From Rhodoferax potami (lineage in GTDB: Bacteria > Pseudomonadota > Gammaproteobacteria > Burkholderiales > Burkholderiaceae_C), in NCBI RefSeq assembly GCF_032193765.1, contig NZ_JAVBIJ010000001.1:1240001-1304000 (forward strand): DNA of 64,000 bases, in the 5' to 3' direction. Positions 1 through 64,000 of this stretch are shown here, piece by piece (position 1 is the first letter of the stretch; each line of letters opens with the position of its first letter). The position numbers were made by a program, and so were the translations under genes. The notes beneath the pieces were generated by a model. It had not been told where the DNA came from, ran no database searches, and saw nothing but the letters and a program-made list of their open reading frames with translations.

Positions 1-93
1 CTGCGGCGCAAGGTGACATTTTTAAGAGTAATCATGATGTGAACGCGGCGCTAGCCGCAGATAGTGGCCCCGCTTGTGGCGGGCAATGGTTTG

Positions 94-114
94 TCAGCCC
101 CGACACGGGGCTGA
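94..114. other. Small hairpin beyond the prmB stop
   Basis: An 8-bp perfect inverted repeat (TCAGCCCC / GGGGCTGA) with a 5-base loop lies just past the stop codon of prmB on the minus strand. There is no T-run after it, so it is at best a weak or factor-assisted terminator. The rest of 1-132 holds no gene I can support. Confidence 0.3.
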
Positions 115-132
115 TCAATTCAGAGAAAAAGT

Positions 133-1035
133 TCAGTGTGTCTGCATGCGCTGCAAAGCGTCATAGGTCACCAGTAACACCTGGTCTTCACCTGCGCTTG
201 TTTCGAGCCAGACGACTTCAAGATCCGGGAAAGCGGCTTCAAAAAACTCCCGCTCATTGCCGATTTCCAGTACCAGCACCCCATCCTCAGACAATTTCGC
301 GCACACGCTGCTCAAAAGAGTGCGGACAAAGTCCATGCCATCACCACTACCACCGGCTTGGTTACCGTCCAGGGCAATAAAGGGCTCGGCTTTGTATTCG
401 GCAGGCAGCGCGGCCATGCTTTGGGCATTGACATACGGTGGGTTGCACAGAATCAGGTCAAACGTGTCGTGCACCGCGTCCAAACCGTCGGACTGCACCA
501 GTGTGATGCGCTCTTGCATTGCGTGTTTGTCGACATTGATGCGTGCGACTGCCAAGGCATCTGCCGAAATGTCGGCGGCGGTTACCACCACATCGGGGTA
601 CACCATCGCCGCCAGAATACCTAGGCTGCCATTGCCGGTGCACAAATCCAGCACTTTGTGAGTGCTTTCCAAAAGCCAGTAGTCGATACCGCCGTCCACC
701 AGCAGCTCTGCAATCAGCGAGCGCGGAACAATCACGCGCTCGTCGACGTAAAACGGCACACCCTGCAACCACGCCTCGCGGGTCAGGTAGGCAGCAGGCT
801 TGCGCGTGCTGATGCGCGCTCCTAAAAGCGTAGCGGCTTGCGCATATTCTTCGGGGGCTACCGGCCGTTTTGATGCTTCATCATCGGGTCCCAGCGGGGT
901 ATCCAGCGGCAGGTTCAGGGCATGCAACACCAGCCAAGCTGCTTCGTCTGCCGCGTTGGTAGTGCCATGCCCGAAGGACACGCCGGCCTCCTCAAGTCGC
1001 TGCTTGGATTCCGCAACCAGTGCTAACAAGTTCAT
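133..1035 (-). CDS. prmB: PrmB, ribosomal protein L3 glutamine methyltransferase
   Basis: This 300-residue protein is an N5-glutamine methyltransferase of the HemK family that modifies ribosomal protein uL3 in the cytoplasm. The SAM-binding motif [13 protein letters not shown] lies at about residues 128-140. The catalytic NPPY motif lies at 198-201 ([10 protein letters not shown]). These features and the length of about 300 fit PrmB rather than PrmC, which is shorter and acts on release factors. It is the last gene of a minus-strand operon. Its start overlaps the dapE stop by 4 bp, which suggests translational coupling. The assignment PrmB versus PrmC rests on my recall of the family pattern and was not checked by alignment. 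Confidence 0.88.
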
Positions 1036-2219
1036 GCCGCACCCGCCTTGTTCAGGTTCTCGAGCACACGGCGGTAAATGTTTTTAAGCGGCTCGATATC
1101 TGCAACCTTCACATGCTCGTTGATTTTGTGGATGGTGGCGTTTGGCGGGCCGACTTCGACGACTTGGGCGCACACCTGGGCGATGAACCGCCCGTCACTG
1201 GTGCCGCCGGTGGTTGAGAGTTGGGTCTCGATACCGGTCTCCGCCCGGATGGCATCACGCACCGCATCCACCAGCGGGCCGGGTGTCGTCAGGAATGGCA
1301 GGCCGCCTATGGTCCAGACGAGGTTGTAGTCGAGCTCGTGCTTGGCCAACACGCTGGCTAATCGCTTTTGCAAGCTCTCCGGCGTGGATTCAGTCGAAAA
1401 ACGGAAATTGAAGTCAATCACCACATGACCGGGGATGACATTGCTCGCGCCAGTTCCGCCGTGAATATTGCTCACCTGCCAGGTTGTGGCCGGGAAGTAG
1501 TCATTGCCCTTGTCCCATTCGATGCCTACCAACTCGGCCAGGGCAGGGGCTGCCAAATGGATGGGATTTTTTGCCAAATGCGGGTAGGCAATATGACCTT
1601 GCACGCCTTTGACCGTGAGCTTGCCGCTCATGGTCCCACGGCGACCATTTTTGATCATGTCACCGGTGCGCTCGACCGAGGTGGGTTCACCCACGATGCA
1701 GTAGTCCAGCACCTCACCGCGCGCTTGCAGCAATTGGCACATCACCACGGTGCCGTCGAGCGCAGGGCCTTCTTCGTCGCTGGTTAACAGCAACGCGATA
1801 TTGAGGTCTGGCGCCGGGTGCTCCGCCAAAAACTCTTCAATCGACACCACGAAGGCTGCCAGCGAGGTTTTCATGTCGCTCGCGCCACGGCCGAACAACT
1901 TGCCATCGCGGTGGCTGGGTACAAAGGCGGGGCTGTCCCATTGGGTTTGCGGCCCGGTGGGAACCACGTCCGTGTGCCCGGCGAACACCAGCGTTTTTGC
2001 TATAGTTTTGCTAGCTGCTTGCACTTTAGCTGTGGGGCCTGCAGGTCGTTTTGCCCATAAATTGGTGACCCGGAAGTCATCGGGGCCGCTCTCTACGGTT
2101 TCACACACAAAGCCCAATGGGCGCAGTCGTTCGGCGATCAAGGCCTGGCAGCCACCGTCGGAAGGCGTCACCGACGCCATGGATATCAGTTGCTCGGTGA
2201 GCTGCAGGGTTCTCGTCAT
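1032..2219 (-). CDS. dapE: DapE, succinyl-diaminopimelate desuccinylase
   Basis: DapE is a zinc M20-family hydrolase. It removes succinate from N-succinyl-LL-diaminopimelate in the lysine and peptidoglycan pathway. The metal-site motif [10 protein letters not shown] is at residues 81-90, followed by the SDEEGPA and [10 protein letters not shown] motifs of M20 enzymes. At 395 residues it is slightly longer than usual. The excess is a stretch at about 59-76 ([17 protein letters not shown]) between the conserved NLWAKR and LVFAGHTD segments. That stretch is encoded by a copy of the dispersed GCTAY repeat at 1999-2030, inserted in frame. The start overlaps the pilU stop by one base (TGATG arrangement). 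The neighbours dapD and dapC are in the same operon and the same pathway. Confidence 0.95.
1999..2030 (+). repeat. Dispersed GCTAY repeat, in-frame copy in dapE
   Basis: This copy reads GCTAT-AGTTTTG-CTAGCTGCTTGCAC and encodes about 11 residues of the DapE insert on the opposite strand. It aligns with eight or nine other copies in the window (consensus GCTAY-N6/7-ATAGCWGCTTGCGCA). Confidence 0.6.
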
Positions 2220-3388
2220 CAGTGTTTTACATCCAGGGTAATTTCGGTGAAAGACGCTTCATCGTCTTCCTCCGGCAAGGCGGCGCTCTGCGCGGCCTTG
2301 GTGAAGTCGTTTTGCAAACGCCACATCAGGTTGGTGGGCGAGTCGGCATGGGCCAAGCCTTCTTTGCGATCTACCACGCCGTCTTGGATCAAGCGCGCAA
2401 TGTCTGCTTCGAAGGTTTGAGAGCCCTCGGCCATCGACTGCTCCATCGCTTCGCGCACCGCCGAGAAGTCACCTTTTTCAATCATTTCGGCTACCAGCTT
2501 GGTATTGAGCAATACCTCTGCTGCGGGCGCGCGTAAGCCCGAGGTCGTGCGCATCAAGCGCTGAGACACAATCGCGCGCAAGGCTGTGGCCAGATCACCC
2601 AGCATGGTGGGGCGGACTTCTACCGGGTAGAAGCTCAAAATTCGGTTCAGCGCTTGGTAGCTGTTGTTGGCATGCATCGTGGCCAGGCACAAGTGCCCCG
2701 ACTGCGCGTAGGCAATCGCAGCTGACATGGTTTCCTGGTCGCGGATTTCACCGATCAAAATCACGTCCGGCGCCTGGCGCAGCGCATTCTTCAGGGCAAC
2801 TTGCAAAGACTCGGTATCGGTTCCAACCTCCCGCTGGTTGACCACCGACTTCTTGTTTCGGAACAAAAACTCCACTGGGTCTTCAATCGTCAGAATATGG
2901 CCTGACACATTTTCATTGCGGTGATCCAGCATGGAGGCGAGGGTGGTGCTTTTGCCGGCACCGGTGGCACCCACCATCAGCAACAAGCCCCGCTTTTCCA
3001 TGATCAAGTCGGCCAAAACCGGCGGCAGTTGCAGGCTGTGCAGCGGGGGCACATCCACGCTGATGTAGCGGATGACTGCCGCAATGGTGCCGCGCTGGCG
3101 CATGGCACTTACGCGGAACCGACCCACTCCGGGAATCGGGAAACCGATGTTGAGCTCGCCGGTTCGCTCCAATTCAGCAATCTGCTGCGGTTGCAACACT
3201 TCCGCCAGCAGGTTTTTGGGCGCATCAGAAGGCAAGGTTTGGCTATTGATCGGGACGCATTGCCCGTTGATTTTGATGAGCGCCGGCGCATGCGCCGAGA
3301 GGTAGACGTCGGACGCCTTCTTCTCACTCATCAGGCGCAGGATGCGCTCCATCGTGCCAACGGGTTGCGCGGTGCCGGTCGTGGCCAT
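2219..3388 (-). CDS. pilU: PilU, type IV pilus retraction ATPase
   Basis: This is a PilT/PilU-family hexameric ATPase that works at the cytoplasmic base of type IV pili during retraction. The Walker A motif GATGAGKST is at residues 140-148. Walker B is in [10 protein letters not shown], followed by the His box ([11 protein letters not shown]). The length of 389 fits PilU (about 380) better than PilT (about 345). The GATG form of Walker A also points to PilU. In many betaproteobacteria pilU sits beside pilT. Here it sits alone between dapD (22 bp away) and dapE (1-bp overlap) and so is probably co-transcribed with lysine genes. No pilT is visible in the window. Confidence 0.88.
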
Positions 3389-3410
3389 AGTTGCCTTCCG
3401 TGGAATGCGC

Positions 3411-4235
3411 TTAGTCGCGCAACAGGTCGTTCAAGCTGGTCGTGGAGCGTGTTTTGGCATCGACCTTTTTCACAATAATCGCGGCATACATGCTGTATTT
3501 GCCGTCACCCTTGGGCAGGTTGCCGCTCACCACCACCGAGCCGGCAGGCACGCGGCCGTAGCTCACAGTGTCTGTGGCGCGGTCATAAATCGGAGTGCTT
3601 TGGCCGATGTACACGCCCATCGAGATCACCGAGTTTTCCTCGACGATCACGCCCTCGACCACCTCGGAGCGCGCGCCCACAAAGCAATTGTCTTCAATGA
3701 TCGTCGGGCCCGCTTGCATCGGTTCCAAAACGCCACCAATGCCGACACCACCGGACAGGTGCACGTTTTTACCGATCTGAGCACAAGAGCCCACCGTGGC
3801 CCATGTATCGACCATGGTGCCCTCATCCACATAAGAGCCGATGTTGCAATACGACGGCATCAGGATCACGCCCTTGCCCTGGAAACTGCCGCGACGTGCG
3901 ACCGCTGGAGGCACCACGCGGACACCGGTCGCCTTCATGGCTTCAGCGCTCATGCCGGCGAATTTGGTAGGTACCTTGTCATAGAAGCCGAGGTCGCCGG
4001 ATTGGACAATTTCGTTGTCTTTGAGGCGGAAGCTCAGCAACACCGCCTTTTTGATCCACTGGTGGGTGGTCCACTGGCCCACGCCTTCACGGGTAGCCAC
4101 ACGCAGGCGACCCGCATCGAGTTCATTCAGGACATGTTCCACGGCATCGCGGACTTCAGCAGGGGCAGAGGCCACAGAGATATTCGCGCGGTCTTCCCAC
4201 GCAGCTTCGATCACGGTTTGGAGTTGTTGTGTCAT
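3411..4235 (-). CDS. dapD: DapD, tetrahydrodipicolinate N-succinyltransferase
   Basis: DapD transfers succinyl from succinyl-CoA to tetrahydrodipicolinate, the first committed step of the succinylase branch of diaminopimelate synthesis. The protein is 274 residues from the ATG at 4235 ([10 protein letters not shown]). A longer open frame upstream codes for a proline-rich leader with no family support, so I chose this start. The central part is a left-handed parallel beta-helix of imperfect hexapeptides ([20 protein letters not shown] and following). The active-site region [10 protein letters not shown] is present. It lies 41 bp after dapC and 22 bp before pilU in one operon. Confidence 0.95.
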
Positions 4236-4276
4236 GGTGTTTTCAGGAGTTAAAGGGGGAGGGGGCCGCGCGGTGC

Positions 4277-5488
4277 TCAGGCCGCCCGGTTTTTCACAAA
4301 TTGCACGATGCGTTGGGCAGCTTCGACACACTCTGCGGTCTCAGCCACCAGCGCCATGCGGATACGGCCTGCGCCCGGGTTGAAACCGTGGGCTTCACGT
4401 GCCAGGTAGCTACCCGGCAACACGGTCACATTGTATTGAGCGAGCAAGTCACGGGCGAACTCGGTGTCGCTGCCTTTGACATCCGCCCACAAATAAAAGC
4501 CGGCGTCCGGCAAAGCCACATCCATGACCTCGGCCAGGAGTGGTGTGACCTCTGCAAACTTGGTGCGGTACTTCGCCCGGTTATCAATGACGTGGGCCTC
4601 GTCGTCCCATGCGGCAATGCTGGCCGCCTGCACCACCGGACTCATCGCGCTGCCATGGTAAGTGCGGTAGAGCAAGAATTTCTGAATCCATTGCGCATCG
4701 CCCGCGCAGAAGCCGCTTCGCATGCCGGGAACGTTGCTGCGCTTGGACAGGCTGGTGAACGAAACCAGATTCTTGAAGTCGGTTCGTCCCAGGCGTGCTG
4801 CGGCTTCGAGGCCGCCCAAAGGCGCCTCGTCCCGGAAATAGATCTCGCTGTAGCACTCGTCCGACGCAATCACAAACCCGTATTGATCACTCAGGGCAAA
4901 CAGCTTCTCCCACTCGGAGAGCGGCATCACGGCGCCCGCAGGGTTGCCCGGGGAACACACGAACATCAGTTGGGTGTTTTGCCAGACGGACGCTGGCACG
5001 CTGTCCCAGTCCTGGGCGAAATTGCGATCGGCGACGGACGGTACAAAGTAAGGCTGCGCGCCACTCAACAGGGCCGCACCTTCGTAGATTTGGTAAAACG
5101 GATTGGGGCACACCACCTGGACCGTGCCATCGCAACCCGAGGGGTTGATGACCACCTGGGCAAAAGCGAACAAAGCCTCCCGCGATCCATTAACCGGCAG
5201 CACTTGGGTGGCCGGGTTGAGCGCGAGCCCATAGCGGCGCTGAATCCAGTTCACCATGGATTGCCGGAGCTTGGGGTCACCGGCCGTCGCGGGGTAGGCG
5301 GCGAGCCCGCTTTCACCGGACTGGATCGCGTGGCAATAAGCGTCCTTGATCAACTGTGGCGTCGGGTGGCGGGGCTCGCCGATGCCCAGGCTGATCGGGC
5401 TGAAGGCCGCGTTAGGCGTGACTGCGGCAAACAATTGGCGCAGGCGTTCAAAGGGGTAGGCCTGCAGGCGGGACAAATTCGGATTCAT
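4277..5488 (-). CDS. dapC: DapC, succinyldiaminopimelate transaminase
   Basis: This 403-residue fold-type I PLP aminotransferase converts N-succinyl-2-amino-6-ketopimelate to succinyl-diaminopimelate. The N-terminus ([19 protein letters not shown]) is typical of the DapC family. The PLP Schiff-base lysine is K249 in [10 protein letters not shown]. The NPxN-like motif SPGNPAGAV and the [10 protein letters not shown] segment are in place. It is the first gene of the dapC-dapD-pilU-dapE-prmB operon. A GATAAT box ends only 8 bases before the ATG, so the transcript may be leaderless. It diverges from the Hpt gene at 5574. Confidence 0.93.
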
Positions 5489-5502
5489 GGGGCGGCATTA
5501 TC
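5489..5502 (-). promoter_or_regulatory. Candidate leaderless promoter of the dapC operon
   Basis: On the minus strand GATAAT (5502-5497) is followed by 8 bases and then the dapC ATG. A sigma-70 start site about 7 bases after the -10 would fall on or next to the ATG. No convincing -35 box is visible. The same arrangement, with nearly the same bases, precedes rlhA (39033-39046) and map (16977-16990). Confidence 0.45.
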
Positions 5503-5573
5503 CCTGAGTCATCGTTAAACTCAGGGGCTGCTGGCCATCGGGTTAGCCCAGCTTTGAATTTGAGGAGTGAGCC

Positions 5574-5945
5574 ATGTCAGCAATCCCATCCCACGGTGAT
5601 GCCCCACGCTACCTGAATATTGCGGGTGCCATGGAGCAAATCGGCGATGAAGGCGCGTTGCGAGAGATGCTGCCCATGGTGCTCGAGTCTTTGACGAACG
5701 ATGTGCCTGCCATCAGCGAGCTGTTGGCCCAGGGTGATATCAAAGGCGCCAACCACTTGCTCCACCCCTTGAAGGGTTTTATCCCGATTTTTTGCACCAC
5801 CGAGCTGTATGGCCGTGTGTCCGAGGTCGAGCTCATGAGCAAAAAGGGAGACGTTGCTGCGGTGTCTGCCGCTTACGCCGAGTTGGCGCCTGAACTGCTC
5901 CGTTTGAAGGCTGAAGTCGCCCAGTACCTCGGACTTGCTGCTTAG
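5574..5945 (+). CDS. Single-domain Hpt phosphotransfer protein
   Basis: This 123-residue protein matches a histidine phosphotransfer (Hpt) domain. It is a four-helix bundle that relays phosphate between hybrid sensor kinases and response regulators in the cytoplasm. The phosphorylatable histidine is probably H64 in the motif HLLHPLKGF, with the invariant KG two residues on. The family usually has S in place of P in HSLKG. There is no kinase or receiver gene next to it, so its partners are elsewhere. A GAGGAG-like Shine-Dalgarno (gaggagtgagcc) precedes the ATG. It diverges from dapC and is followed by smc 120 bp downstream. Confidence 0.8.
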   Translation: MSAIPSHGDAPRYLNIAGAMEQIGDEGALREMLPMVLESLTNDVPAISELLAQGDIKGANHLLHPLKGFIPIFCTTELYGRVSEVELMSKKGDVAAVSAAYAELAPELLRLKAEVAQYLGLAA

Positions 5946-6065
5946 GCCGCCTGCCGCTTTCAGGTGTTGAGGGCACCGCGAGGTATCATCCGCGGCTCGG
6001 CTGTGTCGGTGTGAGACCGGCAAAGCTCAATAAAATCAAATACTTAGCGTCAATCAAGCTCCACC

Positions 6066-9000
6066 GTGCGACTCAATTCCATCAAGCTCTCGGGCTTCAA
6101 GTCATTTGCTGAACCCACGAACTTCCTGCTCCCCGGGCAACTGGTAGGGGTGGTGGGGCCGAATGGCTGCGGCAAATCCAACATCATGGATGCGGTGCGG
6201 TGGGTGCTCGGTGAAAGCAAAGCCAGCGAATTGCGCGGCGAGTCGATGCAGGACGTGATCTTCAACGGCACCACGACCCGCAAACCTGCCAGCCGATCCA
6301 GTGTGGAGTTGGTGTTTGACAATGCCGACCACCGCGCCGGCGGCCAGTGGGGCCAGTTCGGTGAAATTGCGGTCAAACGGGTGTTGACCCGGGACGGGAC
6401 CAGCAGCTATTTCATTAATAACCAGCCGGTGCGCCGCCGCGATGTGCAAGACGTGTTCCTTGGCACAGGCTTGGGGCCGCGCGCCTACGCCATCATCGGC
6501 CAGGGCACGATCAGCCGGATCATTGAATCCAAGCCCGAAGAGCTGCGCCTTTTCCTGGAAGAGGCGGCCGGGGTCTCCAAATACAAAGAGCGCCGTCGCG
6601 AAACCGAAAATCGCCTGTCCGATACCCGCGAAAACCTGACCCGGGTGGAAGATATCTTGCGCGAGTTGGGGAGCAACCTCGACCGTCTCGAAAAGCAGGC
6701 CGAAGTCGCGCAAAAATACAACGCCTTGCAGTCCGAAGTCACGCTGAAGCAACATCAGCAGTGGTTTTTGAAGCGGGCTGAGGCCTTGGCCGACAAAGCC
6801 AAAGTGCAAACCGAAGGGCTTGCCGCAGTCAATGCGCTCGAAGCGCGCATGGCCGATCTGCGCCATATTGAAGCCGATCTGGAAACCGTGCGCCAAGCGC
6901 ATTACGCAGCGGGCGATCAGGTGAACCAAGCCCAAGGCTTGCTGTACGAGGCCAGCACCGATGTCGGCCGCCTGGAGGCCGAAATCCGTTTTGTGGTGGA
7001 AGGGCGTCAGCGGGTCGAGCAGCGCCTGATCACTTTGAAAGAGCAAATCGCCCAGTGGGCCACCCGCAAGGACGATGCCCATAACGAAATGGAGCGGCTT
7101 GCCGAGCTGGCTGCCATGGGTGAAGAGCAAACCGAGTTGTTGGCCGCCCAGGTCGAAGAGCAGGCGCAGCAGCTACCGGACGTGGAAGAGGCACTGGCCA
7201 AAGCCCAGGGTGCCGCCAATGATCAGCGCGGCGCGGTCACTCAGGTGCAACAGCAGATCCAGGTGCTGGCTGCCGAGCAGCGCGGCATTGAAGAGCAAAG
7301 CCGCCAGCTGGGTAGTCGCCGTGACCGGCTTTCAACCGACCGCAATGCCCTGTCTGCTCCGGACGAGTCTCGCTTGCAGGGGCTTCAAGAGCAGTTGGAA
7401 GTGGCACAGGAAAGCCATCAGATTGCGGATGCCCGCCTGCAAGAGTTGCAAGAAGCCGTGCCCCAGTTGGACGAAGCCCGCAAAGAGCAGCAAAGCCGAG
7501 TCAACGCCGAGTCTTCGCGCCAATCAGACCTTTCCGCCCGGCTCGAGGCCCTCAAAGCCCTGCAAGAAAAAGTCAAGACGGACGGCAAGTTGCAGCCCTG
7601 GCTGGCCAAACACGGTCTGGACCATTTACAGGGACTGTGGAGCCGCATCCATATCGAACAAGGCTGGGAAAACGCGCTCGAGGCCGCTCTGCGCGAGCGA
7701 CTGGGCGGACTGGAAGTGTCCCGCCTCGACATGCTCAAAGCCTTTGCCCACGAAGGTCCCCCCGCAAAACTCGCGTTTTACAGCCCGCCTTCGGCGCAGG
7801 TTTCCGAGCCCTCAGGCCGCTTGCCGCGCTTGTCAGACTTGCTGCGCGTCCACGACGCGGGCCAAAAAGCGGTGCTCACCGACTGGCTGCACGGCTGTTA
7901 CACCGCCAGCAGCTTTGAAGAAGCGCTGGGCCAGCGTGACCAATTGACGGCCGGCGAAAGCATCTTCGTCAAATCAGGTCATGTGGTCACCGCCCACAGC
8001 GTGAGTTTTTACGCCCAAGACTCGGAGCAGGCAGGCTTGTTGGCGCGCGCGCAAGAGATTGAAAACCTCGAAAAGCAAGTCCGCGCCCAGGTCCTGATCG
8101 CCGATGAATCGCGGGTCGCGCTGAGCCGCGCCGAGAGCGCCTATGCCGAGAGCGCCCAGCGCCTGGTGAGTGCCCGCCGCGAAGCCGCGGAAACCCAGAG
8201 TCGCGCGCACGAGCTGCAGGTGGAGACGCTGCGCTTGTCGCAGATGTTGGAGCAAACCCGTGCCCGCAGTGCGCAAATCGCGGCCGACATGGCCGAGGTG
8301 GAAGCCCAGCTCGACGATTTGCAGGAGCGCCGGGTCGAGGCAGAGGCCCGCTTCGAGTCCCTGGACATGCAGCTGGCCGATAGCCAGGAGCGCCACGCCC
8401 AACTGGACGAGCGGGTCATTGAGCTACAAGGTAAGTTAAACCAGTGCCGCGAACAACAGCGCAGCCTGGAGCGGCAGGCGCAAGAAGCAGTGTTTGCCCA
8501 ACGCAGTTTGCAAGCCCGCAATGCCGAACTCTCGCGCGCCATTGAAACTGCCATCCAGCAAAACCAGAGTATCCAGGCCGAAGAGCAGCGGGCGCAAGAT
8601 GAGCTGAATCGCCTGACCGACGCCGCTGCGCAAGCCGGGCTGCAAAACGCCTTGGCCTTGAAGCTCGAACGGGAACAGGCCCTTGGCGCCAAGCGCAGCG
8701 AATACGACGACCTGACCGCCAAGCTGCGCGCCAGCGACGAGCGCCGCTTGCAACTCGAGCGTGAACTCGACCCCTTGCGCCAGCGCATCACCGAATTCCA
8801 GCTCAAGGAGCAAGCAGCGCGCTTGGGCTTTGAGCAATACGAGAACCAACTTACCGACGCGCAAGCCGACCTCGTTGCGATCGAGCAGAGCATCAAAGAT
8901 GGCAATGTGCGGCTGTTTGGCATGCAAGGCGACATCGACCGCTTGAACCGCGAAATCACAGCCTTGGGTGCCGTGAACCTGGCAGCGCTGGAAGAACTGG

Positions 9001-9581
9001 CTGCCGCCCGCGAGCGCAAGCAGTTCCTCGATATGCAAAACGTCGATTTGACCCAGGCCATGAACACCCTGGAAGACGCGATCCGCAAAATCGACGCCGA
9101 AACCCGCGAACTCTTGTCAGGCACCTTTGACCAGGTGAACGCCCATTTCCGCCGGATGTTCCCCGAGCTTTTCGGTGGTGGTAATGCGCGCCTCGTCATC
9201 ACGGGTGACGAAATTCTGGACTCCGGTGTGCAGGTGATCGCACAGCCGCCGGGCAAGAAGAACCAGACCATTCACTTACTGTCGGGCGGTGAAAAAGCAC
9301 TCACTGCGATTGCGCTGGTGTTTGCGATCTTCCAACTTAACCCCGCACCCTTTTGTTTGCTCGACGAGGTGGATGCGCCGCTGGATGACGCCAACACCGA
9401 GCGTTACGCCAAGCTGGTGTCCGCCATGAGCAAGGGAACCCAATTCCTGTTTATCAGTCACAACAAAATCGCCATGGAAATGGCAGAGCAACTCATCGGC
9501 GTCACGATGCAGGAGCAAGGCGTCTCGCGCATCGTCGCGGTGGACATGGAGTCTGCAGTACACCTTGCTGAGCTCGCCTGA
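6066..9581 (+). CDS. smc: SMC, chromosome segregation ATPase
   Basis: SMC is the dimeric DNA-binding ATPase of bacterial condensin and organises newly replicated chromosomes with ScpA and ScpB. It is 1171 residues with a GTG start. Walker A (GPNGCGKSN) is at residues 31-39. Two long coiled coils flank a hinge domain near the middle (around residues 510-650). Near the C-terminus are the ABC signature LLSGGEKAL and Walker B CLLDEVDAPLDD. Full length and intact. It leads the operon smc-zipA-ligA-def; zipA starts 17 bp after the stop. Confidence 0.97.
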   Translation: MRLNSIKLSGFKSFAEPTNFLLPGQLVGVVGPNGCGKSNIMDAVRWVLGESKASELRGESMQDVIFNGTTTRKPASRSSVELVFDNADHRAGGQWGQFGEIAVKRVLTRDGTSSYFINNQPVRRRDVQDVFLGTGLGPRAYAIIGQGTISRIIESKPEELRLFLEEAAGVSKYKERRRETENRLSDTRENLTRVEDILRELGSNLDRLEKQAEVAQKYNALQSEVTLKQHQQWFLKRAEALADKAKVQTEGLAAVNALEARMADLRHIEADLETVRQAHYAAGDQVNQAQGLLYEASTDVGRLEAEIRFVVEGRQRVEQRLITLKEQIAQWATRKDDAHNEMERLAELAAMGEEQTELLAAQVEEQAQQLPDVEEALAKAQGAANDQRGAVTQVQQQIQVLAAEQRGIEEQSRQLGSRRDRLSTDRNALSAPDESRLQGLQEQLEVAQESHQIADARLQELQEAVPQLDEARKEQQSRVNAESSRQSDLSARLEALKALQEKVKTDGKLQPWLAKHGLDHLQGLWSRIHIEQGWENALEAALRERLGGLEVSRLDMLKAFAHEGPPAKLAFYSPPSAQVSEPSGRLPRLSDLLRVHDAGQKAVLTDWLHGCYTASSFEEALGQRDQLTAGESIFVKSGHVVTAHSVSFYAQDSEQAGLLARAQEIENLEKQVRAQVLIADESRVALSRAESAYAESAQRLVSARREAAETQSRAHELQVETLRLSQMLEQTRARSAQIAADMAEVEAQLDDLQERRVEAEARFESLDMQLADSQERHAQLDERVIELQGKLNQCREQQRSLERQAQEAVFAQRSLQARNAELSRAIETAIQQNQSIQAEEQRAQDELNRLTDAAAQAGLQNALALKLEREQALGAKRSEYDDLTAKLRASDERRLQLERELDPLRQRITEFQLKEQAARLGFEQYENQLTDAQADLVAIEQSIKDGNVRLFGMQGDIDRLNREITALGAVNLAALEELAAARERKQFLDMQNVDLTQAMNTLEDAIRKIDAETRELLSGTFDQVNAHFRRMFPELFGGGNARLVITGDEILDSGVQVIAQPPGKKNQTIHLLSGGEKALTAIALVFAIFQLNPAPFCLLDEVDAPLDDANTERYAKLVSAMSKGTQFLFISHNKIAMEMAEQLIGVTMQEQGVSRIVAVDMESAVHLAELA

Positions 9582-9598
9582 ACGGTAACCACATCACT

Positions 9599-13277
<3,679 letters not shown>

Positions 13278-13307
13278 TCAAAGCGGGCGCCCCGACCCTT
13301 GAGCGGC

Positions 13308-13553
13308 TCAGGTGATTTTGAAAACGGTGAGTTGCCGCTTGCCGCTCACCTTGCGCTCGTAAGCGGCCCACTGCTTGATGCCTTTCACCAAGACCTGGTT
13401 GCTCACGTCTTTGACCGGCTTTTTTGCGCTCAACTGGGCCGTGACCCAGTCCTGGATGTGGGGCAGGGTTTCGGCCTGTTGGCCGGTGGGGATCAGCAGT
13501 TCTTTTCCGGCCACGGAGCCAGCTGCGGTGACGGTAATTTCGGTAGCGGGCAT
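13308..13553 (-). CDS. Small hypothetical protein downstream of glnD
   Basis: This encodes 81 residues, basic near the C-terminus (YERKVSGKRQLTVFKIT), with no signal peptide, membrane segment or motif I recognise. The main argument that it is real is position: it starts 5 bases after the glnD stop on the same strand and fills the space up to the convergent def gene without overlap. No strong Shine-Dalgarno is visible, so expression may depend on coupling to glnD. I cannot assign a function. Confidence 0.6.
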   Translation of the reverse strand: MPATEITVTAAGSVAGKELLIPTGQQAETLPHIQDWVTAQLSAKKPVKDVSNQVLVKGIKQWAAYERKVSGKRQLTVFKIT

Positions 13554-13558
13554 AGGTG

Positions 13559-16156
13559 TCAGGACGCGAGGGCGTCCAGTATTTCGGTCTCAATATCGAT
13601 CTGGGCCCGGTTGTGCTGAAGCTGCGAGCCATGGATCAAAAAGGTGTCTTCAACCCGCTCGCCCAGCGTCGCGACCTTGGCCAGTTGCACCACGATCTGG
13701 TGCTTGGCCAACACCCGAGCGATGCAGTAGAGCAGGCCCAAGCGGTCGCTGGCAGAAATATTGAGTAGCCAGCGCTGGGCTTTCTCATCGGGTTTGAGGG
13801 ACACGCGGGGCGCAATCGGAAAGCTTTTAACCCGGCGTGACACCCGGCCACGGCTAGGCGCCGGCAAGGGGCCCGCTTGGGCAATCGCGTGGGCCAGCCC
13901 GTTTTCCAGCAAGCTGGTCATCTCGCGGTAATGCTCGTCCATATCGGCCGAGGTCACCACCTGGAAAGTGTCCAGCGCGTAGCCCTTTTTGGTGGTGTGG
14001 ATGCGGGCATCCAGAATGCTGAAACCGCCCTGGTCGAAATAGCCGCAAATGCGGGCAAACAAGTCCGGCTGGTCCTGGGTGTAGACCAAGACCTGCAGGC
14101 CTTCGCCCACAGGCGAACGGCGCACCCGGACAATCGGCTGCTCGGTCCCCACCAGGCGTGACAACTGCTTGGTGTGCCAGGCAATGTCGGTGGCGTCGTG
14201 GCGCATGAAATAGCCCACATCCAGCGTGTCCCACAGCGGCTTGTGCGCCTCAAAGGGCAGGGCGTAGAGGGCCACAATGACCAGCGCCTCGCGTTTGCGC
14301 TGCTCCACCTCGGCATCTGCATCGGGGGCGCGGCCCCCCAAAGCGCGCGCCGTGTAGCGGTACAGGTCTTCGAGGAGCTTGCCCTTCCAGGCATTCCAGA
14401 CCTTAGGGCTGGTGCCGCGGATATCGGCCACGGTGAGGAGATACAGCGCCGTCAGGTAGCGCTCGTTGCCCACGCGTTGCGCAAATGCCTGGATCACATC
14501 AGGGTCCGAGAGGTCCGACTTTTGGGCGATGCGACTCATGGTCAGGTGTTCGCCGACCAGAAACTCGATCAGCTTGGCATCTTCAGCCGGGACTCCGTGG
14601 TCTTTGCAGAAGCGGCGCGCCTCGACGATGCCCAGTTCCGAATGGTCGCCACCCCGGCCCTTGGCAATGTCATGGAAGAGCGATGCGATGTACAAAATCC
14701 ACGGCTTGTCCCAGCCGGAGGCCAGTTGGGAGCAAAACGGGTACTCGTGCGCGTGTTCCACCATGAAGAAGCGGCGCGCATTGCGCAGCACCATCAGGAT
14801 GTGCTGATCCACGGTGTACACATGGAACAGGTCGTGCTGCATCTGGCCCACGATTTTGCGAAACACCCACAGGTAGCGTCCCAGCACCGAGGTCTGGTTC
14901 ATCAGGCGCATGGCGTGGGTAATGCCTTCAGGCGCTTGCATGATCTTCAGGAAGGTCGCGCGGTTGACCGGGTCTTTGCGGAACCGGGCGTCCATCAGGT
15001 CGCGGGCGTTGTAAAGCGCGCGCAAGGTCCGGGCAGACAAGCCCTTCACCCCGACCGTGGTCTGGTAGACGAGAAAGGTCTCCAGAATCGCATGCGGGTT
15101 GTTGCGGTACAGGTCGTCGCAGGCCACATCGATCATGCCCGCCTTGTCATTGAAGTGCTCGTTGATGCGGCGTGGCGCATGGGTGGAGGGGTTGAGCCGC
15201 TCTTCGATATTCATCAACAAAATCTGGTTCAGCTGGGTCACCGCCTTGGCGGCCCAGTAGTAGCGCTTCATCAGCGCTTCGCTGGCGCGCACCATTTGCT
15301 TGCGGTCTTTGTCGGCTTGCACCGGCACAAACCCAAACGACTCGGCAACTGCGTTTTGCAGGTCAAAAATCAAGCGGTCTTCGCGGCGTTTGGCGATGAA
15401 ATGCAGCTTGGCGCGAATCAGCAGCAGCAAGGTTTCGTTGCGTTCAATCTGCTTGACCTCAAACGCGGTGGCCAGGCCGCCCAGGGCCAGATCGCTCCAG
15501 TGCTCGCCATAACCGGCGGCCTTGGCCACCCACAAAATCACCTGCAGGTCACGCAGACCGCCAGGGGACTCTTTGCAATTGGGCTCGAGCGAGTAGGGCG
15601 TGTCTTCAAATTTGGTGTGGCGTTGGCGCAGCTCCAGGGTCTTGGCCACAAAGAACGCCTTGGGGTCCATGGCCTGCCGGTAGGCCTCTTGGAAGGTCGC
15701 CACCAGTTCTGCGCTGCCGGTGATCAGGCGGCACTCCAGCAGAGCGGTTTGCACGGTGACGTCTTTTTCAGCCTCCGATAAACAGTCGGAAAGCGTGCGC
15801 ACGCTGGATCCGATTTCCAGACCCACATCCCAGCAGGTGCCGATGAAGGCTTCTATGCGCTTTTTGAGTTCGCTGTCGGTGTCTGCCGACTGGCCATCGG
15901 GCAATAGCACCAGCACATCTACATCAGAGTGCGGAAACAGCTCTGCACGGCCGTAGCCGCCCACGGCCAGCAAGGCAAACGGTTCGCCCAGACCCGCGGC
16001 CAGCCACAGTTTGCGCAGCACCTCGTCGGTCAGGTCGGCCATGTGCTGCAACACCCTGCGCACTTGGCGGCCGGTCGCCTGAGGCGAGGCCACTTGATCC
16101 AGCAACTGGCCCTTGCGGGCCCGGTAATCAGTGCGCAGTGCTTGCAGCTCGGTCAT
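13559..16156 (-). CDS. glnD: GlnD, PII uridylyltransferase/uridylyl-removing enzyme
   Basis: GlnD senses glutamine and adds or removes UMP on the PII proteins GlnB and GlnK, so it controls nitrogen assimilation. It is 865 residues, a normal length. The nucleotidyltransferase motif [20 protein letters not shown] is at residues 66-85. An HD hydrolase domain follows, with the metal motif [16 protein letters not shown]. Two ACT domains close the protein (about 680-860), the last with [14 protein letters not shown]. It lies 10 bp after map and is probably co-transcribed with it; that pair is common in Burkholderiales. Confidence 0.96.
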
Positions 16157-16166
16157 CGTGGGGCGG

Positions 16167-16976
16167 TCAGGCGGTCACAAAGTCAGGGGTGGCGGGGCTG
16201 CCGGCGGACAAGGTCAACACTTCATAGCCGGTGGAGGTCACGAGCACGGTGTGCTCCCATTGCGCGGACAAGGAGCGGTCTTTGGTCACGATGCTCCAGC
16301 CGTCTTTCTCGGGGCCGTCTTTGATGTCTTTGCCGCCGGCGTTGATCATGGGCTCGATGGTGAAGGTCATGCCTTCCTTGAGTTTTTCAAGGGTGCCGGG
16401 CTTGCCGTAGTGCAACACTTGGGGCTCTTCATGGAACACTTGGCCGATGCCGTGGCCGCAAAACTCGCGCACCACGCTGAAGCCCTTGCCCTCGGCAAAA
16501 CGCTGGATCGCGTGACCGATATCACCGAGATGGATGCCGGGCTTGACCATCTGGATGCCGACCCACATGGCTTCATAGGTGACAGAGCACAGGCGCTTGG
16601 CCGCGATCGAGCAGTTGCCCACCGGGAACATGCGGCTGGTGTCGCCGTGCCAGCCGTCTTTGATGACGGTGACGTCGATGTTGACGATGTCGCCTTTTTT
16701 CAATTGCTTGTCATTGGGGATGCCGTGGCACACCTGCTGGTTGACCGAGGTGCAGATGGACTTGGGGTAGGGCGTGTTGCCGCCACCGGTGTAGTTCAAG
16801 GGCGCAGGAATGGCGCCTTGCACTTGGGTGATGTAGTCGTGGGCCAGCTTGTCGAGCTCGTTGGTCGTCACGCCGGGCTGCACGAAGGGCGTGAGGTAAT
16901 CCAGAACTTCAGAGGCAAGTCTGCCCGCGATGCGCATGCCGGCAATGCCTTGGGCGTCTTTGTAAGTGATAGTCAT
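16167..16976 (-). CDS. map: Map, type I methionine aminopeptidase
   Basis: Map removes the N-terminal methionine after deformylation. It is 269 residues. The five metal ligands of the pita-bread fold are present: two aspartates in [14 protein letters not shown], the histidine in [11 protein letters not shown], and glutamates in TIEPM and QWEHTV. It is the first gene of map-glnD. In relatives, rpsB often lies on the other side of map; here the polysaccharide island lies there instead, which suggests that the island was placed at this junction. Confidence 0.96.
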
Positions 16977-16990
16977 GGGCAGAGATTATC
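16977..16990 (-). promoter_or_regulatory. Candidate leaderless promoter of map
   Basis: On the minus strand GATAAT (16990-16985) is followed by exactly 8 bases and the map ATG, as at dapC and rlhA. No clear -35 box is seen. Confidence 0.4.
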
Positions 16991-17032
16991 CGTGCAAACG
17001 CCGGGCGGGCTGTAGCTTCGAGTTATCTGCAC

Positions 17033-17046
17033 TCTGGACTCTGGAC
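17033..17046 (+). repeat. Tandem 7-bp repeat upstream of manC
   Basis: TCTGGAC occurs twice head to tail (17033-17039 and 17040-17046) in the map-manC intergenic region, about 50 bases before the manC start. It could be a regulatory half-site pair or chance. Confidence 0.3.
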
Positions 17047-17096
17047 TCAAATTGCTCCTGTTAAACTTGCTGGTTTATCTTCAGGGCAACAAAAAA

Positions 17097-18563
17097 ATGA
17101 AGCTTGTTTCGGTCGTTTTATCAGGAGGGGCCGGAACCCGCCTGTGGCCAGCCTCACGCCAGGCGTTCCCAAAGCCATTTATGAAGCTGGGCGGAAAGGC
17201 GCTGCTTGAACAGGCAATTTCCCGAGGCCAGTCATGTGGTACAGAAGACCTTTTCATTGTTACCAACCAAGATCACCTTTTCCTCACCCAAGGCTTGATT
17301 GCCGAAATGGCCCAGCCACCCAAGGTGAGTTACCTGCTGGAGCCCAAAGGCCGCAACACAGCGCCGGCAATTGCTTTGGCTGCACTCGCAGTTGCCGAGC
17401 AACATGGCCGCGACGCTGTAATGCTCGTATTGGCGGCAGACCATTTGATTCCCGATACTGCTGCGTTTGTTGCTAACTCGCTGGAGGCTGCGCGTCTTGC
17501 ACTTCAAGGGCAACTCGTGGTTTTTGGCATCCGCCCCTCAGGCCCTGAAACTGGATTCGGTTATGTCGAAGTCGCCGAAGTTGGTGATCAAGCCCAAGCC
17601 GTGATCAAGTTTGTTGAAAAGCCAAATCTTGAAACTGCGCAAGGATATTTGGCAACCGGCAGATTTTTTTGGAACAGTGGAATGTTCTGCTTCACCGCTG
17701 GGGCGATGTTGGATGCGCTGGCCGCGCATGCGCCGCAAGTGTTTGCGGCAGCACAGGCAGCAGCTGCTACCAGCAGCGTTGAGTCCGGGCAAGGCGCCAC
17801 CGAAAAGGTCACTCGCTTTGATCCCCACGCATTCGGTCTGCAACCCGATATCAGCATCGATTACGCCATCATGGAGCGGGCCAGAAATGTCTCGCTTGTT
17901 CCTGCAAAGTTTGGCTGGAGCGATGTGGGTGCTTGGCCTGCTGTGGCGGATGCGCATACTGCCAATGGCAATGGCAACACCATGGCGTGCGATAGCCATA
18001 TCGATTGGGTGGACGTAAACACCTCCAACACCCACGTGCATATTGACACACAAGGGCACAAACAAGTGGTTGCAACCATTGGCATTCACAATGCCGTGAT
18101 TGTTCATACCCCAGATGCATTGCTGGTCGCGGACAAAGCACAAGCGCAGGACGTCAAGAAGGTGGTTGAAGCGCTCAAGCAGCGACACATCGACAGTGCC
18201 CAGTACCAAAGCACCATCTTGCCTTCTTCGGTGAATCGGCCCTGGGGGACCTACACGACGCTTAAAGAAGAGGGCGGCTACAAAGTCAAACGTATCACAG
18301 TGAAACCAGGCCAAAGACTGAGCCTGCAGTATCACCACCACCGCGCGGAGCATTGGACAGTGGTGCGCGGCCACGGCTTAGTCCAAATCGGGGATGAAAA
18401 ATACCCTACAGGGCCTGGCGAATACCGGTACATCCCCCTCAAGGAGACGCATCGCTTGTCCAACACCGGGGAAGAAGAGCTCGTTTTGATTGAAGTCCAG
18501 GTCGGTGACTATTTGGGTGAAGACGATATCGTCAGGCTGCAAGACAACTACGGACGCGCATGA
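17097..18563 (+). CDS. manC: ManC/AlgA-type GDP-mannose pyrophosphorylase and mannose-6-phosphate isomerase
   Basis: This 488-residue protein makes GDP-mannose from mannose-1-phosphate and GTP. The C-terminal cupin half carries the type II phosphomannose isomerase activity. The pyrophosphorylase signature GGAGTRLWPASRQAFPKPF is at residues 10-28. The C-terminal domain has the isomerase metal motif (QYHHHRAEHW). I chose the ATG at 17097 because the family begins immediately before the first beta strand (MKLVSVVLSGG). It heads the polysaccharide island and overlaps the next gene by 4 bp (ATGA). No phosphomannomutase, gmd or rmd is seen in the window, so the sugar may be used as mannose or converted by genes elsewhere. 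Confidence 0.93.
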   Translation: MKLVSVVLSGGAGTRLWPASRQAFPKPFMKLGGKALLEQAISRGQSCGTEDLFIVTNQDHLFLTQGLIAEMAQPPKVSYLLEPKGRNTAPAIALAALAVAEQHGRDAVMLVLAADHLIPDTAAFVANSLEAARLALQGQLVVFGIRPSGPETGFGYVEVAEVGDQAQAVIKFVEKPNLETAQGYLATGRFFWNSGMFCFTAGAMLDALAAHAPQVFAAAQAAAATSSVESGQGATEKVTRFDPHAFGLQPDISIDYAIMERARNVSLVPAKFGWSDVGAWPAVADAHTANGNGNTMACDSHIDWVDVNTSNTHVHIDTQGHKQVVATIGIHNAVIVHTPDALLVADKAQAQDVKKVVEALKQRHIDSAQYQSTILPSSVNRPWGTYTTLKEEGGYKVKRITVKPGQRLSLQYHHHRAEHWTVVRGHGLVQIGDEKYPTGPGEYRYIPLKETHRLSNTGEEELVLIEVQVGDYLGEDDIVRLQDNYGRA

Positions 18564-19357
18564 TTCTGAGTCTTCTCAGCCCGGTTTGGGCTTATCGCGG
18601 ATTTGTTTTGGGAAACGTCAAGCGCGAATTCCAAATCAAATACCGGAACTCCATTTTAGGTGCGGCGTGGAACGTAATTAATCCGCTGGCGATGATTGTG
18701 GTTTATACAGTCATCTTCGCTGAGTTAATGCGCGCAAAGCTCCCGGGTGTTGACGGCACTTTTGCTTACAGCATTTATTTGTGTGCGGGAACATTGGCCT
18801 GGGGTTTGTTTACCGAGATAGTAAATCGCGGGCAAACCATGTTTTTGGACAACGCAAATTTACTCAAAAAGATTAGCTTTCCACGACTTTGTCTTCCCGT
18901 TGCAGTGGTAGCTAACGCGCTTGTCAATTTTGGCTTGGTGTTCGGGTTGTTTGTGGCGTTTCTATTGCTAACGAATAATTTCCCAGGCTTGCCGTTTATT
19001 GCCACAATCCCGTTGATTGGACTTTTAGTGTTGTTTGCTGTTGGTTTGGGTATGGTACTGGGTGTTCTAAACGTATTCTTTAGGGATGTGGGGCAATTTT
19101 TCGGGATTTTTATCACATTTTGGTTTTGGTTTACGCCCATTGTGTACCCTGCCAACATTCTCCCGAACCGCATAAAGGATGCAATGGATTGGAATCCTAT
19201 GGCCCCCATATTGGGTGCCTTACAGGGTGTGTTAGTGCGATCTGAATGGCCGCATTGGGAGAATTTGGCATATCCAGCGGTTCTTGCCCTGCTCCTATGC
19301 GGGCTTGGCCTGCGCCTATTCCGCAAGCACGCGGGCGAAATGGTGGATGAACTTTGA
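18560..19357 (+). CDS. wzm: Wzm-type polysaccharide ABC exporter permease
   Basis: This 265-residue integral membrane protein of the ABC-2 family has about six membrane segments. It forms the channel through which an undecaprenyl-linked polysaccharide is moved to the periplasm. The N-terminal sequence (YRGFVLGNVKREFQIKYRNS) with a basic amphipathic region before the first segment is typical of Wzm and KpsM-like permeases. It overlaps manC by 4 bp and the ATPase gene by one base. The gene order permease then ATPase after manC is that of A-band and O9a-type O-antigen clusters. Confidence 0.92.
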   Translation: MILSLLSPVWAYRGFVLGNVKREFQIKYRNSILGAAWNVINPLAMIVVYTVIFAELMRAKLPGVDGTFAYSIYLCAGTLAWGLFTEIVNRGQTMFLDNANLLKKISFPRLCLPVAVVANALVNFGLVFGLFVAFLLLTNNFPGLPFIATIPLIGLLVLFAVGLGMVLGVLNVFFRDVGQFFGIFITFWFWFTPIVYPANILPNRIKDAMDWNPMAPILGALQGVLVRSEWPHWENLAYPAVLALLLCGLGLRLFRKHAGEMVDEL

Positions 19358-20580
19358 TGGGCTCAATAATAGTTAGTAATTTGGGGAAAGCTTATAAGCA
19401 ATACCCTAGTCGCAGTGCGCGGTTGCGAGAATGGCTAACCCCCGGAAATCGGCAGTACCATCACACGAAGTGGGTACTGCAAGATATCAATTTTACCGTT
19501 AACCCTGGCGAGGCCGTAGGCATCATTGGCATTAATGGTGCAGGTAAAAGTACACTGCTGAAACTCATTACCGGGACTACCCAGCCCACCACGGGGAGTG
19601 TCCATATGCAGGGCCGCGTGGCTGCCATGCTTGAGTTGGGCATGGGCTTCCACCCCGACTTTACTGGTCGGCAAAATGCATTCATGGCCGGCCAGTTACT
19701 CGGTATGTCCGGGAATGACATCGCCAGGCTCATGCCGGAGATAGAGGCTTTTGCGGATATTGGCAGCTACATCGACCAGCCGGTCCGCGTTTACAGCAGC
19801 GGTATGCAAATGCGGTTGGCTTTCAGCGTAGCTACCGCTGTCCGCCCAGATATCTTGATTGTGGACGAGGCATTGTCAGTAGGTGACGCATATTTCCAGC
19901 ACAAAAGCTTTGACCGCATCCGCGCGTTCAGAAAGCTGGGTACTACGCTGCTGATCGTGAGCCACGACAAAGGCGCTATACAGAGCATCTGCGATCGCGC
20001 CATTTTGCTCAACGCGGGACGTTTGGCTATGGAGGGCGAGCCGGAGGCTGTCATGGACTACTACAACGCTATGCTGGCTGACCACCAGAACCAAGAAGTA
20101 AAACAAGTACTGCGTGAGGATGGCAAGGTTCAGACAATCTCAGGTACGGGTGAGGCTACCGTTACCTCCATTACCTTGCTCGATGCTCAAGATCGGCCGG
20201 TAGAGGTGGTGGAAGTTGGACAGGCCGTGTGCTTACGGATAAATGTAAAAGTACATGCATCAATCGATAAGCTTGTTTTAGGTTACGGGATTAAGGATCG
20301 CTTAGGCCAAGTAATGTACGGAACCAATACACACCTGAAAGAACTGCCCTTGTTGAATTCTGCAGCGGGTGATCAGTTCCAATTTGATATTGCATTCGGA
20401 GCCAATCTTGGAGTTGGTACTTATTCAGTGCAGACCGCTTTAGTAAGCGACGATACTCACGTTTCTAACAACTACGAATGGCGCGACTTGGCGCTAGTTT
20501 TCAATGTGATCAATATTAACAAGACTCACTTTTCTGGATGTGCTTGGATGGATCCAACTATACATATATCAGCACTATGA
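19357..20580 (+). CDS. wzt: Wzt-type polysaccharide ABC exporter ATPase with C-terminal substrate domain
   Basis: This 407-residue protein is the ATPase partner of the preceding permease. Walker A GINGAGKST is at residues 58-66. The ABC signature region VYSSGMQMRLAFSVAT, Walker B ILIVDEALSVGD and the switch histidine (IVSHD) follow. After residue about 250 there is an extra domain of about 150 residues. In Wzt proteins a domain at this place binds the modified non-reducing end of the finished chain and selects it for export. This implies that the chain carries a terminal cap, which fits the methyltransferase domain in the next gene. The start overlaps the wzm stop (TGATG). Confidence 0.92.
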   Translation: MGSIIVSNLGKAYKQYPSRSARLREWLTPGNRQYHHTKWVLQDINFTVNPGEAVGIIGINGAGKSTLLKLITGTTQPTTGSVHMQGRVAAMLELGMGFHPDFTGRQNAFMAGQLLGMSGNDIARLMPEIEAFADIGSYIDQPVRVYSSGMQMRLAFSVATAVRPDILIVDEALSVGDAYFQHKSFDRIRAFRKLGTTLLIVSHDKGAIQSICDRAILLNAGRLAMEGEPEAVMDYYNAMLADHQNQEVKQVLREDGKVQTISGTGEATVTSITLLDAQDRPVEVVEVGQAVCLRINVKVHASIDKLVLGYGIKDRLGQVMYGTNTHLKELPLLNSAAGDQFQFDIAFGANLGVGTYSVQTALVSDDTHVSNNYEWRDLALVFNVININKTHFSGCAWMDPTIHISAL

Positions 20581-22655
20581 AACTTATTTCATACGCACAA
20601 AACTTTGAAGACGTGATGCTCTGGCGTGCGCTTAAGCATATCGAAAATGGTTTTTATATCGATGTTGGCGCAGCTTGGCCGGATGAACATTCGGTAACAA
20701 AGCTTTTTTATTTAGCAGGATGGACCGGCATAAATGTAGAGCCGAATCCGCAGTTTCACGTTAAATTAAATTCAGTCCGAACCAAAGATATAAATTTGCC
20801 TGTTGCAGTAAGTGACAAAGCGGGTCAGGTATCAATGAACTTCATTAAAGATACCGGTCTTTCTACTGCGTCCAGTGAAATCGCTGCAATGCATGTTGCG
20901 GCAGGTTGGCAGGTGAGTCCTCAACTGGTTGAGCTCAAGACACTAGCGGAGATATGCAAAGACCACTTACCAAAGAAGCAGGAAATCAACTTCCTAAAAA
21001 TCGATGTCGAAGGCTTTGAAGAAAGCGTCATTCGTGGCAATGATTGGAGTCAGTACAGGCCTTGGATAGTAGTGGTGGAGGCGACGCTCCCTATGTCACA
21101 GGTCGAGTCATTTGCATCTTGGGAATCAATTCTGTTTGCTGCCAAATACACTTTTGTGTACGCAGACGGGTTGAACAGATTTTATGTTTCAGAAGAGCAT
21201 TTGGAGTTGGCATCCGCATTTAAATATCCACCGAATGTATTTGATGAATTTTCCTTGTGCACCGCGGTGATTGCTGAAGAGGAAGCCCAACAAGCCCGGG
21301 TAAGAGCACAACAGGCCGAAGAGGAAGCCCAACAAGCCCGGGTAAGAGCACAACAGGCCGAAGAGGAAGCCCAACAAGCCCGGGTAAGAGCACAACAGGC
21401 CGAAGAGGAAGCCCAACAAGCCCGGGTAAGAGCACAACAGGCAGAAGAAAAGGCTCAACTGGCCGTGGAACTGAGCGCAAATTATCAAAGAGAAATTCAA
21501 AAAGTGCTCAATTCTCTGTCCTGGCGAATTACGAAACCACTGAGAGACTTGAATCCAAAGTATAAATTAATCTCGCTTTTAAGAAAAAACAAGAAGTTGG
21601 TCAAAAAACTGTCTTGGCTTGATAGCGTTGCGCCAAATTTTTGGCGTCGCCTTGAAGCCATAGCTCTAGAGAGTCACTCCCCCTCGACGGACTACATTAC
21701 CCTTAGTTTCGATGACTTTAGCCTTAACTTTGCTAAAGGGCCGTTAAGTGATTCACGTGGCATTGGGCGCGTATCGCGAGAACTTCTAAAACACCTTACT
21801 GCATCGGCTAGCCCCAAGGAAGCAGACGCGGAAAAAAAGGAGATTCATTTTTTTACGTCAATACATTGGTGCCCGGACGTTTTGCCTTCAAACTCTGTTG
21901 TACTTATACATGATGTAATACCCCTGCTTTTTCCGGAAGAATTTCCTGAGGGGATAGTTAAGGAATGGCGAGGTAGATTTAAATCAATTGCGCAATCTGC
22001 CAGCAAGATTGTGACGATCAGTCAGGCAAGCGCTGAGTCCATTGTTAAGTTACTCAATGTACCGCCAGAAAACGTATCTGTTGTACACAATGGCGTTAGT
22101 AAATTACCGGTAGCGGATAATCTTGATTTGCCGTTGCCTGTTGCGAAATTTTTCGTATTTTTAGGTGCCAATGACTGGCACAAAAATTTAGAAGTTGTTT
22201 TCCAAGCGCTTTTGCATGACGAGGCTGCTGATTTGCATCTGGTTATGATTGGAAAGAACCACCAGTGCTTGGCAAGAGTTACTCAATTAGGCTTACAGAA
22301 ACGAGTGCATTTCCTTGGCGCTCTCTCTGACGCGGAAGTTGGCTACGTGTTGACGCGTTCAGCAGGCTTGGTATTCCCAAGTCTGTACGAAGGTTTTGGG
22401 CTTCCACCGCTTGAGGCGGCGCTTATCGGTGTGCCGAGTATTTGCAGCAGCCGGCCCGCGATGACAGAATTGATACCCACTGGTAATGTATTTTGCGCTC
22501 CTGATAACCCCGGTGATTGGGCTCGGGCCATGGTTAAAACGGCTAAAGCAACAGCAGGTAAGGCTGACGTTACGGAATTAAGCGTGTTCATTGAAAAGAA
22601 CTACACTTGGGATCGAACTGTGGCTAAGCTCTTGCAGGTTTTTGCAGGTCCATAA
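20577..22655 (+). CDS. FkbM methyltransferase - coiled coil - GT4 glycosyltransferase fusion
   Basis: This 692-residue protein has three parts. Residues 1 to about 210 are a FkbM-family SAM methyltransferase (GFYIDVGAAWPDEHS, GINVEPNP, FLKIDVEGFEESVIRG). Residues 234-289 are four 14-residue repeats, EEEAQQARVRAQQA, with alanine at every a and d position of two heptads; a degenerate fifth unit and the motif SWRITKPLR (315-323) follow. Residues about 370-690 are a GT4 glycosyltransferase (RGIGRVSRELLKHL, FLGANDWHKNLEVV, PSLYEGFGLPPLEA). The ATG at 20577 overlaps the wzt stop (ATGA). The repeats are nearly perfect at the DNA level, so the linker length may vary between cells. A role as a chain terminator or length ruler that hands the chain to Wzt is an inference from the architecture and position. 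Confidence 0.88.
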   Translation: MKLISYAQNFEDVMLWRALKHIENGFYIDVGAAWPDEHSVTKLFYLAGWTGINVEPNPQFHVKLNSVRTKDINLPVAVSDKAGQVSMNFIKDTGLSTASSEIAAMHVAAGWQVSPQLVELKTLAEICKDHLPKKQEINFLKIDVEGFEESVIRGNDWSQYRPWIVVVEATLPMSQVESFASWESILFAAKYTFVYADGLNRFYVSEEHLELASAFKYPPNVFDEFSLCTAVIAEEEAQQARVRAQQAEEEAQQARVRAQQAEEEAQQARVRAQQAEEEAQQARVRAQQAEEKAQLAVELSANYQREIQKVLNSLSWRITKPLRDLNPKYKLISLLRKNKKLVKKLSWLDSVAPNFWRRLEAIALESHSPSTDYITLSFDDFSLNFAKGPLSDSRGIGRVSRELLKHLTASASPKEADAEKKEIHFFTSIHWCPDVLPSNSVVLIHDVIPLLFPEEFPEGIVKEWRGRFKSIAQSASKIVTISQASAESIVKLLNVPPENVSVVHNGVSKLPVADNLDLPLPVAKFFVFLGANDWHKNLEVVFQALLHDEAADLHLVMIGKNHQCLARVTQLGLQKRVHFLGALSDAEVGYVLTRSAGLVFPSLYEGFGLPPLEAALIGVPSICSSRPAMTELIPTGNVFCAPDNPGDWARAMVKTAKATAGKADVTELSVFIEKNYTWDRTVAKLLQVFAGP
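21276..21443 (+). repeat. Four tandem 42-bp in-frame repeats (coiled-coil minisatellite)
   Basis: Units are 21276-21317, 21318-21359, 21360-21401 and 21402-21443. They are identical except that the last codon of unit 4 is GCA instead of GCC. Each unit encodes 14 residues, which is exactly two heptads, so gain or loss of a unit keeps both the frame and the coiled-coil register. A diverged fifth unit begins at 21444. Confidence 0.97.
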
Positions 22656-24691
22656 TGTCGAAACATAAAGAACATCAGGTGCCCACAGGAAAGCACTCCG
22701 TAAAAAAATGGCTTATACCGGTTTCCGTTATTCTTTTTATTTTTTATCAGCTAACTTCTGTTTTCTATTTTGATAAAAGTAACTTTTCCTACGATGAACC
22801 TCACTATCTTTTGGGCGCGCAGTCAATCTACTGTGACAGAGATCTAGATTTAGAAAATAACTATAGCGACAAGACTTACACTTTTTACTATGCGGGTCAA
22901 CTCGATCCACATGTTTCACCGAACTCAAAAGATGGTTGGTTTTCCATTCATGGATATGGCTTGTCATATATACTGGTGCCATCTTTTTGGATAACAGATA
23001 AGCTTCTGGTACTAGCAAAAAAAGATTTTTCAGTATGCATGACCTCTAAAAGAGACTTGTTACTCCAAAGCGACGCGAGCGCCGATTATCTGCTGAAAAT
23101 TTCTGTGAGCGTCACGCTGTCAACGTTCATGGTTTTATCTTTTATTTTCTTGGTGTTAACTCTTCTCGAAATAGAAAGCTCGGAAGAGGTCTGGAAAAAA
23201 TCATCATGCCCGTCGTGGCCAATATTGCTCGGGCTTTTTTGCGTTAATCCAATCCTCATCTACACCAAGTTTATTTCAGTTGAACTCCTTGCGTTTCTTT
23301 ACATATCCTTCATTGCATGGACTATTTCTCGTCGCTCATTCGACTGGGTGCATTGGCTTCTAGCACCCGTATGGAGCGGCTTATTGTTATTTGTCCATAT
23401 CAAATTTTTGGTTATCACTGCATCTGCGCTTTTATCTATCCTCTTGGTTTATAGAAAAGAAATAGGCCTCAAGAAACTCACTGTTGGCTTTTTGGTTTTT
23501 GTAAGTTGTGTAGCGTATTTGTGTATTGCAAATAAGCAGATGTATAACTCTTACGCACTCAATGCCCAATATTCTGAGGGTGCACTATCCGGCAAGTATC
23601 TTTTTCAAGGCATCCTTGGGCAGTTTTTGGATGGACATACTGGCCTATTCTTCTCTGCACCCATATTTTCTTTGTTGATTGTTTACGGACTATCGTGGCG
23701 AGCCAGTGCATTGACGAAGCGGTATGTTAATTTTTTCTTTATAGTTGGTGTTCCAACTATTGTACTTGCAAGTTTGCACGTGCTTAAGCAAAGTAATTTA
23801 TTTATGGCAGGGAAGTTTGACTTTATTAACTCGCTATTTACCGAGGCAAGCACTGTACCAATGTGGTTTCAAACGCCAATATCAAGATTTATTTTCCCCA
23901 TTATTTCTATTTTTGCTCTTCTTTTGAGTGGTGTTTTGTCAAAGGAAATTAATAAAGGAACAGCCTCAAGACTTATTATTGGCGGCTTATTTCTGACCAC
24001 ATTGGCGATTAGTTTTGTACAGCTTTTTAGCTTACCCCACACTTTGTTCCGACCAAATGCAAATTTCGAGGGTTTTGCGCCGCATTACACATTTATTTCT
24101 GAGCCATTGGTGCATTTCATACCAAATTTGCTTTCATTTAATTACGTTCTTGAAAATTTACTATTGACGTTTGTTTGGATTTTTGTTCTTTCATTTTTCC
24201 ATTATTTAAACGTTAAAAATAATATTGGTGCTCTGGGTTCTGTTTTGGCAGTTGGTTTTCTATCATTGCTGGTCAGTACAAGAATCGCAGAACACAATCA
24301 TGATCTAAAGATTGATCCAATGCGCATGCAAAGCAACTTGGCTTGGTCAGGAAACCACGAACTCAGAGTTTTTTCTACAGACGTCTCTAGATCAACTGAT
24401 ATTCTGTTTGGACCCTACGTTTACATTTCGTCTGGAAGGTTTTGCGCTAAAGTTCAATCATCCATCCGTGGCAGCTACACGAAGCTCAAATGGTATGTTG
24501 CAGATGGAATAACAGGCAAGCTGTACATAATGGATGAAATTACGCGCCCACTTGATTCTCAAGAATTTAATCCGGTCTTATGTTTTAATAATGAAACCCC
24601 TTATTACCCAAAAGAATTTAAAGTTTACGCGGAGAACTTTAACGGCCAGTTTTTGCTTAAGGGCATTGAATTCAAAAGAGAAGATGATTAA
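22655..24691 (+). CDS. GT-C-type membrane glycosyltransferase candidate
   Basis: This is a 678-residue polytopic membrane protein with roughly a dozen hydrophobic segments and a soluble tail of about 130 residues. The first periplasmic loop has an acidic pair in FSYDEPHYLLGA (D47, E48), followed by DRDLDLENNY. That pattern is typical of GT-C enzymes (GT39/GT83-like) that use polyprenyl-phosphate sugars. I cannot assign a named family. Its neighbours make polyprenylphosphoryl-arabinose, so an arabinofuranosyltransferase acting in the periplasm is the best guess; the mycobacterial counterpart would be AftA (Rv3792), which also lies beside GtrA-DprE1-DprE2. The gene is markedly AT-rich compared with core genes. 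It overlaps the previous stop (TAATG). Confidence 0.75.
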   Translation: MSKHKEHQVPTGKHSVKKWLIPVSVILFIFYQLTSVFYFDKSNFSYDEPHYLLGAQSIYCDRDLDLENNYSDKTYTFYYAGQLDPHVSPNSKDGWFSIHGYGLSYILVPSFWITDKLLVLAKKDFSVCMTSKRDLLLQSDASADYLLKISVSVTLSTFMVLSFIFLVLTLLEIESSEEVWKKSSCPSWPILLGLFCVNPILIYTKFISVELLAFLYISFIAWTISRRSFDWVHWLLAPVWSGLLLFVHIKFLVITASALLSILLVYRKEIGLKKLTVGFLVFVSCVAYLCIANKQMYNSYALNAQYSEGALSGKYLFQGILGQFLDGHTGLFFSAPIFSLLIVYGLSWRASALTKRYVNFFFIVGVPTIVLASLHVLKQSNLFMAGKFDFINSLFTEASTVPMWFQTPISRFIFPIISIFALLLSGVLSKEINKGTASRLIIGGLFLTTLAISFVQLFSLPHTLFRPNANFEGFAPHYTFISEPLVHFIPNLLSFNYVLENLLLTFVWIFVLSFFHYLNVKNNIGALGSVLAVGFLSLLVSTRIAEHNHDLKIDPMRMQSNLAWSGNHELRVFSTDVSRSTDILFGPYVYISSGRFCAKVQSSIRGSYTKLKWYVADGITGKLYIMDEITRPLDSQEFNPVLCFNNETPYYPKEFKVYAENFNGQFLLKGIEFKREDD

Positions 24692-24727
24692 AGCGCCAGC
24701 ACTAAAGGGAGTTGAGATTGTTTGATT

Positions 24728-25135
24728 ATGAACAAAATTTTAGTTATTAAATATATACTATTCTCTGGTTTTGCAACTGTAGTTAATTTGCTAACACAGG
24801 AAGCCTTTTTGGGCTTGCCTGTTTTGGGTGATTTTGTTTTTTTATCGATTTTGGCGGGAACTATAGTTGGGCTTCTATTAAAATACTTTTTAGATAAACA
24901 TTTTATTTTTGGTTTTATGCCAGTGAATAAAGTTCACGACTCTAAAGTTTTTGTTTTATATACAACCATGGGGATATTCACTACTTTGGTTTTTTGGAGT
25001 ATTGAGATGGGTTTTTATCTCATGTTTGACACCAAGGAGATGCGTTATGTTGGAGGCGTGATTGGGCTTGGTGTTGGATATCTTGTTAAATATCATTTGG
25101 ATAAGCGATATGTCTTTTCCGGGGAGGTTGTTTGA
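24728..25135 (+). CDS. GtrA-family membrane protein
   Basis: This 135-residue protein has four membrane segments and the GtrA-family pattern (VIKYILFSGFATVVNLLTQE at the N-terminus, LLKYFLDKHFIF in the middle, VKYHLDKRYVF at the end). GtrA proteins take part in moving polyprenyl-linked sugars across the membrane or in anchoring partner transferases. Its mycobacterial equivalent by position is Rv3789, immediately before dprE1. An AAAGGGAG Shine-Dalgarno (24704-24711) is spaced better for a TTG at 24722 than for the ATG at 24728, so the true start may be two codons earlier. AT-rich like the previous gene. Confidence 0.88.
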   Translation: MNKILVIKYILFSGFATVVNLLTQEAFLGLPVLGDFVFLSILAGTIVGLLLKYFLDKHFIFGFMPVNKVHDSKVFVLYTTMGIFTTLVFWSIEMGFYLMFDTKEMRYVGGVIGLGVGYLVKYHLDKRYVFSGEVV

Positions 25136-25140
25136 TACCA

Positions 25141-26433
25141 ATGACATCTTGGGGCCGGTTGGGAGCAACCCCGCACAATGTGGTCCCGTTGCGAGATCCG
25201 GTTGACACGCGTTTTGCAATCAGCCACCAGAATCACCGGGGAGTTGCGCGAGGAATGGGGCGAAGTTATGGCGATGTTTGTCTAAATCCGGGTGGAACCT
25301 TATGGACCACGGAGAAACTCAATAAATTCATATCTTTTAATACAAACAACGGTAGACTGCGGTGTGAAGCCGGCGTACTCTTAAGAGATATTCAGCGAAT
25401 GGTCATACCATATGGCTGGGCGTTACCAGTGACGCCGGGAACTCAAGTGGTTTCAGTTGGAGGGGCGATTGCTAATGATGTTCATGGCAAAAACCACCAT
25501 GTACATGGTTCTTTCGGAAATCATGTTAAGAAAATCTGTCTCGTGCGTACTGATGGAGAAGTTATTTCATGTGGACCTGAGAATGAGCCCGATTGGTTTG
25601 CGGCCACTGTGGGTGGGATGGGACTCACCGGAGTAATTACACAGGCAGAAATCCAATTGCGGCGAGTTGCTAGCCCGTGGCTAGATACTGAGACCATTGC
25701 TTTTGCCAACCTGTCTGAGTTTTTTCAACTTGCGGATGATTCAGAGACTCATTGTGAATATACAGTTTCTTGGATTGATTGTATTTCCGGAGTAGGAGGC
25801 CGAGGTTTATTTATGCGGGGCAATCATGCTGATGGCGGCGGCAGGAAAGTGCCAAAGAGCTCAAAATTAACGATACCTTTCGTCCCTCCTGTTTCTCTCG
25901 TTAATAAACTGTCGCTTCGTCCTTTTAATATGGCATATTTTCATCTTAACAAATGGAAGGCAGGTAAAGGCTCAGCATATTATGAATCTTTTTTTTGCCC
26001 ATTAGATAACCTTCTCGAGTGGAACCGGATGTATGGTCCAAAGGGCTTTTATCAATACCAAAGTGTAATCCCGCGTCGATTTGCCTATGACGCAATTGAA
26101 GAAATGTTGAAAGAAATTGCTAGGTCAGGAGATGGTTCGTTCCTTGCTGTATTGAAAACTTTTGGTAATCGCCAGTCTCTGGGGATGATGAGCTTTCCCA
26201 TGTCGGGTGCGACTTTGGCACTAGACTTTCCCAATCATGGGAATCGGACGCACAAGTTGTTTGAGCGGCTTGATGCTATTGTGTGTGAAGCTAGTGGCCG
26301 CATCTACCCTGCGAAGGATGCGAGGATGCCGCGCGATGTCTTTGAGGCTGGCTTTCCACGCCTGAATGAATTTATGAAGTTTCGAGACCCTGGCATCAGT
26401 TCCGGTCTTTCACGTCGCTTAATGGGGAGTTAA
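25141..26433 (+). CDS. dprE1: DprE1-like decaprenylphosphoryl-beta-D-ribose 2'-oxidase
   Basis: This 430-residue protein is an FAD-linked oxidase of the VAO/ALO type. In the known pathway DprE1 oxidises C2 of polyprenylphosphoryl ribose so that DprE2 can reduce it to arabinose. The FAD-binding motifs GMGRSYGD and PVTPGTQVVSVGGAI are present. So is HGKNHHVHGSFGNHV, which holds the histidine near the flavin. The C-terminal RIYPAKDAR keeps the lysine that corresponds to K418 of the M. tuberculosis enzyme. The segment GATLALDFP aligns with GWNICVDFP around mycobacterial C387, with Ala360 here in place of the cysteine. I chose the ATG at 25141 (GGGGAGG 13 bases upstream); a TTG at 25132 is possible. 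Confidence 0.88.
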   Translation: MTSWGRLGATPHNVVPLRDPVDTRFAISHQNHRGVARGMGRSYGDVCLNPGGTLWTTEKLNKFISFNTNNGRLRCEAGVLLRDIQRMVIPYGWALPVTPGTQVVSVGGAIANDVHGKNHHVHGSFGNHVKKICLVRTDGEVISCGPENEPDWFAATVGGMGLTGVITQAEIQLRRVASPWLDTETIAFANLSEFFQLADDSETHCEYTVSWIDCISGVGGRGLFMRGNHADGGGRKVPKSSKLTIPFVPPVSLVNKLSLRPFNMAYFHLNKWKAGKGSAYYESFFCPLDNLLEWNRMYGPKGFYQYQSVIPRRFAYDAIEEMLKEIARSGDGSFLAVLKTFGNRQSLGMMSFPMSGATLALDFPNHGNRTHKLFERLDAIVCEASGRIYPAKDARMPRDVFEAGFPRLNEFMKFRDPGISSGLSRRLMGS

Positions 26434-27186
26434 ATGGATATCAAGAAAAAAATTGTTATCGTAGGCGCAACCTCGGCTATCGCCGAACATTGCGCACGAC
26501 TATGGATCTCGCCGCACCCATCACATTTGATTCTAATTGGCCGAGATGCAGCGCGCGTAAATCGGGTAGCGGCGGACCTGAAAGTGCGTAGTCCGAGATC
26601 AGACATACAGGTTATTGAAACTGAATTCCTTAGTTCAGAAGCGATAGACACCACAGTTAACAGCCTATTCAAGTCTGGCGTTGTTGATATAGCCTTGATC
26701 GCGCATGGGTCGCTTCCTGATCAGGTCGAGTGTCAAGCAAACCTGCACCTTTGCCAAGATGCACTTTGTATCAATGGTGTGTCACCGGCACTATATGCCG
26801 AGGCTTTTGCCAAGGAGATGGAAAAAGTTAATCACGGCACCATCGCGATAATCGGGTCAGTTGCTGGTGACAGGGGGCGTAGGTCTAATTATGTTTACGG
26901 GGCGGCAAAAGGTCTTGTCAACCGATATGCCCAAGGCTTAAACCATCGTTTTTCTGGTACTAATGTTAAGGTAGTTTTCATTAAGCCAGGACCTACCGAT
27001 ACTCCCATGACCGCCCACTTAAAATCAACTGGCGCAAAACTTGCTCCAGTTGAAACTGTTGCTCGTCAGATTGTAGACGGTATCGATTCAGCTAAACCGG
27101 TGATTTATGCTCCGAGGAAGTGGTGGACCATCATGATGATTATCAGGCATTTACCCACATTCATATTTAATAAGATTAATATCTAA
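26434..27186 (+). CDS. dprE2: DprE2-like decaprenylphosphoryl-D-2-keto-erythropentose reductase
   Basis: This 250-residue short-chain dehydrogenase reduces the keto intermediate made by DprE1 to polyprenylphosphoryl-D-arabinose. The nucleotide-binding motif IVGATSAIAEHCA is at the N-terminus, and the catalytic YxxxK is YGAAK. The end of the protein (DTPMTAHLKS then a proline-containing stretch, WWTIMMIIRHLPTFIF) closely resembles the C-terminus of Rv3791 as I remember it, which sets it apart from generic SDRs. It starts right after the dprE1 stop, with no gap. Confidence 0.87.
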   Translation: MDIKKKIVIVGATSAIAEHCARLWISPHPSHLILIGRDAARVNRVAADLKVRSPRSDIQVIETEFLSSEAIDTTVNSLFKSGVVDIALIAHGSLPDQVECQANLHLCQDALCINGVSPALYAEAFAKEMEKVNHGTIAIIGSVAGDRGRRSNYVYGAAKGLVNRYAQGLNHRFSGTNVKVVFIKPGPTDTPMTAHLKSTGAKLAPVETVARQIVDGIDSAKPVIYAPRKWWTIMMIIRHLPTFIFNKINI

Positions 27187-27187
27187 T

Positions 27188-28090
27188 GTGAGCATATTTA
27201 TGAATCAATTTAAAACTCGAAGTGCTATTAGTCCACATGGGAGGTTTCTTGCACTTTTGAAATTAATGCGCCCAAAGCAGTGGGTGAAGAACGGCTTTGT
27301 GCTTGCGCCATTGGTATTTTCTGCTGCTTTTCTGGATGTCAGTGCCATCAGGCATGCTGTTATGGCTGCTTTGTTCTTTTGTGTTGCCTCTTCGGCGACC
27401 TATATCATCAATGACATGTACGACATCGAGCGTGATCGTCGTCACCCTAAGAAGTCAAAAACCCGCCCTTTGGCATCCGGCATTGTCTCGGTGCCTGCTG
27501 CCCTGAGCTTGCTCGTAGTCCTCTACGGAGTGCTGTTATGGGGCTGGTTCGTCGCCCCGAAGGTATTGGGGGTGATCGGAGCCTATCTAGTGCTGAACTT
27601 GGCCTATACCTTTGTGCTAAAGCACCAGCCGGTGGTCGACATCTTTACTATCGCTATTGGTTTTGTTTTACGGGTGTATGCAGGCGCCATGGCCCTCGAC
27701 GTGCCGGTGTCTTCATGGATGTTCATCACGACTCTTTGCCTCGCGCTCTATTTGGCAGCTGTCAAACGTCGTCAGGAACTCAGCCAAAGCGGTACCGAAG
27801 GCCGCAAGGTTCTGGAGAGGTACTCTGTTTCGTTGGTGGACCGCTATGCCGAAATGTCGGCAACTGGGGCGCTGCTTTTCTACAGTATGTTCGTTATGTC
27901 CGCCAAGCTAGAATTGGTCATCACGGTTCCGTTGGTGTTGTTCGGCTTATTTCGATATTGGTTCGTGGTGGAAGCCCTCGATGGTGGCGAGTCACCCACT
28001 GATGCGTTGTTAGCTGACTGGCAACTGTTGCTTACCGTTGTACTGTGGGTAGCTGCCTGCGGTTGGGCTTTGTGGCCAGTGCAGGGGTGA
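27188..28090 (+). CDS. UbiA-type polyprenyl-phosphate phosphoribosyltransferase (DPPR synthase)
   Basis: This roughly 300-residue UbiA-superfamily membrane protein has about eight or nine hydrophobic segments. The motif NDMYDIERDRRHPKKSKTRP (about residues 75-94) is the form found in decaprenylphosphate 5-phosphoribosyltransferases such as Rv3806c, where PRPP is the donor, rather than in UbiA proper. The expected product is polyprenylphosphoryl-5-phosphoribose, the substrate for the phosphatase encoded next. GTG at 27188 is used here; ATG at 27200 is an alternative. It follows dprE2 directly. Confidence 0.87.
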   Translation: MSIFMNQFKTRSAISPHGRFLALLKLMRPKQWVKNGFVLAPLVFSAAFLDVSAIRHAVMAALFFCVASSATYIINDMYDIERDRRHPKKSKTRPLASGIVSVPAALSLLVVLYGVLLWGWFVAPKVLGVIGAYLVLNLAYTFVLKHQPVVDIFTIAIGFVLRVYAGAMALDVPVSSWMFITTLCLALYLAAVKRRQELSQSGTEGRKVLERYSVSLVDRYAEMSATGALLFYSMFVMSAKLELVITVPLVLFGLFRYWFVVEALDGGESPTDALLADWQLLLTVVLWVAACGWALWPVQG

Positions 28091-28092
28091 GT

Positions 28093-28503
28093 ATGGACTT
28101 TTCCTACGCTTTAACTCCCTTTTTGGCCTGGCTTGTCGCTGGAGTCTCAAAGTTCATTATTAACAGCATCAAGGCAAAGCAGCTGGCGTTCGGCCTCGTC
28201 GGTTACGGGGGGCTTCCCAGCAACCATAGCGCAATTGTCAGCAGTATGGCCGCGCTGATTGCCCTCAAGGAAGGTATTGGGCACCCCGCCTTTGGCGTTG
28301 CCATTACTTTGGCCTTTATCGTTATGCTTGACGCGAGCAGTCTGCGGAGACAGGTGGGCAAGCACGCTGAGGCCATCAACAAAATAGCACACGCAGAAGC
28401 GAATCACCAAACCCTTCGTGAGCGTATGGGGCATACGCGATTGGAAATTGCTGCTGGTATTGTCGTGGGCATTTTGGTTGCTACTTTAATGAGTACGATG
28501 TGA
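28093..28503 (+). CDS. Divergent PAP2-family protein, candidate DPPR phosphatase
   Basis: This 136-residue membrane protein belongs to the divergent PAP2 (DUF212, acidPPc_N-like) family. The conserved core GLPSNHSAIVSSMAAL and the later FIVMLDASSLRRQVGKHAEA, with the family's D-x-x-x-x-R-R arrangement, are present. In mycobacteria a PAP2-type protein (Rv3807c) next to the UbiA enzyme is proposed to remove the 5-phosphate from polyprenylphosphoryl-5-phosphoribose. The same neighbourhood here argues for the same job, although the two are different PAP2 branches. It starts 2 bases after the previous stop and overlaps the next start (GTGA). Confidence 0.82.
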   Translation: MDFSYALTPFLAWLVAGVSKFIINSIKAKQLAFGLVGYGGLPSNHSAIVSSMAALIALKEGIGHPAFGVAITLAFIVMLDASSLRRQVGKHAEAINKIAHAEANHQTLRERMGHTRLEIAAGIVVGILVATLMSTM

Positions 28504-29480
28504 GCCTGATGTACGAGTTAAAGGCGGCAGACGCTCATGCCATAAGCCCGGCCAAAGGATCCCTCATATCAGCACGTTTAATGGCCATATGTGTCGCTGC
28601 CGCAGTGGCTGCATACGCGGTAATAATAGGACTAGCAAATTGGGAAAGAATAATGACTGTGGTGACTGGTCTTACTGGCCAGCTGTGGCTGCAACTCACT
28701 GCTCTGTCTTTAACTTCTTACCTACTCCGATTTTTGCGTTGGCACTATTTCATTTCTGCATTAAGTTACACGGTTCCAATATTTGTTAATCTCGAAATTT
28801 ATCTAACGGCGTTTGCGTTAACGCTTACGCCAGGAAAAGTGGGGGAGGTCATCCGGTCGGTGTATCTCCGTCCCTATGGCGTAAGTTATACCCATAGTCT
28901 CGGGGCATTCGTGTCGGAGAGACTTTTGGACTTAATGGCGGTAAGTATGTTCGCCACACTAGTAATATTGGTGTTTCCGGAGCAGCGGTCGTATGTGCTT
29001 GTCGCGGCATCCCTTGTATTTGCTCTATTTTTTTGCATGCGCACTCGACTACTGCATGTACTTGCTATCCGTTTCACGAAAATATCCCTCATTGACCACC
29101 CGGCAAGTCTTATCGCAACGATTAAATTTCTGCTAGCGGGCAAAGGACTCACGATTGCGGCGCTGTTGAGCGTTATGGCTTGGTTGATTCAGGGCGTATC
29201 TCTCTACGTGGTAGTCCGTGCGCTTGGATTTGATATACCGCTTGGCAGTGCTGTTGCAATATATTGTTTGAGTATTCTCGCCGGTGCGTTTTCTTTCATT
29301 CCGGGTGGCATCGGCGTGACGGAGGGGGCAATCGTTCTCCTTCTAATTGCTTCAGGTGTGGAGGATACCGTTGCGATCACGGCGGCGGTAATCGGTCGAG
29401 GGATTACGCTGTGGCTTGCGATTGCAATCGGTATCGGCGCAAACATCACGAAGAGCCTTCGGGCCAGTGAGCGAAATTGA
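28500..29480 (+). CDS. YbhN/UPF0104-family flippase-like membrane protein
   Basis: This 326-residue protein of the lysylphosphatidylglycerol-synthase membrane-domain family (UPF0104, AglD/YbhN-like) has about eight hydrophobic segments. Typical motifs are LTPGKVGEVIRSVYL and SFIPGGIGVTEGAIVLLL. Members often occur beside polyprenyl-phosphate sugar pathways and are suspected of moving or handling the lipid-linked sugar. Here it could serve polyprenylphosphoryl-arabinose alongside GtrA. GTG at 28500 overlaps the previous stop; ATG at 28509 is an alternative. Confidence 0.82.
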   Translation: MSLMYELKAADAHAISPAKGSLISARLMAICVAAAVAAYAVIIGLANWERIMTVVTGLTGQLWLQLTALSLTSYLLRFLRWHYFISALSYTVPIFVNLEIYLTAFALTLTPGKVGEVIRSVYLRPYGVSYTHSLGAFVSERLLDLMAVSMFATLVILVFPEQRSYVLVAASLVFALFFCMRTRLLHVLAIRFTKISLIDHPASLIATIKFLLAGKGLTIAALLSVMAWLIQGVSLYVVVRALGFDIPLGSAVAIYCLSILAGAFSFIPGGIGVTEGAIVLLLIASGVEDTVAITAAVIGRGITLWLAIAIGIGANITKSLRASERN

Positions 29481-29497
29481 GTGTTGAGGGAAAAATA

Positions 29498-30643
29498 ATG
29501 CGCATTGGTGTTGATGCACGGCTTTTGTCGTTGCCGTTGACTGGCATCGGGAGATATACGGTAGAAATGTTGCATGCACTGCAATTAAAAGATGCCGAGT
29601 GGCGTCTCTATTCCCCTATGCCACCGCTGTGCATTAACACATGGAATGAAAAAACCTGTCTGCGGTATGGCGTTGCAGATTCTCGGATTGCACGCATGAT
29701 CTGGTCTCAAACCAGCCTCCCTAAGTGGGCGTCCGATGATGAACTTGATGTTTTCTGGGGCGCCACACACCGCTTACCTTTTGCATTGCCAAAACATGTT
29801 GCGAGAGTGGTAACCATCCACGACTTAGTGTGGCGGCACGCGCCTCAAACCATGCGTTTTATCAGTCGCATTATGGATGCCCGCTTAATGCCTCAAGCGA
29901 TTCAAATGGCAGATGTGGTTGTAGCTGTATCGCAAAGCACTGCGAATGACATCGAGGCGGAGTTTCCATTTGCTCGTGGAAAAGTACGAGTGGTGCTGTT
30001 AGGTGCCAAGAAATTGGCACGATCACAGGCATGGGAGTCGTTGGCAAAATGGTCTATAAAGCTTCCCTACCTTTTGGCTGTGGGAACCCTTGAGCCACGT
30101 AAAAATCTGGTACGTTTACTCCATGCCTTCGCAGCAATTCCCGAGGCACTGCGTATCACCCACCAACTGGTCCTGGTAGGGGGTAAAGGCTGGGGAGGCG
30201 TTAGTTTGCCCGACGTTGTGGAAGAGCTGGGGCTGAGCCAGCACGTTGTTATTTGCGGATATGTTTCCGACGAAGAATTGACCACCCTATATACACATGC
30301 ATTATGCTTGGCCATGCCGTCGTTGTACGAGGGCTTTGGCTTACCCCTCGTGGAGGCGATGTCTTGCGGCACGCCTGTTATTGCATCCACAACCTCCTCC
30401 ATGCCAGAAGTCGTGGGACCCGCTGGCTTTCTTGTAGACCCCAATGACGTTGATTCGATTCGCACCGGCATTTGCCAGGTGTTGGATCCAAAATTTGATA
30501 AGACCTCTTGGGCTGAAATAGCAAAGCATCAGGCATCAAAGTTCACGTGGGACAGGGCTGCAGATCAAACAATGCAAGTTTTTGCAGAGGCAATAGAAGA
30601 ACGAAAAGGTAAATTGCGCAATGCGCGTTCTGCAATTTTTTAA
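29498..30643 (+). CDS. GT4 glycosyltransferase, WbdB/WbpY-like
   Basis: This 381-residue GT-B fold transferase opens with MRIGVDARLLSLPLTGIGRYT, the pattern of WbdB and WbpY, which add mannose or D-rhamnose during synthesis of homopolymer O-antigens. The donor-binding region LYEGFGLPLVEAMSCGTPV with its EGFGLP...E motif is intact. GAGGG (29486-29490), 7 bases before the ATG at 29498, fixes the start. An upstream in-frame GTG lacks such a site. It overlaps the next gene by 23 bp. Substrate specificity cannot be read from the sequence. Confidence 0.87.
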   Translation: MRIGVDARLLSLPLTGIGRYTVEMLHALQLKDAEWRLYSPMPPLCINTWNEKTCLRYGVADSRIARMIWSQTSLPKWASDDELDVFWGATHRLPFALPKHVARVVTIHDLVWRHAPQTMRFISRIMDARLMPQAIQMADVVVAVSQSTANDIEAEFPFARGKVRVVLLGAKKLARSQAWESLAKWSIKLPYLLAVGTLEPRKNLVRLLHAFAAIPEALRITHQLVLVGGKGWGGVSLPDVVEELGLSQHVVICGYVSDEELTTLYTHALCLAMPSLYEGFGLPLVEAMSCGTPVIASTTSSMPEVVGPAGFLVDPNDVDSIRTGICQVLDPKFDKTSWAEIAKHQASKFTWDRAADQTMQVFAEAIEERKGKLRNARSAIF

Positions 30644-31755
30644 AACGGCCTACCCGGATTCCATGGGGGGGGTGGAGCAGGTGATTCACCAGCTCGCTTG
30701 TGGGGGGATAGCTAGGGGCTTGGACATGCATGTTCTCTCGTTGACTGCCAAGAATATGCCGCGCCAGCAAGAGGTATTCGGGTACCACTTGCACCGGGCC
30801 AGGTTGGATATGCACTTGGCATCGACCGGTTTCTCACTTTCTGCCTTTAAACGCTTCGCCGCATTAGCGCGTGACGCTGACGTGGTGCACTACCACTTCC
30901 CGTGGCCATTCATGGACTTGGTGCACTTTGCAACGCGTATCCGCAAGCCCTCAGTGGTGACTTATCACTCTGACATTGTTCGACAGCAAAACCTGCTGAA
31001 ACTTTACCGCCCTCTGAAAAACCGCTTCCTGGGCAGCACGGACCGGATTATCGCGACGTCGCCCAACTACCTCGCCACCAGTGAGGTCTTGGCTAAGCAC
31101 CAAGGCCGGGTTGAAGTCATCCCGATCGGGCTGGACAGGGCAAGCTACCCCTCTCCGGATGCAGGGCGGCTGCAGTACTGGCGCTGACAGGCTGGGAACA
31201 AGGTTATTTCTATTTGTGGGTGTGTTGCGGTATTACAAAGGCCTGCATATCCTGCTTGAGGCGGCCAAGGGTACCGACCTCACGATCGCCATCGCAGGAG
31301 CGGGCCCGATCGAAGAAGAGTTGAAAGCGCAGGCGAACGCGCTGGGGCTCACAAACATGCACTTTTTGGGGCAAGTGGACGAGGGCGACAAGACCGCGCT
31401 TTTGCACCTTTGCCAGGCTGTGGTGTTTCCCTCGCATCTCCGGTCCGAGGCTTTTGGAATCACCTTGCTTGAGGGTGCGATGTACGGCAAGCCCATGATC
31501 TCCAGCGAAATTGGCACAGGTACATCGTTTATCAATATCTCCAACGAAACAGGTCTGGTCGTACCACCCAGCGATCCGAATGCGCTACGGGAAGCGATGC
31601 TCAAATTGCAACATTCGCCGGAGACTGCCAAGCAGATGGGCGCTGCGGCGCAGCGCAGGTTTGAGAGCCACTTTACTGCGGGCCAGATGGTGGATGCTTA
31701 CGTCGACCTTTACGGCAGAGTCATCGGTGAATTTCATACACGCAAGCGGGGATAG
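30621..31755 (+). pseudogene. GT4 glycosyltransferase, WbdC/WbpZ-like, interrupted by a +1 frameshift
   Basis: Two overlapping frames together make one GT4 protein of about 377 residues. The first part (30621-31187) starts MRVLQFFKTAYPDSMGGVEQ, typical of WbdC/WbpZ and PimB-like transferases, and stops in LQYWR followed by TGA. The second frame carries on with DRLGTRLFLFVGVLRYYKGL and includes FPSHLRSEAFGITLLEGAMY, the donor site. Removing one T at 31185 (TGGCGC-T-GACAGG) restores W-R-D-R-L-G in one frame. The site is not a homopolymer, so the usual sequencing error is less likely, but an assembly error cannot be excluded. If real, the N-terminal acceptor half and the C-terminal donor half are separated and the enzyme is probably inactive. 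Confidence 0.85.
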
Positions 31756-31948
31756 ACTCACCAGGCATACCTGAAACAACCGGTTTTTCCCTCTCGCGAT
31801 AAAGCGCAGCTTGCGACGCGGCCTCCGAATCAGGCAGCGTTCGCGCCGCCTCTGCGAGCTCACCGACCCTTCGTATCCACATCATTGCGACAGCTAAAAT
31901 ACTGGCTCTCGCAAGCGCCCCAGTAACTCGCCCACCTCAAGGCCCCCC
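31756..31948 (+). promoter_or_regulatory. Island-purL junction, probable purL promoter region
   Basis: No gene is seen in these 193 bases. A TAAAAT hexamer at 31895-31900, about 50 bases before the purL GTG, could be a -10 box, but no matching -35 is visible. AAGG at 31939-31942 is the probable ribosome-binding site of purL. No terminator for the island operon is evident. Confidence 0.35.
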
Positions 31949-34900
31949 GTGACCCTGCACATCACCTCTTTCGAGGGCGGCAACGCCCTGAGCAATTTCC
32001 GCGTCCAACAACTTCTGCCCGCCCTGCACGGCGTGAGCGACAAGATTACCGGCATTGCAGCCCGTTTTGTGCACCTGGCCGCCACCGAAGCGGCTCTGGA
32101 CAAGCCCCTGGCTGACAAACTGGCCGCGCTGTTGACCTATGGCGACCCGTACACCGGCCCGGTAGAGGGCCCCGCCATTGTGGTGAGCCCGCGTTTCGGC
32201 ACCGTGAGCCCCTGGGCCTCCAAAGCGACCGACATTGCCCACAACTGCGGCCTGGCCGTGAAGCGGGTCGAGCGCTTGGTGGAGTACCGCCTGACCCTGA
32301 AAAATGGCTTGCTCAACAAAACCGTGTTGACGCCCGAACAGTTGCAGCCCGTGGCCGCTTTGCTGCACGACCGCATGACCGAGAGCGCCATGCTGGACCG
32401 TGGCCAGGCGCAAGAGCTGTTCAACGCCCTGCAACCCGCGCCCATGGACCATGTGGACGTGTTGGCCGGCGGCAAGGATGCGCTGGTAAAGGCCAACACC
32501 CAGTTCGGCTTGGCCTTAGCTGCTGACGAGATTGACTATTTGGTGAACGCCTTCACCACGCTGGGCCGCAACCCCACCGACGTGGAACTGATGATGTTTG
32601 CGCAGGCCAACAGCGAGCACTGCCGCCACAAAATCTTCAACGCCCAGTTCACCATCGATGGCGTGGAGCAGGACAAGAGCATGTTCGGCATGATCCGCAA
32701 CACGCACCAGCTGAACCCTCAGTACATGTTGGTGGCCTACTCGGACAACGCCTCGGTGATGGAAGGAGTGCAGGTCGAGCGCTTTACAGCCAAATCGGCC
32801 ACTGGCGCAGGTGATGTCAGCGCACCTAGCTATGAAAAACATAGCAAAACCAACCACATTCTGATGAAGGTGGAAACCCACAACCACCCGACTGCGATCT
32901 CCCCATTCCCCGGTGCCTCCACCGGCGCGGGCGGCGAAATCCGTGACGAAGGTGCCACCGGCCGCGGCTCCAAGCCCAAGGCGGGCCTGACTGGCTTTAC
33001 CGTCTCCAAGCTCTGGGGCAGCACCCTGGGCAAGCCCGAGCACATTGCTAGCCCGCTGCAAATCATGGTCGAAGGCCCTTTGGGCGGTGCGGCGTTCAAC
33101 AACGAATTCGGCCGGCCCAACCTGCTGGGCTATTTCCGCGAATACGAGCAAACAGTGGCTAGCGATGTGGACACCGTGGCACGTGGCTACCACAAGCCCA
33201 TCATGATCGCGGGTGGTCTGGGCATCATCGATGCCGACCAGACCCACAAGATTGAATTCCCCGCTGGCAGCCTGCTGATCCAGCTGGGCGGCCCCGGCAT
33301 GCGCATCGGCATGGGCGGCAGCGCGGCCAGCTCCATGGCCACTGGCGCCAACGCGGCCGAGTTGGACTTTGACTCGGTGCAGCGCGGCAACCCCGAGATC
33401 GAGCGTCGCGCGCAAGAGGTGATCAACCAGTGCTGGATGCAAGGCGAGCACAATCCCATCCTTGCCATCCACGACGTGGGTGCGGGTGGTTTGTCCAACG
33501 CCTTCCCCGAGCTGACCAACGATGCCGGCCGTGGTGCGCGCTTTGACCTGCGCGCCGTCAAGCTCGAAGAATCCGGTATGGCACCCAAGGAAATCTGGTG
33601 TAACGAGAGCCAGGAACGTTACGTCTTGGCTATCGCCCCCGAGTCGCTGGCGCAGTTTGAAGCGCTGTGCGAGCGCGAGCGTTGCCCGTTCGCGGTGATT
33701 GGTGTGGCGACCGAAGAGCGCCAGTTGCAACTGGTGGACGAGGGCGCAGAGTCCCCCGTGGACATGCCGATGAACGTGCTCTTGGGCAAGCCGCCCAAGA
33801 TGCACCGCGATGTGAAGACCGTGGCTCGCCAATTCAAGCCGCTGGACCTCACTGGCGTGGATCTGCAAAAAGCCGTGATCGACGTGCTGGCGCACCCCAC
33901 CGTCGCCTCTAAGCGCTTCCTGATCACCATCGGCGACCGCACCGTCGGTGGCTTGACCCACCGCGACCAAATGGTCGGCCCCTGGCAGGTGCCGGTGGCG
34001 GACTGTGCCGTGACACTCGCCGACTTCAAGGGCTTTGCCGGAGAAGCCATGTCCATGGGCGAGCGCACGCCGCTGGCAGCTTTGGATGCACCCGCTTCCG
34101 GCCGCATGGCGGTGGCAGAAGCCATTACCAACCTGCTGGCAGCCCCCATCGACTTGCCGCGCGTAAAACTGTCCGCCAACTGGATGGCCGCCTGCGGCGA
34201 ACCCGGCGAAGACGCGGCGCTGTACGCTACCGTCAAGGCCGTGGGCATGGAGCTGTGCCCGGCTTTGGGTATCTCCATTCCTGTGGGCAAGGACAGCCTG
34301 TCCATGCGCACCCAATGGAAAGACGCCGGCACCGACAAGAAGGTGACTTCTCCCGTGTCTCTGATCGTGAGCGGTTTTGCCACCTTGCAAGACGTGCGCG
34401 GCACGCTGACGCCCCAGCTCAACGCGACCGAGGACACCACCCTGGTGTTGGTGGACTTGGGCAAGGGTCAGCACCGCATGGCCGCCAGCATCCTGGCGCA
34501 GACCCTGGACCAAGTCGGCGACAAGGTGCCCGATCTGGACGACGCCAAAGACCTGGTGAACCTGGTCAACGCGGTGAATGCATTGCGCGCCAAGGGCCAA
34601 GTGCTGGCCTACCACGACCGTGGCGATGGTGGTCTGCTGGCGACCGTGGCCGAGATGGCATTTGCCGGCCGCGTGGGTGTGGCCCTGAACGTGGACATGC
34701 TGGTCACCGAAGGCGACGGCATCTCCGACAGCCGCATGGACGTGGGCGACAGCAAAAACTGGGCAGGGCAGGTGGGTGCCCGCCGTGAAGAAGCCACACT
34801 CAAGGCCCTGTTCAGCGAAGAGCTGGGCGTAGTGTTGCAGGTGCGCACCTCAGAGCGCTCGGAGGTGATGGCTACTTTGCGTGAGCACGGCCTGTCCAAG

Positions 34901-35995
34901 TTCAGTCACTTCGTGGGTAAAACACGGCCGGCTGCTGATGCCGCTACCGGAGGGGCTTCCGTGTCCACCGCTGGCAAGGGCGAGCTGCAAATCTGGCGCG
35001 ATGCCAAGAGCATTTTTAGCGCCAAGCTGGCCGACCTGCACCAGGTGTGGGATGCCGTGAGCTGGAAAATTGCCCAGCAGCGCGACAACCCAACCTGCGC
35101 AGATGCCGAACACGCCGCTGCCGGCGCCGAGCAAGACCCCGGCATGCATGTTTACATGCCAAATAAGGCTCTGGCGCTCGTGGAATCTGCGCAAGCAGCT
35201 ATCAAATCAGGAGCGCCCGCCATCCTCACGAGCCGCCCCAAGGTGGCGGTGCTGCGCGAGCAGGGCGTCAACTCCCATGTGGAAATGGCCTACGCTTTCA
35301 CCGAAGCCGGCTTTGAGGCCTATGACGTGCACATGACTGACTTGCAGACCGGCCGCGCCAAGCTCGCAGACTTCAAAGGAGTGGTCGCTTGCGGTGGTTT
35401 TAGCTACGGCGACACTTTGGGTGCCGGCATCGGCTGGGCGCGCAGCATCACGTTCAACGACGTGCTGTCTGAGCAGTTCAAGGCTTTCTTTGCCCGCCAG
35501 GACACCTTCGGCTTGGGCGTGTGCAATGGTTGCCAGATGTTTGCCGAGCTGGCCGACATCATCCCCGGCGCGCAAGACTGGCCACGCTTCACCACCAACC
35601 AGAGCGAGCGCTTTGAAGCGCGCCTCTCGCTGGTGGAAGTACTGGAGTCACCGTCCTTGTTCTTTACCGATCTGGCCGGCATGCGCCTGCCGATTGCGGT
35701 GGCACACGGCGAGGGCTACGCCAACTTCAAATACCGTGGCAACGCCGACAAGGCCATCGCCGCCATGCGCTATGTGGACAACACCGGCGCCGCGACCGAG
35801 GCCTACCCGTTCAACCCTAACGGCAGCGCAGGTGGCTTGACTGCGGTAACGACGGCCGACGGCCGCTTCACCGCCATGATGCCGCACCCCGAGCGTGTGT
35901 TCCGTAACGTGCAGATGAGCTGGACCAGCCTGGACAAGAGCGAATTCAGCCCTTGGATGCAGCTGTGGCGCAATGCGCGCAAGTGGGTGGGTTAA
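31949..35995 (+). CDS. purL: PurL, phosphoribosylformylglycinamidine synthase
   Basis: This is the large single-chain FGAM synthase of purine synthesis. It joins FGAR, glutamine and ATP. It is 1348 residues with a GTG start. The order is an N-terminal PurS-like domain, a linker, two FGAMS/AIRS-type synthetase halves ([20 protein letters not shown] in the first) and a C-terminal glutaminase. The nucleophile C1192 is in GVCNGCQMF. Two copies of the dispersed repeat lie in frame, at about residue 294 and residue 1081, the second in the hinge just before the glutaminase domain. The gene is followed by a strong terminator. Confidence 0.97.
32829..32845 (+). repeat. Dispersed GCTAY repeat, short copy in purL
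   Basis: GCTAT-GAAAAAC-ATAGC forms a 5-bp inverted repeat. It retains the left arm and palindromic core of the family but no tail. Confidence 0.35.
35183..35216 (-). repeat. Dispersed GCTAY repeat, in-frame copy in purL
   Basis: On the minus strand this reads GATTTGATAGCTGCTTGCGC followed by AGATTC, matching the right half of the consensus exactly. It encodes [10 protein letters not shown] in PurL. Confidence 0.6.
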
Positions 35996-36021
35996 TTCCC
36001 CGTCGGGGACGCCGGTTTGAC

Positions 36022-36049
36022 ACAAGGGGCCTACAGGCCCCTTGTTTTT
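36022..36049 (+). terminator. Rho-independent terminator after purL
   Basis: A perfect 10-bp stem (ACAAGGGGCC / GGCCCCTTGT) with a TACA loop is followed directly by TTTT. It ends the purL transcript. Confidence 0.93.
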
Positions 36050-36125
36050 GCCACTACAGTCCCCAGATGTCGATTTCCGGCGGTAGCCAACCTGGTTGCG
36101 GCCTCCCAACTTTAGAAAGCATTTG

Positions 36126-36764
36126 ATGTCCGACCTCATCAGCACACTCCAGTGGCGCTACGCCGCCAAGAAATTTAACCCCGCCAAAGCAGTCCCCCAG
36201 GACAAGCTGGACCGCATCTTGGAGGCCGTGCGCCTGACGGCCACCTCCAGCGGCTTGCAGCCCTATGAGCTGATCGTGGTGAGCAACAAAGAGTTGCGTG
36301 AAAAGATCGTGCCCGTAGCTTGGAACCAAGCGCAGATCACCGATGGCTCGCACCTGTTGGTATTCGCCGCTTGGGACAACTACACCGCGGAGCGCATCAA
36401 TGCGTCTTTCGACTTGGTCAACACCGAGCGCGGTTTCGTGAACGAAGGTTGGGAAAACTACCGCAAGATGATTTTGGGCGCTTACGTGCCCCGCGAGGCC
36501 GAAGTGAACTACCAGCACGCTGCCCGCCAAGCCTATATTGGCGTGGGCACCGCCCTGATTGCGGCTGCTGAAGAGAAAGTCGACGCTACCCCCATGGAAG
36601 GTTTTGACCCCAAAGCCGTGGACGAAATCTTGGGCCTGGACAAGCGCGGCTTGCGCAGCGTGGTGATCATGCCTTTGGGCTATCGCGCCGACGAAGGCGA
36701 CTGGTTGGTGAACCTGAAAAAGGTGCGCCGCAGCCGTGAAAACTTTGTCACTGAGCTGAAGTGA
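36126..36764 (+). CDS. Nitroreductase-family NAD(P)H-dependent oxidoreductase
   Basis: This 212-residue protein is an NfsB-like FMN-dependent nitroreductase. The N-terminus (LQWRYAAKKFNPAKAV) and the FMN-binding segments (SSGLQPYELIVVSN; the late GLRSVVIMPLGYR) are typical. Such enzymes reduce nitro compounds and quinones in the cytoplasm. The ATG at 36126 is the family start. The stop overlaps the GTG start of the next small gene. Confidence 0.88.
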   Translation: MSDLISTLQWRYAAKKFNPAKAVPQDKLDRILEAVRLTATSSGLQPYELIVVSNKELREKIVPVAWNQAQITDGSHLLVFAAWDNYTAERINASFDLVNTERGFVNEGWENYRKMILGAYVPREAEVNYQHAARQAYIGVGTALIAAAEEKVDATPMEGFDPKAVDEILGLDKRGLRSVVIMPLGYRADEGDWLVNLKKVRRSRENFVTELK

Positions 36765-36997
36765 AGTACCTGCGCCGTTTGCTTCAACCCCGCAAGCCGG
36801 CCTTCTGGCTCATGCTGGTGTTGAACGCACTGTCGACGGCGCTGGTTTGGATCGTGCAACACCACACACTGCAGCCCGCAGCGGCCATCGCGGTGGTGGT
36901 GTTTGCCGTGGGCAATATGGTGCTGGGGCTGTACTTCATGCGCCAGCTGCTGCAGACGCAGGCGCCTGAAGAGCGCCCGCCCCAGCGCCCCCACTAA
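36761..36997 (+). CDS. Small two-helix membrane protein
   Basis: This encodes 78 residues with two hydrophobic segments (about 15-34 and 41-61) and a proline-rich tail (APEERPPQRPH). The GTG start overlaps the nitroreductase stop by four bases, which suggests coupling. No family is recognised. It ends 4 bases before the convergent rlhA stop. Confidence 0.65.
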   Translation: MKYLRRLLQPRKPAFWLMLVLNALSTALVWIVQHHTLQPAAAIAVVVFAVGNMVLGLYFMRQLLQTQAPEERPPQRPH

Positions 36998-37001
36998 GCG
37001 G

Positions 37002-39032
37002 TCAGTGCCCGAACTCTTGTTTCGGGCGGGTTTTGTGGAAAGTCATCGGCACGCCCTTTGCGGCCTCCAGGAGCTCCTGGCGGCTTTGGTTGGCAACACC
37101 CGTTTTCATCTTGCCCACCACATGCATTTCGCAGGGTTTGCAGTCAAACCGCAGGGTGAGCTTCTCTTTGCCATTGATCAGTTGCAGTGGCTCGGCTTTG
37201 ACCTGCCCTTGGACCCCCGTCACGCCCTTGGCTTGCTTGGGGCACAGGCTGAGCGAAAAGCGCACGCAGTGCTTGGTGATCATCAGGCTCACTTCACCCA
37301 ACTCTTCAATCGCCTCATAGGCGGGTGCAATGACTTTCACCCCGTGCTTGGCGTAAAAACCGTGCGCTGCCTGGTTAAACACGTTGGCCAGGTAGCTGAG
37401 CGTGTCTTCCGGATACGCCACCGGCGGCTCCACCACATGGCCGGGTGCTAAACGCACAAAGCCCCGCGTGCGGGCACGCTCCAGCGCCTCGACAGCTTCG
37501 CGCCGCAAAGGGTTCAGCACTGACGCGGGCACAAACCACGGCTGGCTGAACTGCACTTGCACATCGAGTGTGGCAAAAATCGTGGTGCCCATTTTGCTTA
37601 GGTTCGCGCGCAAGGTGTCGAGCGCAGTGGCCGGGTCTTTGGCCAGCTCCAAGGGCAGGCTGGTGCGGGAGGTTGCGGTAAAGCCATCTTCGTCAGTCAA
37701 GGTCAACGCCATGCCGCCATCGGTTTCCGCCAACACCGCCCAAACACCGATGCGCCGGTCGCTGCTCTTTTTATCGAGCACTCGGGTCCAGTTCACATCC
37801 CGGTTGCGGTTAACCTCTACCCCCTTGCGCAGGTCCTTGAGGCCGGGGAGGGGATCTTTGGGGAACACCCGCCACAAACCCTTGGCTGAGTTGATAGCTT
37901 CGGCCCGGTTGATGGCCAGGCCCACCAGCTCCTTTTGCAAGTCGTAGTAACACAGGCCGTCGCCATTGCTCAAAGCCTTGCTGCGGTCGCTCAGTTCCAG
38001 CTCCACACTTTCAGGGTTGACCTTGGTCACATAGCCAATCGGCTGGCCCGGGTTTTTGGGGCTGTCAAAAGCCCCGATGTCGATTTGCCGGCCCTGTACA
38101 AAGTAATCGGTGAACTCGCGGTTGAAGTTCTGATTGGGGTCAGGCTCAAACGTGAAGCTGGTGCTACCGCTGCTGCTGCGCGAAAGCGGGAAATGGTGGG
38201 GCTGATCCGAGTACTGGCGATCTTCGATCAAGCGGTCGAGTAGCTTGCGGTAGTGGGCGGTGATGTTCTTCACATAACCCATGTCCTTGTAGCGCCCCTC
38301 AATTTTGAAGCTGCGGATGCCCGCATCCACCAAAGCGGCCAGGTTCTCGCTCTGGTTGTTGTCTTTCATTGAGAGCACATGCTTGTCATGGGCGACGAAG
38401 CGGCCTTTGTCGTCGACCACCTGGTAGGGCAGGCGACAGGCTTGGCTGCATTCACCCCGGTTGGCACTGCGGCCGGTGTGGGCTGCGCTGATGTAACACT
38501 GGCCGCTGTAGGCCACGCACAGCGCACCGTGGATAAAAAACTCCAGCGTGCATTTTTCAGGGTCCGTTGCCGCGCGGATGGCGGCAATCTGCCGGGCGGT
38601 TAGTTCGCGCGCCAGCACGATCTGGGACAGGCCCACATCCTGCAAAAAGCGCGCTTTCTCGGGCGTGCGGATGTCTGTCTGGGTACTGGCGTGGAGCTGC
38701 AGCGGCGGCATGTCGATCGCCAGCAAGCCCATGTCCTGCACGATCAGCGCATCCACACCGGCTTCGTACAACTGCCAGGCCTGCTTGCGGGCGGGCTCGA
38801 GCTCGTCATCCCGCAGGATGGTGTTCATCGTGACAAAAATGCGGCTGTTGAAGCGATGAGCGTTAGCGACCAGACGCTCAATATCGGCAATGCTGTTGTC
38901 GGCGCTGGACCGCGCGCCAAAGCCGGGCCCGCCGATGTAAACCGCATCGGCACCATGGTTCACCGCTTCGATGCCGATCTCGGCGGTACGGGCGGGAGCC
39001 AGCAATTCGAGTTGAAAATCTTGCAAAGACAT
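37002..39032 (-). CDS. rlhA: RlhA-type U32 family protein, 23S rRNA C2501 hydroxylation
   Basis: This 676-residue U32-family protein has an N-terminal TIM-barrel-like region (LELLAPARTAEIGIEAVNHG) and the cysteine cluster GQCYISAAHTGRSANRGECS, with more cysteines in SQACRLPY. A long C-terminal extension follows that short U32 peptidases lack. This architecture matches RlhA (formerly YdcP), which with prephenate makes 5-hydroxycytidine at position 2501 of 23S rRNA. Older annotation calls such proteins collagenase-like peptidases. It is divergent from the MFS gene and has a GATAAT box 8 bases before the ATG. Confidence 0.85.
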   Translation of the reverse strand: MSLQDFQLELLAPARTAEIGIEAVNHGADAVYIGGPGFGARSSADNSIADIERLVANAHRFNSRIFVTMNTILRDDELEPARKQAWQLYEAGVDALIVQDMGLLAIDMPPLQLHASTQTDIRTPEKARFLQDVGLSQIVLARELTARQIAAIRAATDPEKCTLEFFIHGALCVAYSGQCYISAAHTGRSANRGECSQACRLPYQVVDDKGRFVAHDKHVLSMKDNNQSENLAALVDAGIRSFKIEGRYKDMGYVKNITAHYRKLLDRLIEDRQYSDQPHHFPLSRSSSGSTSFTFEPDPNQNFNREFTDYFVQGRQIDIGAFDSPKNPGQPIGYVTKVNPESVELELSDRSKALSNGDGLCYYDLQKELVGLAINRAEAINSAKGLWRVFPKDPLPGLKDLRKGVEVNRNRDVNWTRVLDKKSSDRRIGVWAVLAETDGGMALTLTDEDGFTATSRTSLPLELAKDPATALDTLRANLSKMGTTIFATLDVQVQFSQPWFVPASVLNPLRREAVEALERARTRGFVRLAPGHVVEPPVAYPEDTLSYLANVFNQAAHGFYAKHGVKVIAPAYEAIEELGEVSLMITKHCVRFSLSLCPKQAKGVTGVQGQVKAEPLQLINGKEKLTLRFDCKPCEMHVVGKMKTGVANQSRQELLEAAKGVPMTFHKTRPKQEFGH

Positions 39033-39046
39033 GGGGCCGCATTATC
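39033..39046 (-). promoter_or_regulatory. Candidate leaderless promoter of rlhA
   Basis: On the minus strand GGGATAATGCGGCCCC abuts the ATG. It differs by one base from the dapC counterpart GGGATAATGCCGCCCC. GATAAT (39046-39041) is 8 bases from the start codon. Confidence 0.45.
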
Positions 39047-39098
39047 CCGCAGCACGACCCCGCCGGCGCGCGGGCTGCCGCTACACTCACCGGCTCCC

Positions 39099-40289
39099 AT
39101 GCCTCACACACTCATTACTCATTGGCCCCGCGTTTTGCTGCTGTGGGTCTGCGGCATTTTGGCGGCCATGCAGTTCGCCAAGGTGTCCCTCGCGTTTGCT
39201 TTGTTGCAGCAGCAGTTTGGCGTGAGTGCGACCCAGATGGGATGGGCCTTGTCGGTCGTAGGCGTCGTGGGCTTGAGTCTGGGTGTCAGCATGGGTTTGT
39301 TGGCTCCGCGCATCGGTTACCGGCGTCTGCTGTGCGGTGGCATGCTGCTGGGCGCGGTGCTCGCGGCGGTGCAAGCATTGAGCTTGCCGTTTCACTGGTT
39401 TGTAGTGACCCGGGTGCTGGAAGGAGCGTCACACCTAGCCGTGGTGGTGGCTGCGCCCACGCTCATGTCAGGTACCACTGCTGCGCGTCACCGGTCGATT
39501 GCCATGGGCTTGTGGAGCACCTTTGTGGGCACCGCGTTCGCGCTCACCGCCGCAGGAGGCCACCAGTTTTTGGCGTATGCCGGTGTGCCCTCGATGTTTG
39601 CACTGCATGCGGTGCTGCTGCTCATTGCCGCGGTACTGGCTTGGGTCGCACTGCCCCTGGACCAGCCGCCGCCCGCTAGCGCCGCCCACGGAGCCGGCTT
39701 GCTCGCGCGCCATGTGCGCACCTATACCGACTGGCGCACCGCACTGCCGGGCCTGTGTTTCTTTTGTTACACCGGTATGGCTGTGGCGCTGTTGACGTTT
39801 TTACCCCGGGGCCTGACCGACACAGACCGCTGGGCCGCCACGGTTTTGCCCTTGATGGGCATCGCCGGTACCTTTGGTGCGGGTTGGCTCACCCAGCGGA
39901 GCAGCCCCTTGCGCTTGCTGCGAATGCTGTATCCCAGCCTTGGCTTGGCGGGCGTGTTGTGTGCATGGAGCGCCATGACCGGCTGGGGCTACGTCGAGGC
40001 ATCCATCGCTTTGATGCTGATCTCCGGCCTGGCCGGGGGCAGTGCCTTTGCCCTGATTCCCCACCTCAACCACGACAGCGCCCAACAGGCCCGTGCCAAC
40101 GGCGCGGTTGCCCAAATGGGCAATTTGGGCGCTACGTTGGGGCCGCCCCTTTTTGCATGGTCCACCGCCATGCACAGCGCCTGGGGGCTTGCAATACCGG
40201 TGCTTTTGTTGGCGTCTACCGGCGCTGTGCTCACCCAATGGGGCAGCATCATGCAACGGTCTGCCACCGGTAAGCCACAAAACCCTTGA
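39099..40289 (+). CDS. MFS transporter
   Basis: This 396-residue protein has about twelve membrane segments of the major facilitator superfamily. The ATG at 39099 gives a short N-terminus before helix 1 (VLLLWVCGILAAMQFAKVS). Signature-like residues occur after helix 2 (GLLAPRIGYRRLLCGG). It resembles the CynX/NimT and sugar-efflux groups, but I cannot name a substrate. The next gene starts 7 bases later, so both may share a transcript. Confidence 0.85.
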   Translation: MPHTLITHWPRVLLLWVCGILAAMQFAKVSLAFALLQQQFGVSATQMGWALSVVGVVGLSLGVSMGLLAPRIGYRRLLCGGMLLGAVLAAVQALSLPFHWFVVTRVLEGASHLAVVVAAPTLMSGTTAARHRSIAMGLWSTFVGTAFALTAAGGHQFLAYAGVPSMFALHAVLLLIAAVLAWVALPLDQPPPASAAHGAGLLARHVRTYTDWRTALPGLCFFCYTGMAVALLTFLPRGLTDTDRWAATVLPLMGIAGTFGAGWLTQRSSPLRLLRMLYPSLGLAGVLCAWSAMTGWGYVEASIALMLISGLAGGSAFALIPHLNHDSAQQARANGAVAQMGNLGATLGPPLFAWSTAMHSAWGLAIPVLLLASTGAVLTQWGSIMQRSATGKPQNP

Positions 40290-40296
40290 AACGGCC

Positions 40297-41040
40297 ATGA
40301 ACACCCGGCGCTTGGACACTCTGGATGCATTGCGTGGCTTAGCCATGGTGTGGATGACGGTGTTTCACTTTTGCTTCGACCTGAACAACGCCGGCGTTAT
40401 CCAACAAAACTTTTTGCAAGACCCCGTCTGGACGTGGCAGCGCACTGTCATCCTCAGCCTGTTTTTGTGCTGTGCGGGCGCCGGTCAGGCGCTGGCGCAT
40501 GCCCGCGGCCAAAGCGGGTGGCAGTTCGCACGGCGTTGGCTCCAGATTGCTGCCGCCGCGGCGTTGGTGTCTTTGGGGTCGTGGTTCATGTTCCCCGGCA
40601 GCTATATCTATTTCGGGGTGTTGCACGCCATGGCGGTGATGCTGCTCATCACCCGCCTTGTGGCACCACTGGGGCTTGGGTGCGGTTTGCTGGGTCTTGC
40701 GATCATTGCTACACATTTCATAGCAGGTAGCGCAATATCTAACTGGGCTAGCGCTCAGTTTGGCGTGGATATGAACGGCCGCGCCTTGAACTGGATCGGG
40801 TGGGTTACCCGCCTGCCACGCACCGAGGACTATGTGCCCCTGTTTCCCTGGCTGGGCGTCATGTTGCTGGGTTTCGCGTTCATGCACGGGTGGCAGCACC
40901 AACCCCGCACAGGGCGGCTGCCACTGCCGGCAGCCCTGACGCGGCGGCTGGCAGCACTGGGGCAGTGGAGTTTGAGTTACTACCTGCTGCACCAGCCGGT
41001 CTTGTTGGGCCTGCTTTGGCTGGCCGGAATCGGCCGCTAG
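40297..41040 (+). CDS. DUF1624 (heparan-alpha-glucosaminide N-acetyltransferase-like) membrane protein
   Basis: This 247-residue membrane protein has about seven hydrophobic segments. It opens with RRLDTLDALRGLAMVWMTVFHFCFDLN, the start typical of the DUF1624/YeiB-like acyltransferase-related group. The terminal LGQWSLSYYLLHQPVLL is also typical. Members are presumed to transfer acyl groups to sugars or lipids; the substrate here is unknown. A copy of the dispersed GCTAY repeat encodes residues about 138-148 (ATHFIAGSAIS) in frame. Confidence 0.83.
   Translation: MNTRRLDTLDALRGLAMVWMTVFHFCFDLNNAGVIQQNFLQDPVWTWQRTVILSLFLCCAGAGQALAHARGQSGWQFARRWLQIAAAAALVSLGSWFMFPGSYIYFGVLHAMAVMLLITRLVAPLGLGCGLLGLAIIATHFIAGSAISNWASAQFGVDMNGRALNWIGWVTRLPRTEDYVPLFPWLGVMLLGFAFMHGWQHQPRTGRLPLPAALTRRLAALGQWSLSYYLLHQPVLLGLLWLAGIGR
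40708..40738 (+). repeat. Dispersed GCTAY repeat, in-frame copy in the DUF1624 gene
   Basis: The copy reads GCTAC-ACATTTC-ATAGCAGGTAGCGCAATAT, one of the most complete in the window. Confidence 0.6.
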
Positions 41041-41100
41041 CTCTACAGCTGCGGCCCTTTGCCGGGTGCAGCGGCCTTTGGGAGCAGGCGAGTCACAGGC

Positions 41101-41126
41101 AATAAAAAAGCGGCCGAAGCCGCTTG
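41101..41126 (-). terminator. Rho-independent terminator of the ppiC operon
   Basis: On the minus strand a 7-bp stem (AAGCGGC / GCCGCTT) with the stable TTCG tetraloop is followed by TTTTATT, 23 bases past the ppiC stop. The T-run lies on the minus-strand side, so it serves the minus-strand genes. Confidence 0.88.
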
Positions 41127-41148
41127 ATGGGAATCAGCCTGTAGAGGC

Positions 41149-41931
41149 TTATTCGACCTTGGCTTTAGCGCGCAGGTCTTCCTGGAACTTGGCGATCTTT
41201 TGTTGCTGCAGTTGCTGGGCGATTTGCGGCTTCACATCTTCGTACTTGGGCAACTGGGCTTCGCGCAGGTCATCCAAACGGATGATGTGGAAACCGAACT
41301 GGGTCTTGACCGGAGTGTCGGTCATCTTGCCCTTGGACAAGGCCACCAGAGCGTCCGAGAACTCTTTCACGTAGCTGCTGGCGTTGGCCCAATCGAGGTC
41401 ACCACCATTGGCACCGGAGCCTGGGTCTTTGGAGTTCTTTTTGGCCAGATCTTCAAACTTGGCGCCTTTTTTCAGCTGCGCAATCAGGGCCTTGGCCTGG
41501 TCTTCTTTTTCCACCAGGATATGGCGGGCGCGGTACTCTTTGCCTGCGTTGGCCGAGGCAAATTTGTCGTACTCAGCCTTGGTTTCTTCGTCGGTGACCG
41601 GGTTCTTTTTCTGGAAATCGGCAAACAACTCGCGGATCAGGATGGACTGGCGGGTCAGGTCGAGCTGATTTTTGTAGTCATCCGTCGCGTCCAGGCCGCG
41701 TGCTTGCGCTTCTTGCACAAAAATTTCGCGAGCGATGATTTCCTCGCGCATCTGGCCTTGCATTTCAGGCGTCACAGGGCGGCCGGAGCGGGCGACCTGT
41801 TGGGCCAGGGCTTCCATGCGCGCAGTGGGAACTGCCTTGCCGTTCACGATGGCAATGTTCTGCGCCACAGCGCCTTGGGAGACCGCCATCAGGCTGGCTA
41901 CAGCCAAGGAGGACAAAATGTGCTTCTTCAT
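41149..41931 (-). CDS. PpiC-type periplasmic peptidylprolyl isomerase
   Basis: This 260-residue protein has a signal peptide (residues 1-23, ending SQGAVA) and a parvulin domain at about 133-225 (RARHILVEKEDQAKALIAQL, GANGGDLDW, FGFHIIRLDD). It probably assists folding of exported or outer-membrane proteins in the periplasm, as PrsA- and SurA-like isomerases do. It is the last gene of the msrB-yciB-bolA-ppiC operon and follows bolA by about 20 bp. Confidence 0.92.
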   Translation of the reverse strand: MKKHILSSLAVASLMAVSQGAVAQNIAIVNGKAVPTARMEALAQQVARSGRPVTPEMQGQMREEIIAREIFVQEAQARGLDATDDYKNQLDLTRQSILIRELFADFQKKNPVTDEETKAEYDKFASANAGKEYRARHILVEKEDQAKALIAQLKKGAKFEDLAKKNSKDPGSGANGGDLDWANASSYVKEFSDALVALSKGKMTDTPVKTQFGFHIIRLDDLREAQLPKYEDVKPQIAQQLQQQKIAKFQEDLRAKAKVE

Positions 41932-41951
41932 ACCGTTTCCTTCAGGAATGC

Positions 41952-42248
41952 TTAAATCTTAGTGTTGCCAGAGGGCGAGGCTTCGGCCTCAATGGCCAAG
42001 GCATGAAGGCCTTGATCAATGAAATCTTGCAACGAATCATACACAAGGCGATGCCGTGCTACGCGGCTCAAACCGGTAAATAAAGGTGAAGCAATCCGCA
42101 CCCGGAAATGGGTGCCGACACCGCTGTCATTGGCACCCACATGGCCGGCATGCTGGTAGCTTTCATCGATCACTTCGAGGCGCAGCGGCTGCAATTTGGC
42201 CTGCAACCGCTGCTCCAGGTTGTGGGCAGTAGGATCCAGGGCGCTCAT
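41952..42248 (-). CDS. BolA family protein
   Basis: This 98-residue protein has the class II KH-like BolA fold ([15 protein letters not shown], then [27 protein letters not shown]). BolA proteins pair with monothiol glutaredoxins in iron-sulfur cluster trafficking and some regulate morphology genes. It overlaps the yciB stop (ATGA). Confidence 0.9.
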
Positions 42249-42826
42249 GGCTTGGGGGGCTCCTCGGGTGCGCTATCGCCCTTGAGATAAGGCGAAATGT
42301 AGAGGCCCTGGCCAATCAAAAAGGCCAGAGGGAACACATAACCCCAGAGTTTGAAATTGGCCCACGCGTCTTCGCTGAAATACGCGGCGACATACCCATT
42401 GCTGATCGCCATGAACAGGGTGTATCCGATCCAGGCGATATTGAGCTTGTGCCACACCGGGTCGGGGAGCTCCAACTGGCTGCCCAACATGGACTTCAAG
42501 AAGTTGATCTTCATGCCCCATACCGCCACAGCCAGCGCAATCGCCATGCCCGCGTACAGCACGGTGGGCTTCCACATGATGAAGCGCTTGTCGTGCAAGA
42601 GCAGCGTGATGCCGCCGAACACAAGAATCATGCCCAAGGTGATCTTGTGCATGGTGGTGAGCTTTTTGTCGATCCAATAAATGATCGCCATTTGCGCCAC
42701 GGTGGCAGCCATCAGCACCGGCGTGGCGAAATAAATCGCTTCGTCTTTGCTGATGCCGAAGGTGTCATGCAGCTTGTAAGCCGCAAAGAACAAGAGGATG
42801 GGGATGAAGTCGAGAAGTGTTTTCAT
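42245..42826 (-). CDS. yciB: YciB/IspZ-type septation protein A
   Basis: This 193-residue inner-membrane protein has five or six hydrophobic segments. The family start [19 protein letters not shown] gives the ATG at 42826. YciB interacts with division and elongation proteins and affects septum formation and envelope integrity. It overlaps msrB and bolA by four bases each, so translation of the three is probably coupled. Confidence 0.92.
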
Positions 42827-43230
42827 TTGGGCGTGAAGTGTAGCGAGGCCGAGTTCATGCAGTAGCGCAAACCGGTGTCGGTAGGGCCATCGGGGAACAC
42901 ATGCCCCAAGTGAGCGCCGCACTGGCTGCACACCGTCTCAACCCGCACCATGCCGTGACTGCGGTCGGTGATTTCGGTGATCGCGCCCGGAATCGCGAGC
43001 GAAAAGCTGGGCCAGCCGCAATGCGCGTCAAACTTAGTGCCGGAGTCAAACAGCTTGGCGCTGCAGCACATGCAGTGGTAGCTGCCGTCCGCCCAGTGGG
43101 CCTCAAACTTGCCGGTGAAAGGCCGCTCGGTGGCGGCGTGGCGAGTCACCTGAAACGCGACCGGCTCCGCGCCTTTTTCTGCGAGCAGGGCTTTCCACTC
43201 AACGTCGGTTTTTTGGATAGGGAAGGTCAT
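42823..43230 (-). CDS. msrB: MsrB, peptide-methionine (R)-S-oxide reductase
   Basis: MsrB repairs the R form of methionine sulfoxide in proteins. This protein is 135 residues from the ATG at 43230. Two CxxC pairs bind structural zinc (CMCC and CSQC). The catalytic cysteine is in [11 protein letters not shown] near the C-terminus. The GCGWPSF motif of the active site is present. It is the first gene of msrB-yciB-bolA-ppiC. SelO upstream, also linked to redox stress, is on the same strand 42 bp away. Confidence 0.94.
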
Positions 43231-43272
43231 GGGGGCTCCTAGGGTAGATGAATGCAAGGCAGCGCTGAAAGT

Positions 43273-44757
43273 TCAGGAGCTGCAGCTGATGGAAATCTGC
43301 GCGGCCCAGTCGGGCGGAAAGCCGGCCCAGGCCTCGAACTCCGGATGTTCGTCGTGCGGCGTCTCCAACACTTTCAGCAACTCAGCGACCACGCTGAAAT
43401 CCTTTTGCCGGGCCGCTTGGATGGCTTGCTCTCCCAAGTGGTTGCGCAGCACATATTTGGGGTTGGTTTTGAGCATCAAATCCGCTGCGAGCGCTCGTGG
43501 ATGTTGCGCGAGCAGCTCCGAATAAGATAGCAACCATGCGTCAAAGCCGGCTCTGTCCAGGAACAGGTCGCGCACCGAATCAGCAGCTGCCGCCGAGTCA
43601 GCGCCCCAATAGCTGAGGCGCCGCCAAAAGATGGTGAAGTCGACTTTGTCGGCTGCCAGCAAATTCAGGATGCCTTCAATGACCGGCTTCTGGGCCTCTT
43701 GCACCTCGGTAAAACCGAGCTTGGCCGCCATGCGGCGGGCAAACGCCTGCGGGTACAGGTCCTTAAAAGTTTCGAGGGCGGCAATGGCGTGTTCCTGCTC
43801 GTCAATCAGCGGCATCATGGCCTGGCCCAAACAAAACAGGTTCCAGTACGCCACATTCGGCTGCTTGTAAAAAGCGTAGCGGCCGCCCGTGTCCGAGTGG
43901 TTGCAGATGTGGCCGGGGTCGTAAGCGTCCATGAACTGGAAAGGCCCGTAATCGATGGTCAGGCCCAAGATACTCATGTTGTCAGTGTTCATCACCCCAT
44001 GGCAAAAGCCCACTGCCTGCCAGTGTGCCACCATCTCGGCGGTGCGCGCCGTCACTGCGGCCAGTAGCGCCACATAGGGGTTGCCGTTCCAGCGCGCGTC
44101 GGTGCGGCACTCGGGGTAGTAGTGGTCGATTACAAAATCGGCCAAGGTTTTCAGCTCGCCGGGCATGCCGTGGTGGCAGAAATGCTCAAAGTGCCCGAAG
44201 CGGATAAAGCTCGGGGCCATGCGCGTCACCACCGCGGCTGTTTCTATCGTCTCGCGCCGCACCGGTGCATCGGACCCGGTGACACACAGCGCGCGTGAGG
44301 TGGGCACGCCCAGACCATGCATCGCCTCGCTCGCCAGAAACTCGCGAATGCTGCTGCGCAACACAGCACGGCCATCACCCATGCGGGAGAAGGGGGTCAA
44401 GCCCGCGCCCTTGAGCTGCACCTCCAAGCCATCGACTTCGCCCAACAGGATCGCTCGGCCGTCGCCCAACTGGCCGGCCCATTGGCCGAACTGGTGGCCG
44501 CTGTACACGCTAGCCAAGGGCATGCTGCCGTTCAGCGGGCGGTTGCCGGTCAGTGCCTGCAACACCTCCGGGTCGCGCAGCAAAACCTCATCCCACCCGG
44601 CGCTGCGCGCGGCAGCTGCGCTGGTGCCCACCCAATACGGTGCCGGAAGCGGGGTAGGGGAGAGCGGCGCAAAGAACGCGTCTCCCAGCGTGGCAAATCG
44701 GTTATTCCAGCGGAGGGGGAGGTCCAGAGCGTCGGGCGCAGGGGGCAAATGGGGCAT
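43273..44757 (-). CDS. selO: SelO, protein adenylyltransferase (YdiU)
   Basis: SelO is a pseudokinase-fold enzyme that transfers AMP from ATP to Ser, Thr or Tyr of target proteins and links to redox homeostasis. The glycine-rich segments [18 protein letters not shown] and [20 protein letters not shown] are typical. So is [15 protein letters not shown], which corresponds to the kinase catalytic loop region. The protein ends ISCSS, with a cysteine at the place of the selenocysteine of animal SELENOO. I used the ATG at 44757 because GACAAT lies 6 bases upstream; an ATG at 44775 is also in frame. It diverges from the acyl-CoA synthetase gene. Confidence 0.92.
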
Positions 44758-44895
44758 GGGTGAATTGTCCCGCATATGACTAATTCAGCGTCTCCGAGGG
44801 GACTTGCTCGCAGTACTATGTGAGTCGCCGAAATTGCAACAGCTTGTTTCCGGTGTTGGTGTGTTTGTTACAAAAATTTAGACAGAGGTGACTTG

Positions 44896-46524
44896 ATGTT
44901 AGGTCTGATGCAAAGCCAGCAGTTGCTGATCTCCACCTTGATTGACTTTGCCGAGCGCCACCATGGCGAAGGCGAAGTGATTTCCCGCCGGGTAGAGGGC
45001 GATATCCACCGCACCAATTACAAAGAGGTGGCCGTCCGTTCCCGCAAAGTGGCCAATGCCCTCGATGGCCTGAACCTCGCGTTTAGCGACCGCGTAGCCA
45101 CATTGGCTTGGAACGGCTACCGCCACTTGGAGCTGTATTTCGGGGTAAGTGGTTCGGGTCGCGTGCTGCACACCCTGAACCCGCGTTTGCACCCCGACCA
45201 GATTGTTTGGATCGCCAATCATGCCGAGGACCAGGTGTTGTGTTTCGACATGAGCTTTTTGCCCATCGTGCAAGCCGTGCACAGCCGCTGCACCACCATC
45301 AAACATTTCATCGCTCTCTGCGATGCGGACAAGCTGCCCGCCGACTCCGGCATTCCCGATCTGCAAAGCTACGAGGCTTGGATCGGCCAGCAGCCCGCCA
45401 CCTACACCTGGCCCGAGTTTGACGAAAACTCGGCCTCCAGCATGTGCTACACCAGCGGCACTACCGGCAACCCCAAAGCGGCGCTTTACAGCCACCGCTC
45501 CACGATATTGCACGCGTTCTCCGGCGCTTTGCCCGATGCGCTCAACATGAGCGCCCGTGATGCGGTCCTGCCGGTGGTGCCCATGTTTCATGTCAACGCT
45601 TGGGGCTTGCCGTATTCGGCTGCCATGACTGGCGCCAAGTTGGTGTTCCCCGGCCCTGCGATGGATGGCAAATCCATTTTTGAGTTGATTGAGTCCGAGA
45701 AAGTCAGCTTCGCGGCCGGTGTACCGACCGTGTGGCAAATGATGCTGGGTCATATGCAAGCAGGCGGCCTGCGCTTCTCGACCCTGAAACGGACCGTGAT
45801 CGGTGGCTCGGCGTGCCCGCCCGCCATGATTACCGCGTTTAACGATGTGTACGGCGTGGAAGTGCTCCATGCCTGGGGCATGACGGAAATGTCGCCCCTG
45901 GGCACGGTGTGCACCCTGAAGAACAAGCACCTCGCCATGGACTCCGCCGACAAGATGAAGGTCCGCCTGAAGCAAGGCCGCGGCATTTATGGCGTGGACA
46001 TGAAGATCGTGGACGGCGAGGGCGCCGAGTTGCCCTGGGATGGCAAAGCCTATGGCGACCTGCTGGTTAAAGGACCGTGGGTCATCAGCGAATACTTCAA
46101 GGGCGAGGGCGGTTCACCCTTGGTCGATGGTTGGTTCCCCACCGGCGATGTGGCCACTATCGACTCTGATGGCTTCATGCAAATCACCGACCGCAGCAAG
46201 GACGTGATCAAGTCCGGCGGCGAGTGGATCAGCTCTATCGATGTCGAAAACATCGCCATGGCCCACCCCGCTGTGGCGATGGCGGCTTGCATCGGCATGA
46301 AGCACCCCAAATGGGACGAGCGCCCCATCATTGCGGTGGTTAAAAAGCCGGGCAGCGAAGTGAGCCGCGATGAGCTCATCGCCTTTTACGACGGCAAGAC
46401 CGCGAAATGGCAGGTGCCGGACGATGTAGTGTTTGTCGAGGCGATTCCCCTGGGCGGCACCGGCAAAATGCAGAAAACCAAATTGCGGGAGCTGCTCAAG
46501 GACTACAAGCTCCCCGGCGCGTAA
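44896..46524 (+). CDS. Medium/long-chain acyl-CoA synthetase
   Basis: This 542-residue AMP-forming ligase activates fatty acids to acyl-CoA. The AMP-binding signature [19 protein letters not shown] is intact. The later motifs [12 protein letters not shown] and [15 protein letters not shown] with the hinge follow. The terminal [11 protein letters not shown] holds the catalytic lysine. GAGGTG, 6 bases before the ATG at 44896, supports this start. Its place upstream of the fadB-type gene suggests that it feeds beta-oxidation, but a promoter and operator lie between them, so the two are at least partly separate units. Confidence 0.92.
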
Positions 46525-46570
46525 GCTGGCCTCTCAGCACTCGCTTTTTTAACGCTGAGATTCGGGAAAA

Positions 46571-46596
46571 CCCTTTGTCCCAGCGGTGACAAAGGG
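46571..46596. other. Inverted repeat after the acyl-CoA synthetase gene
   Basis: CCCTTTGTC and GACAAAGGG form a perfect 9-bp stem with an 8-base loop, 47 bases past the stop. There is no T-run downstream on the plus strand. It may be a weak terminator or part of the control region of the next operon. Confidence 0.4.
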
Positions 46597-46598
46597 GC

Positions 46599-46648
46599 TT
46601 GGTGAGGGGGGTAAAGCTCCTACAATCGAAAAAAAGAACGATCGTTCT
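46599..46648 (+). promoter_or_regulatory. Candidate promoter and TetR-type operator of the fadB operon
   Basis: TTGGTG (46599-46604), 16 bases, then TACAAT (46621-46626) form a plausible sigma-70 promoter. The 14-bp perfect palindrome AGAACGATCGTTCT (46635-46648) covers the expected start site, where a bound repressor would block transcription. Perfect palindromes of this kind are typical of TetR regulators such as FadP/PsrA-type fatty-acid repressors. No regulator gene is in the window. Confidence 0.6.
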
Positions 46649-46680
46649 ATTTTGAGATTAACCTCACCCACGGAGCCTGC

Positions 46681-48780
46681 ATGACCGCCCAGTACCAAGT
46701 CCATGGCGATATCGCCGTCATCACCCTGAACAACCCGCCGGTCAACGGCTTGGGCCTTTCCACCCGCCAGGGAATTGCAGACGGCATGGCCCAGGCCAAT
46801 GCCGATGCCGCGGTCAAAGCCATCGTGATCACCGGCGCCGGCAAGGCGTTTTCCGGCGGTGCGGACATCACCGAATTCGGTAGCCCCAAGGCGCTGCAAG
46901 AACCCAACCTGATCAGCGTCATCAAGGTGTTGGAAAACTCTGAAAAGCCAGTGGTCGCGGCGATCCACACCGTGGCCATGGGCGGCGGTTTGGAACTGGC
47001 CTTGGGTTGCCACTACCGTATTGCAGCACCCGGCACCAGCATTGCGCTTCCGGAAGTCAAACTCGGCCTCGTTCCCGGTGCCGGCGGCACCCAGCGCCTG
47101 CCCCGCGTGCTCGGTGTGGAGCCAGCACTCAACATGATCGTGAGTGGCGAGCCCATCAAGAGCGAAATGCTGGCCATGCTGCCGGGCCAGAAGCTGTTCG
47201 ACAAGCTTTCCGCTTCCGCCGAAAGCCTGGCTGAAGAAGCCTTGGCCTTCGCCCGCTCGGTGGCAGATGTGCGCCCCCTGCCACTCGTGCGCGACCTGAA
47301 GTGCAAACACCCGCAAGGCGATGCGTACTTCCAGTTCGCCCGCAACATGGTCAAGGGCATGAGCAAGAACTTCCCGGCTCCCGCCAAGTGCGTGGATGTG
47401 GTGGAAGCCGCTACCAAAAAGAAGTTTGACGAAGGCATGCAGGTCGAGCGCGAGGCCTTCATCAACTTGATGTTTACTGCGGAGAGCAAGTCCCTGCGCC
47501 ACCTGTTTCTGGCGGAGCGTGCAGCATCCAAAATAGCGGATGTGCCCTCGGATACTGCGCAACGCGCTATCAACTCTGTAGCAGTCATCGGCGCCGGCAC
47601 CATGGGTGGCGGCATTGCCATGAACTTCTTGAATGCGGGCATCCCCGTCAAGATGCTGGAAATGAAGCAAGAAGCCTTGGACCGCGGCATTGCCACCATC
47701 CGCAAGAACTACGAAGCCCAAGTCGTCAAGAAGAAACTCAAGCAAGACAAGTACGAGCAGCGCATGAGCCTGCTGACCACCACCCTGAGCTACGACGACC
47801 TCGCCGGCACCGACATGGTGATCGAAGCGGTGTTTGAAGAGATTGGCGTTAAAGAAGCCGTGTTCAAAGAGCTGGACCGCGTGATGAAGCCTGGCGCCAT
47901 CCTCGCCTCCAACACCTCCACCCTAGACGTCAACAAAATCGCCAGCTTCACCAAACGCCCAGAAGACGTGGTGGGCCTGCACTTCTTCAGCCCTGCCAAC
48001 GTGATGAAGCTGCTGGAAGTGGTGCGCGGCGAAAAGACCGCCAAAGACGTGATGGCCACCGTCATGTCGGTCGCAAAAAAGATCAAAAAGACGGCAGTGG
48101 TGTCTGGCGTGTGCGACGGCTTCATCGGCAACCGCATGATCGAGCAATACGGCCGCCAGGGCGGTTTCCTGCTGGATGAAGGCTGCACACCCGAGCAAGT
48201 GGACAAGGCCATGGAGAAATTCGGCATGGCGATGGGCCCCTTCCGCATGGGCGATCTGGCAGGCAACGACATCGGCTGGGCCATCCGCAAGCGCCGTTAC
48301 ACAGAAAAACCAGACATGAAGTACAGCAAAACGGCTGACTTGCTGTGCGAAAAAGGCCGCTTCGGCCAGAAGACCGGTGCCGGCTGGTACGACTATGTGC
48401 CCGGCAAGCGCGACGCCATCCCGAATGCGGAAGTGGTAGCCATGATTGAAGAGCACCGCAAGGCGCTGGGCATCACGCCCCGCAAGATTTCGGACGAAGA
48501 AATCGTGCAACGCCTGGTGTTCAGCCTGGTGAACGAGGCCGCCCACATTCTGGAAGAGGGCATTGCCGCCAAGGCCAGCGATATCGACATTGTGTACATC
48601 TTCGGCTACGGCTTCCCCGCACACCGCGGTGGCCCGATGAACTACGCCGATGAAGTCGGCCTGTTCAACGTGGTGCAAGCCATGAACCGTTTTGCCAAGA
48701 ACCCTCTGGACGATGCCAAGTTCTGGCAACCCGCGCCGCTGCTGGCCCGTCTGGCCGCTGAAGGCAAAACCTTCAACTGA
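46681..48780 (+). CDS. FadB/FadJ-type enoyl-CoA hydratase / 3-hydroxyacyl-CoA dehydrogenase
   Basis: This 699-residue protein catalyses two successive steps of beta-oxidation. The N-terminal crotonase domain (1 to about 190) has [29 protein letters not shown] and the glutamates of [16 protein letters not shown]. The dehydrogenase half begins near residue 298 with the NAD motif [18 protein letters not shown], and both C-terminal 3HCDH domains follow. The linker between the halves (about residues 291-301) carries a copy of the dispersed repeat. Thiolase follows 35 bp downstream, as in a fadBA pair. Confidence 0.93.
47551..47582 (-). repeat. Dispersed GCTAY repeat, in-frame copy in the fadB-type gene
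   Basis: On the minus strand this reads GCTAC-AGAGTT-GATAGCGCGTTGCGCAGTATC. It falls in the interdomain linker, just before the NAD-binding glycine motif. Confidence 0.6.
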
Positions 48781-48815
48781 GCGTTCGCGCCGTTCACACC
48801 AATCAAGGAATCACC

Positions 48816-49991
48816 ATGACATCTGCAGTTATTGTTTCTACCGCACGCACCCCTCTGGCCAAGAGCTGGAAGGGCTCCTTCAACATGACCCACGGCGCCA
48901 CGCTGGGCGGACACGCCGTGGAGCACGCGATTGCGCGTGCCGGCATCGACGCCGCCGAGGTGGACGACGTCATCATGGGCTGTGCCACCCCCGAGGGTGC
49001 CACCGGTGCCAACATCGCGCGCCAGGTGGCCCTGCGGGCAGGTTGCCCGGTCACGGTGTCGGGCATGACCATCAACCGCTTTTGCTCTTCCGGCCTGCAA
49101 ACCATTGCCACCGCGGCGCAACGCATCATCTCCAATGAAGGCGATGTGTATGTCGCGGGTGGTGTGGAAGCCATCTCTTGCGTGCAGCAGGAAATGAACA
49201 TCCACATGCTCAACGACCCCTGGCTGAGCAAAAACAAGCCCGAGATCTACTGGAACATGTTGCAAACCGCGGAGAACGTGGCCAAGCGCTACAACATCAG
49301 CCGCGACGCCATGGACGAATACGGCGCCGCCAGCCAGCAGCGTGCCACTGCCGCACTGGAAGCTGGTTTGTTCAAAGCCGAAATTGCACCGATCACCGTC
49401 ACCATGGGCGTGGCAGATAAAGTCATGGGCCTGATGACCAAGCAAGTAACTGTGAGCGACGACGAAGGCATTCGCGCCGGCACCACCAAAGAAGGCATCA
49501 GCGGACTGCGCTCTGCGTTGCCCGGCGGCCTCATCACTGCGGGCAACGCCAGCCAGTTTTCCGATGGCGGTGGCGCTGCGGTTCTGATGCATGAAAAGCT
49601 GGCCGAGCAAAAAGGTTTGCAACCTTTGGGCCGCTTCCTCGGCTTTGCTGTGGCCGGTTGCGAGCCTGACGAAATGGGCATTGGCCCCGTATTCGCCATC
49701 CCCAAGGTCTTGAAGCGCCTGGGCCTGACCATGAACGACATCGACCTGTGGGAGCTCAACGAGGCTTTTGCGGTGCAAGTGCTTTATTGCCGCGACAAGC
49801 TGGGCATCCCCGCAGACCGCCTCAACGTCAACGGCGGTGCGATCGCGGTGGGCCATCCCTACGGCGTATCCGGCCAGCGCCTGACCGGCCACGCGCTGAT
49901 AGAAGGCAAGCGCCGCGGCGCCAAGCGCGTCTGCGTCACCATGTGTATCGGCGGCGGCATGGGCGCGGCGGGCGTGTTTGAAGTGCTGTAA
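48816..49991 (+). CDS. Acetyl-CoA acyltransferase (thiolase)
   Basis: This 391-residue thiolase cleaves 3-ketoacyl-CoA at the end of each beta-oxidation cycle. The acyl-carrying cysteine is in [12 protein letters not shown] (about residue 89). The NEAFAVQ motif, the histidine of [11 protein letters not shown] and the second cysteine in [13 protein letters not shown] are present. A GGAATC-type site precedes the ATG. It is followed by a terminator. Confidence 0.94.
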
Positions 49992-50021
49992 CCCGCACGA
50001 CAACATTGGCCATCTGAAACG

Positions 50022-50059
50022 AGCCGGTCTGCGCACAATCCGCAGTCCGGCTTTTTTAT
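50022..50059 (+). terminator. Rho-independent terminator after the thiolase gene
   Basis: AGCCGG-T-CTGCG pairs with CGCAG-T-CCGGCT (one T-T mismatch) around a 7-base loop and is followed by TTTTTATTTT. It lies only about 20 bases before the next ATG, so the downstream gene either reads through or has its own start within this region. Confidence 0.85.
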
Positions 50060-50077
50060 TTTCTTGAGACCTTGTCC

Positions 50078-51934
50078 ATGACCCTGCGCACCACCCTCGA
50101 CTTCCTGCTCCACGACTGGCTGGACACTACCGGCCTCACCAGCCGCGAGCGCTTTGCGGACCACAACCGCGAAACTTTTGACGCGGTGCTGGACACCTGC
50201 GAGCGCATTGCGCGCGAGAAGTACGCGCCGTTCAACCGCCTGGTGGACACGCAGGAGCCGCACTTTGATGGCGACCAGGTCACTTTGCCGCAGGCCACCC
50301 ACGATGCGTTCAAGGCCTACGCCGAGTCGGGCATGCTGAGCGCGGCGCAGGACTACGACATCGGCGGCATGCAGCTGCCCTACAGCGTGGAGGCCGCGGC
50401 CAATGCGTTTTTTGCCTGTGCGTCGGTCAGTATCGGTTCCAGCCTGCTGTCCGTGGGCAATGCCAATTTGCTCATGGCACACGGCACCGAATTGCAAAAG
50501 CAGGTGTTCGCCTACAACGAGTTCTCCGGCCGTTGGGCCGGCACCATGTGCCTGAGTGAACCGCAAGCGGGTTCATCCCTGAGTGATGTGGCGACCCGTG
50601 CGGTGCCGGACGGCGAGGGCTTTGAGTCTGACCCGCTGGGTGCGCGTTACCGCCTGCGTGGCAACAAGATGTGGATCTCTAGCGGCGAGCACGAACTCAC
50701 CGAAAACATCGTTCACTTGGTGCTCGCCAAGATTCCGGATGCGGATGGCAAGCTGGTGCCCGGCACCCGCGGCATTTCGCTCTTTATCGTGCCCAAGAAG
50801 TTGGTGAACGCCGAGGGCCAGCTCACCGGTGTGCGCAACGACGTGGCGCTCGCCGGCCTGAACCACAAGCTGGGCTGGCGCGGCACCACGAACACACTAC
50901 TGAACTTTGGCGAGGGCAAGTTCCCCGTCGATGGCCAAGCCGGCGGACCCTTTGGAAACGGCGCAGGCGCCGTGGGCTACCTCGTGGGGCAGCCGGGCAA
51001 AGGCCTAGCTTGCATGTTCCACATGATGAATGAGGCCCGCATCGGCGTGGGCATTGCGGCAACCATGTTGGGGATGGCGGGCTACTACGCGTCGCTGGAC
51101 TACGCCAAAAATCGCCCGCAGGGTCGCCCAATCACCGGTGCCGGCAAGGACGCTGCCGCTCCGCAGACCCGCATCATTGAGCACGCCGATGTGAAGCGCA
51201 TGCTGCTCACGCAAAAGGCCTATTGCGAAGGCGCATTGGCTTTGGAGCTGTACTGTGCCCGCCTGATTGACGAGCAGCATACCGGCACCGCGCAAGACGC
51301 CGAAGATGCCCGCTTGTTGCTAGAAGTGCTCACCCCGATTGCCAAAAGCTGGCCCAGCGAGTGGTGCCTGGAAGCCAACTCCCTGGCCATCCAGGTGCAC
51401 GGCGGCTATGGCTACACCCGCGACTTCCCGGTGGAGCAATACTGGCGCGACAACCGCCTGAACATGATCCACGAAGGCACCCATGGCATTCAAGCCATGG
51501 ACCTGCTGGGGCGCAAGGTGCTGATGGAGGAGGGCAAAGGCCTGACACTGCTGAGCCACCGCATCATGGCCACCGTCAACCGCTGCAACGGCATTCCTGC
51601 GTTGGCGCCACACGCCAAGGCGCTGGCCCGCGCGTTGCAGGATGTGGGTGTTGCCACCCAGAAGGCCTGGTCTACCGGTGTACCCGGCGAGGCCTTGGCC
51701 AATGCAGTGCCCTACATGCAGGCTTTCGGCCACACAGTGCTCGCCTGGATCTGGCTGGACGTGGCCGGTTGCGCGCTGGATAACGACCCGCAACAAGAGA
51801 CGCTGGAGACACAGGGCCATGTGGGTTGCGCCAAATTCTTCTTCCACTATGAGTTGCCAAAGATAAATGCCTGGCTGGGTGTGGTGCAATCGAGGGATCT
51901 GACTTGTGCAACATTCCCCGAAGGAGCTTTCTGA
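50078..51934 (+). CDS. Acyl-CoA dehydrogenase
   Basis: This 618-residue FAD enzyme belongs to the long form of the family that carries an extra C-terminal domain. It performs the first oxidation of acyl-CoA. The substrate- and FAD-binding motifs MCLSEPQAGSSLSDVATRA and NKMWISSGEH are present. The end of the catalytic domain, QVHGGYGYTRDFPVEQYWRD and IHEGTHGIQAMDL, is intact. Chain length cannot be judged. The start is the ATG at 50078; a TTG two codons earlier is possible. The stop overlaps the next start (TGATG). Confidence 0.92.
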   Translation: MTLRTTLDFLLHDWLDTTGLTSRERFADHNRETFDAVLDTCERIAREKYAPFNRLVDTQEPHFDGDQVTLPQATHDAFKAYAESGMLSAAQDYDIGGMQLPYSVEAAANAFFACASVSIGSSLLSVGNANLLMAHGTELQKQVFAYNEFSGRWAGTMCLSEPQAGSSLSDVATRAVPDGEGFESDPLGARYRLRGNKMWISSGEHELTENIVHLVLAKIPDADGKLVPGTRGISLFIVPKKLVNAEGQLTGVRNDVALAGLNHKLGWRGTTNTLLNFGEGKFPVDGQAGGPFGNGAGAVGYLVGQPGKGLACMFHMMNEARIGVGIAATMLGMAGYYASLDYAKNRPQGRPITGAGKDAAAPQTRIIEHADVKRMLLTQKAYCEGALALELYCARLIDEQHTGTAQDAEDARLLLEVLTPIAKSWPSEWCLEANSLAIQVHGGYGYTRDFPVEQYWRDNRLNMIHEGTHGIQAMDLLGRKVLMEEGKGLTLLSHRIMATVNRCNGIPALAPHAKALARALQDVGVATQKAWSTGVPGEALANAVPYMQAFGHTVLAWIWLDVAGCALDNDPQQETLETQGHVGCAKFFFHYELPKINAWLGVVQSRDLTCATFPEGAF

Positions 51935-52158
51935 TGGCATTTTTTAAAAAATACAACGGCACCACCAACGTCAAATTGGTGCGCATGGAGCGCTTGATCT
52001 GGGCGCTGATTTACGGCGGCCTGCTGGCCATGGTGTTGGGCTACTTTATTGACCAACAAGAGGCGCAAGACGCGGCCTTGTTTTACAACCTTGGCGGCTT
52101 GGCGGTTGTGGGCGGCGTGGTGATGGTGTTTATCCGCTCCCGCTTGCGCGGCGAATAG
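51934..52158 (+). CDS. Small two-helix membrane protein
   Basis: This encodes 74 residues with two hydrophobic segments (about 22-38 and 49-65) and a basic end (RSRLRGE). AAGGAG sits 7 bases before the ATG at 51934, and the start overlaps the preceding acyl-CoA dehydrogenase stop. No family is recognised; translational coupling is the main evidence that it is real. Confidence 0.7.
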   Translation: MAFFKKYNGTTNVKLVRMERLIWALIYGGLLAMVLGYFIDQQEAQDAALFYNLGGLAVVGGVVMVFIRSRLRGE

Positions 52159-52254
52159 GCCAAAGCACCCGTTTCTATCGCTGAGGGGACAGGCTTTTGC
52201 GCAGGCTTCTGCGCACAATTCCGTCCATCTTTTTTGCAACTCCGGGCTGACCGC

Positions 52255-53076
52255 ATGACACGCACCATCCAACAACTTTTCGACCTCACTGGCAAGACCG
52301 CCTTGATCACCGGAGGCTCCCGCGGCCTGGGCCTGCAACTGGCCCACGCTTTGGGCGAAGCCGGCGCCAAAGTGCTGATCAGCTCGCGCAAAGCGGCAGA
52401 CCTGGAAGAGGCCTGTGCCGAGCTGCAAGCCGCAGGCATCGACGCGCGTTGGGTGGCTGCCGACTGTGCCAAAGAATCCGAAATCCAGCGCTTGGCCGAT
52501 GAAACCCTGCAGCGCTTGGGCGATGTGGACATTCTGGTCAACAACGCCGGCGCCTCCTGGGGCGCACCCGCTGAAGACCACCCGTTGGACGCCTGGGACA
52601 AGGTGATGAACCTCAATGTGCGTGGCTACTTTTTGCTGAGCCAGATCATCGCCAAGAAGAGCATGATTCCGCGCTTCCAGAGCGCGCAAGCGGCGGGTCA
52701 ACAGTACGGTGGTCGCATCATCAACCTGGCCTCGATTGCGGGGCTGAACGGCAACCCGCCGGCCATGCAAACCATTGCCTACAACACCTCCAAGGGCGCG
52801 GTGATCAACTTCACCCGCGCTTTGGCGGCCGAGTGGGGCAAGTACAACATCACCGTCAACGCGGTGTGCCCGGGCTTTTTCCCCAGCAAGATGACAGCCG
52901 GTTTGTTGCAAGCCATGGGTGAAGAGAACCTGGCCGCTGCCGCACCGCTCAAGCGCCTGGGCGACGACGAAGACCTGAAGGGCCTGTGCGTGCTCTACGC
53001 ATCCGACGCCGGCAAACACATCACCGGCCAATGGCTGGCGGTGGACGGCGGCGTGAGCGTGGTTACCGGTGCATGA
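52255..53076 (+). CDS. SDR family oxidoreductase
   Basis: This 273-residue short-chain dehydrogenase has ALITGGSRGLGLQLA for NAD(P) binding, the NNAG motif and the catalytic YNTSKGA. It resembles the FabG/gluconate 5-dehydrogenase group. Its position in a fatty-acid block suggests a hydroxyacyl substrate, but the substrate is not readable. The start at 52255 is the first methionine of the family (MTRTIQQLFDLTGK). It overlaps the thioesterase start by four bases (ATGA). Confidence 0.88.
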   Translation: MTRTIQQLFDLTGKTALITGGSRGLGLQLAHALGEAGAKVLISSRKAADLEEACAELQAAGIDARWVAADCAKESEIQRLADETLQRLGDVDILVNNAGASWGAPAEDHPLDAWDKVMNLNVRGYFLLSQIIAKKSMIPRFQSAQAAGQQYGGRIINLASIAGLNGNPPAMQTIAYNTSKGAVINFTRALAAEWGKYNITVNAVCPGFFPSKMTAGLLQAMGEENLAAAAPLKRLGDDEDLKGLCVLYASDAGKHITGQWLAVDGGVSVVTGA

Positions 53077-53537
53077 CCAGCCTCTGGGAAAAAGCGGTGG
53101 GCTTCGGCGTTGAGATTCCCTTCGTCACCCACCTCGGCTTCGAGCTCACGGTGTTTGAGGGCGGGCGCTCTGAGATCCTCTACACGCCACGGCCTGAACA
53201 CCTGAACTCGTTCAACGTCACCCATGGTGGCGCGCAAATGACCCTGCTGGATGTGACGATGGCCACCGCGGCACGTAGTGAGACGCCGGAGTTGGGCGTA
53301 GTCACCATTGAGATGAAAACCAGCTTCATGCAACCCGCCGTCGGCGCCCTGACCGCCAAGGGCGAGCTGATGCACCGCACCGCCACTATGGCCTTTACCC
53401 AGGCCACGGTGTTTGATGCCAACGGCAAAGCCTGTGCCCACGCCACCGGCACCTTCAAGTACATGAAACGCCTGGCCACCGGCGCACGCAGCGTGAACGC
53501 ACTGAACGCACCGGGCACCGGCATTGCCACCGACTAG
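53073..53537 (+). CDS. PaaI-like hotdog thioesterase
   Basis: This 154-residue protein has the hotdog fold of the PaaI/4HBT group. The motif FNVTHGGAQMTLLDVTMATAA contains the conserved HGG and the catalytic aspartate region. It hydrolyses acyl-CoA thioesters, perhaps as a release valve for the block. The ATG at 53073 lies in the preceding SDR stop; longer frames upstream code for arginine-rich sequence outside the family. Confidence 0.88.
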   Translation: MTSLWEKAVGFGVEIPFVTHLGFELTVFEGGRSEILYTPRPEHLNSFNVTHGGAQMTLLDVTMATAARSETPELGVVTIEMKTSFMQPAVGALTAKGELMHRTATMAFTQATVFDANGKACAHATGTFKYMKRLATGARSVNALNAPGTGIATD

Positions 53538-53572
53538 CGCTTTTTGGGCCAAATGGGCCTCTGGCGCCCGTT

Positions 53573-53604
53573 GAATATGCGCGAGCAGCTATCAAAAGAA
53601 TAGC
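53573..53604 (-). repeat. Dispersed GCTAY repeat, intergenic copy before aidB
   Basis: On the minus strand this reads GCTATTCTTTTGATAGCTGC followed by TCGCGCATATTC. This is the only complete copy in the window outside a coding region and probably shows the least-selected form of the repeat. Confidence 0.65.
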
Positions 53605-53619
53605 GTTTGAGGAGACAGC

Positions 53620-55302
53620 ATGCACAGCGAAACCGATTTCCCGGCGACCCACACGGTGTTCAACCAGGTCGAGCCCTTGGCAGATACCGATCTGCTGGCG
53701 GGCAACCGCGCCTTGGAGAGCGCACTGGCTTTTCATACGCCGGGGCTAGACACGACTGCGCTGCAATCTTTGGGCGCGCAAATGGGCAGCCGTGCTATGC
53801 AGACCCATGCGCGCCTGGCCAACACCCACCCACCTGTGCTGCACAGCCACGACCGGCTGGGGCGCCGGGTGGACCAGGTGGAGTTCCACCCCAGCTACCA
53901 CGCGCTGATGGATGCCGCCGCCCAGGCCGGCCTGCATGGCAGCCCCTGGGACCCGGCGGCAGGTGAGGGCGCCCACCTGCGGCGGGCGGCTGCATTCATG
54001 CTGTTCACCGAAGCCGAGCCTTCCATCCTGTGCCCCATTTCCATGACCTACGCGGTGCTGCCGGCGCTGCGGGGCAACCCGGCCGTGTTTGAAGCCTGGG
54101 CACCGGGCCTGATGGCGCGGGCCTATGACCCCGGGTTCAAGCTCTACCGCCACAAACGCGGCCTGACCATGGGCATGGGCATGACCGAAAAGCAGGGTGG
54201 CTCGGATGTGCGGGCCAACACCACGCAGGCCATCCCCGACGGTGAGGATGCGTGGGGCCCGCGCTTCAAGCTGCTGGGGCACAAGTGGTTTTTCTCGGCC
54301 CCCATGTGCGACGCCTTTCTGGTGCTGGCGCAAAGCCCGGCGGGCTTGTCCTGCTTTTTTGTGCCGCGCATCCTGCCCGACTTCGCGGATCCACAATCAC
54401 CCGGCACCGTGAATGCCATCCGCATCCAGCGCCTGAAAGACAAGCTGGGCAACCACGCCAATGCCAGCTCGGAAGTCGAGTTTCAGCACGCCACTGCCTG
54501 GCTGGTGGGCGTGGAGGGGCGCGGTGTGCCGCAGATTCTGGAAATGGGCACCATGACCCGGCTGGACTGTGCCTTGGGCACCGCCGGCCTGATGCGCCAG
54601 GCGCTCAGCATCGCGCTGCACCATACCTCGCAGCGCCAGGCCTTCGGCAAGGCCCTGATCGAGCAAGCGCTGATGCGCAATGTGCTGGCCGACCTTGCTA
54701 TCGAATGCGAAGCGGCTTGCGCACTCTCCATGCGGCTTGCAAGCGCTTTTGACCATGCATCTAACCCGCACGAACTGCTGATGGGCCGCCTGCTGACTCC
54801 GGTGGCCAAATACTGGATCTGTAAGCGCGGCGCTGCTTTTGCCCAAGAAGCCATGGAATGCCTGGGCGGCAACGGCTATGTGGAAGAGGGCGGAGAAGGC
54901 ACCATGGCCCGCATTTACCGCGAGATGCCGCTCAACTCCATCTGGGAAGGCGCCGGCAACATCATGGCGCTGGACCTGCTGCGCGCCCTGCGCAAGGGCG
55001 ATACCGCCGCAGCCCTGGCCCGTGAACTTGCTCCCGCTCGTGGAGCCCACCCCGCACTCGACAGGCTGGCAGCGTCCTTGCCCACGCGGGTGGAACTCAT
55101 GGCTACCGAGATGGAAGCCCGCCGCCTCGCACAAGACGTGGCACTCGCCGTACAAGCTGCGCTCTTGTACCAAACGGCGCCCACTGCGGTGTTCGAGGCG
55201 TTTTGTGATTCACGACTCGGAGGCAACTGGGGCTACAGCTTCGGCACTCTGGGTGCTGCGGTGGACTTTGACGCCATCCTGCTGCGCGCCATGCCCTATT
55301 GA
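53620..55302 (+). CDS. aidB: AidB-like acyl-CoA dehydrogenase homologue
   Basis: This 560-residue FAD protein matches AidB over its whole length as I recall it: THTVFNQVEPLADTDL at the start, RLANTHPPVLHSHDRLGRR, MGMGMTEKQGGSDV, GHKWFFSAPMCDAFLVLAQ, RLKDKLGNHANASSEVEF and REMPLNSIWEGAGNIMALDL. In E. coli AidB is induced in the adaptive response to alkylation and binds DNA and flavin; its enzymatic role is unsettled. No Ada box is apparent here. A copy of the dispersed repeat encodes about residues 360-368. GST, GNAT and SDR genes follow closely and may form one operon. Confidence 0.92.
   Translation: MHSETDFPATHTVFNQVEPLADTDLLAGNRALESALAFHTPGLDTTALQSLGAQMGSRAMQTHARLANTHPPVLHSHDRLGRRVDQVEFHPSYHALMDAAAQAGLHGSPWDPAAGEGAHLRRAAAFMLFTEAEPSILCPISMTYAVLPALRGNPAVFEAWAPGLMARAYDPGFKLYRHKRGLTMGMGMTEKQGGSDVRANTTQAIPDGEDAWGPRFKLLGHKWFFSAPMCDAFLVLAQSPAGLSCFFVPRILPDFADPQSPGTVNAIRIQRLKDKLGNHANASSEVEFQHATAWLVGVEGRGVPQILEMGTMTRLDCALGTAGLMRQALSIALHHTSQRQAFGKALIEQALMRNVLADLAIECEAACALSMRLASAFDHASNPHELLMGRLLTPVAKYWICKRGAAFAQEAMECLGGNGYVEEGGEGTMARIYREMPLNSIWEGAGNIMALDLLRALRKGDTAAALARELAPARGAHPALDRLAASLPTRVELMATEMEARRLAQDVALAVQAALLYQTAPTAVFEAFCDSRLGGNWGYSFGTLGAAVDFDAILLRAMPY
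54697..54724 (+). repeat. Dispersed GCTAY repeat, in-frame copy in aidB
   Basis: GCTAT-CGAATGC-GAAGCGGCTTGCGCAC, with two changes in the ATAGCWGC core. It encodes AIECEAACAL. Confidence 0.45.
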
Positions 55303-55319
55303 TTTTTCTGGAGAAACCC

Positions 55320-56258
55320 ATGACAGATCTCATTCTTCACCACTACCCCACCTCGCCTTTTTCTGAAAAGGTGCGCCTGGTGCTGGGCTACAAACAGCTG
55401 GCTTGGAAGTCGGTCATCATTCCGGCCATCATGCCCAAACCCGATGTGGTGGCCCTGACCGGCGGCTACCGCAAAACGCCGTTTCTGCAAGTCGGCGCTG
55501 ATGTGTATTGCGATAGCGCCCTGATTTGCGAAGTGCTGGAGCAGCTGCGCCCCACGCCCACCCTCTACCCCGAAGACGACAAGGGCCTGAGCCGCATCGT
55601 TGCGCAGTGGGCGGACAGCACTTTGTTCTGGGCCGCCATGGCCTACAACCTGCAGCCCAAAGGGGCGGCCAGCATGTTTGAAGGCGCGCCCCCGGAAGCC
55701 GCCAAGGCCTTCGGCGCCGACCGCGCCGCCATGTCCAGCGGCATGACGCGCCTGCGCCCCGGTGACGCTGCTGCGGCCTACAAGAGCTACCTGCGCCGCA
55801 TCGCCAGCATGCTCGAAGGCCAGGACTTTTTGCTAGGCAGCAACCCTTGCGTGGCCGACTTTGCCGCTTACCACCCGCTGTGGTTTACCGCCAAACGGGT
55901 GCCGGTGATGGCCGACATCCTGAACGCAACCCCCTCGGTACAGGCCTGGATGGCTCGCATGGCGGCCATCGGCCACGGCAGCTTCGAGAAGCTGTCTGCT
56001 ACAGAAGCCATAGCAGCTTGCGCACAAGCTGTGGGCGCCACAGCCCCATTGGACACGTATTTCCAGGACGAGCACGGTATCCCTCTGGGCAGCGAAGTGA
56101 CCATCGCCGCTGAAACCTTCGGTCAGGAGGCGACTGCCGGCACCTTGGTCGCTGCCACCCGCACCCGCTTTACGTTGAAGCGCGTGGACGAGCGCGCCGG
56201 CACCGTGCATGTGCACTTTCCGCGCATCGGCTATGTGCTCAAGGCGGCGCAGGCATGA
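55320..56258 (+). CDS. Glutathione S-transferase family protein
   Basis: This 312-residue protein has an N-terminal thioredoxin-like GST domain (LILHHYPTSPFSEKVRLVLG, with S and P of the active-site loop; YRKTPFLQVG; DSALICEVLEQL). An all-helical domain and an extra C-terminal region of about 80 residues follow. Substrate unknown. GGAG 7 bases before the ATG at 55320 supports the start. A dispersed repeat copy encodes about residues 227-235. It overlaps the next gene by four bases. Confidence 0.88.
   Translation: MTDLILHHYPTSPFSEKVRLVLGYKQLAWKSVIIPAIMPKPDVVALTGGYRKTPFLQVGADVYCDSALICEVLEQLRPTPTLYPEDDKGLSRIVAQWADSTLFWAAMAYNLQPKGAASMFEGAPPEAAKAFGADRAAMSSGMTRLRPGDAAAAYKSYLRRIASMLEGQDFLLGSNPCVADFAAYHPLWFTAKRVPVMADILNATPSVQAWMARMAAIGHGSFEKLSATEAIAACAQAVGATAPLDTYFQDEHGIPLGSEVTIAAETFGQEATAGTLVAATRTRFTLKRVDERAGTVHVHFPRIGYVLKAAQA
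55998..56024 (+). repeat. Dispersed GCTAY repeat, in-frame copy in the GST gene
   Basis: The copy reads GCTAC-AGAAGCC-ATAGCAGCTTGCGCA, a full match to the consensus arms and tail. Confidence 0.6.
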
Positions 56259-56818
56259 GTCAGGACATCCAATGGAAGTGGCTCGCATTTGATGCACTGA
56301 GCCGCGACCAGTTGTACGAATTGCTGCGACTGCGCAGCGAGGTGTTTGTGGTGGAGCAGAACTGCGTGTTCCTGGATATGGATGGGCTGGACGACAAGGC
56401 CATGCACTTGCTGGGAGTTCGGGCGGCGGCGGGCTCTGCTCCGTGTCCCCCGCCCGCGTTGCGGGCTACTCCTTGTACGGAGCAGAACCCACTGCCACCC
56501 GAACTCCTTGGCGAACATGTTGGTCGAGCCAAGACCGAACTAGTCGCCTACGTGCGCTGCTTCCCCGCCGGTGTGACTTTTGACGAGGCCAGCATCGGCC
56601 GCGTGGTGACCAAGCCCGACGCCCGCGGTGGTGGTCTCGGCCACCTGCTGATGGCTGAGGCCGTCAAAGCACTGCAAGCGGAGTGGGGCGCACAACCGAT
56701 TCGCATCGGTGCGCAAGCCCACCTCAAGTCTTTTTACGAGCGACACGGCTTTGTGGATGTGGGCAAGCCCTACATCGAAGACGGCATTCCGCACCTGGAA
56801 ATGCTGCGCGGCGCCTGA
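56255..56818 (+). CDS. ElaA-like GNAT N-acetyltransferase with an in-frame hairpin insertion
   Basis: This 187-residue GNAT protein resembles ElaA: LYELLRLRSEVFVVEQNC at the start, IGRVVTKPDARGGGLGHLLM for acetyl-CoA binding, and AQAHLKSFYERHGF near the end. The usual length is about 150. The excess is residues about 54-85, which replace a short loop between MHLLG and ELVAYVRC. The excess is encoded by a 94-bp inverted-repeat element. The frame stays open through the element, so the protein may still fold with an extended loop, but activity is uncertain. The acceptor is not known. Confidence 0.85.
   Translation: MSQDIQWKWLAFDALSRDQLYELLRLRSEVFVVEQNCVFLDMDGLDDKAMHLLGVRAAAGSAPCPPPALRATPCTEQNPLPPELLGEHVGRAKTELVAYVRCFPAGVTFDEASIGRVVTKPDARGGGLGHLLMAEAVKALQAEWGAQPIRIGAQAHLKSFYERHGFVDVGKPYIEDGIPHLEMLRGA
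56414..56507. repeat. 94-bp imperfect palindromic element inside the GNAT gene
   Basis: The ends GGAGTTCGGG and CCCGAACTCC are perfect inverted repeats, and over 32-base arms 27 positions match. The loop has its own small hairpin (CCCGC-GTT-GCGGG). The size and symmetry suggest a non-autonomous mobile repeat or REP-like element. I see no second copy in the window. Confidence 0.75.
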
Positions 56819-56858
56819 AAAGTACCGTTTTCAAACACTTATAACGAGGAGAACCCCT

Positions 56859-57758
56859 GTGATTGCAAACTTTCAAGGCAAAACCGCCGTACTGACCGGC
56901 GCAGGCTCCGGCTTCGGGCTGGAATGCGCTCGCATAGGCGCCCGGCTGGGCATGAATTTGGTACTCGCCGACGTGCAGCAAGACGCGCTGGACAAGGCGG
57001 TTGCCGAAATGGAGGCCGAAGGCGCTCAGGTGCTAGGCATGCGGGTCGATGTGTCGCAGGCCGAACAGGTAGAGGCGCTGGGGGCCGCCACGCTGCAGCG
57101 CTTTGGCGCGCCGCACCTGGTGTTCAACAACGCAGGCGTGGGGGCAGGGGGCCTGATCTGGGAGAACAACGCCCGCGACTGGGAATGGGTGCTGGGTGTC
57201 AACCTCATGGGCGTGGCCCACGGCGTGCGGGTATTCACCCCCATGATGCTGGAGGCCGCCCAACAAGACCCTGCTTGGCAGGGCCACATCGTCAACACGG
57301 CCAGCATGGCGGGCCTGTTGAACGCCCCCAACATGGGGGTTTACAACGTGAGCAAACACGCCGTGGTGTCGCTGAGCGAGACCCTGTACCAAGACCTGGC
57401 GCTGGTCACCGACCAGGTGTCTGCCAGCGTGTTGTGCCCCTTCTTTGTGCCGACCGGCATCAGCCAGAGCGAGCGCAACCGCCCCTCAGGTGCGGCGCCA
57501 GCCCAACCCACCCGCAGCCAGCTGATCGGCCAGGCCATGACCGACAAGGCGGTCACTAGCGGCAAGGTCACCGCCGCCGAAGTCGCACAAATGGTGTTCG
57601 ATGCGGTGGCCGAAGGGCGCTTCTATATTTATAGCCATCCCAAGGCGATTGCTTCCGTGCAAACCCGCATGGAAGACGTGATGCTGGCGCGCAACCCCAC
57701 CGACCCATTCGCCCATAAGCCTCATCTAGGTGAGGAATTGAAAAGATTACTCCGCTAA
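56859..57758 (+). CDS. SDR family oxidoreductase
   Basis: This 299-residue short-chain dehydrogenase has AVLTGAGSGFGLECARIGA for the cofactor, NNAGVGAGG and the catalytic YNVSKHA. I used the GTG at 56859 because GAGGAG lies 7 bases upstream and the family starts there (IANFQGKTAVLTG). It resembles broad-specificity SDRs that occur with fatty-acid or aromatic degradation genes. Substrate unknown. Confidence 0.87.
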   Translation: MIANFQGKTAVLTGAGSGFGLECARIGARLGMNLVLADVQQDALDKAVAEMEAEGAQVLGMRVDVSQAEQVEALGAATLQRFGAPHLVFNNAGVGAGGLIWENNARDWEWVLGVNLMGVAHGVRVFTPMMLEAAQQDPAWQGHIVNTASMAGLLNAPNMGVYNVSKHAVVSLSETLYQDLALVTDQVSASVLCPFFVPTGISQSERNRPSGAAPAQPTRSQLIGQAMTDKAVTSGKVTAAEVAQMVFDAVAEGRFYIYSHPKAIASVQTRMEDVMLARNPTDPFAHKPHLGEELKRLLR

Positions 57759-57830
57759 ATCACTGACCATCTGTTAGTTTCGGGCAAAATGAGATCAAAG
57801 CCCGGACTGAACACTTGGTTGGAGAGCTCG

Positions 57831-58439
57831 ATGCGTTGGAAATTACTGCCCTTACGACTGCTTTCATTCGTCACCCTTTGCGCTGCGGGCACGGCTTACG
57901 CCAACACCCAAGTGACGGTGACCGACAAAGACGGCAAACCCCTCGCAAATGCGGTAATTTTCCTCGAGTCTCCCGCCGCGAAGGCCGCAGCCAAGCCGCT
58001 GTCCGGCGTCGAAATCATTCAAATTGCGAAACAGTTTTCCCCACAAATCGCCGTGGTGACACCCAATACCTCGGTCCTGTTCCCCAACAAAGACACGGTC
58101 CGGCACCACGTCTATTCATTCTCTCCGGCCAAAAAATTTGAATTGAAGCTGTATTCCGGCGTTCCGGCAGCTCCAGTGGTGTTTGACAAACCCGGAGTAG
58201 CCGTGCTGGGCTGCAACATCCACGACAACATGGTGGCGTGGGTGTTGATCGTTGAAACCCCGTATTTCGGTGTCACCGACGGCAGGGGCCGTCTGACCCT
58301 GGATGCCCCAGCCGGAAATTACCAGCTCAAAGCGTGGCACTCCACCGTTTTGCCGGGTGCCCCATTGAGCGAGCAGCCGGTCAAAATAACGCCGGGTAAT
58401 GACACTCTCAGTGTCAAAGTCGCGGGGAGCACGGCTTGA
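57831..58439 (+). CDS. Secreted cupredoxin-like (type 1 copper) protein
   Basis: This 202-residue protein has a signal peptide (cleavage near TAYA-NT, residue 24) and a plastocyanin-like domain. Type 1 copper ligands are visible: a histidine in TVRHHVYSF (H92 or H93), then C128, H131 and M134 in LGCNIHDNM. A carboxypeptidase-regulatory-like beta domain follows (VTDGRGRLTLDAPAGNYQL). Such proteins are often named methylamine utilisation proteins from weak similarity. GGAG 6 bases before the ATG at 57831 fixes the start. Its stop overlaps the start of the GGDEF/EAL gene, so the two are probably made together and may act in one sensory path in the envelope. Confidence 0.85.
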   Translation: MRWKLLPLRLLSFVTLCAAGTAYANTQVTVTDKDGKPLANAVIFLESPAAKAAAKPLSGVEIIQIAKQFSPQIAVVTPNTSVLFPNKDTVRHHVYSFSPAKKFELKLYSGVPAAPVVFDKPGVAVLGCNIHDNMVAWVLIVETPYFGVTDGRGRLTLDAPAGNYQLKAWHSTVLPGAPLSEQPVKITPGNDTLSVKVAGSTA

Positions 58440-60811
58440 AGTTGTTTCGTTTCATGCGCAGATTCGGGGTGGGCACCAAGTTCGTGTCCATGTCGATCGC
58501 TATTCTTTTGGTGATTCAGTCGGCTTCCTATCTGATCACCGAGCGCAACATTGATGAAATTGTCCGTCAGCAGGTCAAAGAAGAGCTGATCACGGTCGAT
58601 GCCAATTGGTGGGCCTTGATGGAGCAGCGGGCAGCCAGTTTGCGCCAGAGCGCTTTGGTGCTCGCCAGCGATTTTGGCTTTCGCGATGCGGTGCTGAGTG
58701 GCGATACAGAGACCGTCCGCTCGGTGTTGGACAACAGCGCTGGTCGCGTTGGTGCTGCCTTCGCGGCCCTGCTGACCGTGGACCACAAGCTACAAGCATC
58801 GAGTATCGATGCGTTCACCGAAGCCGGTTTGGTCGGGTTCTTCCAGCAAACCGCAAGCCGACTGGCCTCCGGCGGTGACGGCTATGCGCTCATCGATTTT
58901 GACGATAAGCTGCTGGTTACTGTTATGGTGCCCCTGAACGCCCCGGTCCAGGTGGGCTGGGTGATGATGGCGTTCCCCATTACCCGCGAGCAGGTGGAAG
59001 AGTTGGTCAAAGTGAGCCGGGCTGATTTAGCCATCATTGGCCCGACCGGCGGCGTGACCGTCAGCAGTTTGCCTTCGGGGACTTACCCGGCACTGCTGAA
59101 TCTCAAAGACGGCGGCAACGCTGTTCTCGACGGCCGCGAATACGTGGTGCGCAAATCGAGCGACCGCAGCCACTCTTTGGGGCTCGAGGTCTATATGCTG
59201 CGCCCGATTGATGTGTTTGTGGAGCCGTTTGCCCGGGTAGAGCAGGCACTGCTCGCACTCGCCGCGATCGCCTTGGTGCTCTTTACCGCGGGCAGCTTCA
59301 TCTTGGCACGGCGCATCACCATTCCCCTGCGGTCGCTCGCCAAAGCGTCAGATCAGCTGAGCGCAGGGTATTACTCTATGGCCTTGCCTGCGATGCGGCA
59401 CCGGGATGAGATCGGCGATCTTTCGCGCGCGTTCAACCACATGCGGACCAGCATCCAGAGCCAACAAGACGAAATCCGCGCGCTGGCCTTTTGGGACCGT
59501 CTGACCGGCTTGCCCAATCGTGTTCAGTTCCGCGATTCAATTTCAGCTGCCATCAAGCGCAACACCCAAGAGTCAGGGACCAGCCAACCCGTGACCATCG
59601 TGATGCTGAACCTGGACCGCTTCAAGTTCGTGAACAACGTGCTGGGTTACGCCTTCGGCGACCAACTGTTGATTGCGGTGGCCGAGCGATTAATCAGTAT
59701 CCCCGGCGTCGTGCGTGAAAACATCGCCCGGGTCGGTGGCGATGAGTTCGCCATCGTGCTCGAGGGCGTGGATTCCGCCGGTGCGCTGCCGTTTGCCAAA
59801 CAAGTAGCGCAAGCGTTTGAAGCCCCGATGAAGATGCAAGACCAGACGGTCGACATCAGCGCGGGTATCGGCATTGCCAGCTGGCCGAGTGATGCGGGAG
59901 ATGTAGACCGCCTACTGAGCCGCGCCGTGATTGCCATGTATGTCGCGAAAAACAAATCGACCGGGATCCAGATTTACCACGCGGCCCTCGACTCCTCCAG
60001 CCCTGAAACGCTCTCGATGCTCTCGGAGCTGCGCCACGCCGTAGAAAACAACGAGTTGCGTGTCTACCTTCAGCCCAAACTCCATATAGCCAGCGGCACC
60101 GTCTCGTCTGCAGAGGCCTTGGTGCGTTGGCAGCACCCTGTGCGCGGCCTGGTGCCGCCGATGCAGTTCATCCCTTTTGCCGAGCAAACGGGCTATATCC
60201 GGCAAATGACCTTGTGGATGTTTGAAGAAGTAGCCCGCAATATGCAGCTGCTGAACGCTGGCGGCGGGCCCTTGTGTGTGTCGGTGAACTTGTCGACCCG
60301 TGACTTGCTGGACCAGGATTTCCCTGACAAGCTCGAAGACCTGATGCGTAAGCACGGTGTGGCCACAGAATCGTTCTGCCTAGAGATCACCGAAAGTGCC
60401 ATCATGGACGACCCGGACCGGGCCGAGGCAACGCTCAATCGCCTTTCGCAGCGCGGCTTCAAGTTGTCGATTGATGATTTCGGTACCGGTTACTCTTCAC
60501 TGGCTTACCTGAAGCGCTTGCCAGTCAATGAGCTCAAAATTGACAAATCTTTTGTCATGGGCATGGACGGCGACGAGAGCGACAGCCTGATCGTGAAGTC
60601 GACCATCGAACTCGCCCACAACCTCGGCAAAACCGTGGTGGCCGAAGGGGTGGAGAACCAGGTGATCACCGACAAGCTGCGTGCTTTGTCGTGCGACGAA
60701 GCCCAGGGCTACCACTTGAGCAGACCGCTGCCGTTGGAGCAGTTCAACGCCTGGCGCTTGAAGTTCTCTGAAACCGCCGCGGTCCAGACCGCGCCGACCT
60801 TTCAGATATAG
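58436..60811 (+). CDS. Membrane GGDEF-EAL protein with periplasmic sensor and HAMP domain
   Basis: This 791-residue protein is predicted to make or break cyclic di-GMP. A membrane segment at about 17-33 is followed by a periplasmic Cache-like sensor region, a second membrane segment (about 265-285) and a HAMP linker. The GGDEF domain has an intact RVGGDEF (434-438), and the EAL domain has AEALVRW (EAL at 560-562) with DDFGTGYSSL and the late glutamate region VVAEGVEN. Both active sites look intact, so the net activity cannot be told. The TTG start overlaps the cupredoxin stop; an ATG at 58454 is possible. It converges with the next gene with a 10-bp overlap of the ends. Confidence 0.9.
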   Translation: MKLFRFMRRFGVGTKFVSMSIAILLVIQSASYLITERNIDEIVRQQVKEELITVDANWWALMEQRAASLRQSALVLASDFGFRDAVLSGDTETVRSVLDNSAGRVGAAFAALLTVDHKLQASSIDAFTEAGLVGFFQQTASRLASGGDGYALIDFDDKLLVTVMVPLNAPVQVGWVMMAFPITREQVEELVKVSRADLAIIGPTGGVTVSSLPSGTYPALLNLKDGGNAVLDGREYVVRKSSDRSHSLGLEVYMLRPIDVFVEPFARVEQALLALAAIALVLFTAGSFILARRITIPLRSLAKASDQLSAGYYSMALPAMRHRDEIGDLSRAFNHMRTSIQSQQDEIRALAFWDRLTGLPNRVQFRDSISAAIKRNTQESGTSQPVTIVMLNLDRFKFVNNVLGYAFGDQLLIAVAERLISIPGVVRENIARVGGDEFAIVLEGVDSAGALPFAKQVAQAFEAPMKMQDQTVDISAGIGIASWPSDAGDVDRLLSRAVIAMYVAKNKSTGIQIYHAALDSSSPETLSMLSELRHAVENNELRVYLQPKLHIASGTVSSAEALVRWQHPVRGLVPPMQFIPFAEQTGYIRQMTLWMFEEVARNMQLLNAGGGPLCVSVNLSTRDLLDQDFPDKLEDLMRKHGVATESFCLEITESAIMDDPDRAEATLNRLSQRGFKLSIDDFGTGYSSLAYLKRLPVNELKIDKSFVMGMDGDESDSLIVKSTIELAHNLGKTVVAEGVENQVITDKLRALSCDEAQGYHLSRPLPLEQFNAWRLKFSETAAVQTAPTFQI

Positions 60812-61755
60812 ACGGTGGACTCTGCCCAGCGCTGTGCATGGGCGGCGGCGAGCGTATAGGTTTGCATTTGCACTGCGACCGTCTGCTCCAAGTCATGGCC
60901 GTAGCCACCACCCATGGTGATCACTACAGGCAGCCTCCGGTCCAAGCACCAATCCAGCACTCTTTGGTCCCGGGCGTGCAGGCCGGCTGCAGTGAGTTTG
61001 AGCCGCCCTAGACGGTCCCCCTCATGCGGGTCAGCGCCTGCGAGAAAAAACACAAAATCGGCGGAGAAGCGCTGCTCCAACTCTTGCAGGGCGTGATCCA
61101 GAGTGCTCAGGTATTCATCATCGGTGCAGCCGTCGGGCAACCCGATATCGAGGTCACTGGCTTCCTTGCGGAAGGGGAAGTTTTTTTCGCCGTGCAGTGA
61201 GAGGGTGAACACCGTGTCATCACCTTGAAATACGCTCGCGGTGCCGTTGCCTTGGTGCACATCCAAATCAATAACCGCCACTTGCAAAGGACTGCGGCGA
61301 CTGCCATCCTGGTTGCGGCTGCGGCCCCATTCCGCTTGCATGACCCGTGCGGCCACGGCAAGGTCATTGAACACGCAAAAGCCGCCGCCTTTGTGGGCAT
61401 AGGCGTGGTGGGTGCCGCCCGCAAGGTTCGCAGCAACGCCCGCCACGAGGGCGGAGCGGGCAGCAGCCACCGTCGCACCAACTGAGCGTAGAGCCCGCTC
61501 GGCCATCGCCGGGCTCCAGGGAAAACCGATTTCACGGAGCACCGCAGGTTCAGCCGTGCCTTGCAAGATGGAGTCAATATAGGCTGGCGTGTGCACCAGC
61601 GCCAACTCGCCCTCCGTGGCGGCCGGTGCCTCGTGCAGGGCAATAGCGGGGAGCTCCGCCGCGATCCGGTCGCGCAACATGCGGTACTTGGCCATCGGGA
61701 AGCGGTGACCGTCCGGCAAGGGCAAAACAAACTGGTCCGAGTAGTAGGCAAGCAT
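60802..61755 (-). CDS. Histone deacetylase family protein
   Basis: This 317-residue zinc amidohydrolase belongs to the arginase/deacetylase fold (class II HDAC and acetylpolyamine amidohydrolase relatives). Zinc ligands and active-site residues are in VIDLDVHQGNGT and GADPHEGDRLG. GGTHHAYAHKGGGFCVFND carries the paired histidines. Bacterial members deacetylate small molecules such as acetylpolyamines, or proteins such as acetyl-CoA synthetase (AcuC-like). CACAAT lies 6 bases before the ATG. Confidence 0.9.
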   Translation of the reverse strand: MLAYYSDQFVLPLPDGHRFPMAKYRMLRDRIAAELPAIALHEAPAATEGELALVHTPAYIDSILQGTAEPAVLREIGFPWSPAMAERALRSVGATVAAARSALVAGVAANLAGGTHHAYAHKGGGFCVFNDLAVAARVMQAEWGRSRNQDGSRRSPLQVAVIDLDVHQGNGTASVFQGDDTVFTLSLHGEKNFPFRKEASDLDIGLPDGCTDDEYLSTLDHALQELEQRFSADFVFFLAGADPHEGDRLGRLKLTAAGLHARDQRVLDWCLDRRLPVVITMGGGYGHDLEQTVAVQMQTYTLAAAHAQRWAESTVYI

Positions 61756-61836
61756 GTCCGGATTGTGGCAAATCCGCGCTTTTCGCCCTGCTGTGGGGCC
61801 TTGATTTACACCGGTGCCGATAGCGGCCCAAAAAAA

Positions 61837-61858
61837 TGAGAAAATACTGGTTTTCTCA
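61837..61858 (+). promoter_or_regulatory. Inverted repeat in the leader of the 53-residue gene
   Basis: TGAGAAAA-TACTGG-TTTTCTCA is an 8-bp perfect inverted repeat ending 22 bases before the ATG at 61881. It could be an operator or an RNA hairpin that affects translation. Confidence 0.4.
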
Positions 61859-61880
61859 CCAACCTCAACAGGATCGCCAC

Positions 61881-62042
61881 ATGGGCAACAAAATCTTTAC
61901 TGAAGCAGACCGCAAAGCTACTCCCGCTCCCCAGCCACTGCCCGGCTTCACCCTGCCTACCGGCGGCCGTGGCCAGCGCGTGAGCTTGGAGCGTGGTGTT
62001 GCTACCCGTAGCAAGAAGAACCCAGGCAAGCGTCACCGCTAA
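61881..62042 (+). CDS. Small basic hypothetical protein
   Basis: This encodes 53 residues rich in lysine, arginine and proline, ending SKKNPGKRHR. Its own leader and a strong terminator right after it support a real, monocistronic gene. The composition suggests nucleic-acid or ribosome binding, but no family is recognised. An upstream in-frame ATG at 61836 lies inside the inverted repeat region and is less likely. Confidence 0.75.
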   Translation: MGNKIFTEADRKATPAPQPLPGFTLPTGGRGQRVSLERGVATRSKKNPGKRHR

Positions 62043-62085
62043 GCCCTGCAACCGCTGCCGGCCGATGGCCAGCAGACTTGCCGAA

Positions 62086-62116
62086 CAAAAGGCCCTGTTT
62101 CAGGGCCTTTTGTTTT
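62086..62116 (+). terminator. Rho-independent terminator after the 53-residue gene
   Basis: A perfect 12-bp stem (CAAAAGGCCCTG / CAGGGCCTTTTG) with a TTT loop is followed by TTTT. Because the stem ends in A and T runs it could also act on the minus strand for the methyltransferase gene. Confidence 0.93.
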
Positions 62117-62135
62117 GGTGAATCGCATCAAAGGC

Positions 62136-63398
62136 TCAATGCACTACCGGGGCTACGCCCAAGCGCCACAGGCTGGTAACTTCCCGGCTGCGTGCCGGGT
62201 GAAGCGCATCCACTGGCGCCTGGCTTTTGGCGTGGACCGGTTTGGCGTCGCTGCGGCCGAGTACCACCAAGCCAGCAGCCGCTATAGCGTCCGTCAACAT
62301 GGTGGGACTGCGTAGCCCCAAGCGCTCGGCCAGATCCGACAGAATCAGCCACCCCTCGCCACCGGGCAACAGGTGGCCCGGCAAGCCTGCCAAGAATGCC
62401 AGCAGCATCCGGCTGTTTTCGTCGTAGACCGCATATTCCACCGGTGCACTCGGCCTGGCAGGAAGCCACGGGGGGTTGCACATCACCAGGTTGGCGCGCC
62501 CCTCCGGAAACATATCGGTTTGCTGCAATTCAATCGAAGCAGCCACCCCCAGTCGGGCGAAGTTGTCGCCGGCGCAGGCCATGGCTCGACCGTCTTGATC
62601 GGTAGCCACCACTTGGGCCACCTGGCGGCGAACCAGCACCGCCGACAGCACGCCGGAGCCGGTACCGATGTCAAAAGCCCGGTAGGGGACGCTCTCCTGC
62701 ACTCCTGCTGCGTCTTGCGCAGGCAAGGGCTGCGCGGCCACTAAGTCGATGTACTCCCCGCGGACCGGCGAAAAAACGCCGTAGTGCGGGTGGATTCTGT
62801 TGCCGGGTGCGGGGCCCAGAGCGGCAATCTCCACGCCATTTTTGCGCCATTCGCTGGCACTGCGCATCGCCAGAACATCCCGCAGCGAGGCCACGCTGGC
62901 TTGCGCCGGCTCGACCACCGGTCCCCAAGCTTCTGTGCAGGCAAGGCGCGAGTCGGGCGCGCGGCGCAGCGTGATGTCGTAATTGCCATCTAATGGCACG
63001 AGCACCATGGCCAGGATCCGGGCCCGCTGCGCTTGGGCTTGGCGGTGCAAATGAAAAACCTGGGGATCCATCGGGCCGTCTGTAGGTGCTGCACCCGGGC
63101 CTTTTACCCCCCGGCTTTTGCGTTTGGGCGGGGTGTCAATGCGGCGTTGCAGGGCCTGTAGCAGTTGCCGCGCGTTGTGGAAGTCGCCCCGCCACAGCAG
63201 GGCTGTACCGCCACAGGCCATCTGGTAGGCCGCGTCAGCAGTCCAAGTGTCGTCCGCCAGCACCACTTTCGCAGGCGGCGCCGCACCGCGCTCAGAGCGC
63301 CAGACGGCGGAGCAGGCTTGGCTCTCTTCGGTCCAATGGAGATACTGGGTGGGGGCGCGGGCGGGCAGGGTGCCGACGCTGGGGGTAATCGGCTGCAT
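62136..63398 (-). CDS. Class I SAM-dependent methyltransferase, HemK-like
   Basis: This 420-residue protein has a C-terminal Rossmann methyltransferase domain. The SAM motif is FDIGTGSGVLSAVL and the catalytic NPPW sits in LVMCNPPWLPA, similar to N5-glutamine and N6-adenine methyltransferases. The N-terminal 200 residues are a separate domain with no family I recognise, perhaps a substrate-recognition part. It may modify a protein or rRNA/tRNA base; I cannot say which. It faces the 53-residue gene across a shared terminator. Confidence 0.82.
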   Translation of the reverse strand: MQPITPSVGTLPARAPTQYLHWTEESQACSAVWRSERGAAPPAKVVLADDTWTADAAYQMACGGTALLWRGDFHNARQLLQALQRRIDTPPKRKSRGVKGPGAAPTDGPMDPQVFHLHRQAQAQRARILAMVLVPLDGNYDITLRRAPDSRLACTEAWGPVVEPAQASVASLRDVLAMRSASEWRKNGVEIAALGPAPGNRIHPHYGVFSPVRGEYIDLVAAQPLPAQDAAGVQESVPYRAFDIGTGSGVLSAVLVRRQVAQVVATDQDGRAMACAGDNFARLGVAASIELQQTDMFPEGRANLVMCNPPWLPARPSAPVEYAVYDENSRMLLAFLAGLPGHLLPGGEGWLILSDLAERLGLRSPTMLTDAIAAAGLVVLGRSDAKPVHAKSQAPVDALHPARSREVTSLWRLGVAPVVH

Positions 63399-63483
63399 CG
63401 GTTTGCTCGCTGAGAAGGGGGGACGCGGAAAGGGAAGGGGGCGGGGCTAGTTTGTACCCCATAAAACCACCGGAGCCAACGGC

Positions 63484-64000
63484 CTACTGCAAATGGGCGT
63501 ATTTTTTGAGGATCGCGTCGCACACGCCGTTGCTCTGGATGATCTTCAAGCCGGCATTGAACTGGTCGCGCACTGCAGCATCTTTGAACACGGCTTTGCG
63601 CGGGTTGAGCGGGAAAATGGGGTGAATCGAGAGCGGCTTGCTGCGGTCGAGCTTGGGGTCCAGGTCGCGCAGAAGGTGGTGCAGGATGCGCTTGTCACCC
63701 ACCACTACATCCACCCGCCCGGCGAACAACAAGTTGTTTTGGGTGATTTGTTGGGGGTACTCGGTGTACCGGGTGTGGCTGCCCGCGACCCGCTTGAACC
63801 GCTCGCCCAACAAAAAACTGGCATTTTGAAAAGCTGCCACCGAATAACCGGCCAGGTCTTCTATTTGTTTGATCGGGAACCGATTGGAGGCCAAAGTGAT
63901 AGCCACGTTTTGATTGGAGATGTAAACCTCTGAAAAGAAGCCGTCGCCGCCAATGCCTTCATCCACTGTCAAAAGCACGTCGAGCTGGCCAGCGCGGTAG
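63484..64000 (-). CDS. Periplasmic solute-binding protein, SBP_bac_3 type (partial)
   Basis: The frame is open to the window edge, so the N-terminus, with any signal peptide, lies beyond 64000. The visible 171 residues match the C-terminal two thirds of an extracellular solute-binding domain of family 3: the segment around IEDLAGYSVAAFQNASFLLG, VDVVVGDKRILHHLL, and the closing DAILKKY. Such proteins bind amino acids or, in stand-alone form, act as sensors. No transporter genes are seen on this side, so the ligand is unknown. Confidence 0.82.
   Translation of the reverse strand, partial: YRAGQLDVLLTVDEGIGGDGFFSEVYISNQNVAITLASNRFPIKQIEDLAGYSVAAFQNASFLLGERFKRVAGSHTRYTEYPQQITQNNLLFAGRVDVVVGDKRILHHLLRDLDPKLDRSKPLSIHPIFPLNPRKAVFKDAAVRDQFNAGLKIIQSNGVCDAILKKYAHLQ

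Follow-up and report, generated by a model that had tools for sequence, protein, structure and literature searches.

The window, i.e. the whole 64,000-nucleotide stretch of Rhodoferax potami DNA analysed here, contains an island that was absent from three congeners (blastn against their empty map-purL sites). Its GC content is 0.38-0.55, compared with ~0.60 outside, and this ~15-kb segment was probably acquired recently. All seven tightly coupled genes that the original prediction had placed at 22655-29480 were found at these coordinates on the plus strand, with neighbours overlapping by up to 4 bases or lying at most 30 bases apart. Together with manC, wzm, wzt and the GT4 genes they form one apparent 13-gene operon, the common transcript of which we infer; a promoter scan gave fewer sites than in shuffled sequences and was uninformative. 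On the flank, an ORF at 16131-17015 on the plus strand was dropped as a candidate gene, the true gene being map on the minus strand. The features are listed below; L195 denotes a locus taken as that of Pseudomonas PA7.

16167-16976, minus strand: map, island flank gene
16992-31929 (14,938 bp), no strand: whole island in the map-purL interval, where the empty site has ~122 bp instead
17052-18563, plus strand: manC, mannose-1-phosphate guanylyltransferase/isomerase (GDP-mannose supply); TIGR01479 486 bits, above cut-off
18560-19357, plus strand: wzm, ABC exporter permease; 61% identical to L195 Wzm, NCBIfam polysaccharide permease models below cut-off
19354-20580, plus strand: wzt, ABC exporter ATPase with C-terminal glycan-binding domain; PF00005, PF14524 (Wzt_C, 124 bits), 64% identical to L195 Wzt
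20538-22655 (probable start 20577), plus strand: FkbM methyltransferase-coiled coil-GT4 fusion; PF05050, PF00534
21276-21448, plus strand: 42-bp tandem repeat (4.1 copies), each unit encoding 14 residues of the predicted coil; 99% matches in Tandem Repeats Finder
22655-24691, plus strand: GT-C type membrane glycosyltransferase, candidate arabinosyltransferase; beta-sandwich tail at residues ~560-678
24722-25135, plus strand: GtrA-type candidate flippase; NF037976 156 bits (cut-off 50), PF04138 28 bits
25132-26433, plus strand: predicted DprE1-like polyprenylphosphoryl-ribose 2'-oxidase; NCBIfam DprE1 model 357 bits
26434-27186, plus strand: predicted DprE2-like 2-keto reductase of the SDR type; YxxxK present, NCBIfam DprE2 model 152 bits
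27188-28090, plus strand: predicted UbiA-type polyprenyl-phosphate phosphoribosyltransferase without HAD domain; NF008977, PDB 8j8j
28093-28503, plus strand: DUF212 protein, candidate 5'-phosphatase; PF02681 117 bits, genomic complementarity with HAD domains
28500-29480, plus strand: YbhN/LPG_synthase_TM-type membrane protein; PF03706 147 bits
29477-30643, plus strand: GT4 glycosyltransferase (predicted backbone enzyme); PF00534, PF13439
30621-31755, plus strand: GT4 gene split by a frameshift into two overlapping frames (30621-31187 and 31081-31755); PF00534 on the second piece

Distribution and identity of the cassette genes

D-arabinofuranose had been described as rare outside actinobacteria. 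Counting the own genome and E-values up to 1e-30, DprE1 relatives were present in 48 of 399 family genomes (one weak, ≤30% identity) and in 58 of 398 phylum genomes (five weak, ≤30% identity), so that "rare" fails. No DprE1 match was found at E 1e-20 among 50,697 phage records; 64 plasmid records carried one (34 of them Rhizobium, all <60% identity). From 103 distinct non-own matches 95 DprE1 loci were taken, leaving out G387, G404, G784, G561, G458 and G454 (weak, ≤30% identity) as well as G555 and G507, and 15 of 96 loci, several on short contigs, had no UbiA gene within 8.5 kb of DprE1.

Profile searches agreed with the proposed identities of DprE1, DprE2, UbiA and GtrA, and PDB matches with the first three, for which the equivalog cut-offs were missed. 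The top PDB matches of the DprE1 gene were DprE1 structures (253 bits, E 4.5e-74), and its NCBIfam score lay under the NF053785 cut-off of 500. Its alignment kept the residues matching His132, Lys134 and Lys418 of M. tuberculosis and had Phe in place of Tyr314; the M. tuberculosis numbering of Cys387 and Lys418 was checked. Lys418 is presumably the catalytic lysine of DprE1, and the roles of His132 and Lys134 are likewise assumed. DprE2 was the top PDB match of the following gene (98 bits, runner-up 40 bits), which scored under the NF053786 cut-off of 250. The UbiA protein reached 223 bits against NF008977 (decaprenyl-phosphate phosphoribosyltransferase), just under the cut-off of 234, and 129 bits against 8j8j. 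It retained both N-D-x2-D-x3-D and the R-x2-E pair mutated in an earlier study (PMC11127046).

The most likely start of the DUF212 gene is 28093, instead of 28045. Among 81 UbiA loci, the window included, 62 had a fused HAD domain, five a separate HAD gene and nine a DUF212 gene, none of these was found in five, and no locus had two. DUF212 scores were well parted (nine loci at ≥250 bits, all others <9), and a recheck of divergent and weak matches left the DUF212-versus-HAD pattern unchanged. Five loci with a HAD-less UbiA (L037, L062, L077, L095, L096) had no nameable phosphatase. In a scan in which the best 80 of 247 DUF212 relatives were kept, 63 of the 80 adjoined a HAD-less UbiA (58 with DprE1), 17 had no UbiA beside them, and a HAD of the fused type occurred in none; HAD profiles run against the window gave nothing above 7 bits. 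A tree-aware test of the pattern had no power owing to too few independent changes (median p 1). In the alignment, K20, PSNHS and RERMGHT-x2-E were identical in all nine sequences. The PAP2 motif consists of K, PSxH and R-x-G-H-x3-D/E, and the DUF212 residues fit it, with E in place of D. The structure model was weak, a profile search of the PDB gave nothing meaningful, and the open papers considered here gave DUF212 no function. The pair of UbiA and phosphatase had been likened to Rv3806c-Rv3807c: the UbiA half of this likeness stood, the phosphatase half did not, the protein being a DUF212 member that went unmatched in a Corynebacterium glutamicum control in which DprE1 was matched, and Rv3807c being, as we assume, an ordinary PAP2 protein.

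GtrA, above its family cut-off, represents a small membrane flippase family, the flippase role being predicted, and the YbhN-type protein, the gene of which follows DUF212 in five other loci, is a possible second carrier. With a GtrA subfamily profile at 100 bits, 34 loci had only GtrA, 26 only YbhN and 35 neither, and the window alone had both (Fisher p 1e-5, tree-aware median p 0.5). This apparent exclusion was rejected because divergent GtrA proteins, once counted, co-occur with YbhN: when weak matches were included, 11 of 27 YbhN loci also had GtrA (p 0.07 at 10 bits, 0.12 once L051 was added). A flippase role of the YbhN-type protein became less probable with this result. In Pfam searches, all eight GtrA-sized small genes scanned where no strong match existed (L016, L051, L049, L058, L064, L065, L102, L039) were GtrA; the small genes of L069 and L074 were EamA-like.

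Sequence searches of Pfam, NCBIfam and the PDB gave no match for the GT-C protein, and its name therefore rests on ~11 helices predicted by hydropathy, motifs and context. AlphaFold (3 rows) did not model the membrane part (pLDDT 41) and gave usable matches for the C-terminal tail only, which resembles carbohydrate-binding modules, as does that of the GT136 prototype. Phmmer (E 1e-5) against 95 DprE1, 80 DUF212 and 6 further loci matched nothing but the protein itself, which is nearly an orphan. A 33-bit match in L122 was discarded as a homologue, as it belongs to P0003, a relative of the GT-C protein.

A probable arabinose-decorated polysaccharide and alternative readings

The PF14524 domain of Wzt, the FkbM domain and the 14-residue repeats match the type of ABC-transporter O antigen with a chain terminator. 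The repeat sequence points to a coiled coil in the FkbM-GT4 fusion, a candidate chain terminator and length ruler; coil length differs among its relatives in 14-residue steps (survey of P0004-P0047, the anchor motif used being present in 21 of 44 proteins). Judging from sequence, the island probably encodes an ABC-transporter-dependent polysaccharide that receives D-arabinofuranose side groups after export, the reactions, carrier roles, acceptor and backbone sugar all being deduced. DUF212 would take off the 5'-phosphate, DprE1 would oxidise C2 and DprE2 reduce it again to yield polyprenyl-phosphoryl-D-arabinofuranose, and GtrA, perhaps with the YbhN-type protein, would bring this donor to the periplasmic face. 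From GDP-mannose, the GT4 enzymes may build a cytoplasmic backbone of the mannose or rhamnose type; the FkbM-coil protein would cap the chain, Wzm-Wzt would export it with the Wzt C-terminal domain reading the cap, and the GT-C protein would put arabinofuranose onto the backbone. The polyprenyl-phosphoryl-D-arabinose pathway for an ABC-exporter surface glycan, as originally predicted, is supported by homology, motifs, gene order and the L195 cassette.

The last GT4 gene is frameshifted at ~31,184. Its pieces align to adjoining stretches of the GT4 that ends the L195 locus (60% and 72%), and no other copy of the second piece was found in the genome at E 1e-10, so that the sequence as assembled may not support backbone synthesis. 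An operon in decay, with backbone synthesis ended and the cassette silent or a relic, would fit this lesion and the low GC of a recent island; we consider it unlikely, since the other twelve island frames are open and the lesion could also be accounted for by a fault in the assembly or by another GT4. That the same donor pathway serves a different acceptor, for example type IV pilin, with the ABC-exporter genes mere neighbours, we consider distinctly unlikely. It is favoured by L195, where a homologous cassette (UbiA, DUF212, GtrA, DprE1, DprE2) adjoins manC-wzm-wzt and yet D-arabinofuranose is reported on pilin of PA7, so that neighbourhood is no proof of the acceptor; here, however, the cassette sits between the FkbM-GT4 and GT4 genes, its own GT-C has a tail resembling glycan-binding modules, and none of the 13 island genes is pilin-like. 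That another pentofuranose (ribose) is added, with DprE1/DprE2 acting only partly or on another substrate, is very improbable: their scores under the curated cut-offs and the Phe at the Tyr314 position would suit it, but the two genes are adjacent, DprE1 and DprE2 are by far their top PDB matches, and loci of arabinofuranose glycans hold their homologs (PMC11127046).

Beyond the arabinose-decorated polysaccharide as such, we tentatively propose, as a possibility that may well fail, that DUF212 forms a class of polyprenyl-phosphoryl-phosphoribose 5'-phosphatase of its own, the third after the fused and the free HAD proteins and recruited separately from them, and that the length of the decorated O chain is tuned by the copy number of the 42-bp repeat in a coiled-coil ruler. 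If so, a domain of the DUF class would gain a testable enzyme function, mycobacterial-type arabinose chemistry would be a mobile component that Gram-negative surface antigens mix and match, and O-chain length could be varied simply through a ruler built of repeats.

Comparison with known systems

The O1 and O2 antigens of Citrobacter youngae undergo three-component pentofuranose glycosylation involving GT136; some pentofuranose systems hold DprE1/E2, and other phosphatases occur elsewhere (Kelly et al. 2024, PMC11127046). Shared with them, as predicted from sequence, are a UbiA-type PRPP transferase, a 5'-phosphatase, an optional epimerase, a small flippase and a GT-C near an ABC-exporter O-antigen locus, as well as a coiled-coil terminator, a Wzt glycan-binding domain and a GT-C with a beta-sandwich tail. 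The island differs in having DUF212 where C. youngae has a fused HAD domain (ORF15), GtrA and perhaps YbhN as flippase candidates, predicted epimerisation by DprE1/E2, and a terminator of the FkbM type fused to GT4.

The homologous cassette of L195 (taken as Pseudomonas (par)aeruginosa PA7/Pa5196) shows identities of 72% (UbiA), 71% (DUF212), 52% (GtrA), 43% (DprE2) and 42% (DprE1). There, in contrast, the genes are arranged divergently in two blocks, accompanied by other membrane proteins (frames of 575 and 370 residues), no GT-C like that of the island is present, and gmd, above cut-off, is accompanied by a gene at the expected place of rmd, which we take to be rmd. The manC-wzm-wzt locus of L195 is presumably the P. 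aeruginosa A-band (common polysaccharide antigen) locus, to which the island is homologous in manC (49%), wzm (61%), wzt (64%) and the last GT4 (60-72%). Unlike the A-band D-rhamnan locus, the island has the arabinose cassette and FkbM-coil-GT4, and neither gmd nor rmd (GDP-D-rhamnose) was found within it. The gmd of this genome belongs to an exopolysaccharide locus, where it adjoins what is likely fcl (490 bits, cut-off 500), and this same gmd is the best match in the genome to the rmd-like L195 gene (57 bits, 28%). Wzm relatives (tblastn E 1e-15) accompanied the cassette in none of the 95 DprE1 loci and in 4 of the 80 DUF212 loci (best 80 of 247).

With the mycobacterial decaprenylphosphoryl-arabinose pathway the island shares DprE1, DprE2 and UbiA homologs and the order GtrA-DprE1-DprE2, presumably that of Rv3789-Rv3790-Rv3791; it differs in that an undecaprenyl lipid is expected, DUF212 replaces the actinobacterial phosphatase, and a single GT-C is present with no arabinan machinery seen. 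The pilin precedent originally cited holds for PA7, where D-arabinofuranose on type IV pilin is documented (PMC12369383), but it is not the sole one, given the O-antigen systems (PMC11127046) and Azorhizobium noeCHOP for Nod-factor arabinosylation, of which noeC, noeH and noeO are described as similar to mycobacterial enzymes and the acceptor is a lipochitooligosaccharide (PMC2443382). The kind of system is already known, and some of its parts are unusual here: DUF212 in place of HAD, a near-orphan GT-C with a carbohydrate-binding-like tail, and a coil of the probable terminator that varies by repeats.

Composition of the putative glycan operon

The genes between about 17052 and 31755 are all read in one direction with intergenic gaps of at most 30 bases, and were treated as a single operon with the order manC - wzm - wzt - FkbM/coil/GT4 - GT-C - gtrA - dprE1 - dprE2 - ubiA - DUF212 - ybhN-like - GT4 - GT4, the last of these being split. 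The seven genes of the originally predicted arabinose cassette (GT-C to ybhN-like) were all present and form the middle of this run. In line with the mycobacterial type proposed for them, the closest solved relatives of DprE1, DprE2 and UbiA were mycobacterial enzymes in the profile and PDB searches on which the gene identities are based; the scores of all three lie below the NCBI equivalog cut-offs. The window DprE1 (25132-26433) conserves the residues aligned with His132, Lys134 and Lys418 of Mtb DprE1 and carries Ala and Phe at the positions aligned with Cys387 and Tyr314, respectively. The UbiA has an intact N-D-x2-D-x3-D motif and the R-x2-E pair mutated in a 2024 study of three-component pentofuranose glycosylation systems (PMC11127046). 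The arabinosylation module is real, coherent and probably working; it belongs to an established type of system, and some of its components are unusual. The main warning against a working module is the last GT4 gene (30621-31755), in which a frameshift near 31,184 splits the frame; the two pieces match adjoining stretches of a relative in locus L195.

The FkbM-coil-GT4 gene contains 4.1 near-identical 42-bp tandem repeats (21276-21448) coding for the coil, and its product is a probable chain-length ruler, a function for which the coiled-coil protein WbdD is a known example (PMC11127046; see also PMC3482155). Three related proteins (P0009, P0011 and P0013; 713, 727 and 699 residues) are identical except in the coil and differ in length by exact 14-residue steps, which looks like natural copy-number variation but may reflect assembly error in the repeats; a combined-term search of the open papers for such variation matched none.

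Genomic setting and candidate backbone sugar

The map-purL site was searched for in four congeners. In three of them (G125, G217 and G349) glnD, map and purL adjoin and the island is absent, while the fourth (L191) was uninformative since its contig ends 2.5 kb above purL and map was not found there. G349 is the closest congener (GlnD 99.4% and Map 98% identical to those of the window, flanking DNA about 96%). The island (16,992-31,929) replaces about 122 bp of the empty site, and its GC content falls to 0.38 versus about 0.60 outside. Recent gain is the simplest reading; instead, the island may have been lost from the three congeners. The only DprE1-type gene above 100 bits and the only DUF212 gene of the genome are located in the island.

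The gmd of this genome lies outside the island beside a likely fcl, and no clear rmd candidate was found in the genome, which together favour mannose over D-rhamnose as the candidate backbone sugar. The locus containing gmd and the likely fcl (L193, G000:C1:2330807-2344217; GDP-L-fucose) is a separate exopolysaccharide locus of the XrtB/EpsF type.

Candidate phosphatase and carrier genes accompanying UbiA

DprE1 relatives (E up to 1e-30) occurred in 48 of 399 family genomes and 58 of 398 phylum genomes, the window's own included, weak matches (at most 30% identity) accounting for one and five of these, respectively. Ninety-five DprE1 loci were fetched and compared with the window (96 in total) using profiles built for this analysis. 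Of the 81 loci with a UbiA, 62 have it fused to a HAD phosphatase domain, which it lacks in the other 19; among the 19, DUF212 lay alongside in nine (including the window) and a separate HAD gene in five (Pfam-confirmed in four), and in five no phosphatase was found in the fetched stretch. None of the 96 loci held two phosphatase types within its fetched stretch, and DUF212 scores were cleanly split (at least 250 bits or below 9). The DUF212 versus HAD pattern gave a Fisher p of 3.5e-7 (uncorrected); a phylogeny-aware test based on the DprE1 tree had no power, as one of its six independent pairs agreed and five did not differ. Six loci with DprE1 and HAD-UbiA (L068-L072 and L074) showed no DprE2 relative above threshold and have instead a gene of 335-346 residues, with a small EamA-like transporter in the three scanned (L069, L070 and L074); perhaps they represent another epimerase set.

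In the reverse search, which matched 247 DUF212 relatives from named genomes and covered the best 80 (some loci common to the DprE1 set), a HAD-less UbiA lay within 1.8 kb of DUF212 in 63, DprE1 was found in 58, DprE2 in 56 and GtrA in 50, and HAD of either kind, fused or separate, in none at E 0.01. Seventeen loci had neither UbiA nor DprE1 in the fetched stretch (L135, L162, L166, L167, L169-L173, L176, L177, L180-L185); 12 are from Massilia or Janthinobacterium, and all except L135 rank low among the 80. The aligned DUF212 sequences bear PAP2-like motifs. With moderate confidence, these sequence comparisons point to DUF212 as the putative 5'-phosphatase of the window operon. This role may already be implied in PMC11127046, which names a separate PA7 phosphatase from another structural family; none of the eight open papers found to mention DUF212 appears to concern a 5'-phosphatase role.

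GtrA probably serves as the carrier of the donor. Of the 96 loci, 27 have a YbhN-type gene near DprE1, and in five of the best 80 DUF212 loci, all with GtrA, such a gene directly follows DUF212 (L106, Microbulbifer; L107, Chromobacterium amazonense; L116; L139; L175; L106 and L107 checked with Pfam), making UbiA-DUF212-YbhN a recurring block. A mutual exclusion of GtrA and YbhN that showed at first was rejected: with divergent GtrA proteins counted (Pfam-confirmed in eight loci), both occurred in 11 of the 27 YbhN loci (p 0.07-0.12).

Comparison with other exporter-linked cassettes

Relatives of the window Wzm were found near the cassette in none of the 95 DprE1 loci and in four of the best 80 DUF212 loci (L136, L138, L158 and L159; tblastn, E 1e-15, which other exporter types could escape). 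The Wzm-Wzt exporter close to the DUF212 cassette in the deltaproteobacterial L136 and L138 is more diverged (34% and 42-43% identity), and these loci may be a second instance in which a glycan exported by an ABC transporter is arabinosylated.

DUF212 was found in seven of 25 genomes of one genus, including the genome holding L195, which we infer to be that of PA7, the Pseudomonas strain with D-Araf on its type IV pilin. The pilin-arabinose genes of PA7, given as PSPA7_6245-6251 in PMC12369383, would then be those of L195. In L195, DUF212-UbiA is divergent from GtrA-DprE1-DprE2, and the cassette adjoins manC-wzm-wzt-GT4 genes homologous to those of the window (Wzt 64%, Wzm 61% and the last GT4 60-72% identical). 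Because the L195 cassette lies beside homologous exporter genes, the window operon looks like an A-band-type exporter operon that contains an arabinose cassette.
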